DNA of 64,000 nt from Diphasiastrum complanatum (taxonomy: Eukaryota; Streptophyta; Lycopodiopsida; Lycopodiales; Lycopodiaceae), in assembly GCA_029204225.1 (NCBI GenBank), contig CM055092.1, positions 21,727,669-21,791,668 on the forward strand, written 5' to 3'. Made by a program: the position numbers and the translations under genes. Position 1 is the stretch's first letter, and each line of letters opens with the position of its first letter. The notes under the pieces were generated by a model, which saw nothing but the letters and a program-made list of their open reading frames with translations, did no database searches and was not told the DNA's origin. Of this stretch, positions 1 to 64,000 are shown piece after piece.

Positions 1-289
1 CTTGATACGTGCCTCACTGAGTGCTGCGTTCAGAATTCTCTTGCTATGTATATATTACTATTTGTCTCTGATCCAAGACATATATCATGCCAAATTAGAT
101 TACAAGATTGATTAGCTAAGCTTAAGCTAAACATCTGTTTAAGTTTGTTTGTGTTAACGTTGCATGGCGGTGGCGGAATGTGATAGTTGAGTATGTTGCG
201 AAAGGAGCAAATACAAGAAAAAATACTAAGGCTTTAAAGTAGAAACACAATGTTTCTTCAGCTCCCTCTTAAACGGTGTATTTTTTTTA

Positions 290-1280
290 TTCCCAAGTTG
301 GCTCTCTTCCTTTCAAACATTGCCTTATCCAATGCCTTTATAAAGATATCAGCTACCATCTGGCTTGTCGGTATGAAGACGGTCTTCAACTCATCTTTCT
401 CAACCAGATCTCTGATCAAGTGATACTTGATCACGATGTGCTTCGTTTTGGATGAAACACTGGGTCTTTTGTTAGATGAATAGCAGAGGTGTTGTCCATG
501 TGTAGGGTCAACAATTCATCAGTGTTCTTTCCTAGTCCATCTAGGAACTGTCTGAGCCATGTCAGCTCATTGGCCATTGTGGCTGCAACAACATATTTTG
601 TCTCACAGGATGATTGGGCAGTTATTGTTTGATTTCTGCTGATCTAGATAACAGCTGCTATGGTGCATCCTCTTGAGATGCTTTTACTATCATCTTTTAG
701 GGATGCCCAGCTTGCATCACTGTAGGATTCAATCTTGAATCCTACATCTCGACAATAGCATAGCCCGTAGTCCTTCGTCCTCTGCAGGTATTGCAGGATC
801 CTCTTGGCCACCTTCTAGTGTGTTGGACCTGGATTGATATTAAATTGGCTCAACCTGAAAACTGCGTAAGCAATGTCCACCCGCGTATTGTCTACCAAGT
901 ACATCAAAGAACCAATAAGCCTTTTGTAAGGGTTGTGCTCCATTGCTTGTCGTTCTACTTCATCTATGGGACAGTTCTCATTTGTCAGTATTGCACCAGG
1001 AACCATTTACTCTCTTACAATCTGCCATGTTGAAATCATCAATGATCTTTCGAATGTATCTTGACTGATATAGATACAATCTCCTAGCCTGAAGATCTCT
1101 GTCGATTTGTAAACCTAGGTAGCATTTGGCTTCTCCTAGGTCCGATATTTTGAAATGCCTCTATAGGCAGATTCGCTTCTCTAGAATCTGTTTACTAGTT
1201 CGTTCTTCTTGTTTACAAGAACTGTTTTCTATCTGTTTAGAGGCTCATTGGCATTTCTTAGTGTTTATCTTGCTTATTAC
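290..1280 (-). pseudogene. Ty1/copia pol remnant (end of RT and RNase H)
   Basis: The minus strand carries the 3' end of a copia polyprotein. The clearest stretch is near 815-1006, with the conserved LMYLVDNTRVDIAYAVFRLS block that follows the reverse transcriptase. Further downstream on the minus strand (about 300-480) the RNase H tail can be read, with a KYHLIRDLVEK-like block and an ending near IHRLRGS and a stop at about 255-265. Frameshifts and stops interrupt the reading several times, so the copy is dead. It resembles the RNase H at 16.3-16.9 kb. No LTR could be fixed in bases 1-250, although a 3' LTR would be expected there. Confidence 0.8.
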
Positions 1281-1339
1281 CATGTCCAGATCAGGTAGAA
1301 GGATTCTCGGGGTATGGTTCAGCCTGTCACGGATACTCA

Positions 1340-2100
1340 GATTTTGAACACTCTTGAACTCTTGAAATCACTTGCAATCATTCTAACATGCAAGCACACG
1401 AAGAATGCCCAAAAACAACTCTTCTTGAAACATGGTTGGGCATTACTATGGCACTTCAAAATAGAATGCTAGAGTGGATCATTGCAAAACCAAAACTAGG
1501 CTACTTGCAAGATCAGAATACTTAGACTAGCATGCCACATTCCTCATAAAAACCAAAAAAACAAATTATTACAAGCATTCAAGAATCAAGAAGCTCCATC
1601 TTCTTGATTCTTGAATTTTCCAAGAAACTCAAGAAACCAAACATAAATGAATTTGCAAGATCTATACCACATTATTGACTACAAATCTCTTGGATGCTTG
1701 CAACCTACATTAATCCACCAAAATAGGAAACAAGAAACTAATTAACTAGACAACATTTTAGAAGTCCAAGAATCAAGAAACACTCATTTCTTGATTCTTG
1801 GACACCCCAAGAACATCAAGAACTGGAATGTAAGGGAATATGCAAGATCTACACGACAAATCCAGCCTATTTAGTTTAACTGAATGCTGACTCCTATATT
1901 AAACCACAAGAAAACAAGAAATCTAATCCACACCTACAATCCACAACCACACAATAGAAGGGCAAGAGAAACAAGAATGATCAAGGAGCTCAAGAATGCA
2001 TTAAAGCTCATGGAAGATCTTCTCATTTCAACATGGAGTTGATACATTTACAAAAGCCAGCTCCCTTCTACAAAGGGGAAGTCTTTTAAATAAGCAAGAG
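1340..2100. repeat. Dispersed repeat B, copy 1
   Basis: This stretch is rich in 'caagaatcaagaaac' and its inverse 'tttcttgattcttg', so it contains many short inverted repeats. It matches 24930-25620 in the same orientation over most of its length, including the 'actagacaacattttt' and 'gatcaaggagct' blocks. No coding capacity, LTR ends or transposase signature were seen. The class of repeat is unknown. Confidence 0.6.
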
Positions 2101-2279
2101 AGCTCCTTAGGTGGCATCCTATCTGTATGCTTGAGCGCATCCCTTTTCTGTTTAAAGCGATTTTCACAATTTTGTACAAAAACCGGCATGTAAAACCTGG
2201 CTATTAATGGTAAAATCGACACACAATTGCCTATAGATAGGGGTCCCAGCCCGCTCAAAATGTGGCTAGAGATAATTTT

Positions 2280-3538
2280 GAGGCCTTAGAAATGGCCCAT
2301 AGAATAGATTACGGCCTTAGAATTGGCCCGATCATAACAGCCGGCATGGCCGAGCGAATTTTCCAATGTACTTTGTTACTTTTTATTAATATAGAAATTG
2401 CCTATTGTGTTTTTCAGGGAACCGGTTGCCTTAAATAAACCCCAAGTCATGAGTGCTCGCCAGTAATGATACGCGGAAAAATAGCAAAGAGAAAAATCAA
2501 CGCGCAACAAATGGTCGAAAATTATGGGACAGGGTCAAGGAAACTGTAACAAAAATATAGGCAAGTCCCGGTGCAAGTTGAACGACACCCGGCAAAGCAA
2601 CTCAATAGCTTGATCCATGGGCCACAAACACGCAAAAGGAAAATACAAGTGGAGGCCAAAAGTGCCTAGCAAAAATACCCTACCTAAAAGTGGTAGGAGT
2701 TGACCACAAGTAGCAATGAGGACCACCCAATTAAGAAGAGTAATCAAGAGAAGTACTTACCATCTACACCACCAAGAAGTGCAAAAGAGAAAAGTCGCTC
2801 ACACATGTGGTACCCTTGTACAATGACCCCAATCCATCTTTTCCAAAAGGGGAAGGGTACCACTTGTGGTCAAATCACAACTAAGAGCCATGTACAAGAG
2901 AGGACACTTTTCTTAAAAGGCTTGAAAAATGAAGATATGGAATTTTGAAGGGGAAGGTGTGAGAGATGCCTATAAAGGGAGAGGCCTCTTTTTGCATTCA
3001 CGTGGAAGGATGGAAGGGTGAGATGATGAGAGAGAGAGAACTGTTGTTTTGGCATTCACATGGAAGGATGAAGGAGTGAGAGGATGGGAGAGAGCACATT
3101 TGAGAGTGAGTTTTGTTGTTGCTTTATGTCTATACTATCTTTTGCATGGTGTGGAAAGATTCGAGAGTGAACTACTTTTGGACTCTTTGTGAGAGGGAGA
3201 GTAATGTAGTGAGAATCCTTTCAAGCGGGTTATATTTTGTTTACCACGTTACAAGTGCTGCTGGGGGGGTGATATCACAAAGTTGGAAGGAATTGAAGGC
3301 AAAACCGCTGTTCAGTTGGGTTGATAAAAACCTCTTGGAAACTAAAAAATGTTGGAGCACACTTGGGAGCTTGCTTTGCTGATGCGTTGGTGGCCTGGAT
3401 GAACTCAACCAGAGTCTCACCTTTAGCAATATCAAAGGTAGCTCACTGAACTGTAAATCCATCGGCTCCTACTTCTCTAAACTATGCATACACATCTGTT
3501 CTACGCCTAGTTGTTACTACTCTATCGTTGTCCAACTG
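2280..3538. repeat. Dispersed repeat A, copy 1
   Basis: The region from 'gaggccttagaaatggccc' to 'ctctatcgttgtccaac' is repeated in direct orientation at 22911-24227 with high identity. The second copy has about 100 bp extra (about 23805-23905) that is missing here near 3200. A 'cctataaaggg' TATA-like box at about 2970 is followed by a purine-rich stretch, as in some plant LTR promoters. The right end overlaps the C-terminal part of a minus-strand coding remnant, so A is not simply an LTR. Open reading frames within A occur on both strands and I do not consider them genes. Confidence 0.7.
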
Positions 3539-4224
3539 CAATGTGCATGTTGTGCCCACCTGAAGACCGTATTCAAGCATATCGGACAACGCAAATGCAG
3601 TCTTGATTGCACGCATGAAGTGCACCTGTCTCTAGCTCACAAGCTCTCTGATTCATCATTGAACTAGATCAGATCAACGCCTGTCCCCAGAGGATTCGTT
3701 GAGTGGAGGAGGCCGCATATGGAAGTAAACCCAAGAGGGAGGGCTACTGTCACTAGAAGTCACATTTGAAAGACAGTCACATAATAGGCACCATTGCTCA
3801 TTGAGTCCACCTTAATTGTGGATACCTCAGAGCTGCGCTGTGAACAGAATGTGGGATTGTCGTTGAATCCTCATTCCAGCACCCAAATACTGTTGCATAT
3901 TTCATTTCAGAGCTGCACCCTAACTTGAGGATATTGCCATTCTGAGTTGTTGGAGTGCGATGGTCCTTCCTTGACTGGAATCATCGGATTTATGCACCTC
4001 TGCTAGCTCGAGAAGACTAGAGACATCTGAACTTGCACCGGTTCTACAAATCGCCTCAATGGATGAGTCTTGGGAATAGACACCTTGGAGGTAGGGCTAC
4101 ATGACTTATTGGTGAGCCATGAGCTCATGACTTGGGGGCTTCTATTGGCATACCGGGTTCTTTTTCTCGCACATAAGGTACGCTTTCTCAAATTTTTGAA
4201 GTATGGTTTGGATAGCCCGTTCAA
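3275..4224 (-). pseudogene. Unidentified coding remnant, C-terminal end
   Basis: Reading the minus strand from about 4224 to 3275 gives a protein-like sequence in shifting frames. It contains SIEAICRTGASSDVSSLLEL, then about 200 residues further MRAIKTAFALSDMLEYGLQV, then FREVGADGFTVQ and AKGETLVEFIQATNASAKQ, ending at a stop at 3275-3277. The last 90 residues recur with substitutions in repeat A copy 2 (24227 to about 23960, minus), including the same stop, which supports real coding ancestry. I do not recognise the family. The compact soluble composition would fit a structural or coat-like protein of a mobile element, but that is a guess. It lies outside the neighbouring Ty3 3' LTR. Confidence 0.5.
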
Positions 4225-4702
4225 TTGTGATCTTTTTGGTTATGAGATGCAATTGTATGGTCTGAATACCATTAGTATCATTAACATCGCATGCTGCTAC
4301 TACTTTGCAAGCCTTCACTACGTCTATGAGTATTAGATATGAAGGAAAGCCATCACTAAGCTAGTTGTCAGATCAGAGACTCAGCTAACTGAGCCTTCAC
4401 GACCATGAAAAGGGAGCTTGCAACTATTGTCTAAAGCTGATCTATCAACGACCATTGAGAACTTTGATTGAGTTTGGACAGGGTAGTATACAATTTCGGT
4501 TGTTTAGCATTGTTGCATTGGTATGGTTCTATCTATTGATAAGTAAGCCGCTCAGTATGCTAATTACACTGTCTCATCTTAAGATTGTGAATATCAAAGA
4601 TTGAAAATCCTAAGTGTATGGTGTTTAGTCGGCAAAATTCACACTTGATGTTGTATTTGGCAATAAATCGGTTTTTGTATGATTAAGTCATAAGCTCAAC
4701 CC
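4225..4702. other. Non-coding stretch beside the Ty3 3' LTR
   Basis: No gene, repeat partner or regulatory signal is recognised between the coding remnant and the LTR edge at 4703. Confidence 0.4.
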
Positions 4703-5711
4703 TGTGGTGGCCTAGTCGATATAGATTTCCACAAAATCAATGAATTAAGTAGTATAAAAGGTTTGATCATTCTCCAAGAGAGAGAATAATCTCATCTTTT
4801 GTATGATAAACTTTATGTATGATGGTAAACGGACTGGGATGTGTAATATTCACAGTGAATACTATAGCGACATATCTGGTTATCCAAAGATATTTGGGTA
4901 AATTGGCATTCAGGAACACCAATAATGAAACGATTTGGTCAAGGTCTACAATTGTAAAGATTACTTTATCTTTCAAGCTCTTCGAATATCAGGTAAGCAA
5001 TCAGATCAGACAACACCTAGCTAATAGATTCATCAAACAGAATCACATTGGCTAAAGATTCCTCTTAATCAAACACAGAGAATTAGTTCTTATCGCAGGA
5101 AGCAAACAGAACAGAGCATCAAACAAACTCATTATCTGAACACATAACTCATTTGAAATTGAAAGAAGTTCTGCTAAAGGTTATGCTTAACAGCTTCGGC
5201 TAATTCCCTGCCCACATTAGTCAGAATTGTTGCTTGTTGGTGACACTTGAAAATCCGCAGTAGAGTGGCTGAAATTCAGTGAAACATGAGAAATATGTGT
5301 GACACAAACATAACAGTATTACAGACAATTACTAATCATACAGAGTGTATTAGTTCAAATGATAAGAAGTAATGCTGTAAAAGATGGCAGAGGAAAAGTA
5401 TGCTCAAGTTATAGAAACTTGTTTTTCTCTCTATATTGATACTCATAACTGTGCAAATGCGTAAGTACAATGGCACAAAGTGTCGACCTTATAGGAATGA
5501 TCACCGGCCTCAATGTTGTTTACCAACCGTCAAAATGTCGGTTGAGATCCGCTACTGCGTCTCTATAGAACGTCGCAAATTCTAACCTAAATGTGAATTT
5601 ACAAAGTGCAAATAGGCCTTTACATGAATTTAGGCACTATATGTATAAAAATTGAGAATTTTTACAATATATAACAATAACTTGGATAATGTGGGATCAT
5701 GAGGCTCCACA
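4703..5711 (-). repeat. 3' LTR of minus-strand Ty3 element
   Basis: The plus strand begins TGTGGTGGCC and ends GGCTCCACA, the inverted termini expected of an LTR, about 1009 bp long. A second truncated copy lies at 7406-8007 and an LTR stub at 16237-16328. A polypurine tract abuts the right edge, so on the minus strand this is the downstream LTR. Confidence 0.85.
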
Positions 5712-5725
5712 TATCCCCTTCCTCA
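5712..5725 (-). other. Polypurine tract of the Ty3 element
   Basis: On the minus strand GAGGAAGGGGATA lies directly before the LTR start TGTGGAGCC. This is the expected plus-strand primer position for an LTR retrotransposon. Confidence 0.8.
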
Positions 5726-5753
5726 GCTGTGCAGCGGCTCGCAAACAATTTAT

Positions 5754-7390
5754 TTACATTCTTCTTTGTCGCTTTCTGCTGGTTGGCTTGCTATGAAAAA
5801 TAGCCTTAGCTCGGGCTTCATTCTCTTCATTAACTTGCTCCAAGGTCATTCCTTTTGTAGCAAGGAAATAATTATTCTTCTAATTATAATATTCCTGGAA
5901 TGACAGATTTGGATATTTTCCCATTTCTTGATTCCCCATTGGTGCGAGAGGATTATCGATCAATGTGTTGTTTACAAGATGCGTGTACCAACTATCCTCA
6001 GACAAGATTTCAGACATCTCAACAGAAGCGCCAGTTAGTGAGAGAGCAGTATATGTATATTCTGGGAATTTTTCTTTAATGTACAGTTGTTGAACGGATA
6101 AAAGGGCATATGAAATGAAAGAAACAATATTTAATAACTGTAAGTATGGTATGGTCTGGTTATTGACTTCCTCCAAATAATGAGAATAGTTAGCTTCCCA
6201 ATCTGTGTAGATTTTTCACAAATCAGGGAATAAGAGCTAATGGGAAATTCGAGAAGGAACTAGTCTAAGGCTAGAAACAACTTTTTTAACATCAAAAATG
6301 TTAGTTGAATCTACTTATTCAGATACTCATCCAGAGCTGGAAAAATATTATTTTCAAATGTTTTTAGGTATTCTAATATATATATATACAAGGATCTTGC
6401 AACAACATGGATATAGTTCGTTTGCACATTGAACTTATTCTGAACAATGGCAAGAGCAAGGATTCCTTTTTGGCGCACTGTTAGTTTGGCCCAAAAAGAA
6501 TTTAGGTTAGAAAAAGTCCAAGGGCTTTCCCATCGTTCTTTTGTATAACCAAAAAGTTTAGGTAAAAAAAAGATAATCCATTTTTCACTGGAGTTCTGGA
6601 CTACAAAAAGGTGGAAGAAAAAATGTTACTTCTTGCTGGAATGTCTGAAATTCTGTCTTTAGTAATGAATACACTACCTTTTCTTGTTTGTGACAACTCC
6701 ACTGTGCGACGCCTCAGCTTGTTGTGGAATAATGCTTAGCATTGCTGGTTGGTCTGCAGCAGCTGCGATACTGACTGTTTTTACCTTCGCAGCATCCTCA
6801 TGTTCAGTCTGCATCTCCTAATCTTTCTGGATTTGCTTGCAGATGTCGTTTTTCTAGATGACCTTCTCTGATATAGCTTTGGTTGGCTCATCCGTCTACA
6901 TAGACTGGTCCTGGCACTGAGCTGGTTCCTCCTTCTCAATAGTCTGAATTTGGCTCGATTGGAATTCAGCCTCTTCCAATTCTTCTTTTACTTTTTCATA
7001 TGCAACCATCTGAGGTTGCCGATATTGCAGCTGAAAGGTTTGGATCATTCTTTCTTGAATTCCCTTCCAAGCTGTTGAGTCAATCTTGTATCTACCATGA
7101 GATACGCAGGCTCCCAATGTAACTTTGACGCTTATCCGCCATAAGATTGTCTCTTCGGCCTGTCTCTTGTAAATCTGGTTGCCTCTCCTCGGCATATCTG
7201 CAGAATTCTGCAGCTGGGCAACAGAATTCTGGACATTGCTGAGTTTGTCGCTCAGCTCCTCATTACTACTCTGGAGAGTAGCTCGAATGTGTCTCTCCTC
7301 CTGCAAATAAGCTTGCAAGGTCCAAATCTGTTGTTTGAGCAATAGATTTTCGCTTTCAAAAGCATTGGAATGCTCTTGCATCTCTTCCAA
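5754..7390 (-). pseudogene. Extra non-pol ORF of the Ty3 element (coiled-coil protein)
   Basis: This sense ORF sits between the expected pol position and the polypurine tract, where env-like or additional ORFs occur in some plant LTR elements. The first open part (7390-6896) is a glutamine/glutamate-rich coiled coil, with an embedded block ILWRISVKVTLGACVSHGRY. After stops and frameshifts coding resumes near 6640-6330 (LFGYTKERWESPWTFSNLNS, LTVRQKGILALAIVQNKFNV) and 6176-5880 (NNQTIPYLQLLNIVSFISYA). It ends with a basic tail SRKRQRRM and a stop at 5754-5756. A related fragment of the coiled-coil block lies at 24228-24350 on the plus strand. There is no signal peptide or clear fusion-protein feature. 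The function is unknown; a structural or nucleic-acid-binding role is only an inference from the basic tail. Confidence 0.65.
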
Positions 7391-7405
7391 TAGTTCTTTT
7401 AATTA

Positions 7406-8007
7406 TGTGGTGGCCTTGTCGTTATAAATTTTCACAAAATCAATGAATTAAGTAGTATAAAATGTTTGATCGTTCCCCAAGAGAGAGAATAATCTCATCT
7501 TTTGTATGCTAAATGTATGTATGATGGTAAACGGACTAGGATGTGTAATATTCACAGTGAATACTACAACGACATATCTGGTTATTCAAAGATATTTGGG
7601 TAAATTGGCATCCAGGAACACCAATGATGAAACGATTTGGTCAAGGTCTGCGATTGTAAAGATTACTTTATCTTTCAAGCTCTGCGGATATCAGGTAAGC
7701 AATCAAATCAGACAGCAACTAACAAATAGATTCATCAAACAGAATCGCATTGGCTAAAGATTTTTCTTAATCAAACATTAGTTCTTATCGCAGGAAGCAA
7801 ACAGATTAGAGCATCAAATAAACTCATTATCTGAGTTAGAATTGTTGCTTGCTGGTGACGCTTGAAAATCTGCGTTAGAGTGGCTAAAATTCAGTGAAAC
7901 ATGAGAAATATGTGTGACGCAAACAGAACAGTATCACAAACAATTACAGATCATAGAGAGAGTGTATTTAGTCAAATGATAAGATACTTACAACTGTGCA
8001 AATGCGT
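7406..8007 (-). repeat. Internal truncated Ty3 LTR
   Basis: The stretch begins TGTGGTGGCC like the LTR at 4703 and matches it through 'gtaaacggact', 'tttggtcaaggtct' and 'aactgtgcaaatgcgt' before breaking at about 8007. The missing portion corresponds to about 5475-5711 of the complete LTR. The short spacer AATTA beside its left edge is the same as that between LTR and PBS at 16232-16236, but here the PBS is replaced by the extra ORF. It therefore looks like the 5' LTR of a second, internally deleted copy. Confidence 0.75.
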
Positions 8008-8293
8008 CTGCTAAATGGATTTCATGGTAAGTGATAGGCTGCATCTGTTTTTCTAGTCCTAATTCCTTAACCATTGTTTCTGTTATTAAGTTGATATTGG
8101 ATCCCGAGTCTATTAGTAATCTATCTATAGTCTGATCTCCTATGATAGCACTAATCTCTGGAACTCCACAATCTCTTCTATCTACATATTCTACTATATT
8201 ACTGTATGCAGGTATACTTAGTGTGACAAACCTCTCCCCTTCCTCAGTCCTTATGAACTGAAGCTTAGCTTGAGGATGATATAGGTGTCTCAC
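8008..8293 (-). pseudogene. Second retropepsin-like domain (PR2), truncated
   Basis: The minus strand encodes an aspartic-protease-like segment with IIGDQTIDRLLIDSGSNINL. The catalytic motif DSGS is intact and is followed by ITETMVKELGLE. The reading frame runs into LTR sequence at about 8007, so the C-terminal half with the usual GRPWL-type block is missing. The upstream reading (about 8390-8294) can be connected to the first protease with small frameshifts. Either two proteases were tandem in one polyprotein, or two elements were joined here. Confidence 0.65.
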
Positions 8294-8339
8294 CTTCGTA
8301 CTTATCCTTTTCCCATGATGTAGAAATTATGTTGTGACT

Positions 8340-8760
8340 TTTCCCCGTAGATGTCTCCATCTGGTCTCTGAAGGTAATCTCCTTCTTCTTCCAGTGGGTT
8401 ATGACATCAGCTTGGTAGAGCTATGGTCGTCCTAATAACACTTTATATGACGATTGTCTTGTAGTTCTTAATATTCTAAAATCCATAAGAAACTTATGGT
8501 CTCCAATATAAACTAAAGACAATTTTCCTATTGGTGATCTTCTAGTTGCATCAACTAAACTTAAATGTCTTAAGGTGGGTGCTATTCTATGACGAATGCC
8601 TAATTCATATGCTGTTTCTTCAGTCATTATGTTTACGTGTTTCTTCAGTCATTATGTTTACGCTAGATCTAGAATCTATGGGTACACTATCTAAGATGCA
8701 GCCATTGATTACTATTTGAATCTCTGGTTGACCTTCATCACCGTAATTAACCAATCCTAG
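8340..8760 (-). pseudogene. Ty3 retropepsin domain (PR1)
   Basis: The minus strand reads INGCILDSVPIDSRSSVNIM, then a 25-bp tandem duplication that shifts the frame, then AYELGI and, near 8425, SYKVLLGRP followed by a stop and LYQADVITHWKKKEITF. This is the usual order of a retroviral-type aspartic protease in Ty3 elements (D-[ST]-G-[AS] ... LLGRPWL). The catalytic motif here is DSRS rather than DSGS, so the copy is probably inactive apart from the frameshift. Confidence 0.75.
8613..8662. repeat. 25-bp tandem duplication in the protease
   Basis: A 25-bp unit ending 'cattatgtttacg' occurs twice back to back (8613-8637, 8638-8662). The duplication shifts the protease reading frame just after the catalytic motif. 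Confidence 0.9.
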
Positions 8761-9304
8761 GTTGACTACTGGTAACTTTGTTTTTTTTTTTTTGTTTATT
8801 TTGCAATTTTTTTTTAATTTTTTTCTTGTAATATTGATTATCGTCTAATAACTGTTTAAAAGTTATATTAGGCATTCTAGAGACAAGGTCTTCTACTATA
8901 TCATAAGAACGGTTTCTAAGTGGCGATGGATTTTTAGGTATCTTGCTGCTTATAACTGGATCTGAAAATGTTACTTTTTTAACTTTTCTAATTTCTTCGT
9001 CTAAAAGCTTTTTAGCTTCTGAACTAATATCAATCTCATAATGTTTTTCAGAAGGCCTATCAAGGTCTAATTCTTTACTATTAGGAATTTTTACTAACTG
9101 GTCTGCGACCTTCGTTTTTTCTGTCGTATTTTTCATGTTTTTCGCGATTTTGACGAATTTCGTCTTAGTTTTCTTCTTATTTTTAAGAGTTAAAGAATCT
9201 TCACTACTTCTAGTAGTTTCTTTATTTATATCTACATCTGAATCTTGCCATTGATGGTCTTGAACTAATGATTCAGACTCTACTTCTATCCTCAAAACTA
9301 TCAT
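8747..9304 (-). pseudogene. Ty3 gag-pro linker region
   Basis: A 185-codon open stretch lies between the zinc knuckles and PR1. It is lysine-rich with acidic patches and holds a block YDIVEDLVSRMPNITFKQLL, which has the look of the helical segment just upstream of the protease in many Ty3 polyproteins. The tail is a poly-lysine run encoded by a homopolymeric T/A tract at about 8780-8825. It is in the same orientation as gag and PR1, and nothing suggests an independent gene. Confidence 0.65.
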
Positions 9305-9611
9305 CTCTACGCAAGTTTACAAACCTTGGTTTAGACCGCGATTGTTGTGGCTGAGGACATTCAGCAGTGACATGACCTTCGTCTTTACAGTTAGGACAGA
9401 GCGGCACATATCCTACTGACCTCCTGGGTGTTCAGGACAATAAGACGAATAGTGACTCAGGGCTCCGCAACTGTAGCACGAACCCCTTACTCTAGGTGGT
9501 GGAGTGGAATCTCGTGTCTCACCCCAACCCAAAATAGTGTACTGTTGATCAGTACGCTGTTTCGATATAATGGTTTTTTGATTAGTGGGAGTTATAGTAT
9601 AAGCATGCATT
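9305..9611 (-). pseudogene. Ty3 nucleocapsid region with two zinc knuckles
   Basis: Two CCHC zinc knuckles are visible on the minus strand: CYSCGALSHYSSYC (about 9480-9430) and CPNCKDEGHVTAEC (about 9395-9350), both fitting C-X2-C-X4-H-X4-C. Such knuckles bind the element's RNA during packaging. Stops and frameshifts separate them from the capsid part upstream. Confidence 0.8.
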
Positions 9612-9689
9612 CATCTTTTCGGATTTCTCCATTCTTTTCTTCCTATCTGAGTTCTTATTCTTGGATTTCCTATAAGAAGATTCTTTTTT

Positions 9690-10199
9690 TTATGAAGAAG
9701 AATAAGATGAATACTTTGAAGATTCTTTCTCATTCGTTGAATCAGATTCAGATTCTGACTTAGTAGATGATTCAAATTCTTCTATACGTTTTGATTTTTG
9801 TTTTTTACTACTTTTTCTTTCATTTCTCTGTCTATGAGAAATTCGAAAAGTTTCGTAATTCTCGTCAGAGGCGATGACTTTTTTTAGGCAAACCACCCAA
9901 GAACCATTCATTCTGCATAGGAACTGGATACTCCTAACTTTTCTATTAAATTCTTAACTCTACAAGTATACTTTCTAAGTGATTCCTTCGGTTTTTTCTC
10001 AGCAGAATTAAACTGAGCCAACAATCCAGTGGAATATTCTATCTCCCTAAACTGTTTAGAAATGTTACTTTTAAAGCGTTCCAAGTATTAAGTGTTTCTG
10101 GTACTAATTGACTGTACCAAATCCTAGCATGCTTCCGCAGAAGACCTGACAAAATTCTAACTTTGTCCTCGTCCGTATGTTCTTTATTTGCTATGGTAA
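9690..10199 (-). pseudogene. Ty3 gag capsid domain
   Basis: The minus strand from 10199 reads DKVRILSGLLRKHARIWYSQ, then WNALKVTFL and, after frame changes, AEKKPKESLRKYTCRVKNLI. This matches the layout of the Retrotrans_gag domain (a helix before WY, then W..L...F). It is followed by a serine/lysine/glutamate-rich segment at 9911-9690. The reading stops abruptly at 10200, where the 4.5-kb element begins; the N-terminal part of the same gag resumes at 14711. Confidence 0.8.
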
Positions 10200-10207
10200 T
10201 GGATTAA

Positions 10208-11020
10208 CATGATGACAAAAAAAAAGAGAAATGACTAAAGACCCATTTTTTTTTAAGTTTATTAATTTTTTTAAAAAGTTTTCAAATTTAAAATGCTTCA
10301 AATAAATATATTGTAATTTTAAGAAAATGTTGCATTTTGCAAGAAAATAATTTAAGCTACAAAAATTTGGTCAATAGATTTTTATAAATAGCTTAAAATT
10401 AGCTTATATTAAATAATAATACTATTTAAAATAAAATCATTAGATACACAACCACTAAAATACCTAAAAAATATTTTTTGCTTACTAACAACAAAAGTTA
10501 TAGTTTTTTTTTTGGAATTTTAAAAGTTTCCTAGATTACAATTTTTGTATCAAAAAAAATATTTTTTAAATTATGTTACAAATTTGAATCAATATTTTTT
10601 GAAATTTTAAAATTTTGAAAATCTTTACTTACACCCACGTAAGTTTATTAAATATTTAAGCATTAAATAAACGCCAATAAAATTACTTTACAATAGTCGA
10701 GATTAGATTATTTGTGATAATATTTAAAGCAACCTGAAAAAAATCTAATTTTTTTTTCATTCCTTATAATTTTTAACAATACCTTTTTTACAAAAAATAT
10801 TACAAAGACACATCTAAAATTAAAACATTGTAAATTTGACAAATCGTTACAATTTTAATTTTTGGTGATAATTATCAATGTTAAAATTTTTAAAATATTT
10901 CAAATTTTAAATTTTAAATCGTTAAAAAATAAATCTAAAAATATTAAATCAATAAAAAAGAATTCAAAACACAATACATCAAAAATTATAAACACACTTA
11001 TTTTTTAAAACAAAAGAGAA
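10208..11020. other. AT-rich terminal region of the 4.5-kb element
   Basis: About 800 bp is made almost only of A and T runs. I see no ORF, no clear tandem repeat and no LTR signal. It lies downstream of the methyltransferase stop codon, so it may hold the 3' UTR. Confidence 0.6.
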
Positions 11021-11024
11021 TTTT

Positions 11025-14000
11025 TTATTCTAAAAAATCATCGATGTCATTTATATCTTTTTCTTTTGTTTTTTCTTGAGTAGCCACTGTACTATCAATT
11101 GGCACCTCTTCTACAATTTCCTTGACTACAGTTACTACATTATAATCTTGAACCAAGACATCAGCAAATTCTCCTGTGTTGCCTACTTTTCCGCTAGCAG
11201 GAAGCTGAGGTTCCTTGGACAAGGGAATTATTGTATCCTCGCTGTCCAAACTCTTTCTCACCTCAGATAATTCATCTGACAAAATTGAAAGAGATTTCAT
11301 TCTCATTTTTATAAAATCAACTAAATTAGTATCTAAATCTACTATAGCAACATGTCTGCCTTTCTGAATAGCACATGCGCTCGTAGTGCCGCTACCGCTA
11401 AGTAAATCTAAAACCCAATCAGCTAGGTGAGAAAAAATATCAATTAAATGATTGATTAATTGTTGTGGCTTTTTGTAGGGACAAGCCACAGAACCCGTCA
11501 TTGGATTTTTTAATTTCTTTGTCATAGCTGAATACTGGAACAAGTTTCCAAAACTTGTTAGTCCGGAAGTATTGTAATACAGCATCAAACGTTTGTCATC
11601 CAAAGAATAATAACCGATGGTTATGTATTCTATTTCATTGCAAAGTCGAGCTCCTCCCGAATTCCTGACATTGGGCTTGTACTTGACATGGAACATTACA
11701 AGTAAAATAAATTTAAAATTTTAATTTTAAAATAAAAAATTTAAAATAAAACTATAAATTAAAATACGAATTGATAATTCAGAAACTTAAGAACTTACCA
11801 CACATCATTCTCATTCCCGCATTACAGAAAGTTAGTAGAGCTTTATGTACTGATACTGACTGCCAAGAAGAATGAAAAATAACAACTTTCCAAATTGGAG
11901 AAGTTGTGACTTCAAGAAAGCCCTGCATAAAACTATGGATTTTAGTGATTCTGAAAGGAGTATCATCATTTCATCTGAAATCCATATGGTATATCGGCGA
12001 TGCAGAGTGTAGAAGTCCTTCCTCTAAAATTTTTGAAATTTCTCTGCAATCGCCCTCCTCAACAGAGTAAAAACATGGTTGATCATCGACACTTTTGAGA
12101 AGGTAGGTCTCTAATGGATCCTCTTCCGCAATGGTCTCACCCCGTGCCAATCTCTCCTTGTCCCTTTTTTCTGCTTTTGCCTTCAGAATATGTCTCTTGA
12201 ATTGCTCTGGAAGGACTTTGTTTTTTTTTGTCTTCGGGAGACTGAAAAGAAAAAAGCTATGCTTAGCATGGGAGGCAAAACATATAAAATAGAATAGGAG
12301 ACTTAATTTATCAAAAAATAATAATTAAATAAAGAAAAAACTATGCTTAACATAGGAGACATAGAATATAGAAAAGATTCAATTAATAAGCACCTATGCT
12401 AAGCATGGGTGAAATAAATACCATGTCTGAACAAAATAAAAAATGGACGCAGGGCTTAATTTCGGCTGTTCAGAGGATAAAGCCTCTGGCACTCATCGAA
12501 ATCTTGACAATTTAACCCTGTCACAAGGGCTTCTTAAACTTTCTATTTGCCTACATAAAACCAAGAACTTATTTGTTGATATTGTCGTGTTTCTTGGCAA
12601 CAATCTTAACATTTGCAGTGATCAATTCTCAAACTTAGATCATGATCTTGCTCGACTTCGTAGTACTAGATGCTAAAAATTAAGGATGTCATTTTTAAGA
12701 CCCTTCTCTCTCCAAAGAAGCAGATTATAGTGGGACCACTTCTCACTCAACTAGCAATACACCAAGCGGGCGAAGTACTTGACCCTTCAACGGACTTTCC
12801 AACAGAATCTCCCATTGATGCCACGTCTTCTAAGACAAAATCTAAGAAGTCCATGCCAGAAGATAAGGACTGGCAGCAAGCAGTCCAACACTTTTCGGCA
12901 CAAGCAATAGTCCAATCCGCACTGTTGCGCTGGCGCCTCAAAGGGCGCTGAGACTTGCCTGCATTGAAAAAATATAATTGTTAAAAATCCAACCAAATTT
13001 TGAAAATCACTTTATTAAAAAAGGTAACATGAAAATAAATATTTAAATTATGACTATTACCTCTGAAATTCTTTTCCCATTTCTGCTAAGGAAAGTTGAC
13101 CATCGACAACTCTTGAAAGAACACTTATTATTAGCTCTGAAGAGCTAATCCTTTGCATATTCTTCCATTCTGATATTCCCATTTTAGTAGGGATTGGCTT
13201 CAGAGTTTGAGTGCTCAAAAAAAAAAAATTTGGACTTTGAGGCACCTTGAGCAGGTTAGTCTTTTATTTGAAAAGTTTCTCATTTATCAAAAATTTTATC
13301 AACAAGGGCCCACACCTGAAATAAAAAAAAAAAATTTAATTGATAAAGAATTTAACGAATATTAAAATTAAGTTCAAAATTTTAGTCTGATAAAAACAAT
13401 TTAAAAAGATTATAACATATATTATGACCAGAACATTTCATGACCAGCATAGCCAAACAAATTACTTGGCCACTGCGAAAAGCAAGCTGAAAAAAATTAT
13501 CGTATTTTGTAAGGTTCTGCGTAGGATTTTTCGAATCAAAAGACAGGCCTGTCTCTTGAGCACATAGTGCTTTCAGCTCAAGTTGATTCACATTTCCTGC
13601 TTTCGAGACTCTCATGTATTTTTTGGAAAAAAAACGAATTCTTTGTATCACGGTTATCTTCATCCGGTAGTCCTGATCAATATTGTGGTCCCAAGTCAAT
13701 AATTTCGCTTCTTCCATGGAGTAACTATGGCTTGTGTATGATCTTTAAATTTTATTTTTAAATTATCTACATGTGTTTCATTAAGCTCTCTAAGTTCCAT
13801 TGGCCTGTCTCCTGTTATTGGGTCTACAGATGGCCTATCACACTGATTTATGTCTAAAATCAAAGTTGTTTCTTTTATTTTTTTTGTTTTATGGATATCT
13901 TCTCTTAATTTGACAAGTTCAGAGTTGTCTTGTAATGGGCGGATGGATGCACCAAGTAGCGACAAAGATGGTTCGGTGGCGACTTTTTTGCTTTCAGCAG

Positions 14001-14372
14001 AAGGGATGGACTTATGGCGATGTGTAGTCATGGTCTTTGGGCGTGACTTAGGTCTAGTGGGCGAAGTCTCAGAAATATTATGAGATCTTTTTATTTTTCG
14101 GGATGAGGGATAGCTACAGTTTCATCCTCAACATTTTCAGAGGCCGGCTTTGTGACTTGAACAGTGGTAGAAGCGGACTTGCGAGATCCAATAGATACAC
14201 CTTTTGCTCATCATCGACAGAGAAAAGCTGATTTATAAAATTTTTTCTCAACATTAGACGCAGATTCTGAGGAAGACATTCCAGTTGACTCTGATGAAGA
14301 AGACGGGTCTTCCATTTCATCAGCTGAAAACGAGAGTGTTGAGAATATGTCAAGTTTTGAATTGAGAGGCAT
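11025..14372 (-). pseudogene. ParB-like domain plus N4/N6 DNA methyltransferase, intron-bearing
   Basis: The start is probably the ATG at 14372; a Ser/Glu-rich N-terminus and basic linker lead to a ParB/sulfiredoxin-like block (LILDINQCDRPSVDPITGDR ... LNETHVDNLKIKF, about 13880-13740), then LTWDHNIDQDYRMKITVIQR. Exon edges with GT-AG signals are visible: donor after 13466, acceptor before 13315, donor after 13061, acceptor before 12958, acceptor before 12241 (long pyrimidine tract), donor after 11799. Exon 12241-11799 holds a degenerate motif IV (SPIY where DPPY is expected). The last exon has KPQQLINHLI and LDLLSGSGTTSACAIQKGRH, the S-adenosylmethionine-binding motif I of N4/N6 amino-methyltransferases. 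Motif IV before motif I fits the beta class. Stops (e.g. just after MDFR), at least two frameshifts and a truncated ParB fold show it is dead. The frame of 12958-12443 is unclear. Confidence 0.8.
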
Positions 14373-14399
14373 CAGTGAAAATTCCTTAGAAAATGTACT

Positions 14400-14702
14400 T
14401 TAAAAAAAAGAATGTGCAAATATAATTTAAGTTATTTTGTATTTCAATGAGATTTCGAGTTTCAAAAATCATTTGTTCTCTTGAATTATTATTTCATTTG
14501 TAATTATGATGGTTTTATGAAGTTTGCAACAAAAAACTTGTAGTTCTTTTCTTAAAATATGTATTTTTTGGCTTTTTTTTAAAACAAAATTTAGAGATTT
14601 ATTAAAAAAATCCATGATTTTGGCCTAAAACTAGGACCATTAAAAAACACCAAAAAAGATTACTCTTTTTTAGGTCAAAGTCCCAAAACAAATGTCATTG
14701 TG
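14400..14702. other. AT-rich terminal region, upstream side
   Basis: An AT-rich stretch upstream of the methyltransferase start, ending in the right terminus of the insertion. A promoter would be expected here, but I cannot point to a TATA box among the many AT runs. Confidence 0.5.
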
Positions 14703-14710
14703 TTGATTCA

Positions 14711-15153
14711 AACTACGACAAATAACTATCCACATCTTTAGATGATGATCTCTTAAAGAAATCATATCTGATTTTTGTAGATGTGGGTGGCGCTAACTTA
14801 GCCATATTATCAGGTGGTGGTGAACTAGGTGAACTTGGAGGACTCGGAGGATTTGGAGGATCAGAATCTAGACTACACTCAGATGATGGTTCTGTAGAAG
14901 AAGATTTTGATTCTGAACTTGGTTCAGAAGTGGAATCAAACGAATCTGATTTAGATGAATATATAGAACTTGGTGTTTCAACGGATCTTTTCTCAAATGA
15001 ATCTACAAATGCTGTAGTAGCGTTTAGAAGATCATTAAACACTTCAGGTGTTAATCGAGGTTTGCAAATTCTACAAATACAAATCTCTAGATTTCCTGTA
15101 TGCTTCTAATCGTTGTGCACGTTCTAAACGTTTCTGTTCAATAGTTGCTTGAG
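14711..15153 (-). pseudogene. Ty3 gag N-terminal part
   Basis: The minus strand reads QATIEQKRLERAQRLEAYRK, a stop or frameshift, then VFNDLLNATTAFVDSFEKRS, followed by a long Ser/Pro/Glu-rich segment and PPTSTKIRYDFFKRSSSKDV. It stops at the edge of the 4.5-kb element and continues at 10199 with the capsid domain. Upstream it is cut by the solo LTR at 15159-16132; the first codons (ATG at 16148-16146) lie beyond that LTR. The low-complexity acidic region before the capsid is unusual but in frame. Confidence 0.75.
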
Positions 15154-15158
15154 AGTAT

Positions 15159-16132
15159 TGTTGGAGAGAGGGAGAGTAGCGAGAGTTGAGAAAGGTGTCG
15201 TATAAAAAAAAAATTAGCTCAAAGGGATAAGATGTACACGAACGAGACACGAAACACGAACGAGAAACGAACTCGAACAAAAATTGTTCGTGCGTAGCGG
15301 AACGAACTATGCGACTCTCTCCGAAAGCATGACTACGCCTATTAGAACGAACAGAATGTTAGTGATGGAAACACAGTCGTTCTTGATTACATAGCCAAAC
15401 ATTAATGAGCAAAGCATCAGAAGAATAATTTGTCGCGAATGATTCGCGAAGAGTTAGACAGTGCTCGACAAATAATTAGTCGCGAAACATTCGCAACAGA
15501 CACGACTAAATGTTACTCGTCTATTACCAGAAGGAGCAACTAGAAAGATCAGACATAATGAATAATAAACATAGTAATATTAACACAAATCTGAATGTAG
15601 AACAAAGAACTGTATCAGATTAAGTATATCAAGTATACATGTCAATAATGCGGTAGAGCACAAGATAGTAGCGGACGAAACCATGTGCCCTACGAAGCTT
15701 ATTCAAACTGTAAAAGGAATGAAACCTTATTGCTAACAAATTAAAGAATCGATGCATAGAGCATCTACTTTTGTGTATCTCTGATAAGCTTCTCTTCTTC
15801 GTTCTCTCTCGCTTACTAACTTCTTCGCTGTTGATGAATACGCAAATGGTATTCAATATATACATAATGTTACAGGTGTGCAGATGAAGAAGGTACAGGG
15901 TGGATGTGCTGTCTGTAGGAGATTGTGGGTGGCTGCAGTCGTCATCCAGTCTGTTAGTGCAGCTGCATGAGCATGAAGAGGGTGTGACGTCAGTCTTTTC
16001 TTTTCGTCTCTTCATCGCCTGTGAGAATTTACATGTGAATATGCAGACTGCGCGACAACACGAGTAAATATGCAGCATGAATGGAGACAGATTAAAAATG
16101 AGATTTAGGTGCTAGAGGAAATAAATCCAACA
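15159..16132 (-). mobile_element. Copia solo LTR with AGTAT target duplication
   Basis: The plus strand runs from TGTTGGAGAG to ATCCAACA and is flanked on both sides by AGTAT (15154-15158 and 16133-16137). It matches the LTR at 41878-42902 in the same orientation, including 'cgcgaatgattcgcgaagag' blocks. There is no internal region, so it arose by LTR-LTR recombination after insertion into the Ty3 gag. Confidence 0.9.
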
Positions 16133-16212
16133 AGTATGTTCTTGGCATGCGTTACATGAGAAAGAAAGGTAGACATAATACACTTAAAAATATTGCAAAA
16201 GATGAAATTCAT
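16133..16212 (-). pseudogene. Ty3 leader and gag start
   Basis: Between PBS and solo LTR lie about 65 bp of leader and the first gag codons (ATG at 16148-16146, reading MPRTY). The frame continues into QATIEQKRLERAQ across the solo LTR, which places the gag start. Confidence 0.65.
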
Positions 16213-16231
16213 CTCCCCGGCAACGGTGCCA
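16213..16231 (-). other. Primer-binding site, tRNA-Asp type
   Basis: The minus strand reads TGGCACCGTTGCCGGGGAG, complementary (one mismatch) to the 3' end of plant tRNA-Asp, a common primer in plant Ty3 elements. It lies 5 bp after the LTR end. Confidence 0.85.
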
Positions 16232-16236
16232 AATTA

Positions 16237-16328
16237 TGTGGTGGCCTAGTCGTTATAGATTTTGACAAAATCAATTAGTTAAGTAGTATAAAAGGTTTGA
16301 TCGTTCCCCAAGAGAGAGATTAATCTCA
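16237..16328 (-). repeat. Stub of the Ty3 5' LTR
   Basis: TGTGGTGGCCTAGTCG at 16237 starts a 92-bp match to the LTRs at 4703 and 7406. It breaks where copia sequence begins, so the rest of the 5' LTR was lost or displaced. Confidence 0.8.
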
Positions 16329-17076
16329 TCTTCTTTTCAATTAGATCCCTGATCAAGTGGTACTTGATCGCAATGTGCTTCGTTCTGGAATGGAACACGA
16401 GATCTTTCGTCAGGTGTATTGCAGAGGTGTTGTCCATCTGCAAGACCAGGGGCTTGTTCCTTGTTTCGTCCAATTTGTCTAGGAATTTTCTTAGCCAGAT
16501 TATTTCGTTGGCCATCTTTGCTACTGCAACATATTCTGCTTCGCAGGATGACTGGGCTACAACGGTCTGCTTCTTGTTGAGCCAGAGAAGTGCTGCTCCT
16601 GATGCGATGGTGCATCCTCCTGAGACGCTTTTACAGTCGTCCTTGAGAGATGTCCGGCTAGCATCGCTGTAGGAAAGTATCCTGAAACCTGCATCACAAC
16701 AATAACACAAGCCATAATCCCTCGTTAATTGAAGATATTGCAAGATGCGTTTTGCAATCTTCCAATGTGTCGAGTCTGGATTCGTGTAGAATTGGCTCAT
16801 TTTGAACACTGTACAAGCAATATCAGGGCATGTGTTGTCTGCAAGGTACATCAGTGATCCTATCAACTTCTTGTAAGGTGTGAGCTACATTTGTTCTCTC
16901 TCTTCCTCAGTATTTGGACAGTCATCGCTTGTCAGCACCATCTCTGCGAGCATTGGAGTGTTCGCTCCTTTGCAATTCAGCATCCCAAAGTCCTCTAGGA
17001 TCTTCTGGATGTATCTGGACTGGTGAAGGTATAACTTACCTCCCTCGTGGTCCCTTTCAATTTGTAAGCCTAGGCA
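16328..17076 (-). pseudogene. Copia element 1, RNase H domain
   Basis: The minus strand reads MIGSLMYLADNTCPDIACTV, then QSSCEAEYVAVAKMANEIIW and KHIAIKYHLIRDLIEKKMR, the connection and RNase H of a Ty1/copia pol. The C-terminal tail is replaced by Ty3 LTR sequence at the 16328 junction. About 70 codons (16866-17077) between it and the RT are out of frame. Confidence 0.85.
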
Positions 17077-17793
17077 CTATATGGCTTCTCCCAAATCCAC
17101 TATGTCGAAATGTTTCAAGATGTCTGCCTTTACTTTAGCAATTAGCTGCTCACTCCTGCAAAGTATCAAAGTGTCGTCCACATATACAGCCGCTATGATG
17201 ATCTGCTCATCTGTAACTCTGACATATACATTAGAATCAGCCAACAGAGGCTTGAATCCTAATGATTTAAGAGCTTGATCTTTCTTCTTGATACTTCTGT
17301 GCATTCTGCATGCATAGTCAGGTAGTGAATTCGAGACATATCTTGGGGGTTGATCCATGTAGACCTCTTCGTCTAATTCGCCATGCAAGAAGGCTGTCTT
17401 CTCGTCCACAATGTGGATCCTGAGGTCATAAGCTGCTGCATATGCAAATAACAGACATAGGGACGAATGTTTGACGACAGGAGAGAAGTTTTCAGAGTAG
17501 TCAATACTATATCTCTGAGAGAAACCTTTCGCTACCAGTCTTGCCTTGTATTTTGTGGTTTTCCCATCTGGTCCGTATTTGAGCTTGAAAACCCATTTGC
17601 ATTTGACAGTCTTGCGCTTATGTGGTAATGGCTCCAATGTCCATACCTGGTTCTTCCTCATGGACTCCAATTTTTTATTCATGGCTTGGATCCATCTGTC
17701 CTTCTCTGGACTATCAATCGCTTCCTCGAAAGTCTGTGGTTCGCCATTGAATCCGCAGAACTCTTCTGATGTGAAAGCTGAGCTGCCTGGCAT
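17077..17793 (-). pseudogene. Copia element 1, reverse transcriptase with internal deletion
   Basis: This 238-codon frame holds WTLEPLPHKRKTVKCKWVFK, KARLVAKGFSQRYSIDYSEN and the catalytic YVDD (AAVYVDDTLILCRS). Compared with the sister copy at 18339-19085 it lacks an in-frame block of about 11 residues, YSLKQSAQQWY, between RMHRSI and KKKDQ. This block is the conserved copia Y[GS]LKQ motif, so the enzyme is probably inactive although the frame is open. Confidence 0.88.
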
Positions 17794-18240
17794 ATATCTT
17801 GCTGGCGCTCTTCGTGGTCTTGTCGACCTTCTGGGAGATCTCCTAGGACAGCTATGCCTTTGCCTTTGTCTGCTCTGCTCGGTCTGGGACCATCTTGGTT
17901 TACAGGAACTACGGCGACAGGTTGCCTCTCAAATCTTTCTTCGTCAGATTCGTCGTTCAAATGGGAGATGACTCGAAAATCTTTGTTTTCATGTTCGTCC
18001 TCTCCTCCCTCTGTCATTGGCAACAGATCATAGTACTATCTCTCCAGAACTTCGTAGCTGACAGGATCGTCATTGGCCATTGTCCGGCTCTCATCGAATC
18101 TGACATCTCTCACTATTTTCACAATGTTCGTGTCTGGCATGTAGACTCTGTAGTATGACGAATTGTTGTCATAACCTACCAGAAATCCCTGCTTGGCTTT
18201 CTCATCAAGCTTCTTTCGAAGCTTATCAAGAATATATGCC
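17679..18240 (-). pseudogene. Copia element 1, integrase C-terminal region
   Basis: The stretch encodes the variable linker between integrase and RT (acidic region ending with GEDEHENKDF, then an SRADKGKGIA-like part). It is nearly the same as 19006-19500. Only the last integrase residues remain before the break at about 18240. Confidence 0.75.
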
Positions 18241-18385
18241 TATTATCCTTATTAATTACTTTGGAGGGCCTAAAGAGGGAACCGCCTTGTTCTTAAGGCT
18301 AATAGCTCCTTTTGGGCCTACAAAGCTTACAATGGATATTATATTGCCTTGAAAAGCACTGATGTACTAAAAGTACATGACACTG
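18241..18385. other. Spacer between the two copia halves
   Basis: About 145 bp unrelated to either copia half, with a 'tactaaaagtacatgaca' stretch at the right end. It may be filler DNA from break repair. Confidence 0.45.
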
Positions 18386-19085
18386 TCTTTACTTCAGCAA
18401 TTAGTTGTTCACTCCTACAAAGTATCAGAGTGTCGTCCACATAAACAGCCACTATGATGATCTGCCCATCTGTAACTCTGACATACACATTGGAGTCAGC
18501 CAAAAGAGGCTTGAATCCCAATGATTTCAGGGCCTGATCCTTCTTCTTGTACCATTGTTGGGCTGATTGCTTCAGACTGTAGATGCTTCTATGCATTCTG
18601 CATACATAGTCAGGAAGTGGATTCGAGACAAATCTTGGGGGTTGATCCATGTAGACCTCTTTGTCTAATTCGTCATGCAAGAAGGCTGTCTTCTCGTCCA
18701 CAATGTGGATCCTAAGGTCATAAGCTGCTGCATATGCAAACAACAGACGTAGGGATGAATGTTTGATGACAAGAGAGAAGCTTTTAGAGTAGTCAATACT
18801 GTATCTCTGAGAGAAACCCTTCACTACCAGTCTTGCCTTGTATTTCGTCACACTCCCATCTGGTCCATATTTGAGTTTGAAAATCCATTTGCATTTGACA
18901 GTCTTGCGCTTATGAGGTAATGGCTCCAACGTCCATACCTGGTTCTTTCTCATGGACTCCATCTCTTCGTTCATGGCTTGGATCCATTTGTCCTTTTCTA
19001 GACCTTCAATTGCCTCCTTGAATGTCTGTGGTTTGCCATTGAACCCGCAGAATTCTTCTGATGTGGAAGCTGAGCTGCCTGGCAC
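18386..19085 (-). pseudogene. Copia element 2, reverse transcriptase (truncated)
   Basis: Contains the copia RT blocks KCKWIFKLKYGPDG, RMHRSIYSLKQSAQQWYKKK and VAVYVDDTLILCRS. The frame is lost about 25 codons after YVDD at the junction with the 18241-18385 spacer. This is the better-preserved of the two RT copies, but it has no RNase H. Confidence 0.88.
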
Positions 19086-19265
19086 AAATCTTGTTGGTGC
19101 TCTTTGTGGTCTTGTCGACCTTCTGGGAGATCCTCCTGGAATAGCTATGCCTTTGCCCTTGTCTGCTCTGCTCGGTCCGGAACCATCTTGGTTTACAAGA
19201 ACTGCGGCAGCAGGTTGCCTCTCGAATCTTTCTTCGTCTGATTTGTCGCTCGAATGAACGACGAC

Positions 19266-20723
19266 TCAAAAATCTTTGTTTTCGTGTTCATCCTCTGCTC
19301 CCTCTGACGTTGGCGGCAGGTCATAGTACTGTCTTTTCATAACTTCATAGCTAACAAGGTCTTCATTGGCCATTGTCATGCTCTCATCGAATTTGACATC
19401 CCTCACTGTTTCCACAATGTTCGTATCTGGCATGTAGATTCTGTAGTATGACGAATTATTGTCATAACCTACCTGAAATCCTTGCTTGGATTTCTCATCA
19501 AGCTTTTTGCAAAGCTTATCAAGAATATGTGCATATATTGCACGGCCAAATATTCTGACATGAGACATGTTGGGTTTTCTACCCCACCATAGCTCATGTG
19601 GTGTCATGTGAGGAACACCAGATTTACTTGCCCTGTTTTGGATGTATGCGGCTATAGCTACTGCTTCAGCCCACAGTGCCCTTGGAGCCTTCGAGTATGC
19701 CATCATGCATCTGGCTGCTTCCATCAGGGTCCTGTTCTTTTGTTCAGCAACACCATTGTGCTGCGGTGTGTAGGCTGCAGTTCTTCTATGAATGATGTCA
19801 TGATCATTGCAGAAGTCAGTGAAGCGATTCAAGATGTATTTGCCACCTCAATCTGTTTTGATCTGCTTCACTTTGCTGCGCGTACATCTCTCAGTCCAAT
19901 TCACATATTTTGTGAATTTATCAAGTGCTTCAGATTTATTCTGAAGAAAATACACTCTGACAAATTTGCTATAATCATCGATGAAGGTTATATAATATTT
20001 TGAACCTCCTACTGAGATCACGTTGAATGGTCCACAGATGTCAGAATGTACTAGCTCCAGAATCTTAGTCGTTCTGTAGGAGTCTTTGACGAATGGTGTC
20101 CGTGACATCTTTCCCTTCAAACATGCATCACAGGTGGTCGAACTGGTTGCATTCAAGATGCTAACCCCTGTTATTGCTCCAAGATGGCTTGCTTGGTAAA
20201 GTGTCATTGAGTTCATATGGTAGAGTCTCCTGTGCCACAAAGTGTTTGGCTGGTCATCGTGAGTCTGATGCACTTGATCTACAGGTAGGCGTACCTTCAA
20301 ATGATACAAGTTTCTTTTCCTTCTGCCTTGAGCGATCAAAATACTGGTACTAGCATCAATCACATTGCATGCTTCATCAGAAAACATCACACGCATCCCT
20401 GCATCTGCTATTCTTGCTACAGAGAGCAAGTCTTGTTCCAGTGTAGGCACGAACAGAACATCTTCGAGTTGTCTGTCTCTGCCGTTGGTATTGAGCCATA
20501 GTGAACCAATACCGTTCACTTGATGTCTAGATCCATCTCCAAGAACTATGAATCTTGAGGGATCTGCACTTCTGAAATCAAACATTATTCGTCTTGATGT
20601 CACGAAGTGTGAGGTGGCTCCTGAGTCTAGAATCACCTCATGTGTGTCAGATGTTGATGCTACACACACGTCTTCATAGATATAGGCGGTCGAACAATTT
20701 CTGTTCGTTTTTTCTTCGCCCAT
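19266..20723 (-). pseudogene. Copia element 2, protease and integrase
   Basis: 20723-19848 carries the protease motif DSGATSHFV near the N-terminus, the GAG-pre-integrase H-H-C-C finger (LWHRRLYHMNS ... CDACLKGK) and the integrase core from HSDICGPF and FIDDYSKFVRVYF. One stop or frameshift near 19840 separates it from 19832-19266, which holds the last acidic residue of the DDE triad in TPQHNGVAEQKNRTLMEAAR and the C-terminal WWGRKP block. Both parts are in the order usual for Ty1/copia, so the copy is young but disabled. Confidence 0.9.
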
Positions 20724-20804
20724 TTTTGAGCTCTCAGGCTCCTCAACATAGGATAAACTATTGCTGTTCTCCTGTCTGTTCTATGCTGATTTGTTTCTCG
20801 GGTT

Positions 20805-21706
20805 CTAGCGGCAATCCATGGTTGCGAGACCCTTCTTATGGCAATGGATACACTCAATCTTGGGATTGAGCCAGCATGTATCTATTGTATGCCTGTCTCT
20901 TCTGCATCTCACGCAAGTTTTCTTGTCTACACCTTGTTGTTTCGACCTCCCTTTGCTCTTCCAGTTGCCTTTGCTGGTTCTCTCTGCTTGCTGATCATGA
21001 TCTTGCCTCTGATTCGGCTCCCTCTTAGGCTTGAATTGTGGATTTTTCTTTGTTGCCGTAGAGGGCCCGGTCAGAACCATCTTTGTGATCAAGATGTTCT
21101 CTGGCCTCGACTTCCTCTCAAATCTCGACAATCGCCTTTTCGAGGTTCATGGCAGGATCTTTTGCGAACAGGGTTCTTGTCATCTAGAATGATCTGGGTA
21201 AGGCTCTCAACATGTACGTCAGCTGCTTCTCAGTTGACACTGCATTCTCTGCCCCAGAGTTATGTAGTGATAGAAACAGATCCTTTATTTTACTCACAAA
21301 AGAGGTTAGGTATTTTCCATCCCACTGTAGATTGGTCAGCTGATCTTCCAGCATCATGATTTGATTTCTTGACTTTGTCTGAAATCTGGTGAGTAATGCA
21401 TCCCACATATTCTTAGCTTTGGAGAGTGTAGCCAAGTCAAGTGTGAGACTATCTTCGATGGAAGATGATAGCAAGGCTACTGCCTTGTCATTTTTCTCCC
21501 TCTATTTGCGTAGATCCTTGCCTATGGTCGTAGGCATTTCTTCTATGCCATCCACCCATGGGAATAGTCCTTCGGCCTTGAGTATCAGTGATGTCTTAAC
21601 TTTCCAAGCTAGAAAGTTAGATACTGAAGAATCAAATATTGTGCAGATCTTGCTCTGCATGCTGCTGATTGAAGCCATTGCTTCTTGGAGTCTGTTCCCT
21701 TGTTGA
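20805..21706 (-). pseudogene. Copia element 2, gag
   Basis: The minus strand holds a UBN2-like gag helical part (LTLDLATLSKAKNMWDALLT, then QIMMLEDQLTNLQWDGKYLT) and, near 20920-20830, two knuckle-like blocks CVRCRRDRHTIDTC and CIHCHKKGLATMDC. The second lacks the usual histidine position. Stops and frameshifts break the frame at about 21480 and 21150. Confidence 0.8.
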
Positions 21707-21780
21707 TGGTTGTTTGTTTGAATGCTTGGCCTCCTGGATCTGCTAGCTTCTTGGCTATGTCAGAATATGACAGGATGATC

Positions 21781-21793
21781 GGCTCTAATACCG
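21781..21793 (-). other. Copia element 2 primer-binding site
   Basis: Minus strand CGGTATTAGAGCC is two mismatches from the initiator-tRNA-Met primer site TGGTATCAGAGCC. It lies just upstream of gag and next to a TGATGATGA boundary, the probable LTR edge. Confidence 0.65.
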
Positions 21794-21794
21794 C

Positions 21795-22320
21795 TGATGA
21801 TGATGAGAATCAGGATCGCAGTCGCAAAGCTTTCGCGAAAGAACCACGATTCTCTTGCGCTCGGATGGAGTTCAGATGCGATCGTTGGACACTGCTAGCT
21901 GAATCACTCCTACAGTCCTCCAAAATGTAGTCAGGCACTGCTGATCTACATTTATAAAATTAATGCAGCATTCAACATAGTCTCAACCAAGGTGCAAAAT
22001 TCAAATGAATAAGAAAAACTCAGACACATGATTAACAACAGACGCATTTGCATTCGAGATCAAACACAACGAGAAAAACATCTATATTGATCTTTCTCTG
22101 ATTTCTTCAAGCAATGCATGCAAATCCACGTAGTGCGTTGGCATAGGAGAAACACAGTTCTCTCACGAGCAATCGTCTCGCTTTACTAGCGGACAGTTGG
22201 ATCTACAAATCCTAGACAGAATTGTCTTCGCACGCAGGCGGACATGTATGTGCACTATCTTGGTGTTATCTTGCAATCTTGTGTGTAGAATGCTCATTTA
22301 TTGCTATTTTCGGTTCCACA
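21795..22320 (-). repeat. Probable copia element 2 5' LTR
   Basis: The left edge TGATGATGATGAG abuts the PBS. I cannot fix the right edge; no second LTR copy is present in the window to compare, so the end is approximate. Confidence 0.4.
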
Positions 22321-22910
22321 CATGTGAAATATAGTAGGGTACTATAATTGTATGGACAACAAAATATTTAATGTGTTGGTTCATGTTTGATCAAGTTCTC
22401 TTAGAGTTTGCATCTCATTTTGTATGTAGACGCTGATTTTGGATTGTTGGTTTGCTCCTTATTGTAACCAAAGATCAGGGACATGGATTGGATCTTGAAT
22501 GATCTGAAATCCTTCACAAGACATACCTGACTATATCTCTCAAGTCGATATCGGGGATAGAGGCCATGAATTATAAGTCAGAGATTCGGAGGTAAGGGAT
22601 ACCATATCTTTGACCATGGATAGGGCCGATGGTGAGACAATCTATGGTATAGGAAGGATGTTCGATGTTGCACACAGAGACCTTCCATTCACATTGCACT
22701 CCATGCAATATTAGACACAACATTGGTAACCTACATCCATGTTATATCACTAAAAAATAAAGACACCAGCTTACTTGAAGATGTTGCAGTGAAGACCAAC
22801 CAGTTGCAGATGGATCCTAAAGGCTCAACCAATGGCCTTTGGGAAGAGAGCGATTAAAGACGCCATACAAGATCCTTGTGGTTAGCATCACCCAGCAAGG
22901 GTGCTGAGCC
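22321..22910. other. Stretch without recognised features
   Basis: Neither strand has a long ORF. There are weakly protein-like pieces with many stops, which may be an old retroelement, but I cannot name it. Confidence 0.4.
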
Positions 22911-24227
22911 GAGGCCTTAGAAATGGCCCATAGAATAGATTACGGCCTTAGAATTATAACAACCGACATGGCCGAGCGAATTTTCGAATGTACTTTGTTA
23001 CTTTTTATTAATATAAAAATAGCCTATTATGTTTTTCAGGGAACCGGTTGCCTTAAAGAAACCCCAAGTCATGACTGCTTGCCAGTAACGATACACGGAA
23101 AAATGGCAAAGAGAAAAATCAACGAGCAACAAATGGTTGGAAATTATGGGAACAAAAATATAGGCAAGTCCCGGTGCAAGTTGAACGACACCCGACAAAG
23201 CAACTCGACGGCTTGAGCCATGGGCCACAAACATGCAAAAGGAAAATACAAGTGGAGGCCAAAAGTGCCTAACAAAAATACCCTACCTAAAAGTGGTAGG
23301 AGTTGACTACAACTAGCAATGAGGACCACCCAATTAAGAAGAGTAATCAAGAGAAGTACTTACCATTTACACCATCAGCAAGTGCAAAAGAGAAAAGTGG
23401 CTCACACATGTGGTAACCCTGTACCCATGACCCCAATCCATCTTTTTCAAAAGGGGAAGGGTACCACTTGTGGTCAAATCACAACTAAGAGCCATGTACA
23501 AGAGAGGACACTTTTTGCGAACGGCTTGAAGAATAAAGATATGGCATTTTGAAGGGGAAGGTGTGAGAGATGCCTATAAAGGGAGAGGCCTCTTTTTGCA
23601 TTCACGTGGAAGGATGGAAGGGTGAGATGATGAGAGAGAGAACTGTTGTTTTGGCATTCACATGGAAGAATGAAGGAGTGAGAGGATGGGAGAGAGCACA
23701 TTTGAGAGTGAGTTTTGTTGTTGCTTGATGTCTATACCATCTTTTGCCTAGTGTGGAAAGATTCGAGAGTGAACTCCTTTTGGACTCTTTGTGAGAGGGA
23801 GAGTGATGGAGTGGATCCTGCTGATTACGGGTTGCTTGATTGGAGGGTGAGAGTTAGTGTTGAGGACTATGTTGTGGTAGAGAGTTCCCTTCTTGGGGAA
23901 AGACTCCTTTCAAGCGGGTTATATTTTGTTTACCACATTACAAGTGCTGCTAGGGGGGTGATATCACAAAGTTGGAAGGAACTGAAGGCAGAACTATTGT
24001 TCAGTTTGGTTGATAGAAACCTCTTGGAAACTAAAAAATGTTGGAGCACACTTGGGAGCTTGCTTTGCTGATGCGTTGGAGGCCTGGACGAACTCAACCA
24101 GAGTCTCACCTTTAGCAATATTAAAGGTAGCTCACTGAACTGTGAATCCGTCGGCTCCTACTTCTCTATACTATGCATACACATCTGTTCTATGCCCAGT
24201 TGTTACTACTCTATCGTTGTCCAACCT
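22911..24227. repeat. Dispersed repeat A, copy 2
   Basis: Direct copy of 2280-3538 from 'gaggccttagaaatggccc' to 'ctctatcgttgtccaac'. It has about 100 bp (near 23805-23905) absent from copy 1. The minus strand at 24227-23960 repeats the C-terminal end of the unidentified coding remnant, with the same stop position. Confidence 0.7.
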
Positions 24228-24350
24228 GTATAATATACAAAAAACAGACCGAGAAAGCCATCTTGTGGGGAATCAGCACCGAAGTCACGCTTGGAGCTTG
24301 CGTTTCCCATGAGAGATACATGATTGATCCATCACCAAGCATTGAAAGAG
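24228..24350 (+). pseudogene. Fragment of the Ty3 extra ORF
   Basis: The plus strand reads IYKKQTEKAILWGISTEVTL then GACVSHERYMID. It corresponds to IYKRQAEETILWRISVKVTL then GACVSHGRYKID in the minus-strand ORF at 7190-7070. It is about 40 residues long and joins directly onto the end of repeat A copy 2, in opposite orientation to the coding remnant there. Confidence 0.75.
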
Positions 24351-24639
24351 AATTTTTTATATTCAAAGCTTGCTAGAAATTATATGGGAAGGAAGGTAAC
24401 AAGTGCATGTTTAATGCTTGGAAATCAAGAAAGGTATATGTTTGTTGTCATCTTCCAAGTTTGAGCTCAAGTGCACGATGGATCTGTTTTTTCATCATTA
24501 TAGAGGTTTGGATGGACTCATGAATGTTGCAAAGACTTGGTTGTACATCATTATAGAGGTCTGGATGGACTCATGAATGTTGCAAAGACTTGGTTGTACA
24601 TACTTTTCACTTCATGTTTGATAAAAATCATTTTATATT

Positions 24640-24850
24640 ATGGTTGCTTCATGATGGTGACATTGTTAATTTACTCGACATAGTGAAATGGAGTTTGAGA
24701 GGATATTGTATGGTCTTAGTCAAAGATTTGGGATGAAGAATGTTTTTTTCTTCATGATATGATAAAGATAAGGATGTGGAGAAATTAAAATGTTATCTTC
24801 GGTTTTGATGTTCAAGTCATGGAAAACTCTAGTGTAAGGACATTGGTGCT
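24640..24850. repeat. Dispersed repeat C, copy 1
   Basis: The stretch around 'catagtgaaatgga' and 'tggtcttagtcaaag' also occurs at 38990-39230 in the same orientation with moderate divergence. No function is visible. Confidence 0.6.
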
Positions 24851-24929
24851 TGGAAAGAGGAGGGTTTTGACAATCTCTTGCTTATTGCAATGTCTAGATT
24901 AGGCAGAGGGGACTGTTATAAGTTGTTTT

Positions 24930-25620
24930 AGAAATGTCTTGCCTATCATAGGACACTCGAGGAGGTCACTCTTGAATCGTATCTACACACATTCAAACCA
25001 AACATGCAGATCAATGCGTTCAACCAAGAAATCAAGTTGCAATCCAGTTGAACAAACAATGAATCCTACTTCTAACTACTGCAAAGTCAAAATGAGTAGA
25101 TCCTAAAACTAAAACTAACATACACTCCACAAAAGCAAGAATCAAGAAACAAGAAACAAGAACTAACTAGACAACATTTTTTGAGAGCCCAAGCATCAAG
25201 AAACACACATTTCTTGATTCTTGGACTGCCAAGAACATCAAGAAATAGACTGCCATAAGATTTGCAAGAATTGAACCACAAACCTAGCCACGATGATTTA
25301 CCACACCATTGATTCCTACATTAATCCACAAAAGCAATAAATCTAATCCACAACTAGTTCTACAAAAGCAAGAAAACTAATATACCACTAAATCCATAGC
25401 CACACACAAAGGGATGGAAGGGGCATGATCATAGGGGCATCACTCAAGAAAACCATCATGATCAAGGAGCTAATTGGATGCATTAACTTGTGGAGGCTCT
25501 TCTCATTTGGGCATCCTAGTGGCATTTCCACATTACACAAACTGCAAGTGGAATTATGCTCTCCACTAGATGTCACCATCAAAAGGTGGCTCACTCTACT
25601 TTTCTAAGAGGGGCCTACTT
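24930..25620. repeat. Dispersed repeat B, copy 2
   Basis: Matches 1340-2100 in direct orientation, with the same 'caagaatcaagaaac' inverted-repeat composition and the shared 'gatcaaggagct' end block. Here B follows A, whereas at the first locus B precedes A. Confidence 0.6.
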
Positions 25621-28430
25621 GCATTTATTACAAACGCCTAGAAATACTAGTTCCTACATGGTCATTCCATATTTCGGGATTCACCATGAGGCTCACACAG
25701 TTTCTGCTTGTCATTCTTAACTAGCATTACTCGGCTCTCAGTCTTCATCCATCCCTTCTTCTTCAAAGACCTCCTCGGTCTAAGGTGAGAGGTGCTCTTG
25801 GGTAGCTCTGGTCGAGTATCTTGGGGATTCGTTAGAATTAGCCAACATCATCCCACCCCTAATCTATTGCAGAACCCACTGCAACCCATATTAAATGATA
25901 TTACTCGACTTTCGCATTGGCATCTTCGATTATCACTTGGAAAAGCGAAGATCCTCGTTTGCTTGCATAAAACCAAGTGCTTATTGCTGTCGGTCTTTAC
26001 CACAAAACTATTTTTGCAAATTGCTGCAATATAACGAAAATGTCCTATTGTCGCAAGTGGTTGATATCTTCAAAATTGAAGAGCTCCCGACAGCTTCACA
26101 ACCTTGCATGCTTGAGTGTCTCCCTCGTGTCTCTTTTTATTTTTTTCTTTGACACTTGTATCTGCCATGGATGGTTTCACTTTTAGTTTCTTGGCAAATT
26201 CTAGTTTCTAGGAGGTCCGTATCCTCCATTCTGCTTCTGGGTGTTTTCCCAGTTTGTCTCTCAGTTGAAGTTCAATCTTACCGACACTCTTTCTTTGACA
26301 AGAAGGGGAAAACCTTTGATTGGTAGGTTGCACAAATATGGGTTAACAGTCTTCAAGGGAATGGACTAATCAACAAATTGGTGATAGAAAACAAATTTGG
26401 GATGGACGGGTTAGATAGGGACTTGGTGGAAGGATGAAAGAACTGATAGTACTACAGTTGCAACCTTGGACCCTCATGCAATGTCGAGCTTTGAACACTT
26501 CTTGCTTGGCGAGGAGCCCATTTTCTCTTGCAGGCTCACGGTTGTCTTCATCCTTTCCTTTTCTATAGCTCTTTCTTCCTTTGATCCATTACTTTGGATA
26601 TCTTCGGGCTTCATAGGAGGGGATTCAATATCATTGCTCTACAGGGTTTCTTTTGATCAAGATCAATCTGACTCATCTAGTGCTTAAGTTTCATTCTTTC
26701 CTTAGCTTATTTGCTCTTTCTCTCTATTTCTTCTAGTTGCTTCTTCTGCTTTCTTAAACCTTTTTTTTTTTTTTTCTGGCTAACCAAACCATTGTAGGTG
26801 GTAGTTGGTCTCCACGAGACACTTGCAATGATCTCTTAATTGTGTCGGTAAGACTATCAAGGTCTAAAAATTGGGGATTTTTCATATGGATAATGAGATG
26901 ATGGGAAATAGAGCAATGGAAGGAAGGGTGGTGGTGGTGACATCGGTAGATGGTGTGGATGATAGAATAGGCATGGGAGTGGATGAAGAAGAAGACTGAT
27001 TTTTGAATACTTGTACTTCCTATCTGTTAAAGGATCTTTGTCGTGACTGGGATACTTCTTCTGATTGAGTCTCTTTGGATTGCCCATCTGCCTTCTTAGG
27101 CTTACTTTTTCGTCTTTGGTTTTGTGCCCTTGCCTGGTGATCTTACTCATGTTGTTGCTGGAAATGTGGCTGCTCCTGTGGATGTTTTCAAATCTGCTCT
27201 CTCCTCTCCCCCCCCAAAAAAAAAAAAATCTGTTTGTGGGGATGTTGTTGCTGGTATCTGGCATGCGCAATGATGCACTATCGGGTGGAACACGTAGAGG
27301 ATTGTAGTGAACATTTGACCCGTTGGATCGTAGTTCGTCTTGGTTTCACAATTGTGTTGTAGTTGACTCGAAGATGAATATTTCAATGATATACATGAAT
27401 CAACTCTGAAGTAACATTGATTGGTCAAATTTGCAATATGCACAAAAAATCCTAAACCTCCTAGGGGTGATATGAAGATGGATAGATGAATAGAAAGTTC
27501 ATTCTTGAGATACTCGACAATTATGACTCTCGTTCAATGGCAAACCTTGTGAAATAAAAGCAAATCCAAAAAATAAATGCAAACACAAGATAATAACACG
27601 TGAAGGAGACACTGAAAAAGTCAATCACATAAAAAATTAGAATAATAGACAAGGAACTATACCATCTTTACTAAGAGTCGATAAATGTAGAGCACCATGT
27701 GGAACAAAAATTTCATTCATCAATATTGATAGGTCACTTGGACAATTGCAATTTCTCATTGTTAGGTAGAGTAGTAAAAAACTCGGACATGCCCTTGTAA
27801 AAAAATGAGAGAATTGGTGACACTATATCTACCATCACTGATAGCAGATGTTGTAAGATATAACTTGAAATGCATGGCAGGAGAAGGCACTATTTCCTAA
27901 GGACCCCTCTGATTATGGAGATTCATAAAATGGATTTCCATAAAGATTTCCTAATCCCATAGTTGTTGATTATATTCTTCTTTTGGGAGTGCTCCTACTG
28001 AGTCACGTTTGTTAGAAGTCACTATTTGTTCTATTTGTCCTTCAATGAAGATTCCTCTGTTGATAAAATCTGTGTAAGGCTTTGGAAATCTTCTCAGAAT
28101 GTGAAAAGACATGTAGATTTGAGGTTGTATAAAGAGAGAAAAACTCATGGGAATGTTGCTCTTGGTTGGAATTGTAGCAGATGACGAAATATCTATCACT
28201 TTCTTCCTGCAAGGACTCATTTCATAATTAGCATCTCTATTTTTGGTAATCGTGTGGTAATGTAGAAGTTTTCAAGGAACTTAATTAGCTTCTACTATGC
28301 CATCTATGAGAGCTTGAGAAGTGTGGCTATGGTGATTGTGTGATGTGATCTACATACTGCACTAGATCCTAACAGAAATTTAACTCATAGTGGGGCATCC
28401 AAGAAGCAATTTCAGGCAAATCCATCTGCA
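25620..28430. other. Long stretch without genes
   Basis: AT-rich DNA with no credible ORF on either strand. A C8A13 homopolymer junction lies at 27209-27229. A short part at 25940-25990 resembles 12540-12575 inside the methyltransferase element. Nothing else is recognised. Confidence 0.45.
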
Positions 28431-28720
28431 CCTAGATTTAAGAAGGGTAAGAAGTGAGCTCATGAGAGAACTCAAAATAAATACTTTGTCGAGCTTCATC
28501 AAATGGCATTAGAGACCCAGAGAAAGAAACACGTCCTAGAAGAAGGCTAAGAAGACAAATCTTTGTTTTATTTGCTATAGCCTAGACATGTGATGAATTT
28601 TTGTCTGAAGCAAAAGAAACCTACAGCTCAAGTATTTGAGATGTCAAGTAACAAGGGTAAGAAATTGAGAATTGACCTGTTGGATTATGATTGTGACTGT
28701 TTCGTTAGTAGTACTTTTTT
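28430..28720 (+). pseudogene. Possible copia gag fragment with zinc-knuckle relic
   Basis: The plus strand reads KKQFQANPSAPRFKKGKK, then after stops a knuckle-like CFICYSLD followed, one frame over, by HVMNFCLKQKKP. This fits the basic linker and CCHC knuckle of a retrotransposon gag, but the signal is weak and frame-broken. Confidence 0.45.
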
Positions 28721-30671
28721 GCTTGATGATTAATTTTGTTTAAGGGAACAAAATGGATCGACTCGTGATTCCACTCTAATTTATACTAGATACTTGATGT
28801 GTATGATGCCTTTACGAGAGATTCCTTGATGCTCCTATCAAGATAGATCAAGATTCATGCATTCTAGCTAACATTGATTCCATTCACTTATTTTTGATAA
28901 TTTTGTGCAAACATCATTGTCTGTGATTCATTTTGTTCTCTTTGTTACAACTTTCACAAAATATAGTTCTATCCTTCATTTTCCTTACTTCTAATGTTAA
29001 TAATGCCTCTACTATTTTAGACTTAATACATTTGTAAGGATTGCTGATCAACGTTGACTTAGTTGATCTACATGTCAATATAGAGTCTATGAACCATTTA
29101 CTTGCAAACAAAGCAAGTAAATGTCAAATGAAAAGGACTCTTAAAAACTCATGAGTTGAAAAAGGATGAGTGGTTTCGAGACATACTTGAATGCATGAAG
29201 ATGTCTTTTTTGTAGCACCTTAACTATCCCTCTCACATAGACTGCTACATCTCCACAGATTCAAATTAGTTTTTTTTGACAATCTTTGTGTTGAACAAAT
29301 GGAATATATTATGCAAGCAGGTCCACATGAAACTAAAATTTTGACATCATAAAACTTGAGAAACACCAAATGATCATAATAAAACGATAGCTAATATAAA
29401 TTAAAGTGCACAACTAGCAACAATATGTCATAAGATACACAAAATTTCTAGTCTTACCTAAGTTTCACTTTAAGATGACATTCTCTTTTGAAACCAAATG
29501 GTGGAATGGCACTGATTTTTTTTACCTTCCTTTCTTGGATGGTACCGGTGCTCAATTGTTGGACGTTTATCGACCTCCAAAATGTGGAGGAAATGCCATT
29601 TTTGAAAATGTACCTCATCAAGCATTGCCAACTAGAATAGTCAAGCATTATGTACTAAAATGGTTAAGTAGTGGAGTAGAGTGGGCAAGCAACTCATATT
29701 ACGCTAATTTGACATTTTGCTAACTTTCTCTCTCCTACATGCCATTTCTCATAAGGCCCTTTTTCCATTCTAAGAGTGCGATATTCATTGACTATGACAT
29801 ATTGTTGATGGTTGTGCACATTATGTAAAGGGTGCTACTTAGTAACATCAAGGATTACAACAAAAAAGAGTTTTTTGGTTAAGTCAAAACTAAGTCCAAA
29901 AATATCGCAAAATCAATAGATTCTTTTAGTGCTAGGTAATCTACAATATTTATCACATCTTAACTTAATTAGACATGCATGGCACAAAACAAATTCTTAA
30001 TATCTGTATGCTCAAATCTCTACAATATTAGATGATGTAGATTGAGTTTGAAAATTATGATCATACACTGTGATATTCTATCCTGATTTTTTCCTTGCAA
30101 TATGATTGGCTGTATTTTTGTTTCCCTAGGAATATGAGCTCTCATGGATGGAACCTAAAACTACACGACGCTCTTGGATGGAATGTGAAATTATGAAGTT
30201 CTCTTGCATGTAGTTCAGATTCAACCTCTCCCAAGGTGAAGTTTTTGCACAAGATTTTAGCAACACACTAAATTTGAGATTGTTTTTTTTGTGGCCTATT
30301 TTGAAAATTACATCTTGGCCTAGTTCCAAAAGATTGCTCACAAAAGTCGTCGGCTTCACAAAAGAAAGCTCATTGAGCTTCCTCTACTCCCAACAACTTA
30401 CAATGGTAAATACAATACTTACAAGACAACAAGTAGCATTACTCACCAAAGATCTCAAATCGGTATCTAGAATCAAGCTTATCAAGTGAGATTGGGAATT
30501 GCTCCATTACTTATGACCTGGATAATGTGCATTTAGATGCTTATTATGAGAACAATAGAATAAAGATGAGTCTTGATTTTCATACTATGCATCTAGACTC
30601 ACTTTATCTAGTTCACGAGTCATGTTGTGGTCACAATTCACTTGATGAGCTTCAATCTGGATTCACATATG
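28720..30671. other. Stretch without recognised genes
   Basis: AT-rich DNA. An 82-codon plus-strand frame at 29475-29723 has a protein-like composition but no family I recognise, so I do not call it a gene. Confidence 0.4.
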
Positions 30672-31090
30672 GAAGATGTTTAGTGAATATTATTACTTGT
30701 TATTTTGTGAGTATTGTGTGTACTGTCGTAAGTTGTTGAGACTAGAGAAATTATAATGAATTGTTTTTCTAGATCCACGTATTGGAGATATCTGGTGAAT
30801 ATTACTACTTCTTGTTATCTTGTAAGTTTTGTGTGTAACGTTGTAAGTACTTAAGATAAGAGAAAGTGCAGTGAACTTTATTCTAGATCCGCCTATTGGG
30901 GATTTTTTGGTAAATATTGCTACTTTTTGTTATCTTGCAAGTATTTTGTGTATTGTCATAAATTGTTGAGATAAGAGGAACTCCCCGGTGAACCTTATCG
31001 AATATCTTGGCAAATATTGCTATATGTTATCTTGTAAGTATTGTGTGTGTATTGACGTAAGTTGTTGAGATTAGAGGAACTGCAATGAAC
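30672..31090. repeat. Degenerate tandem array of about 105-bp units
   Basis: Four units begin 'gtgaatattattacttgttat', 'gtgaatattactacttcttg', 'gtaaatattgctactttttg' and 'gcaaatattgctatatgtta'. Each is followed by 'cttgtaagtattgtgtgt', 'gtaagttgttgaga' and 'agaggaact' like blocks. Spacing is about 115, 112 and 102 bp. Confidence 0.8.
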
Positions 31091-31451
31091 TTTCTCCTAC
31101 GAGGCCGCCACTGGCATTTGGCGTGCAACCTTTTGGAAGTGCCAAACACCTTAGACCTTTGTTTTGTCACGGCCTCCCCAACTTTACTAAGTTGGCAGCA
31201 ACGAATATTGGGTGTCAATAACTTCCCCATAAGCCAGCCTAGCGAAAACTCACCCCTTTCACACCACCCTTCAGATATCGGCAGGCAGGCAACCAAGCTA
31301 CCTAAGGTGGCATACTTGGAAGGAGGCGGTTTGGGTTTATCCCTATATCTACGTGGCATTCCGATTTCTAATTTTGCCTACAACTCTACTCTGCAAACCT
31401 CCAATAATTATTGCATCCACTTGTGACTCATACGGATAGGAGGCAGGACGC

Positions 31452-31478
31452 TCTCTCTCTCTCTCTCTCTCTTTCTCT
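31452..31478. repeat. CT microsatellite
   Basis: A CT-repeat run with one interruption, about 1.1 kb upstream of the FAF-domain start. CT-rich tracts are common in plant promoters and 5' UTRs. Confidence 0.9.
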
Positions 31479-31479
31479 C

Positions 31480-32584
31480 GTGTCTCAGAGGAGACAGGCC
31501 ACCGTTGGATGCTCTGAGAACCACAGATTTTGCCACGTTGTGATAGGCTGGGCATACGCGTGGCAGATTTGACTGGTGGCTAGCATCCAAGTGTGCCGGG
31601 ATGCAATGTGTAAGTGGCCCTGAGGCTTTTGATTCTCCGTCTTTAGAGGTGGGTCTCGCTGTTTGTATCTTTCTCTCTGGAAAAACAAGCGACTTCAAAA
31701 ATGAAGAAAACGTGAAAGCTGGCTGGTGTGCTTAATTAGTTAAGAGACACGCCATAGCCAAAGCTTTCTATCGTTCGCCACGCGTTTTCTCCTCACCTCA
31801 GCAGCATCCCTGTATCCTGCTCAAACCTCTTGCTTCATGTACTATTTATTATATACTTATATTATTATTTCCAGTTGTAGATTCCTATTGTGGATTGATT
31901 AATGTTTCCGTTTTCGTAGGTGGAGAATGGGACTTGCTTTTAGATCCAATCATCCATCCTTTCTCTTCTTTTCTTTTCTTTTCTTGGTCTGAGATTTGCT
32001 TACTCCGGGAATTTGTGAAGGAAGCAGTTAGCATACAGTTTTTTTATTAATGTATGCGGCTTTTGTTTTGCCTCTTCGCCGGATAGCTTCGTAAATTTGA
32101 TGAGTTATTCACTAGATTCTGTTTGTGGAACTGATGTTTTTCAAGAAGTGAGGACCTGTGATTCCTTATATAATGGGTTGATGTGGCAGAGTAGCTTTAC
32201 CTTATGTTCTTGCCACAGGCTCTAACGCAAAAGCTTTAACATAAGTTTTAGTAATAACCTTATTTTGCGAATAGTTCGACAACACTGCAATAACTGCAGG
32301 TGATTTCAGTCAGTCATTAATTGCAGTAGGTTGGATGACCAAGGACAAGGTTGGAATGGAAGTTGCTTATGCACATTTTTTATGTTTTTTTTTGAAGAAA
32401 AAGTGAAGCCAAGGCGATGGAGCTTCTCATCTTCTCAATAGCAATAAGAGTTTGATCAAATTTTATGATTAGATTGTATCATGAGGTGAAACGAAGCTGT
32501 GAAATCTCCATTTAGGAAAACGGATGTTGCTTAAAGACGCTTCGGATGAAAGTGAAGTAGTGAAACACATAGGCATAGGTTGTA
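31480..32584 (+). promoter_or_regulatory. Upstream region of the FAF-domain gene
   Basis: The stretch holds a 'tcttcttttcttttcttttctt' pyrimidine tract at about 31970-31985, a typical plant 5' UTR feature. There may be a UTR intron ending before 'gttgtaatgg' at 32580. A TATA box cannot be fixed; 'attatatacttat' at 31847 is one candidate. Confidence 0.4.
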
Positions 32585-33922
32585 ATGGAAAGTTTGCCGA
32601 AAGGGAGAGATTCTTCTAAAGAAGAGTCTAGAAGGAGGCCGTCTTTGAAGGAATCATGGAGTCCTACTCTCGCTGATCCTGTGTTCGGAGAGACAGGAAT
32701 TGGCTATGGTGAAAGAATAGCATGGGAGGTGCTTTCACCAAGACAATCTGAAACTCCTTCCAGCCGGGAATTTGAAGATGTTTGGAGTAACGTAGGACAA
32801 AGGAACCATGGTAGCCCTCTCTACGCTTCCGTTTGGCATTTAGAAGACGAAACAGATTACAGTTGGAGGGAAAATCGGTATGGTTCTCGCATGGATCCCT
32901 TTGACGAAGAGCAGTACATAAAAAGAGGATGCAACAACGGTTTCAATTGTTCTGAAATAAGAGGAACTGATGAAGACCTCGAGAGTGAAAGGAGAGAATC
33001 TGATGCTGAAATTTCACAAAGCCAGGGAAATGTTGAGCAGCGTGATATGGGACGAGAAATTAGTGAGAAAGAAATGCATAGTGTGAGAAAGGTCAGGGCA
33101 TTTCCTCCTCTTCTTACTTCTCTTCCAAATAAGAGCTTCACATCATTCTCTCATCTTATGCCACCGGTGCTCCTAAAGCCTTTGAGAAGCAAGGGTCGTC
33201 TTGTTCTTCAGGAGGCAAAGGTTGTAGGTACCGCTATGTTCCAGCCTGTTCGCAGAGATGGGAGATTGTTGTTGCAACTTCCGAGGCAGGATGATGACCA
33301 ATACCTGGCAATGAACGAGGAAATCGAAGAAGCACACATGGAACGAGAAGAAATAGCTACAGAAAAGCCTATGTTTGAAGCCACAGGTACTTTAGAAAAT
33401 CAGGAGACCCTTGGAAAACCTTCAAACGACGTCCAAGAGATGGGACAAGGTATATCGCAGTCAAATTCTGGTTCAATGGAATTGAATCAATGTTGTGCTG
33501 TTTTATATAAGCAATCAGGAGAGGTATCGCATCAATTGGTCTCTCATTCCGAAGATGTTAAGGCTGGGTTTGACAGGCAGCATAATGATGAAATTCGCAC
33601 CAAATTTGTTATTGAAAACGACGCGGAAAGGTGCTCAACGAATACAGAAGCCTGGGATTCGGCTCTCCCTGAAAGTGTAATGAAAAATAGCAAAGGAGTT
33701 ATCTGGACTAAAGCTTGTGGTGATGTAGTAAAACAAGATGTGCAAACCCTTGCATTTACAAATTCAGATCTGGCTGGTCCAGTTAATCTGACGAAATCTG
33801 CCTTTGAAGGTTATGTACTCTTGCAATTTCACCCAGTAATTCTCGTCTCTACAATTTCATTACGTTACCTCCGTGAATGGATTGGAATCTTTTCAAGCAA
33901 AACGGAGAGCATTGGAATGTGA
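32585..33922 (+). CDS. FAF-domain (FANTASTIC FOUR-like) protein
   Basis: An intact 445-codon frame from ATG at 32585. Residues about 172-238 hold the FAF domain: FPPLLTSLPN, then VLLKPLRSKGRLVLQEAKVV and VRRDGRLLLQLPRQDDD, the arrangement of plant FAF proteins. The rest is hydrophilic and acidic, as in that family. FAF proteins in Arabidopsis modulate shoot meristem size; in this organism the role is unknown. The last 30 codons (LLQFHPVILVSTISLRY) are hydrophobic and unlike the rest. A GT at about 33809 (AFEG|gttatg) could be a splice donor, with an acceptor at 35047-35048, so the true C-terminus may differ. It is the best intact gene here and is not part of a retroelement. Confidence 0.85.
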   Translation: MESLPKGRDSSKEESRRRPSLKESWSPTLADPVFGETGIGYGERIAWEVLSPRQSETPSSREFEDVWSNVGQRNHGSPLYASVWHLEDETDYSWRENRYGSRMDPFDEEQYIKRGCNNGFNCSEIRGTDEDLESERRESDAEISQSQGNVEQRDMGREISEKEMHSVRKVRAFPPLLTSLPNKSFTSFSHLMPPVLLKPLRSKGRLVLQEAKVVGTAMFQPVRRDGRLLLQLPRQDDDQYLAMNEEIEEAHMEREEIATEKPMFEATGTLENQETLGKPSNDVQEMGQGISQSNSGSMELNQCCAVLYKQSGEVSHQLVSHSEDVKAGFDRQHNDEIRTKFVIENDAERCSTNTEAWDSALPESVMKNSKGVIWTKACGDVVKQDVQTLAFTNSDLAGPVNLTKSAFEGYVLLQFHPVILVSTISLRYLREWIGIFSSKTESIGM

Positions 33923-33959
33923 AAAGACGTGGTTTTGTTGCTTATTAATGTTATAATTC

Positions 33960-36900
33960 GTGGCTTCAGTGAACTTGAAGATTGCGCACTTCTGTACAAT
34001 GTAATTCTCTACATTGTAAGCGTATAAGTCGTTTTATATGTCAATTTCGTCATCATGTTTTGAAGCATCACGTGGTTTGGTAATGTCACTGGTCCTTATG
34101 GACCGAATGTCAAATTTCTGATTGTTTGGTAATGTCACTGATCCTTATAGACCGAATGTCAAATTTCTGATTTGGGTACCAATTTGCTTACACCTGTTTT
34201 TGAACGTCAGTTGCATATGATCTTTGTGTGCGAGAATCTAGAAATTACCGAAGAGCTCAATAGTTTTGTAGGTGTCAAATGCTGATAAATTCTGAGGTTA
34301 CTCGCAAGTTTTATTGCTGTCGTTGCTTACATCTGGAACAAACTTCGCCGATGTAGGCCTGCTTATGTGACTTTTGGACGCTGACACGAGTTAGTATTTG
34401 TCAACTACGTTTAAGGCTGGTTTAATTGTATGAAAAGTCTACGTGGTGATAGAATGTGCAGAGTAGCCGCTGCACTGGTCTTTGTTTGAGCAGTTCGAGT
34501 CTCGACACAGCCTCATACCACTACTGAATTTCAAATTTTTGTGGGTAGGAAATCTTTATTTTTCTGCAACTTGGCGTGTCCTTCCTTGAATGGAAAATTT
34601 ACCCTCTAGAAATTGTGCAAGAATAAGAACTGAAGTAAATGCCTTCTGGAGGTGACGGCAAGTGCAAGCCTCAAAATAGCATGCTCTAACATCTTCCACT
34701 CTCCTAACCCTTCACATAGAGAGTGACGGGCTCGATGTGTGCCTCCCTGTGCGAGACTGTTCAGGGTGGCATTTAGCTTCTCCCCAACATGTATGCCAGC
34801 AGCACATTGAGTCTATGTAACAAGTTTAGGCACTTTTCTTTCTCCAGTGGCAACATAACACTCTTTTGAAGTTCACAATTAGCATTGTGATTTGGAATAC
34901 AAAAGCTCTGGCAATCTCATGATAGTTTATGGTCTGGAACATTTTTTTTTTTGAAAAACTCAACAGTGTATTTTTCTAGTTCAGAGGAATCAATGTGGTT
35001 AAATTTGTTATTTTAGATCTTGCTGACGTTTATCTTGGTTTGTGACAGGACGTTGTTTTTACCCCAAGGAGCACAGTATTGAGTGGCATTTGGCAGCAAC
35101 CCAAGTCACAAAAGTATGAACTTTCACGTACTCGTCAGTAGCAAATAACTGTTAAAATCTTTTTATATGTGAGTTCTCATATAAGGAGGATAACATTTGA
35201 GTAGAGCTTAATGCAGGAAACTAGAGAATTTCTAGTGAACATGAGAGAACATGAGGCTAGAAAGAATTTGTGAGTTTCAGGTTGCAGATAAGGTCTGGTA
35301 AATATATCAGCATTTGGATACTTATCATTTGAGGAGCTAAAGTTCTACGCATTTTCAGTCTGTGCATCTAGTTATCGCGGTTTGATTTGACCGTCTCTTG
35401 TATTTACTGTTGTGTATTTTAAGCGAAGGAAAAGAATTTTTTTTGTTTGGATGCTTTTACATTCTTGACATTCACTTGTGTGTTTGATTCTTCTGTTCAT
35501 ACTTTGTATAGTTCGAATCTGAACCAAAAAGGATCATATATGTATTGTCGTGGAGACATTCAATTCTAATTTGCATAAGCTATTCTTGGACCTTTGTTCG
35601 TAAAGTCCTGACTCTTTAGTGGAATATTCGATTTCTACCATCTACTTTCTTATGCATATATGCTTAAATGTTTGTATCAAAATGCATCATCTTACTCTTC
35701 TGTCTTTAGTTCCAATTGAAATATGCAATTAGAGAAGTACTTTACGAAATGTCATTGAAGGATCATCTGGAGGACATCTACAACTCCTCCACAACAATGG
35801 GCCATCAAATAGATAAATAGAGGAGTTCACGTTTTAGTTGAAAGGTAGCACCATAGAAGATAAGTCATCTTGGTTTCCAAGGGGGGCTTGAAGCTTGGAC
35901 TAAACTTTGGATGTGCCATAGAAGATAATGAGTCTGTAAGTTATGGAGAAGAGTTTTAAAGATTTATATGTAAGATGCAACAAGCTTACATTGTCTTTTA
36001 TTATACTCTCAAAGATAGCTTGCAAGCCCTCACATGCATTATGCATGCTCCAAACAAATTTTACTTCTTGTCCTTGTGCTATGAGCTTTTGTTTGTAAAC
36101 TTCTTTGGGATGACAATTATGAAATCACTGAAAAGTTTCTCCACCTACCTACCCCAATATCATGTTTTGTATCTCTTGGAATATGATGGGATAAATATTT
36201 GAACATATTATTTTCTCTAATAAGAAAGCTCTATTTTAACAGTTAAGTCTAAGAAGAAATTTCCACCTATCAAAGTGTACGTTGCATCGAATAATGGGCC
36301 TTTTCTTGGCTGTAGGTTTGATTCCTCATAATGTGAGTGATACATTTGGTATTTTTAATGAATGTGTTGTTTTTGGCTCTTGCTCTTGTGCATTTTCCAA
36401 ATAAAACATTTTGTAGCTATGTAGTTTCAAGTCTTATATTGCCATGTCGCTTGACAAACATAATTGGAAGATTGATCAATGGGTTGGGGTGGTGGTAAGT
36501 TGACAAGTGAGGCCCTCAATGGACTGTTTTAAAAGGCAATGGATTTAAGTCAACAATCTTAGCTACGCAAGCATTTCCAAGCCATGAGAAAGGATTCATT
36601 CTTGGCAAGACATTTTACAAAACTTGGGCACCTCAAAGAAGATTGTGGATCTAGAGACCCAATTTTTTATATGATAGCAAGACCTTGAGCCTTTGAGCCA
36701 AGCAAATGTAATGCTCATGATTGAGCATTTGTGGAATAGGACACATGTTGTTGCTTCTTGGAATCAAGAAAGGTGGATTAAATGAAGGCTCATCAAGAAC
36801 CAACTTGACATAGATCCGAAAAGTTGTACTAGATTCACTTAGTTTTGACGTCGAGCTTAAAAATTGGCCGTATTGCAAATCTGTTCTCACCCTCAAACTT

Positions 36901-37310
36901 GGAGTCTACGTTGTCATCCATTGGGTTTTGAAATTTTGCAAGTAGTTTTTTTGTGAGTTATGCGAGATTTTATAAAAAGAAAAGGTAGCATGCATTTGTG
37001 TACGTTATTAATATTGTTTTTTTTTGGATTCCCTTGAGAATCAAAGTCATTGTGGTGTGTGGTAAGTCTAACTTTTTGACATACATTAGACATAAACTCC
37101 TATTTGGCCATTTAAACAACGCTTTTTACTTATTTGTACATAAATGCATAAAGTGTACATAAATTGCAAATTCCTAAACCCTTAGCTATCTACACAAAGT
37201 CATTAGGGCTTTTTTAATTATTTAAATTACATGCCATTAATTTTAAAGCTTTATGGGAGTTAGAAGGGCTACATTATTGGATGCTACAATGATATGGAAC
37301 AATGTCTAGA
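33960..37310. other. Intergenic stretch
   Basis: It includes the 3' flank of the FAF-domain gene. A 'gtttggtaatgtcactg' segment is repeated at 34075 and 34123 (about 48-bp period, two units). Otherwise AT-rich DNA with no credible gene. Confidence 0.5.
35049..35119 (+). other. Possible last exon of the FAF-domain gene
   Basis: After a good acceptor (tttgtgacag|gacgtt) the phase that fits a donor after AFEG gives a short open reading GRCFYPKEHSIEWHLAATQV and then a stop at 35117-35119. This is a hypothesis; an unspliced transcript would end at 33922. Confidence 0.3.
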
Positions 37311-37311
37311 T

Positions 37312-38300
37312 ACTCGGTTCGAACCGACGAACTGGCGGTTCGAACTGGTTGATTCGATGGTATGAACCACGTTCAAATTGGTTTGCCTAGGTTCAAAACT
37401 GTTGGATCGTTCGAATCAGTTTAGGGTTTCTGTATTTTATAAGTAATCATTCAAATGAGGCAAGGCAATTACCTAGTGGAATGTAATCTTAATGGTAAAA
37501 GGATGCCACAATTAGCATCCAATGGATGGATTGTGGATACTGTTGCAAACTCCTAGACTTGGGGGTGAGCATGGATTTCCGATATGGTTAGGTATTAAGT
37601 TTGATTTCTAGACTATGGCAAACTGTATCCTATTCAATAGGTTGTACGTAGCATGTCAGGTTAGTCCTCAATGAGCCTTTAGAAGTTCAGTCTTGAGTCT
37701 TGAATCTTATAATTAGTATAGAATCCAGACGATAGCCAAGCTGGATAAATGAGATACAAAGACACATAGATAAGAGATTTGAGTTGTTTATATCTCTAGA
37801 AATATCAACGTATTGATCTAATGTCAATTCATGAAATACAAAGTCAACGTGTTAATGAGAGTCAAGATACTACACCTTAAGCTCATAGATACAAGAGACA
37901 TGCTAAGGTTTTATGCTAGGTTCAGTCCTCCTCCAATTTTAAATTCCACCTAAATGGGAGTCAAGCATATAAACTCATTTTGGTACTTGATTTTTAGATC
38001 ACGACAAACATTAGTATGGTTTTGAGATTATTTGTTTTTCCAAATTCCATTACATACATGCATGGTCTTACTCTTGATAAAAAGAAAGAAAGAGAGTAGT
38101 GTGTCCTCATAGATGAAGCTGCCCTATCTTTTCAATGGTTTACCTTTGAGAAAGGAATTTTTGTTTCCCTTGGTTGTTCTTGTTTTGGCAGATGCATCGT
38201 AGTTTTTTTTTCCAGTCCGACGGTGCGAACCGAGTCGCGCTCGTTCGAACTGGCTGGTTCGAACCACGATTTGTGGTTCGAACCGCGATTTTGTCAAACT
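37312..38300. mobile_element. Possible hAT-derived DNA with GGTTCGAAC clusters
   Basis: Clusters of GGTTCGAAC and its partial palindromes occur at 37316-37410 and, inverted, at 38218-38290. The two clusters are about 0.9 kb apart and mirror each other, as in subterminal repeats of hAT elements. No transposase is present and exact termini or target duplications are not clear. Confidence 0.4.
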
Positions 38301-38989
38301 TCGATATGGAAAAAGAGAATTACATGATGAAAGTTTCATAAAGTACAACCAATCACCAACCTATAAAAGAGAAACTTCCGGTTTTTATTAATAAAAGATG
38401 GGGAAACCCATCAGAGTACAAAGGAATGCATGTAGAAAACACACATACTCACCTTTTTCACACCAATTGATTGGCCTACACTACACTTCAATATCATTTT
38501 CAAATTAGGACCTCTACATTGTATGCACCAAGTTTGAACCTTGGCAAAATGTTATGTTTGATCGACATTGTCAACACAAAATACTATCTTTTTGCTCTTG
38601 GCAAAAACTCCATCTTAGAGATGTTGATAATACACTAATTAACAATTGGCATGCCTTTTTTAATATCCAATAACAAACTTGATATCCTTGACTAGACAAA
38701 TGAGTGTTCAAAGAGAACAATATCCTCAAACTTCCCTTGCTGGCAAGGGTTGTCTAAGGTTATCTTTGATGCATTAAGTCATTTGGTTCACAAATGTATT
38801 CAAGTATGAGCAATACAACCCTCATACTATTGAACATTGTCAAGGTTGATAAAATACAACATTTTGTGAAGAAATTTAAGAACGCATAGCACACAAGAGT
38901 TAGGATGTAATTATTATGTCTATATTGCCTTGCCATTATTACAAGCAAAGAACGAAAGTTAATGATAGTATAGTTCTTTTTTTTACACT

Positions 38990-39240
38990 TGGCAAAGATT
39001 CCCCATGCTAGAGATTTTTGTAATCCTAGTGACATTGTTTTCACTCTGCATAGTGAAATGGAATTTGATAGAGTCTTGTTTGGTCTTAGTCAAAGCTTTG
39101 GGGTGAAGAATCATAATCATGATATGTCAAAGATAAAATATGAAAAAATTAGAATAAATCCTTGTTTTTGGTGTTTAAATCATGCAAAATTCTAGTGTGA
39201 GGCTTTGGTGCTTGAAAAGTGAAGTCCCATGGCAAAGCTT
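38990..39240. repeat. Dispersed repeat C, copy 2
   Basis: Matches 24640-24850 in direct orientation. It is cut by the LTR that begins at 39259. Confidence 0.6.
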
Positions 39241-39258
39241 GGCAACTAGTATTTTTGG

Positions 39259-40191
39259 TGTCGTAAAATCGCGTGTGGGCGTGAGCGACAACGGAAGCTC
39301 GAGGATTGAGCAGCGTGTAGGAACGGAAATGCAACAGTTAGCAGCAGAATTATTCAAGTAGAAGAATTCATATAGGATGCGCAAATGAACGACACAGTAG
39401 TGAGACAAAAAATTGTACTCTGATAAATATCAACAGTGAGTACAATAGCTTGAAGTAATAACTTCAGCTTACTGAGCGTGATAACGCTGAAAGAGAGTTT
39501 CTATTAACTCAGTTAGTTCTTACATAGCTTGAATAGCTGATATATAGATTTATAAGTGTCAAAATATCTTACAAGCCTTTAATGCTATTTACGCTAGTCT
39601 TTGCATATGTACAAAGTTGGCAACCGCCAACCGCCTTTGGGATATTTGGTTGTCTAGTTGTTTTAGGGTTGCTGATAAGTTGGCGACGTTGGTCAGCCAA
39701 TGTAACAAAATGCGAAAAACCCGAAAAACCCAAAGGTGCCCTTAGACTAAAGGTTTGCAACTCCCGAAGGTGCCCTTACACTAAAGGTATGTAAATCCCT
39801 AGGGCGCCCTTAGATTCAAGGCAGCGAAGAAGGCGAAAAAGCCAAAAAGTGCCTTACACTGAACGCAGAGAAGAAGGCAAAGGTGCCTTAAACTGGCAGT
39901 GAAGAAGACGAAGGTGCCTTAGATTAAAGGCAGCGAAAAAGACAAAAAAGGAGAAGGTGCGTTAAAAATTGATTTCTAAGGCATTCTGGCCACTTGGCCA
40001 GTGTGTCGCATTTTTCGCTAAGGAGCGAAAAAGGGCGAAGAAGGAGAAGGTGCCTTAAAATGATTTCTAAGGCACAAGAAATCTCAAGGGGAAAAAATGT
40101 GAAGGCCCAAAAATATGTTGTCGGCCTTCGGTTTTTCAAAATGCTCATTAGTTGAACGATTTGTTTAAGGTTGAGCATAAGAAATATAACA
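39259..40191 (-). repeat. 3' LTR of chimeric copia element
   Basis: Plus strand from TGTCGTAAAATCG to GAAATATAACA, about 930 bp, with a polypurine tract next to its right edge. It contains short imperfect repeats of 'gaaggtgcctta' at 39719-40070. It does not resemble the 5' LTR at 41878-42902. Confidence 0.7.
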
Positions 40192-40204
40192 CTCCCCCTT
40201 AATG
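40192..40204 (-). other. Polypurine tract of the copia element
   Basis: Minus strand CATTAAGGGGGAG immediately precedes TGTTATATTTC, the LTR start. Confidence 0.75.
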
Positions 40205-41540
40205 TGGATCCTGAAAACCCTTGATTTTCAGATTTAACATATTGAGATGTTGCTCTTTTGATAGAGCCTTTGTGAAGTAATCTGCTGCCATGTAATTTGT
40301 TCTACAGAAAATCAATTCTACTTCCTTACTGTGCACTTTCTCTCTAAGGTAATGATACCTGATTTCTATATGTTTGCTTCGAGAGTGAAATCTCGTATTG
40401 AGAGAAAGCGCTATTGTGCTTTGATTGTCACAATAGATTGTTGTAGGAAGTGTTTGTGTAAGATTGAGGTCTACAAGCAGTTGCTTGAGCCAGATCTGCT
40501 CTTTGGTTGCATTTGTGGCAGCTATGTATTCAGATTCCGTTGATATATAATGCAACTGAGGTCTGTTCCCGGTTGTTCCATGAGATTGGGCCTTGGTTGT
40601 ATAAAAATACAAATCTAGAAGTTGATTTTCTGGTGTCGACATCTCTTGCCCAATCCGCATCTATGTAGGCTTCAAGGATGTTGGCAGTTTGGCTGTCTCC
40701 ATAGCAGATGTTGAGAGTTGTCGTTGCTTGGATGTACTTCATGACCTTTGTTAGCACTTTCCAATGAGCTACGCCTGGATTTGATAGGAACTGGTTGAGT
40801 GTACTGACCGAATATGCAAGGTCTGGTTGCGTGCAGATCATTGCGTACATGAGTGAGCTGATGATGCATTGAAATGGGTAGTGCTTCATCTCCTCCTTTT
40901 CTGCCTCATTTTGAGGACACTGTTTCTTTGATAGCTTTAGTCTAGGGTCGAGTGGAAAGAGACTGGATTTGTAGTTGGCCATTCCATACTTTTCCAGCAC
41001 GTTGTTGAGATATCGTTGCTGACTGATAAAGATCAGCTTGCTGGGTCGATCTCGTTGAGATTCCGAGACAATAGTGGGCTGGATCCATGTCAGTCATCTT
41101 GTATTCCTGGGCCAGCATGCATTTTGTATCCTTCATCAAATTCAGATTATTACTGAATAAGAGTGTATCAACGTAGAGAGTGATGATGATGAAGCAATCT
41201 GATACAGACTTGCAATAGACATTCGAGTGCTGAGTTTGAAATGAAACCATTCTCTATAAAAAATACGTTGATCTTCTAGAACCAGGCTCTAGGTGACTGT
41301 TTCAACCTGTAGAGTGCCTTGTGGATTTTGCATACAAGGTGTTGTTGCTTGCCATTGAGTTCGTATCCCTTTGGCTGTGTCATGTAGATTTCCTCTTCGA
41401 TGGTTCCATTGAGGAAAGCGGTCTGGACATCCATCTGGTGGACTTCAAGGTCTGTCGTGGCTGCAAAGGAGAGGAGTAGGCGAATCGACGCATGTTTTGA
41501 CGACTAGGCTAAAGGTTTCTGAATAATCGAAAGCTTTTTC
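40199..41540 (-). pseudogene. Copia pol, RT end and RNase H
   Basis: RT blocks are read from 41540 down: FDYSETFSLVVK, ALYRLKQSPRAWF (about 41290) and ITLYVDTLLFSNNLNL, where YVDD has lost one D. The connection (ISSLMYAMICTQPDLAYSVS, 40900-40830) and the RNase H STESEYIAATNATKEQIWLK to RYHYLREKVHSKEVELIF follow, and the frame ends at 40199. Several frameshifts are present. Protease, integrase and the first part of RT are missing. Confidence 0.85.
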
Positions 41541-41720
41541 ATCCTTCAGCTTCCATCTGGCGATTGCTGTGTCATATGCTTCGGGTTTCCCTTCTGCACC
41601 TGTAACAACGTTGTATAATTCTTTTGCCATTAGTATAGTTTTCATCTTAAATTTCCATAGATGGTAATTGGCTCCATCAAGCTTTTCCATGATAGGACTG
41701 GCTTTCCCTTGGGAATCCAT
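41540..41720 (-). pseudogene. Copia gag N-terminus fused to RT
   Basis: MDSQGKASPIMEKLDGANYH then WKFKMKTILMAKELYNVV is the gag N-terminal domain (LDGANYHLWK motif). At RWKLKDE it continues in frame into the RT block KAFDYSETFSLVVKT, so most of gag, protease and integrase were deleted with the frame preserved. Confidence 0.85.
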
Positions 41721-41865
41721 GTGGAAGAATTAGTCTTAGTGATAGGAGAAACTATCAGTGACTTAAGTATGAAAATCTGATACTGAAAAACACAGATCAA
41801 GAAAACAATTACTCTATCAGCTAGTAGAGTCTTGTACTGTGGAAGCTAATCAAGCTATGAGCATA

Positions 41866-41877
41866 GCTCTGATACCA
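41866..41877 (-). other. Primer-binding site, initiator tRNA-Met type
   Basis: Minus strand TGGTATCAGAGC directly follows the LTR end CCCAACA. Confidence 0.9.
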
Positions 41878-42902
41878 TGTTGGGAAGAATAGATGACGAA
41901 CACGAACGAGAAACGAACTCAAACAAGAAACGAATGAGAAACAAACTCGAACATAAAATGTTCGTGCGCAGCGGAATGAATTATTTGACTCTCTCCCTAA
42001 GCATGACTATGTCTATCTAAATGAACAGAACTTTAGTGATAGAAATCACAATCATTCTAGATTACGTAGCCAAACGTTTAATGTATGAAGTGCTAGATGA
42101 ATAATTTGTTGCGAATTGCAAGACAAATTATCTGTCGCAAATGATTCGCGAAGAGCTAGACTGTGCTCGACTAATAATTAGTTGCGAATGATTCACGAAA
42201 GACAAGACTAAAAGTTAATCATCTATTACCAGAAAGAGCAATTAGAAATATCAGAGAAAATGAAGAACAAGCATAACAATATTAACACAGATCTAAATGC
42301 AGAACCAAGAGTTGTATCAGATTAAGTATATCATGTATACAAGTTAATAATGCAGTAGAGCACAATACAATAGTGGACGAAACCGGATGCCCTACGAAGC
42401 TTATCTTTTCTGTAATGAGGAATCAAACCTCTTCTCCTGGTCTCTCTTTATCTCTTCATACATTGTTCATCTCCCGTCTCACGTCATTGAATACACAGAT
42501 GGTAATATTACCGGTGTGCAGATGTGAAAGTACAGAGTGGATGTGCTGTATGTAAGAGATCTTGGGTGGCTGCAATCGTTGTCCAATCTGTTAGCGCAAC
42601 TGCATGGGGTGAGCGTGAAAAGGGTGTGACGTCAAGTGAACGTTGGTGATGATGCAAAAAAGCATCACTCTTATGATTGGCCTTAGGATAAGATTTACCG
42701 GGTGCCTTAGCTTTTAGGGCACTTTTGACATTCAGTAAGGTAGTGTCCCCTTTTCGCTTGTCACCATTCATTCGCATTTTTTTCGTCTGTGTGAATTTGC
42801 CTGTAAAAATGCAGACTGCGTGACAACGTTAGTAAATATGCAGCATGAATGGAGGCGGATTAAAAATTGGGATTTAGGAGAGTAGAAGGAGTAAATCCAA
42901 CA
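41878..42902 (-). repeat. 5' LTR of chimeric copia element
   Basis: Plus strand from TGTTGGGAAG to AAATCCAACA, 1025 bp. Same family as the solo LTR at 15159-16132. The right flank is copia coding sequence of an older element, so this is a nested insertion. Confidence 0.88.
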
Positions 42903-43254
42903 AGGAAAGTATAAGACGTAAGTGAATGAAGATCTTCCCTTTGTTCACCTTTGTCAACATAGGTGAGTCTTGATGGCTTGGCCTTCCTTCTTGTAGATCT
43001 TCTTGGAGCACTCGGGTCTTGAGGTGGATCCTCAAGATCTTGATCACATGTAGGCTCCTCCTCAAATCTTGCAAGATCCTTGACATAAGATGGATTAGAA
43101 GCACTTTCATTCAACTTGTAGTAGTTACCTTCATCAAATGTAACATCTCTACTCACTAAAGTCTTTTTAGTGATAGGATTATAGACTCTATATCCTTTGC
43201 TATTTTCAGCATAACCAACAAAGATTCCCTTTATGGATGTAGGATCATCCTTCT
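42903..43254 (-). pseudogene. Older copia element, integrase C-terminal part
   Basis: The minus strand reads DPTSIKGIFVGYAENSKGYR then VYNPITKKTLVSRDVTFDEG, the typical block after the copia integrase. The right end is cut by the LTR starting at 43255 and the left end by the LTR at 42902. It probably belongs to the same copia family as 44480-45818. Confidence 0.82.
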
Positions 43255-43777
43255 TGTTATGTCCATGACCAGTACATAGGATACAGTATACTCCTAGTCT
43301 TGGATACACGGTACTCCAGTGAAACAAGCTGTTAGTTATGCCACGTCATACTCGACGTGACCCGAAAGTAACTAATATCCTTGTGAGGCCCAGAATACAC
43401 TAAATGGAGTTTAGACAAGGTATGAGACAGTGTATGCATGTGTAGAGTTATCAATAGTTATTCTATGAATAGTTGGTCCATGCATAGGACTCTATTCTAG
43501 GTGAATCTATGTATAGGGAACTTAGGGCTATGCATGGCTGAGTGCCTAGGATGCTTTTGGCTCTATATAATGGGTCCAAACTCGCCCTACTCCTCATCAT
43601 GGTTCTTGATTCATTTCCAGACTCTCACTATACATTCATGCTTCTTGTTCCTTGGCTTGGGGGGTGAGGCTTCTAGAGATTGATTGGATGCTTCTACTTG
43701 GTTGGGTGGTTTCTCCATAGTGTGTTATCCTTTGTGTTTGGGATTTGTAAGCAGGATCTAAGGAGCTTCCCTTATAG
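43255..43777 (+). repeat. 5' LTR of a plus-strand non-coding LTR element
   Basis: Begins TGTTATGTCCATG and ends at a PBS. A 'ctatataatggg' TATA box lies at 43561-43572. The same family starts at 52357. The left five bases are CTTCT, but the partner duplication is not found. Confidence 0.7.
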
Positions 43778-44350
43778 TGGTATCATAGCAAGGCTTACAA
43801 GTTTGAAGAGGTGGTGCTTTTTATTGGAGCTTGGTGGTATTCAACTAGTATTCTCGTCCAAGGAGAGGAGCAAGGTTGCAAGTTGGTGGATCTTCCCAAA
43901 TTCAATTTGCATGTTCCATATAAATTCGTTGTGGTTTATGAAGAATTGTGCTAGGAAATCAATTTTGGTGTCTTTTTTGGAGTTTTAGCATGTGTAGCTC
44001 AAAACTAGCTAAGGATATGAAATTTCCAGCAAGTTAATACACTTTGAAGTAGTTGAAATTCAGTTTGCATGCTGGATCTTCCCATATATTTGGATTGTAG
44101 GCTCTTTTGTGGCCAAATTTGGCTTGTTTTCCATGATTTTGGCACAAAATGGAGGGTAGAATTCAAAATCCAGCAAGTTCAGATCAATTGATTGGTTGTA
44201 ACTCTGTATATCGGATTGCATGTGGATTTGGAAAATGTTTTTGCCATTAATTTCCAATTGGGCATGGTGAAAAAACCTAGAAAGGGCTAAAATTCATGAT
44301 TTTTGCTTGTTTTTTCATAAAATTGGATGGTAGGAGGTTGTTGAACATCA
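43778..44350 (+). mobile_element. PBS and internal start of the non-coding LTR element
   Basis: TGGTATCATAGC (43778-43789) is one mismatch from the initiator-tRNA-Met site. The following about 550 bp has no long frame and resembles in texture the region after the PBS at 54088. No gag or pol is seen, so the element was probably non-autonomous; its 3' end is missing. Confidence 0.6.
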
Positions 44351-44479
44351 ATTGAAACTGGGAAAAGATGAATCATAGTCTTTTGAAGCCTTCCTAGAAC
44401 ATAGAGCCAAGAATTCTAGCAATTGGATTTGTAGGAAATAATACATTGATGCACCTCCATTAGATTCTTGAGAAAAAAA

Positions 44480-45142
44480 GTGCACATCACTATGAATGAG
44501 ATCTAATGCTTTAGTAGATCTAGTGGAAGAGTTAACAAAAGGTAGCTTGTGTGCCTTTGAAAGGCTACAAGCTTCACAACTTTTTCCACACTTTGAGAGT
44601 GTCTTTGGAAGCCCGAGAGCAAGATCCTTGGTGCATAGCATTTCCATTGATTTAAAGTTGGGATGGCCCAACCTCTTATGCCAAATCTCCACTTGATTGA
44701 GCTCCTCCTTAACCATGTTCACACTTCCAAGAAAAACATTAGCATCTAGCTTGAAAAGCCTTCCTTGCTTGAATCCTTTTACAATGCAAGTATCATTCAT
44801 CATTATGGAGCAAACACCTTGCTTAAAATGGACATCTAAACCATCATCCATCAATTGTCCTACACTTAGCAAACTCTTAGTGACGGTAGGAACATAGAGT
44901 ACATTTTGAAGATCTACTCTTTTAGAGGATCCAAGACTTAAGGGAATAGTTCCCACTCCATCTATTCTACATTCTTGATCACTTGTTGTTAGAATAGACT
45001 TTTTACAACCTACAAATGGTACAAGAGTTGAGAAAAAATCCTTTTGAAATGTCATGTGGGAGCTAGCCCCTCTATCTATCCACCATGTGTCATTGGAGTA
45101 GCTCTTGGATGTTGATGTAGATGGCATCAAGGATGAATCCAC
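44480..45142 (-). pseudogene. Older copia element, protease and pre-integrase
   Basis: The minus strand reads WWIDRGASSHMTFQKDFFST, a protease where the catalytic DSGA is DRGA, then VLYVPTVTKSLLSVGQLMDD and the HHCC finger EIWHKRLGHPNFKSMEMLCT ... CEACSLSKAHKLPF. It ends at LDLIHSDV, the first acidic residue of the integrase core. The remaining integrase is lost at the junction near 44480-44350. Confidence 0.88.
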
Positions 45143-45818
45143 TTAATCGTCCTCTCCCTCAAGGGTGAGGTTGCCTTGCTTGCTCTCTCCTTGTGCATTC
45201 TTCTTCTTGTAGCACTCGGATGCAAAGTGCCCCTTCTTTTCCATAAAAGAAGCACTTGTTCTTCTTTCCACCTTTAGAGCATGATGCTTGATCATCATTC
45301 TTGGTCTCCTTGTGTTGGATCTTCTTCTTGGACTTTGCCTTGCCTTTTCTTGAGAAGTTGGCCTTCTCATCTCCATCATGAATCTTCAAGGAACCAATCC
45401 TTTGCTTGACATGACTCTCCTCGGCCACAAGCACACTATGGAGCTTGTCAATAGAAGGTAGAGAATCTCAAATTGCAAAGCTTTGAACTAGATTGGAAAA
45501 CTCATCTCCAAGACCATTTAAGATGTTTTGCACAAGCTCATCACTACCTCTAATGCTTTGAGGAACTCTATTCCTTAGCATAAGCACTCTAGAGGTATTC
45601 TTGGATTCATAAATCTCCTTTAAGGAGTTCCAAGCCTCCTTGGCCGAGGTACAAGATGCAACTTCCTTTAGAAGCTCATTATTAACATTCATTTTAAGGC
45701 AACGTAATGCTAGCCTAGATCTTTTCTTGTACTTCACTAGATCTTGTCCTCCTTGAGGCTCTTCCTCTTCTCCAAGGACAAGATCATACAAATCTTGGAG
45801 CACTAAAAGTGACTCCAT
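45143..45818 (-). pseudogene. Older copia element, gag with zinc knuckle
   Basis: 45818-45468 holds the gag helical domain (ALRCLKMNVNNELLKEVASC, AKEAWNSLKEIYESKN). 45434-45143 holds a lysine-rich linker and a knuckle, CFFYGKEGALCIRV in one frame or with a frameshift the FASECYKKKNAQGE form. The gag N-terminal codons before 45818 are interrupted. Confidence 0.85.
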
Positions 45819-46491
45819 TCTTACTCCCCATATTGAATAATTACTTGAATTTAGCCTCTCACTAGTTTCAAGAAGAAATTGAACCCATTTTTAACTAGTA
45901 ACAAGTACAACAAATGTACTATTCAAGACTTTTCCCTATTCACTTTTTCAGAATCTAGTCTCAAGGCTACTATCTTGAATCTCTCTTAACTCAAGAAGCA
46001 AGATCTACAATGATCTTAAACCCAAAAGAAGATAGAAATCAAATTCTACAGAAACTATTTAGCTGAAAAAACTCAGATTTGACTCTTGGAAGTGCCAATG
46101 CCTTCCTATGGTGTTTAGAATGGATTTTAGCTTCACTCTTGAATAAGTTTCAAAACTCACTCTCTATAATTTGGAGGTTTAACAAACATCTAACACCATT
46201 CCACATCAAATCTATAATGAGATCAATGGATTTTCGCAAGGCAAATTACTAGTTTCACTCTTCACAACTTGTTTGAAGCACTAATATTGAAAAATCACTA
46301 AGATATGGTGAAAGTACAACTCCAGCAGCCTCTCACATGTGTGAGAAGTACACTTGAACTTTGCACACTAATTTGAGCTTCAATCTCTCAAGTAAACTAT
46401 TGGTTGCGGTCGCCCTCCTTCAAAATGATTCTAGCATTAATGCTTTTAGCAAAATGAAGTGATTTGGATCATCATCAAATCTCTTAGACTT

Positions 46492-46504
46492 GGCTCTGAT
46501 ACCA
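46492..46504 (-). other. Primer-binding site of the older copia element
   Basis: Minus strand TGGTATCAGAGCC, perfect to the initiator-tRNA-Met site, next to the LTR end GTTGACA. Confidence 0.9.
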
Positions 46505-47169
46505 TGTCAACTTTCTGAGTTTAGGACTCATTTTGATCCACAAATGATCGAGAAGAGTCATTGGTAGCTTGGGAACTTGATCTATATCAAGACAACATCC
46601 AATTCTAGCTTCTACTTGACAATTTCTAGTGATCCAAGCAAGAACAATAAAAAAATGATGATCAAATGGCTTCACACGTGTGAAGTATTGTCACTGTACG
46701 GTCTGCTAACATAAAATTAGTTTACTTAAGAAATACAAAGCAATCATTCACAAAGAATTAGCTTAAGAGAGTGAAAACACAATGATTGCTCACAAACCAA
46801 TGTTTCTCAAGATTAGCTTCACAATGGATCCATCATGGATCAAGTACACAATCATGATAATTCTCTCTAGGCTACTTCCAGCACGTGTGGGACAGCTCAT
46901 TGTACTCATCCATATCCACTTTGGATAAGATCTATCTAATTTGCCACATCATCCATTGGTGGTTTGTGTTGACCTTCTAGATTCCTACAATCTAGGAGAT
47001 AATTCCTACAATTTAGGAGATTCCATATTTGACTCAAATAAAATCTAAGTAAAATGGATCTGAATATTACAAGTGTTATTTCACACGTGTGGACAGGTCC
47101 TCACATGTGTGGATCCACATAGATACCAAACAATTGCCTTAACCATGTGAAAATTGCTAAAATCTAACA
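46505..47169 (-). repeat. 5' LTR of the older copia element
   Basis: Plus strand from TGTCAACTTTC to AAATCTAACA, 665 bp. It is bounded on the right by a Ty3 integrase relic, into which it probably inserted. The 3' LTR is not in the window. Confidence 0.85.
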
Positions 47170-47990
47170 TTCTCAACATATCCTCCATAGTCTGATTAGT
47201 TCTCTTAGTCTGGTTATCTGATTCAAGATGATCAGAAGAACTAAAACTAAGCGAGGTTTATAGCTTAATAGGCTTTTTGTCCATGTAAGACTATGTCTAA
47301 AAATCTACATTATGCACCATTTCTAATTCCATTCAATATTTATCATTGTTTATCAAATCTATTTATCATGGGAGCAAGTTGTGATACCTTTATAAATGTT
47401 TAGTAATCACCCCATTACTATCATCCAATGATAGTGACTTACATTAACATCCAACATGAATCTTGTTAGTTGCAATCTTTTGGTTCATTGTTGTCAAAAT
47501 TTATTGGTCCTAAGTTCAATCAAATACTAATCACAACAAGACATTCTTTGACCCATTCATGATTATAAATATAGTACTCATATCTTATGCACTTTTTTTT
47601 TCTCATAAACAAATTTTCTCACTTTAATTATCATTATAAAAATAACATACAAAGTGATAACAAGTATCTAAAACAAAATCCAATATGAATCTTCTATGGA
47701 GGTGCATAGACAATTTTTAAGATAAAAATAAACTACTTTTTATATAAGTATGCAATTAATATTGAGATTTGACACACTTAGGGTCATATATAAATGTCCC
47801 TCTTTCTTTTTAATGATTTGTTATTTTGATCAAATCTAAAATATGTAGTTTTAGTTGTTGTCCTCATCTATTTTATTTATATATTTCTCACCATGATGTA
47901 CCCTAGTTATGATACCTCATAGCATGCCCAACCTTTTGAGACATTGAACAACAAAAAATATGGCATGTATTTTTAGATAAAATCATCTGA
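47170..47990 (-). pseudogene. Decayed Ty3 integrase
   Basis: The minus strand at 47260-47170 reads SFSSSDHLESDNQTKRTNQT followed by MEDMLRML, an eroded form of the Ty3 integrase block with HPQ[ST]DGQTER. Traces of an upstream zinc finger may be near 47900-47980, but stops dominate. The element is much older than the copia LTR that interrupts it. Confidence 0.6.
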
Positions 47991-50330
47991 GAAAGATTTT
48001 ATGGAATAAATAGGTTTTCAAACCTTTTTTGAATGGCAATTTCACATTGTACATTGCATGGTAAATATGAAGCCATGAAACTTTGTGTAGTTTGAATTTT
48101 ACGTGCTCAATATTTTTCTCAAGATCCAATTTTTCAAATTTGCTATAGCTTTCATCTTTATGAAAACAAGAGTGGTCAATAAACGTGTCTAAGAAACATA
48201 AAAAGAGTTCATGAATTCAAGATGAAAACCATGCCCATATACAGGGTCTTGAGTAACTTCTAATTCTCTTAGGTTCTAGTGTCCAATGCAAGAAGGGAGA
48301 TGACCTTAAATGCTAGATGTTCATCTCATTTTTTTAATTTCAAAGGTTCAAGAATCAAGTAGTGCCTCATCATGAAGTTATTAATTAACATTTGAATAAA
48401 ATGTGGTCAAAGGGCACTTTTAATCTTTATAAAGATTCAAAAATATTGTACATGTACTTGGATAATTTGTGTCCTTCTTAGGGAAAGGAAACTTATCAAG
48501 AGGTAGGCAAGATGGGGTGGTGAAATAAGCTAAGAGATAGGCAAGGTAGAGTTGTGTGGCAAGGAAATCGTGCACAATGTCATCCATAAAAATGTGAAAC
48601 AAAGGAACATGTATTTAATAACAATATCTGAAAACATTAGTGCAAGACATGTCATTCTTATAGCTCTAAGTCAATGTGACAAATGCACTAGTTATCTAAC
48701 TCCAAATAAGTACTCTTTTTGTCAACTCTCTAAGGACCTTCTTAGGTCTTTTATTATGCGCTTCAAGAATAAACCTTTAATTATTTTAGACATGCTACTT
48801 GATCACTCTTAAAAACTTTAACAACTTTCTAAGCTTTGAAACATTGTTCTTGGAATATAAGATTGAGTGTTTGGAAAAACTATATAGTGACTTTGGGATT
48901 GTAAACAAGGCATAGTGTTTTTCTTTAGCAACAACCAAAAAATAGTATTATGTTATACAAAATATCACATAAACACTATATAAAGTTGATTGGATGTAAG
49001 GAGGACCCCAATTTATGTGGTCAAGACAAAACTGGCCAACGATGGCACACCACACTAAGAGTCTAGTGGGACTACTAAGATTCTAAGAAAATCTTTGGAA
49101 AATTACAAAGAAGTTGCTTCTCTAAAACAACCATGCAATTTGATGACAATCACAATGTAGACAACATAGACAACCTTCACATATGAATTTAAAAAAGGAA
49201 GTCACTAATATTAGTGTCATTTTCTCCTATTGAAATGGAATTTGTAGAAAGAGAAATAAGCACAAAGGAAGGTGCAATTTTGAATCATATCCTCCTCCAA
49301 AGTGTGCGGTTATATAGGTACAACAATGTAAACTATGGCTTCGTAGGGCATAGGTTATATGCTTTAAGGGCCAATTCAAAAATGTGGAAAAAATGAGTTA
49401 TAATCCTATGAAATAGCTATATAATGTTATGGACTATTGGGAAATTAACACTTGAAAATCATTTGCCACTATGTATAGTCATCTAAGGAGAGTCACAAGC
49501 ACGACAATATAACATTTAGAAGAATCAAGTGATATGATTTTCAAGAGACTAGCAACTGACATCGATCTCAAGAAATATCTAAGGGAAACAATGTCATGTA
49601 TGGAATTGAGTAGATTTATGTCAAAGAAGATCCCCTCATATAATACTAAGATTCTTCAAATGTTGGTTAACATTCAAGACTATTCGATTTGAGACATGAA
49701 TAAAGAGAAGGATATGCTTTTTGTGTGTTGAATAGAAATATGCACAAGTATCCAAAACTACTAGTCATTTAGTAGTGGACATTTAAAGACATGTAGTGGT
49801 AAATAGTGCCTTTAAGAGGATTAAGTAGAAATAAATGATCATCTAATGTAAACTTAAGAGAAATATGTGTATATAAGAATATAGTAACTTTAATGGGAAT
49901 TTGAGAACTTACATCTTAATCTTATGCCTTTTTACATGAATTTGTTTGTTTAAAATATATCAATATGTAAGTAACAAATTTTTACTACTTTGTCATTACA
50001 ACCTTTTCATTAGTAGACATAATGCCAATAGAAAGTCATGATAGTCATTCGGCATGGAGAGGAGTGCATGCATATGTAACACATGTACCTTTCCTACATG
50101 TAAAGATACTTTGAAGTAAAATTACACTAGAGTTGTCACAATGCACTTTGAGGTTGTATATGACATATTTTGTGAGAGTAGTTCCCTACAAAGTGGAGGC
50201 AAACCTTGCATTTATGTTGATCTTCATTGGGTCATTTTCTATGGCAATATTCCTATCCATTTTTCATTGTGCAAAAGTTTTATTCATGTTCTATTGCTCT
50301 TTCATCATTCATTGTATCTAAGAGACAATA
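47990..50330. other. Stretch without recognised genes
   Basis: AT-rich DNA, many stops on both strands. It may contain more of the old Ty3 pol, but I cannot support any further domain. Confidence 0.4.
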
Positions 50331-50490
50331 GTTAAAAGTGCAATAATTAACTTGCATTTGTATTATAGTCACTTGTCATTTTTTGACAATCGCTTTCTCT
50401 CTCCTACTTTTAAACAATGGTTGGATTCTTCTCGAGCCCTTAGTTGCTACTTGGATAGCTTTTTCTTGTGCTTCTATGTACAATGTGAAT
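50331..50490. repeat. Direct repeat G, copy 1
   Basis: 'gttaaaagtgcaataattaa' through 'tacaatgtgaatat' is repeated at 51222-51397 with about 85-90% identity by eye. Confidence 0.75.
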
Positions 50491-50624
50491 ATGTTGTGTC
50501 GTCGATGTAGCATAGGGGTCCGTCACTGGGAGCGGCAACCTCATCTTCACCTGCATAGCAAGAAGAGAGAGGGAGAGGAGAGAGAGGAGAAAGATAGTGG
50601 AGAGAGGGAGAGAGAGAATGCCTA

Positions 50625-50627
<3 letters not shown>

Positions 50628-50696
<69 letters not shown>
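50628..50696. repeat. AG microsatellite
   Basis: An uninterrupted run of about 33 GA units within a purine-rich stretch from about 50560. Confidence 0.95.
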
Positions 50697-50698
<2 letters not shown>

Positions 50699-51221
50699 CC
50701 AAGAGAGTTTTATTAGAATGAGAATGGAAGATGATACAATACAAAGGAAATGGCTCTCTCTTATAGAATTTTAAAGGTGAGCCTCCTTCACTCTCATTGT
50801 CCACTTCATTGGGGCAAGGATTCTAATCCAAGCCTTTAAAATAAACACAACTTAAATCTATTGGTGCTAAGAAAGCACAAGGGCACTCACATGATTCATG
50901 TGAGTTTTAAGTTGGGCTCTTTTAGCTTTTTTATTTGCAACTTGACTTAGGGCCTTTAATGTCATTTTAAAGTTTTAAGCCCCTAGTCTCTTATTCCTAA
51001 GAATTACAACTTGCTACTTGTGCTCATTGGGTTGGGCTTACACGCGTGGCATTGAGTTGATATCTTAAAAGGTGAATTGGAGGTTGGATATGTCATTTAC
51101 ATCTTGCTCATAGCATCTTAGCAAAGTACACTTTGTTTTTAAGTTGAAAGTGACTATGCTATCATGGCGGCACGTTCCATGAGTAGTTATACTTATTAAT
51201 AAGTTGTTGACATTATTGAGG

Positions 51222-51397
51222 GAGAGAGTTAAAAGTGCAATAATTAACTTGCAATTGTATTACGGTCACTTGCTATTTTCTGACGGTCAAACTTTCTCTC
51301 TCCTACTTTTAGACGGTGGACAAATTCGTCTCGAGCCCCTTAGTTGCTACTTAGATAGCTTTTCATTGTACTTTTGTGTACAATGTGAATATACAGT
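51222..51397. repeat. Direct repeat G, copy 2
   Basis: Second copy of 50331-50490, about 0.9 kb downstream in the same orientation. The pair could be LTR-internal duplications; a PBS-like 'TGGGACTAGAGCC' occurs at 51601. Confidence 0.7.
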
Positions 51398-51639
51398 TTT
51401 TGGAGAGCAATCGCTCTTGTTCTTGTCTTGAAGTATTTGACATTGTGTTGTGGTGATTGTGTCCATCAATTTTGTTGTTATCAACTACGATTTCTCTTTA
51501 TGAGAATATTTGAACCTCAATTTATCTATCTGGAGTGTCTTGTTGTTCATGTGATTGTAAATCATTCTTGTTTTGTGTCAAGAAATAAAACTCTCCAACA
51601 TGGGACTAGAGCCAATCATGCTAACCCTTACTCTCCAAT

Positions 51640-51641
<2 letters not shown>

Positions 51642-51708
<67 letters not shown>
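51642..51708. repeat. CT/CA compound microsatellite
   Basis: About 14 CT units followed directly by about 19 CA units. ORFs across it on both strands are artefacts of the repeat. Confidence 0.95.
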
Positions 51709-51710
<2 letters not shown>

Positions 51711-51886
51711 GATAGCAATAACAATCAACTCCAACAAAAAGCAAATCCAACAAACATTAAGCATGAAAGAGATGGAGGAGAAGGAGAAGCAAGGACATTC
51801 AATGCCAAAATCGATAGAGTCTCCACCCTTTTTAATTGAACACAAAAAATTAAGTACATGGTGCCACTATTTATGTAAATGAATTT

Positions 51887-52356
51887 CTATGAACTATCAT
51901 AGAAAGAGAGATGACAAAAATGTCCTTCATGGCTTGTCATGTGAGAACTAGCCCCACTATCAAACCACCAAGGATTTTCTCCATTGAAGCTAGAAGATGA
52001 AAAGATGGATATCATAAGTGATTCATCATTATCACTCACCTTCAATTGAGATGCTGGCTTGTTTTCCTTGTGCATTTTTCTTCTTGTAGCACTCGGATGC
52101 AAAGTGCCCCTTATTACCACAAAAGAAACACTTCAACTTGGATTTTTCCTTCTTGATTTTTGAAGATAATGAAGATGATAGTTGATTATCACCTTCATCC
52201 TTGAGTAGCTCGACCTTCTTCTTGAATGGTTCTTTGGATTTTCTTTTTGTCTTTCTGTGTGTGAGCCTTTGCATCCCCTTCATCTTCGAAAGAAATTTGT
52301 CCAAATTTGTACAATAGAGTAGCTTACTCTCCTCGGCCACAAGGACTCCTTGGAGG
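51887..52356 (-). pseudogene. Copia gag-protease fragment
   Basis: The minus strand holds the knuckle CFFCGNKGHFASECYKKKNA, a lysine-rich linker and, after a frameshift, the protease start NPWWFDSGASSHMTSHEGHF with an intact DSGA. It is the same family as 44480-45818. The right end is interrupted by the LTR at 52357. Confidence 0.82.
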
Positions 52357-54087
52357 GTGTTATGTCCATGTCTTGTATAAGGAAATCCGAATAATTCCTG
52401 ACGTGGATAGCCGGTCACTCCAATTGTATGTGGTTATTAGTTATGGTACCTCATTCCGGGCGTGGTCGTTACAAGTAATTAATAATCATATGAGGGCCCA
52501 AACCTATAATTGGACATAGGAGCATTTGCATGGTGAATGATTGCTTTAATGCAAGAATAGGAGGTCAATAGCTTAAATTAGCCTGCATGGGGAACCTAAG
52601 GGAAATATTTTCTCCTCTTGGAGAGAATACTTACCATGGAAACTCGCCCATTTTTGTATTGGAATTTCAGATTCTTGAGCCAAGTTCTCCTCTTTTCTCT
52701 TGTATTCATTCTCTATGGCTTGGGGGTGAAGGGTTAGAGTATTGACTAGCCTCTTCATGTTGGTTGGGTGGTTAATGCTCCAGAAGCATCCTTTTGGTTT
52801 GTGTAGCGTAGGCATCCCAAAGGGAGCCGGGAACCACGACTTAGCTTCCCAGCCTTCAACTTTTGCCATCCAAACCCACTTGACATACAAGCAGCCAACT
52901 CGCCAACAACGATCAGACTTAACCAACTTGAAGTTCCGAAAACCAACATTGAGCTCCAACCTGGCGCCATGCCAGATCGGGGGTCCCGATGTGGGTGACT
53001 TCCCTCCAAGCAAGCCGCCCGACATACATCAAACTTAACCAACTCGAAGCTTCGTTACAAACGAGTAACATCCATTCCAAGCAAGCGGTCTGACTTACAT
53101 CAGACTTAACCAACTGAAAGCTTCGTCACGAGCGCTGGAAGCCAACCTGGCGCCACGCCAGACTGGACAGCCATAAACAAGTAACTTCCACCCAAGCAAG
53201 CCATCCAACTCAGTCGACAGGTTAGAGCCCGTTCCCCAAGAGCTTAACCCATTCACGTTCATGCAAGGAACACTCAGAACCACAAGCTGCGACAGATATG
53301 GAAACAACCAGTTCATGGACCAAATGGTCCCGACAGCATACCACTGGCGCCACGGACCGAATGGTCCCGACGGCATACCACTGGCGTCCCGGGATACGAC
53401 CCTCAGCTATGTGCCAAGTTAAAAATTTGGAAGCGGCCTTACAACTGGCGCTTTTACCGAACACTGAAACCCAGAAAGTAATCAGAGTCAGCTTGAGGAA
53501 AATCCCATTTTATTGATAAATCTGAGAAGGTTGCATTTCAAGTGTGTGACCGACCCTAGTCTCCGGGGCGCTAGCATGTCAAGGCGAGAGCCATGACAAC
53601 ATTCCAGCAAGGGAGGCTGAGACTTGGTTGGAGCTCGCCCTGAGTCGCAACCCGCACTCCCCTATAGTATTGGTGTGATTCGGCACCCCCCCTCATACCA
53701 AGCACTCTACCCAAGCTGGTAAAGCACATTTTTCTCTCTCTAGGATTTTCTCTTTCTAGAAAGTCATTTTCTCTCTCTAGATTTTACTGATCCCCAGGCT
53801 TCCTTTAATCATGCGTAGATCGTGTGAGGTGATTGCACATCGATCCGAGCTCTCTGGACTCCGCTAGAACCGATCAAAGATTTTCAGCCATAGGAACTTG
53901 GCGTCGGCTGGATTCTGGTCACAGTGGCGCCGGGAGCAGCAGGGGCGCCGGGGACATAGCTGGCGCCGATGGCGCCGGAAGTAAAGCTTGTAAATGTAGC
54001 TTTACAACAGTTTGCATGTGACAGGATTCTTGAAGATCTTCACTTGGTGATTGTTATAGTTGTATCAGAGCTTGGCGATTGTTATAG
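52357..54087 (+). repeat. LTR of a plus-strand element, split by a solo LTR
   Basis: Begins TGTTATGTCCATG like 43255. LTR sequence runs to 52801, is interrupted by a solo LTR of another family (52802-54009), and resumes at 54010 to the PBS at 54088. Confidence 0.75.
52802..54009 (-). mobile_element. Solo LTR of the GC-rich family, GTTTG target duplication
   Basis: Plus strand from TGTAGCGTAGG to TTTACAACA, 1208 bp, flanked by GTTTG at 52797-52801 and 54010-54014. It matches 58994-60184 in inverse orientation and 62230-63447 in the same orientation. It is GC-richer than its surroundings, with many 'ggcgcc' motifs. Confidence 0.92.
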
Positions 54088-54103
54088 TGGTATCAGAGCT
54101 TGG
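54049..54103 (+). other. Duplicated primer-binding site
   Basis: A 28-bp unit 'gattgttatagt[tg]gtatcagagcttgg' is present twice (54049-54076, 54077-54103). The second copy has the canonical TGGTATCAGAGC; the first has TTGTATCAGAGC. Confidence 0.88.
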
Positions 54104-55121
54104 ATCACATTAACCAGAAGGTGGGGCTTGAGGATCTTGGATTTTTGCGGTTCTTTTGGTGCATCTCTTTGCTTATTTTTTCAGGTGGTGGAATTCATTT
54201 CCAAGTAGGTGGCTTCTCAGATCCTTGGTGTACTTTCAGCCTAATGATCATAATTGTGGATTTGCTCCATGATTTTTTATGGAAATCATAGGATTTTTTA
54301 TGGAAGTTAGTGAATTTTTCACCTAGAATTCATGTTTTTTGCTTGGAATTGATCATAGGTTCTGATGTAGTACGTTTTTCAGATTGTCCTTGCTGTTTTA
54401 CAATCATTATCGATTGGATCTAATGATTGCATGATGTATGAATAGTCATTTTTTTTATTTTGGACCAAAATTTGGGGGTTTTTGGACTAGAAATGGGATA
54501 TAGAATCCATATTTGACTAAAATTAGAACTTTTAGTGCTTGCATGTAATGGATTTACAGGGATTAGGATCAGATTGCACTTATTTGTGGATTTATCCCAC
54601 AAATTTTGGTCAAAATTGGTCACGTGCTCAAGGGTGTAATGAAGCTTTCCTAAGACTGTCATTAAGTTTGGTAAGGATTGGACACCATTAGGGGGCTCAA
54701 AACATCAAAAAACAATGTATTTTTGGTGATTTTTGGGCATACCAGTAACTAGATGAACAGTTACTTTGGCCTTCTATTTTTGGTATTATTCTTCGCCGAC
54801 CTGGCAGTAGATAAGATCTGAATCACACCTATGCATAGTGAATAAGGCAAAGGTTTTTTTCTGTATTTTTAAGAGTTTTGATGGTTCTATGTAGTTATTC
54901 TAATATTTTTGCAAATCTGCTAGGAATAAATCTTCGTCGTATTTACATTTAAATAATGTAACCAATGTTTTCATGAGAGAGAAGGCTATTAGAATGGTTC
55001 CAAAGGCACCCCTTCCCCTGTGCTACGAACATTTATAGACATAGTCATCTATTGTGAATGTGTCAAGTAAATCTCCATCTACAATAAATGCCCTAAGAAT
55101 TTTTTTGTTTTGGGAGGGGGG
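54104..55121 (+). mobile_element. Internal start of the plus-strand non-coding LTR element
   Basis: No frame of interest; similar in kind to 43790-44350. It is interrupted at 55122 by the next insertion. Confidence 0.5.
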
Positions 55122-55126
55122 AAAGG

Positions 55127-55935
55127 TGTTGTAAAGCTACCTTTACAAGCTTTACTTCCGGCGCCAGCTATGTCCCCGGCGCCATCAGCACCCCTCCTGC
55201 TCCCGGCGCCACTGTGACCAGAATCCAGCCAGCGCCAAGTTCCTATGGCTGAAAATCTTTGATCGGTTCTAGCGGAGTCCAAAGAGCTCAGGTCGATGTG
55301 CAATTATCTCACACGATCTAGGCATGATTAAAGGAAGCCTGGGGATCAATAAAATCTAGAGAGAGAAAATGACTTTCTAGAAAGAAAAAATCCTAGAGAG
55401 ATAAAAATGTGCTTTACCAGCTTGGGTAGAGTGCTTGGTATGAGGGGGGGTGTCGAATCACACCAATACTATAGGGGAGTGTGGGTTGCGACTCAGCGCG
55501 AGCTCCAACCAAGTCTCAGCCTCCCTGGCTGGAATGTTGTCATGGCTCTCGCCTTGGCATGCTAGCGCCCCGGAGACTAGGGTCGGTTACACACTTGAAA
55601 TGTAACCTTCTCAGATTTATCAATAAAGTGGGATTTTCCTCAAACTAACTCTGATTACCTTTTGGGTTTCAGTGTTCGGTAAAAGCGCCAGTTGTAAGGC
55701 CGCTTTCGAAATTTTTAACTTGGCACATAGCTGAGGGTCGTATCCCGGGACGCCAGCGGTATGCCGTTGGGACCATTCGGTCCGTGGCGCCAGCGGTATG
55801 CTGTCGGGACCATTTGGTCCAGGAACTGGTTGTTTCCATATCTGTCGCGGCTTGTGGTTCTGAGCGTTCCTTGCATGAACGTGAATGGGTTAAGCTCTCG
55901 TGAATCCCGGCTCCCTTTGGGATGCCTGCGCTACA
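55127..55935 (+). repeat. 5' LTR of the non-autonomous element (shortened)
   Basis: From TGTTGTAAAGC to CTGCGCTACA, 809 bp. Compared with the 1191-bp copy at 58994-60184 it lacks about 400 bp between 'gttaagctct' and 'cggctccctttggg'. Confidence 0.88.
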
Positions 55936-55937
55936 TG

Positions 55938-55950
55938 TGGTATCAGAGCC
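55938..55950 (+). other. Primer-binding site, initiator tRNA-Met type
   Basis: TGGTATCAGAGCC two bases after the LTR end. Confidence 0.92.
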
Positions 55951-56016
55951 GACTGGCCGGTCAGCTATGCGGATCTCACGGAAATGGCCACGGTTTGGGG
56001 TTCATCAAGACAACTG

Positions 56017-56800
56017 TTGTGCAAGGTGCTGCCCACAGTGTAAGCACGGGTGCGTCCACGGTCGGGGTGGTTGGCAGGACGGGGGCTTGATGAGTCTAAG
56101 TGCTGCCCTTGAGGTGTAAGCACGGTCAGTTTCCGCGGTTCGGGCCTGGCGCCGTCTGCACGTTGGACAGATGAGGCAATGTGCTGCCATTAGGTTGGTG
56201 TAAGCACGGTCTGTGCCTTGTGGGGTGCGGGGTGACATATTCACGATAGCCACCGTTCGTTTAGCTATTGGTGGGGGCGTTACTGAGGCAATGTGCTGCC
56301 TAACGGTGAAAGCACAGGTGCGTCCACGATTTGGGTGGTATGCTGCCGATTGTTTAGCTATAAGGCCCATCAACTAAATTTGGTGGGGGCGTTACTAAGG
56401 CAATGTGCTGCCTAACGGTGAAAGCATGGGTGCATCCACAGGGGTGGTATATTCAAGAATAGCTGCCATTCGTTTAGCTATTAGGGCTATCGACCAAATT
56501 TGGTGGGGGCGTTACTGAGGCAATGTGCTGCCTAACGGTGAAAGCAAGGGTGCGTCCACGATTGGGGGGTATGCTGCCGTTCGTTTAGCTATAAGGGCTA
56601 TCGACTAGATTTGGTGGGGGTGTTACTGAGGCAATGTGCTGTTTAACGGTGAAAGCACGGGTGCGTCCACAGGGGTGGTATATTCAAGGATAGTTGCCGA
56701 TCATTTAGCTATAAGGGCTATTGACCAAAAAGTGATGGGGCGTGACTGAGGCAATGTGTTGCTTAATGGTGAAAGCACGGATAGTTGGAGGGGTGTCCTA
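56017..56800. repeat. Tandem array in the internal region
   Basis: Units around 'gaggcaatgtgctgcctaac' and 'ggtgaaagcacgggtgcgtc' recur at about 56283, 56397, 56517, 56630 and 56746, period about 115-120 bp. Three more degenerate units lie at about 56017, 56097 and 56171. Confidence 0.88.
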
Positions 56801-58613
56801 TGGGGGCTGATTCTGTGATCGATTTGTATGGGCGTGGCTAGGCAAAGGTCCGTTGGCAGGACCATCTCAAAGGGGGACCTTGTCTTTGTTACTTGTTAGT
56901 AAACCTGCCTGAGTGTCTTACTTGTATGTATTCGTGGTGAGTCTTAGTACTCGTGCTTTGCCTGGTTTGCATGATTGCTTGTGATACAAGGAGCTGATGG
57001 CTCGAGAAAGAACCTTTCTTTTGAAGGCTGATACCATCAAACAAAGAGGACTACTGAATCTGTGGGGCGGATTTGCAGTTCAAGTACTCGCACGTGAACG
57101 GCAACGAAACGACTCAATGTTTGCAAAGGATGGATGGCTAACATGTTTCTTGGGTTAGTTTCATTTGCAACAATGCCCACCAGACGCAAGCATGAAGTCA
57201 AAAGTTGGAAAGGGCAATTTCAAGGGAGATCTTCTATGGAGCAGTTGGTCTTCATTTTGGGACGACCACCTTCGGAACTTAAACTCACTGAGCATGGGTG
57301 ATATCCAGTATCAGTTGGGTTTTTCCTCAAAGGGGAAAGACTAGGATCCTCTTCAAAGATTGGCAACAAGTTGGATCGAGCCATAATCCTAGCAGATGGA
57401 AAGCAAAGTGTTGGAAAGGCTTTATGTCCGAAGAACTCTACTCTAAGTCCGATCAGCTGATTTTATAAGTGGAGGGGAACTATCACACACACCTCTCTGT
57501 TGGGGTAAATTTTGAATGAAAGTTGATCAAAACGGGGGCAAATTCAAGGTGACCTAGCCATACTCACACGAGGAGACTGGCGAACTTTGGACCTAATAAG
57601 TTGACAAGTTTTTGTTGTGGAAAGGAAAGCTTGTTATAGGCTTTCTCCAGACCAGCAATGATGAGGAAACATATGAGTACGCTGGCTTGTGTTACGTGTA
57701 AGGGAGCTGATCAATGAAGGAAATATGAAAGTTGAGTCTTGCATGAGAGACTTGGTATTTCGAACGGACGCTAAGGGATAGTTCGCGTTGAGATCGGACT
57801 AGTGCAAACTCTGGGTGCATGTGTCTGATTCAAAGAGAGCTACTGGAAGCCAAGCTCGATGTACACTTCTTGTTTTGACCGTGAGGCAACTGACCAGTGA
57901 TGGAATTGTGAAAGTCAAGTTTTGCGCGACGGACATGGTGCTTCAAACAAACGCGAAGAGATAGTTCGGATGCGGATCAAACTGGTGCGACCCTTTGGCT
58001 TTCCACGAGGTCAATGGCTACATTTGGGCTGATTCAAAGAGCTACTTCAAGCTAAGTGAGAGGTGCATTGCGCAGTACTCAATCTTTGCATACCTTAAAG
58101 AGCCAAGATGGAAAAGTATCAAGATCAGGCTGGGACAAGGAGGAAAATCAAGGTGCAGAAGCAACAAGGCACGGAGTGGACCATAAAGTGGGCAATCAAA
58201 CGATGAATCCTTTGGCTCAGGGAGCCTTTATACTTGTAAATCTGGAGCTCAAAGAGCTCAACACAAAGTGCATCAAGGACAAACCAGGCGCTCAAAGGAG
58301 TTCTAAAGTCGAAAGTCAAAAGCGACAGGGGCGAACATTTCAAAGAAAGGCATCTGTCACCAGTTAATAAGGTTCTTGGGTTTTACGAAAGCGATATCAA
58401 ATCTACGCTTTTCCCAGACAAAGATATATTTTCGAGTTATGTAATTTTTCAGTACAAAGAGCTGAGCCTCCGACTTGTGGTTTGCCAGCTTCAAAGTTAA
58501 TAAAAGTTGGCCAGTAAATTGAGTACTGTGCCAAGTAGCTTAAATGTATAGCTATTTTAATTTGGAGACACCTTTCCTTTAATCTGACATCTGATGAGGA
58601 CATCAGATTTTAT
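56800..58613 (+). mobile_element. Non-coding internal region
   Basis: No gag or pol domain on either strand. The right part (about 58080-58613) is repeated inverted at 63462-64000, which supports it being part of the element. Confidence 0.7.
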
Positions 58614-58627
58614 AAAGGTGGGGTTAA
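58614..58627 (+). other. Polypurine tract
   Basis: AAAGGTGGGGTTAA directly before the LTR start TGTTGTAAAG. The same tract occurs inverted at 63448-63461. Confidence 0.8.
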
Positions 58628-58993
58628 TGTTGTAAAGCTACCTTTAGAAGCTTTACTTTCGGCGCCACTGGCGCCAGCTATGTCCCCGGCGCCAGCAGCG
58701 CCCCTGCTGCTCCCGGCACCACTCCCGACGCCACTGTGATCAGAATCCAGCCAGCGCCAAGTTTTTATGGCTGAAAATCTTTGGTCGGTTCTAGCGTAGT
58801 CCAGAGAGCTCAGATCGATGTGCAATCACCTCACACGATCTAGGCATGATTAAAGGAAGCCTGGGGATCAATAAAACCTAGAGAGAGAAAATGACTTTCT
58901 AAAAAAGGAAAATCCTAGAGAGAGAAAAACGTGCTTTACCAGCTTGGGTAGAGTGCTTGGTATGAGGGGGGGGGCAAATCACACCAATACTAT
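58628..58993 (+). repeat. Truncated LTR copy
   Basis: Starts TGTTGTAAAGC but stops at 'caccaatactat', where a second LTR start follows. Confidence 0.85.
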
Positions 58994-60184
58994 TGCTGTA
59001 AAGCTACCTTTACAAGCTTTACTTTCGGCGCCATCGGCGCCAGCTATGTCCCCGGCGCCACTGTGACCAGAATCCAGTCGGCGGCAAGTTCCTATGGCTG
59101 AAAATCTTTGATCGGTTCTAGCGAAGTCCAGAGAGCTCAGATCGATGTGCAATCACCTCACACGATCTAGGCATGATTAAAGGAAGCCTGGGGATCAATA
59201 AAATCTAGAGAGAGAAAATGACTTTCTAGAAAGAGAAAATCCTAGAGAGAAAAAAACGTGCTTTACCAGCTTTGATAGAGTGCTTGGTATGAGGGGGGTG
59301 CCGAATCACACCAATACTATAGGGGAGTGCGGGTTGCGACTCAGGGCGAGCTCCAACCAAGTCTCAGCCTCCCTTGCTGGAATGTTGTCATGGCTCTCGC
59401 CTTGGCATGCTAGCGCCCTGGAGACTAGGGTCGGTTACACACTTGAAATGTAACTTTCTCAGATTTATCAATAAATTGGGATTTTTCTCAAGCTGACTCT
59501 GATTACCTTCTGGGTTTCAGTGTTCGGTAAAAGCGCCAGTTGTAAGGCCGCTTTCAAAATTTTTAACTTGGCACATAGCTGAGGGTCGTATCCCGGGACG
59601 CCAGCGGTATGCCGTCGGGACCATTCGGTCCGTGGCGCCAGCGGTATGCTGTCGGGACCATTTGGTCCAGGAACTGGTTGTTTCCATATCTGTCGCGGGT
59701 TGTGGTTCTGAGTGTTCCTTGCATGAACGTGAATGGGTTAAGCTCTTGGGGAACTGGCTCTAACCTGTCGGCTGAGTTGGATGGCTTGCTTGGGTGGATG
59801 TTACCTGTTTATGGCTGTCCAGTTTGGCGTGGCGCCAGGTTGGCTTCCAGCGCTCGTGACAAAGCTTTCAGTTGGTTAAGTCTGATATAAGTCAGACCGC
59901 TTGCTTGGAATGGATGTTACTCGTTTGTAACGAAGCTTCGAGTTGGTTAAGTTTGATGTATGTCGGGCGGCTTGCTTGGAGAGGGGTCGCCCACATCGGG
60001 ACCTCCGATCTGGCATGGCGCCAAGTTGGATCTCAATGTTGGTTTTCGAAACTTCAAGTTGGTTAAGTCTGATCGTTGTTGGCGAGTTGGCTGCTTGTAT
60101 GTCAAGTGGGTTTTGGATGGCAAGAGTTGAAGGCTGGGAAGCTAAGTCGTGGTTCTCGGCTCCCTTTGGGATGCCTGCGCTACA
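58994..60184 (+). repeat. 3' LTR, full-length
   Basis: TGCTGTAAAGC to CTGCGCTACA, 1191 bp. The segment 59755-60150, absent from the 5' LTR, contains three or four units built around 'agttggttaagtctgat'. Confidence 0.88.
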
Positions 60185-60189
60185 AAAGG

Positions 60190-61284
60190 TCACCCTTCGA
60201 GGCCTTTCTGTCGGCCGAGGTGAAAAACCCTTCTCACGGTCGAACGCCCGAGAGGTAAACCTTTCTGAACGTGAAAATTTATTTTAACTTTTTTTTGTCG
60301 TAATTTCTTTTACATGTATCTTTCACATGTACAAAAATTTGAAAAAGAAAAGGGAGTCACATAGATTCCGCTTTGGGAGAAGACTCCTTTATCTTCATGA
60401 AAAAGAAAAAATTGATTTTTGCATCATGTTAATAGGTGACCAAGCCGAAGTTAGAGTGCAAGGAAAGTAGATTAATAATACGCTCAACATACCCTTCTGG
60501 TATCAGTTCACCAGATTAAAAATCCTCAAATATCACAATGCTTGGCAGTGTTAGACATTTGGCGAAATGTAGGGTTGACAAAGCAAAAGACGTCTCCTTG
60601 CTTGCATACCCCTCTTGAAACCCTATTCCGTTTGTGAATGCCTACAAAGTTGCAGTTAAGAGTCAAAAAACTTTTGCATATCGGCATTCAAGTCAGGGAT
60701 GCCTATTTCTGTTCTTATGACAGGAAAAGGAGAGATTTACACTAAGTAAATTCATTTGAGCTCAAACTATGCAGTGCAAAGAGAAAACATGCAAATCAAA
60801 TAGCACTTATACTGCTATAGAATGAAGCGGTTCAGAGCAAGTGCATTTCAATTTCTGAATCTGAACAGTCATGTGTAACAAGTCCATATTCATGGATATG
60901 TATTCTGAGTTTCAAGGACTTTAGTTCTAACCAGTATCACATCAGAACAGTGATTAATGTCTAACTTGGTCCAAGAGAGAGATATCCACCACTCCAATCA
61001 AGGATCACTGTAACACTATACTGATCAGCCATCCACCTGAGCAATCCAGTGATACCTAGCATGTACTGAACACTCTCATTTTACTTGACTCAAATCGGAA
61101 ATTTCAGCTTACACATCTTCTATGCACCGTGTTTCTTTGATTTCCTCCAACAGAATCAAACCTTAGAGGCAGATTGCTAGGCAGGACATTTCAAGTACAG
61201 GAAAGCAGTGAGTATTGCATCTGGTCCAAAAGTATGAACACAGATTTCATCGATCACTAGAGAGAGTAGATTGTATCAAGAGGC
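60190..61284. other. Intergenic stretch, 3' flank of the membrane-protein gene
   Basis: No ORF or repeat recognised. It may include the 3' UTR of the minus-strand gene at 61285. Confidence 0.45.
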
Positions 61285-61948
61285 TTAAGTGCACAGAATG
61301 GCAGCCACAGACGACACCATTGTGCAAGAAGTAAGAAGAAGGAATAAAGAGCACAAGAACCATCTCTTTTTAAACTTATGACAGTAAACCTCAGATGGTT
61401 CTTGGTAGCAGACTTCCAAATCCTCTTGACGTACTGGATCTATCAAGCAGGGCAGGACCTTGAGTTGCTTCAACTTCTCAGCAGCCACACCCAATGTAAG
61501 CTTATGGCATCTCCTCTGATACTTGAAGCCATTGATGCACTTGAGTGTCTGTGCTATTGAGATGTAAAAAATCAAGTGGGCCAAAATACAGAGAGCAATA
61601 GGAGCCCAGCTGTGCTTGCACTGAAGCCTGGAACTATTCACTACTCCACTGAAGAGGATAGCCAAAAAGACAAAAAAAATGCTAAAGAACTTCCATAGCT
61701 CCTTTTTCTGGCAATCAACTGCTTGCTTCTTCTCCAAGACCTTGTCGAAATGGAACTGGACTATAGACTGAAGGACGTGAATGGCTGTCTCGGCTGGTGC
61801 ATATCTTTGTAGCTGATCTGGTAAGATTTCTTTCTCAATGTAATTACGGAGAGTCTGTTCTCCCTCTTGCAAAAGCTTCTGTATTTTAGAAGATTCGTCC
61901 CTTTTGGCCTTATCCATTCCTGGTCGAGAAAAAGATTTCAGGCCTTCC
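61285..61948 (-). CDS. Small multi-pass membrane protein, probably last exon
   Basis: An intact frame of about 220 codons. The N-terminal 90 residues are hydrophilic and helical (IQKLLQEGEQTLRNYIEKEI). Three hydrophobic segments follow: FFSIFFVFLAILFSGVV (about 90-106), IALCILAHLIFYISIAQTL (about 119-137) and WFLCSLFLLLTSCTMVSSVA near the C-terminus. Between them lies a basic, cysteine-containing loop (CINGFKYQRRCHKLTLGVA). The first in-frame ATG is at 61917; the sequence before it, AATTGCAG|GAAGG at 61949, is a good splice acceptor, so an upstream exon is likely. I believe similar uncharacterised proteins exist in other land plants, from memory only. Function unknown. It is free of stops and unlike its repeat surroundings, so it is probably a live gene. 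Confidence 0.7.
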
Positions 61949-62186
61949 TGCAATTGGGTTGCGGAGAAATGAAATGCGTATTAGAGAGGTTTTTAGATTC
62001 TGTCAAATGCCTGTGGCAATCCCATTTCCAGGGAAGATTGCAGCTTCCATCCTTCAATAAAACTCGAATACTGCATTTGATCATGACCACGATTCTCCAA
62101 TCAGCAGATTCAGCACAGACAGCCTACTTGCTCGCTCATCCTTAGGAGCTTTGATGGTTTATAATCAAAGCTCTAAGTGGTGAGCT

Positions 62187-62229
62187 GGTGAGATTGGTTG
62201 GAGCTCGCCCTGAGTCGCAACCCACACTC
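62187..62229 (-). repeat. LTR fragment beside the full LTR
   Basis: 'gagattggttggagctcgcc' to 'caacccacactc' matches an inner piece of the neighbouring LTR (63048-63092). Confidence 0.85.
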
Positions 62230-63447
62230 TGTAGCGCAGGCATCCCAAAGGGAGCCGGGAAGCACGACTTAGCTTCCCAGCCTTCAACTCTTGCCATCCA
62301 AACCCACTTGACATACAAGCAGCCAACTCGCCAACAACGATCAGACTTAACCAACTTGAAGTTCCGAAAACCAACATTGAGATCCAACCAGGCGCCATGC
62401 CAGATCGGGGGTCCCGACGTGGGTGACTTCCCTCCAAGCAAGCCGCCCGACATACATCAAACTTAACCAACTCGAAGCTTCGTTACAAACGAGTAACATC
62501 CATTCCAAACAAGCGGTCTGACTTACATCAGACTTAACCAACTGAAAGCTTCGTCACGAGCGCTGGAAGCCAACCTGGCGCCACGCCAGACTGGACAGCC
62601 ATAAACAGGTAACATCCACCCAAGCAAGCCATCCAACTCAGCCGACAGGTTAGAGCCCGTTCCCCAAGAGCTTAACCCATTCACGTTCATGCAAGGAACA
62701 CTCAGAACCACAAGCCGCGACAGATATGGAAACAACCAGTTCTTGGACCAAATGGTCCCCACAGCATACCGCTGGCGCCACGGACCGAATGGTCCCGACG
62801 GCATACTGCTGGCGTCCCGGGATACGACCCTCAGCTATGTGCCAAGTTAAAAATTTTGAAAGCGGCCTTACAACTGGCGCTTTTACCGAACACTGAAACC
62901 CAGAAGGTAATCAGAGTCAGTTTGAGGAAAATCCCACTTTATTGATAAATTTGAGAAGGTTACATTTCAAGTGTGTGACCGACCCTAGTCTCCGGGGCGC
63001 TAGCATGCCAAGGCGAGAGCCATGACAACATTCCAGCAAGGGAGGCTGAGACTTGGTTGGAGCTCGCCCTGAGTCGCAACCCGCACTCCCCTATAGTATT
63101 GGTGTGATTCGGCACCCCCCCTCATACCAAGCACTCTACCCAAGCTGGTAAAGCACGTTTTTCACTCTCTAGAATTTTCTCTTTCTAGAAAGTCATTTTC
63201 TCTCTCTAGATTTTATTGATCCCCAGGCTTCCTTTAATCATGCTTAGATCGTGTGAGGTGATTGCACATCGATCTGAGCTCTCTGGACTTCGCTAGAACC
63301 GATCAAAGATTTTCAGCCATAGGAACTTGGCGCCAGCTGGATTCTGGTCACAGTGGCGCCGGGAGCAGCAGGGGTGCTGCTGGCGCCGGGGACATAGCTG
63401 GCGCCGATGGCGCCGGACGTAAAGTTTGTAAAGTTAGCTTTACAACA
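62230..63447 (-). repeat. 3' LTR of a minus-strand non-autonomous element
   Basis: Plus strand from TGTAGCGCAGG to TTTACAACA, 1218 bp, same family as 52802-54009. A polypurine tract lies on its right side, so on the minus strand this is the 3' LTR. Confidence 0.9.
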
Positions 63448-64000
63448 TCCACCCCACCTTTATAAAATCTGATGTCCTCATCAGATGTCAGATTAAAGTA
63501 AAGGTGTCTCCCGATTAAAATAACTATACATTTAAGCTACTTGGCACAGTACTCAATTTACTGGCCACTTTTTATTAACATTGAAGCTGGCACACCACAA
63601 GTCGGAGGCTCAGCTCTTTGTACTAAAAAATTACATAACTTGAAAATATATCTTTGTCTGGGAAAAGCGTAGATTTGATATCGCTTTCGTAAAACTCGAG
63701 AACCTTATTAACTGGTGACAGAGGCCTTTCCTTGAAATGTTCGCCCCTGTCGCTTCTGACTTTCGACTTTGGAACTCCTTTGAGCTCCTGATTTGTCCTT
63801 GATGCACTTTGTGTTGAGCTCCCTGAGCTCCAGATTTGTTCAGTTCCGCACAGGTATCAAGGCTCCCTGAGCCGAAGGATTTATCGTTTGATTGCCCACT
63901 TTATGGTCCACTCCGTGCCTTGTTGCTTCTGCACCTTGATTTCTCTCCTTGTCCAAGCCTGATCTTGATACTTTTCCATCTTGGCTCTTTAAGGTAGGCA
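63448..64000 (-). mobile_element. Polypurine tract and internal end of the minus-strand element
   Basis: 63448-63461 is the inverted polypurine tract. The rest matches 58080-58613 in inverse orientation and runs off the window. Confidence 0.88.

Follow-up and report, generated by a model that had tools for sequence, protein, structure and literature searches.

A decayed, non-autonomous DNA transposon from a Sola-like family with high copy number almost certainly lies within the 64,000-nt stretch of the genome of the clubmoss Diphasiastrum complanatum analysed here (the window). It carries the remains of a gene that, as read from its sequence, would have combined a ParB-like domain with a bacterial-type amino-methyltransferase and that appears to be split by predicted, intron-like gaps. 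The overall explanation that accounts best for these observations, and which we regard as probable, is that of a Sola-like element encoding both a transposase and a ParB-methyltransferase that would mark the DNA of the element itself.

The copy in the window is internally deleted, measures 4,499 bp and extends from 10206 to 14704 on the minus strand, with its boundaries taken from copy comparison and its exact ends from the terminal inverted repeats (TIRs) and the target site duplication (TSD). A search for short shared words was unsuccessful in finding either of them, and the ends could only be located by comparing copy to copy. The 5' TIR, AACACAATGAC (14694..14704, minus strand; 5' relative to the methyltransferase gene), recurs with 11 identical bases in copy L048 and with one difference in L049, while the 3' TIR (10206..10216, minus strand; reverse complement AACATGATGAC) is identical to it in 9 of 11 bases. 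Of 30 genomic loci, among them that of the window itself, 24 share this 3' terminus with at most one mismatch. The element is nested in a gypsy gag gene between the two copies of a perfect 4-bp TSD, AATC (left copy 14705..14708, right copy 10202..10205, both without strand), and the gag frame is restored once the element is removed, such that the empty site reads through. Matching 4-bp TSDs were found in three of the four copies checked at both ends (AATC in the window, TTCC in L048 and CCTT in L049); in the fourth, L047, the 5' terminus is missing. TSDs of this length are a stated feature of Sola2 (PMC3627910). With very little doubt the element is a DNA transposon of Sola-like type.

Longer copies of the family, measured at 8.8 and 9.25 kb and likewise with short TIRs and 4-bp TSDs, contain two divergently oriented genes, namely a DUF7869 transposase gene opposite the split ParB-methyltransferase gene, which is the layout published for the brown-algal element Sola1-1_Ec32 (PMC12477816). 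The DUF7869 matches (E 8.4e-49 in L047 and 2.4e-45 in L049) lie on the strand opposite the methyltransferase gene, and transposase sequence is present in four of the eight copies retrieved at length. DUF7869 is not named in the literature searched; from its place in the element we infer that it is the transposase domain. In the window, blastn blocks reveal a junction at 14206..14207 (minus strand) where 4.6-4.9 kb of L047, L048 and L049 are missing, a deletion that took the greater part of the transposase gene together with the beginning of the methyltransferase gene. A C-terminal remnant of the transposase gene persists at 14239..14403 on the plus strand, opposite to the methyltransferase gene; it is collinear with, and near-identical to, the peptide that ends the L048 minus-strand ORF and belongs to the transposase gene, not to the methyltransferase gene. 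The interval given in a preliminary description of this DNA (11025..14372) was thus too short at both ends. The same description had taken mobile DNA to be the carrier of the gene and this copy to be dead, and both views hold: the carrier can now be named as a DNA transposon of Sola-like type whose transposase contains DUF7869, and the transposase gene, 191 bp with the ParB motif and the reading frame have all been lost.

The last methyltransferase exon (11025..11687, minus strand) is open to its own stop codon. The minus-strand ORF in which it lies (11025-11720, 231 aa) matches the Pfam family N6_N4_Mtase (PF01555) with E 1.2e-10 and 42.1 bits, above the curated cut-off of 26.7 bits, and the solved RsrI methylase with E 2.8e-5; an ORF of such length occurred in none of 400 Markov-1 sequences of equal composition. 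For the joined exons of L049, the PF01555 match reaches E 1.5e-12. A second methyltransferase-like match in the window (52590-52724, tblastn E 0.005) is without motif and was judged to be due to chance.

In beta-class N6/N4 amino-methyltransferases, the class to which this enzyme is assigned, motif IV follows the pattern (D/N/S)-(P/I)-P-(Y/F/W) and stands ahead of motif I in the sequence. In the window, motif I (LLSGSGTT) is found at 11405-11382 on the minus strand, and the N-terminal methyltransferase exon (11800..12240, minus strand), which has suffered frame changes and one stop, contains the DNA of motif IV (DIPY) at 11995-11984. The two exons are separated by a probable last intron (11688..11799, minus strand; donor GGTAAGT), whose splice phase apparently no longer fits in the window copy. 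Read one frame over, the motif IV DNA gives IADIPYGF, and the open-frame copies L045 and L049 read DIPY, so that the motif IV 'SPIY' reported previously is a frameshifted reading. L049 has DIPY and then GSGTT in order, the frame of the window being broken there. The SPPY of N4-cytosine methyltransferases was not found, the open-frame copies having DIPY; SPPY and DPPY are distinguished as forms of motif IV in amino-methyltransferases (PMC8885841). With DIPY as motif IV, N6-adenine would be the more likely target base of a putative methyltransferase activity.

Purifying selection was not seen in the last exon of 26 non-redundant copies, which were chosen for their closeness to the window. In this set, N/S amounts to 0.88 for transitions and 1.36 for transversions among singletons, and to 1.28 and 0.77, respectively, among shared changes, and nine stop variants are shared. 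An altered motif I was counted in 14 of 30 loci. Both results speak against a functional protein in the sampled copies, and we therefore conclude that these have mostly evolved as dead DNA.

From our point of view, two readings of the gene come into question in this context besides that of a DNA-marking enzyme, namely that (i) the ParB-methyltransferase works as an accessory whose substrate is RNA or which serves as a scaffold bound to DNA, its methyltransferase fold no longer methylating DNA; or (ii) a host ParB-methyltransferase gene was taken up by the transposon in a Pack-type capture and is cargo without function for the element. The first is unlikely, even if the altered motif I and a Pfam match that stops short of motif IV in both the window and L049 would agree with it and a nicking activity has been reported for the ParB-methylase of B. 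cereus (PMC5512222). DIPY-encoding DNA is kept in eight of nine copies, window included, and GSGTT is intact in 16 of the 30 loci; moreover, the best solved relatives, e.g. MboIIA, RsrI and CcrM, are DNA methyltransferases. The second reading has a precedent in the gene capture mentioned for plant Pack-MULEs (PMC12477816) and would suit copies that evolve without purifying selection and often with an altered motif I. We nevertheless consider it quite improbable, as the brown-algal Sola1 has the same two-domain protein opposite its transposase (PMC12477816) and a rare fusion is unlikely to have been captured twice independently; the last-exon matches listed for the genome, furthermore, grade from 69 to 100% identity.

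The ParB-like part is represented in the window by the N-terminal half of a ParB/Srx-like domain, TTLILDINQCDRPSVDP...AIVTPW (13714..13869, minus strand), which aligns with eight relatives from ENA (P0004-P0011) and with L047 and L049. At 13716..13718 (minus strand), the comparison of copies and a protein alignment place a second deletion junction, where 191 bp present in L047 and L049, the stretch of the GG-x-H motif, are missing, with the loss of the ParB motif and a change of frame. A helical block, EEAKLLTWDHN..., follows the domain (13466..13714, minus strand). The relatives fall into two groups (E 3.7e-36 to 4.8e-32) and carry the ParB motif y-x-(I/V)-x-G-G-x-(H/R) as YVIGGSHSAEARRQL, L047 carries it as YVLGGIHSLQVRKQL, and L049 has GN for GG.

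It could be argued that this block is an unrelated domain and that the methyltransferase alone is bacterial. The window piece has no ParB match in Pfam, PHROGs or NCBIfam, the ParB profile PF02195 matched neither in the window nor in the eight relatives nor in the whole genome, and PHROGs gave no ParB match for two of the eight. When the relatives with the full block were compared as a profile with real ParB domains, the E-values were about 1e-3 (0.0017 and 0.0011) with low HH-suite probabilities (15.6% and 20.8%), and a profile from nine phage ParB domains met the relatives with E 0.02-0.12. AlphaFold produced models of poor quality (pLDDT 56 and 40), and a fold search with the pLDDT-40 model found nothing. 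Against this stands that the ParB elements are aligned throughout in the register that one would expect, that none of 200 column shuffles was as good in either of two tests, that scores like those of ordinary shuffles are obtained when the profile is reversed or two other parts of the alignment are used, and that ParB and methyltransferase were independently reported together in a Sola1 element (PMC12477816). We thus think it improbable, and slightly more so than a Pack-type capture, that the domain is unrelated; with the full-domain relatives and the profile comparisons as evidence, the designation ParB-like is probably mostly right. As such, the two domains named in the preliminary description fared differently in the profile searches that it had proposed: its bacterial-type N4/N6 methyltransferase was recovered by the N6_N4_Mtase profile, whereas the ParB-like block is present and compares with ParB in the full form of the relatives but matches no curated profile and has its motif deleted here.

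Several GT-AG exons had also been predicted, and the coding blocks are indeed separated by GT-AG stretches on the minus strand. The first of these putative introns (13316..13465, minus strand; 150 bp, GT...AG) has a counterpart in L045, L046, L048 and L049, where the gap measures 146-149 bp, and is absent from the eight ENA relatives. It is followed by the coding block VWALVDKIF...SLAEMGKEFQR (13060..13315, minus strand), which has internal stops and a frame change and ends at a GTAA donor; in seven of the eight relatives the ORF ends at the very residue of this donor. Inside the next predicted intron lies an extra sequence of 412 bp (12544..12955, no strand) that is absent from copies L044-L049; a plus-strand ORF (12670-12951) is mostly contained in it. 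An upstream exon of the family (L047:4307-4645) had no homology to the N-termini of the relatives in a BLASTP comparison. The exons of the ParB block and of the methyltransferase occur together in L044, L045, L047, L048 and L049, and a chance pairing of two unrelated pieces is ruled out by these five copies and the coinciding frame ends.

The family is present in well over a hundred copies in D. complanatum. For the last exon, 150 of 3,456 candidates in the window's own genome were scored and every one of them matched, i.e. at least 150 places, and the matches fall on all of the contigs C1-C23, with 28 further rows on smaller contigs that may partly be duplicates; the ParB exon gave 120 matches from 115 scored candidates of 3,172. 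The genome search that had been suggested earlier yielded other copies in large numbers. Although the domains are of bacterial type, a bacterial or viral contamination of the assembly can be excluded for practical purposes because of these genome-wide copies, the nesting in gag with a target duplication and the position of the locus 21.7 Mb inside a 101.6-Mb contig, to which the intron-like gaps common to several copies and the occurrence of a plant gene, FAF, in the window can be added. A viral origin was likewise unsupported, as a scan of viral contigs with the ParB alignment confirmed no relatives among 200 pattern matches and one with the last exon returned two contigs (35% over 57 residues). 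Where phage methyltransferases align with parts of the last exon, the identity amounts to 24-32% (20 of 138 matches listed), and a phage search with a ParB relative returned six records only, with E 4 or worse.

How the protein of an intact element might work can be envisaged as follows. The ParB-like part would concentrate the protein on DNA, and the methyltransferase with its motif IV DIPY would mark the element, more likely at N6-adenine. Such a mark could favour the element in that it either opposes silencing by the host or labels the element's ends for the transposase. We give about even chances to intact members of the family methylating their own DNA, now or in the past. One could speculate further that a ParB-guided adenine mark evades or overrides the 5mC silencing of the host and thus serves a land-plant transposon as a self-written epigenetic shield, a tentative idea that is rather doubtful at present. 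A binding and marking of their own element, or a protection of its DNA, has also been offered as a hypothesis for the transposon-borne enzymes of algae (PMC12477816), and in the literature searched we found no test of it for the ParB-methyltransferases of algal transposons. If true, a land plant would have a system of DNA methylation that is encoded by a transposon. A high-copy plant family with exact ends is a practical place to seek the mark by long-read sequencing and is suited to asking whether amino-methylation counters 5mC silencing.

Several known systems share single features with the clubmoss element. Sola2-Fanzor elements also combine 4-bp TSDs and short TIRs with an accessory gene, which in their case is Fanzor, the TIRs being 12-21 bp long and the TSDs AT-rich (PMC3627910). 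ParB-methylase fusions occur in bacteria and phages; the one of B. cereus, for instance, likewise joins a ParB domain to an adenine methylase and is prokaryotic (PMC5512222). N4CMT of bdelloid rotifers is a bacterial-type amino-methyltransferase that a eukaryote has acquired and that has a connection to transposons, but it is a host gene with a chromodomain fusion and SPPY, and its 4mC silences transposons (PMC8885841). The clubmoss gene, in contrast, is element-borne, has a ParB-like fusion and encodes DIPY. In Marchantia, the 4mC methyltransferase is named DN4MT1. This land-plant enzyme, too, is a bacterially derived amino-methyltransferase, but it acts genome-wide in spermiogenesis and has no additional terminal domains, and the passage that describes it mentions no transposon (PMC8885841).

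The association of a ParB-methyltransferase with a transposon is not new. We found no report of one from lycophytes, in a search beyond whose reach lay most subscription papers, two algal sources among them. ParB-methyltransferases with the same two domains are known from transposons of other hosts, namely green and red algae (Iyer 2011; Petroll 2025, as cited in PMC12477816), and giant EnSpm elements with accessory genes are cited for red algae (PMC12477816). The closest parallel, and one that precedes ours, is Sola1-1_Ec32 of the brown alga Ectocarpus, a Sola-type transposon in which a ParB-like and N4/N6 methyltransferase gene is placed opposite the transposase, a likeness in published layout (PMC12477816). 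While the algal element is 21.5 kb long and encodes a protein of 1,104 aa (PMC12477816), the clubmoss element is about 9 kb, has a split gene and is spread over at least 150 places.

The ends of the element were set with the help of eight 10-kb stretches from around other copies in the same genome and of three upstream extensions, with all of which the window was compared. They lie at positions 14704 and 10206, carry the terminal inverted repeats AACACAATGAC and AACATGATGAC and are flanked by the target duplication AATC. When the element and one AATC are excised, the frame of the host gag gene is continuous (...DVDSYLS*FESITIANKEHTDEDK..., the stop being gag's own). Two other genomic copies, L048 and L049, possess the same termini, with target duplications TTCC and CCTT and end-to-end sizes of 8.8 kb and 9.25 kb, respectively, while the fourth copy checked at both ends, L047, is missing its 5' terminus. 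Of 30 loci (near-duplicates counted), 24 have the 3' terminus downstream of the last methyltransferase exon when one mismatch is allowed, compared with about 0.012 per locus expected by chance at equal base frequencies. In L047 and L049, the strand opposite the methyltransferase gene carries a DUF7869 gene (E 8.4e-49 and 2.4e-45, respectively), and transposase sequence is present in four of the eight copies (L043, L047, L048 and L049), the stretches of some others being perhaps too short. The transposon family combines a transposase-like gene with a ParB-methyltransferase gene on the opposite strand. Its 4-bp duplications, short terminal inverted repeats and two-gene layout agree with a Sola-like element, and it is on these three features that the assignment draws.

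Between the two genes, upstream of the methyltransferase gene, a stretch of 0.5-0.8 kb is inverted in L044 relative to L045, L047, L048 and L049 and contains imperfect palindromes in L045, L047 and L049; it is possibly an invertible or foldback segment. In L047, the transposase gene's C-terminal part (L047:28-930, minus strand) has a weak match to a DNMT1 chain at residues 154-238 (E 0.65), which may reflect a chromatin-reader-like fold or chance.

The assembly that contains the window (G000:C1:21727669-21791668) totals 1.7447 Gb in 5,176 contigs, and the contigs examined among C1-C23 span 42-102 Mb each. When the last exon was searched against its own genome, all 150 scored candidates, out of 3,456, matched with 69-100% identity, and the L047 ParB exon gave 120 matches from 115 scored, out of 3,172 candidates; both counts are lower bounds. 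All of C1-C23 are represented among the last-exon matches, as are smaller contigs with 28 rows, some of which score equal to other rows and are perhaps duplicates. Thirty matches, the window's included, were made into loci, ten of which list without an internal stop. The one named relative of this exon, P0001 (O6H91_Y145100), likewise derives from Diphasiastrum complanatum, a lycophyte; it is a potassium-channel-like protein whose 35-residue tail matches the exon (28/35 identical), as though a copy of the element lying within or beside the gene had supplied the annotated last exon. Elsewhere in the window, a plant gene stands amid transposons: the 447-aa open frame at 32579-33922 (plus strand), which has the domain of the Fantastic Four (FAF) meristem regulators (E 6.4e-12). 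Copia-type polymerase pieces at 16279-20780 (minus strand) include two RVT_2 blocks (17077-17928 and 18339-19265), and the 86% likeness of the DNA at 17124-18243 and 18383-19536 suggests a duplication or two nested elements. Within 52799-64000, a repeat of 0.8-1.2 kb recurs several times in direct and inverted orientation, its copies being about 88-96% alike.

The preliminary description had considered the window copy dead, and the comparison bears this out. At 14207|14206, 4.6-4.9 kb are missing relative to L047, L048 and L049, comprising most of the transposase gene, of which the end remains at 14239-14403 (plus strand), and the start of the methyltransferase gene. At 13718|13716, 191 bp that L047 and L049 possess are deleted, which takes out the ParB motif and shifts the frame. 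Further downstream, the block at 13315-13060 contains stops and a frame change, the following intron harbors 412 bp of extra sequence (12955-12544) that is absent from L044-L049 and has AGGCA at both ends, and the exon at 12240-11800 shows frame changes and one stop. The last exon (11025-11687, minus strand) is open through to its end.

The claim of a methyltransferase on the minus strand was confirmed, as the ORF at 11025-11720 matches Pfam N6_N4_Mtase (E 1.2e-10, 42.1 bits, cut-off 26.7), RsrI methylase (E 2.8e-5) and PHROG DNA methyltransferases (best E 4.8e-10). Its 231-aa open frame was reached in 0/400 Markov-1 sequences of equal composition, in which the longest frame was 222 aa. It is a genuine amino-methyltransferase fragment. 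A search with the methyltransferase part of the joined read-through (residues 452-600) gave three matches among 355 scored, namely P0001 and two bacterial-type methylases (E 0.045 and 0.6). Once joined, the L049 exons have an N6_N4_Mtase match (E 1.5e-12) that covers profile positions 79-217 only, so motif IV was placed by position and not by the profile. The SPIY previously read as motif IV turned out to be a product of reading out of frame, since the DNA in question (11995-11984) encodes DIPY. This DNA occurs in eight of nine copies, the window counted and L050 being the exception, and in L045 and L049 a single open frame spans GDCREIS (DDCREIS in L049), ADIPYG and TSPIWRVVIFH. Bacterial N6-adenine enzymes carry DPPY and N4-cytosine enzymes SPPY (PMC8885841); with aspartate first, DIPY is closer to the former. 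Motif I, GSGTT, is kept in 16 of the 30 loci and changed in 14, for example to SDSDTT or GNSTM.

The proposed ParB domain finds support in a profile comparison of its relatives, but the window piece itself (13696-14121) matches none of the ParB families of Pfam, PHROGs or NCBIfam, and PF02195 searched across the whole genome found nothing. With residues 80-345 of the read-through as query, eight proteins on ENA contigs were matched among 1,504 scored at E <= 10 (E 3.7e-36 to 4.8e-32, identity 34-41%); an earlier query, residues 75-600, had one match, P0001, among 7,994 scored. The eight relatives fall into two groups and keep a stretch absent from the window, which includes VIGGSHSAEARRQL (T for A in P0007) and then EEAKLLAWDHNNDNDYRQK. 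Seven end at the residue of the window's GTAA splice donor, which fits an intron position held in common; the eighth, P0006, extends 17 residues further. At the window's first intron site (13465-13316), the relatives are unbroken and L045, L046, L048 and L049 have a 146-149 bp gap. Pfam gave no ParB match for the eight either, with sub-cut-off DUF6551 (E 0.025-0.039) in four and two weaker matches in P0006, and a profile of nine phage-record ParB domains reached only E 0.02-0.12 in a search set of these eight sequences. Profile-profile alignment of the relatives with ParB by hhalign scored 25.5 over 103 columns in the expected register (E 0.0017, probability 15.6%), a score reached by 0/200 column shuffles (maximum 23.5); when the profile was reversed, or replaced by either of two further segments of that alignment, the score was 12-15. 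With L047 and L049 added, the score was 25.9 (E 0.0011, probability 20.8%, 75 columns), again with 0/200 shuffles as good (maximum 20.8). The structures modelled with AlphaFold had low confidence, and a fold search with the second of them was uninformative. With moderate confidence, we consider the domain ParB/Srx-like, an assignment helped by an independent report of the same fusion.

Among 26 non-redundant copies of the last exon (the 30 minus four near-identical rows), the median pairwise difference was 7.9%. Among singletons, the ratio of non-synonymous to synonymous changes per opportunity was 0.88 for transitions and 1.36 for transversions; among shared changes, the two values were 1.28 and 0.77. 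Eight singleton and nine shared variants were stops. No constraint was detected within this sample, which is biased towards the best matches to the window. Conservation relative to the ENA relatives, which is no test of constraint, may point to an older one.

An intact protein may bind the DNA of the element and methylate it, most likely at adenine, and would thereby benefit the element. For the ParB-methyltransferase of Sola1-1_Ec32 from Ectocarpus, binding and modification of the transposon's own sequence has been suggested in a paper that also cites related proteins from transposons of green and red algae (PMC12477816). The fusion itself, encoded opposite the transposase of a Sola1 element, has already been published for this brown alga (PMC12477816); what is new, so far as the literature searched shows, is such a family at high copy number in what is probably a vascular plant. 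Like Sola1-1_Ec32, this family has its ParB-methyltransferase gene opposite the transposase.
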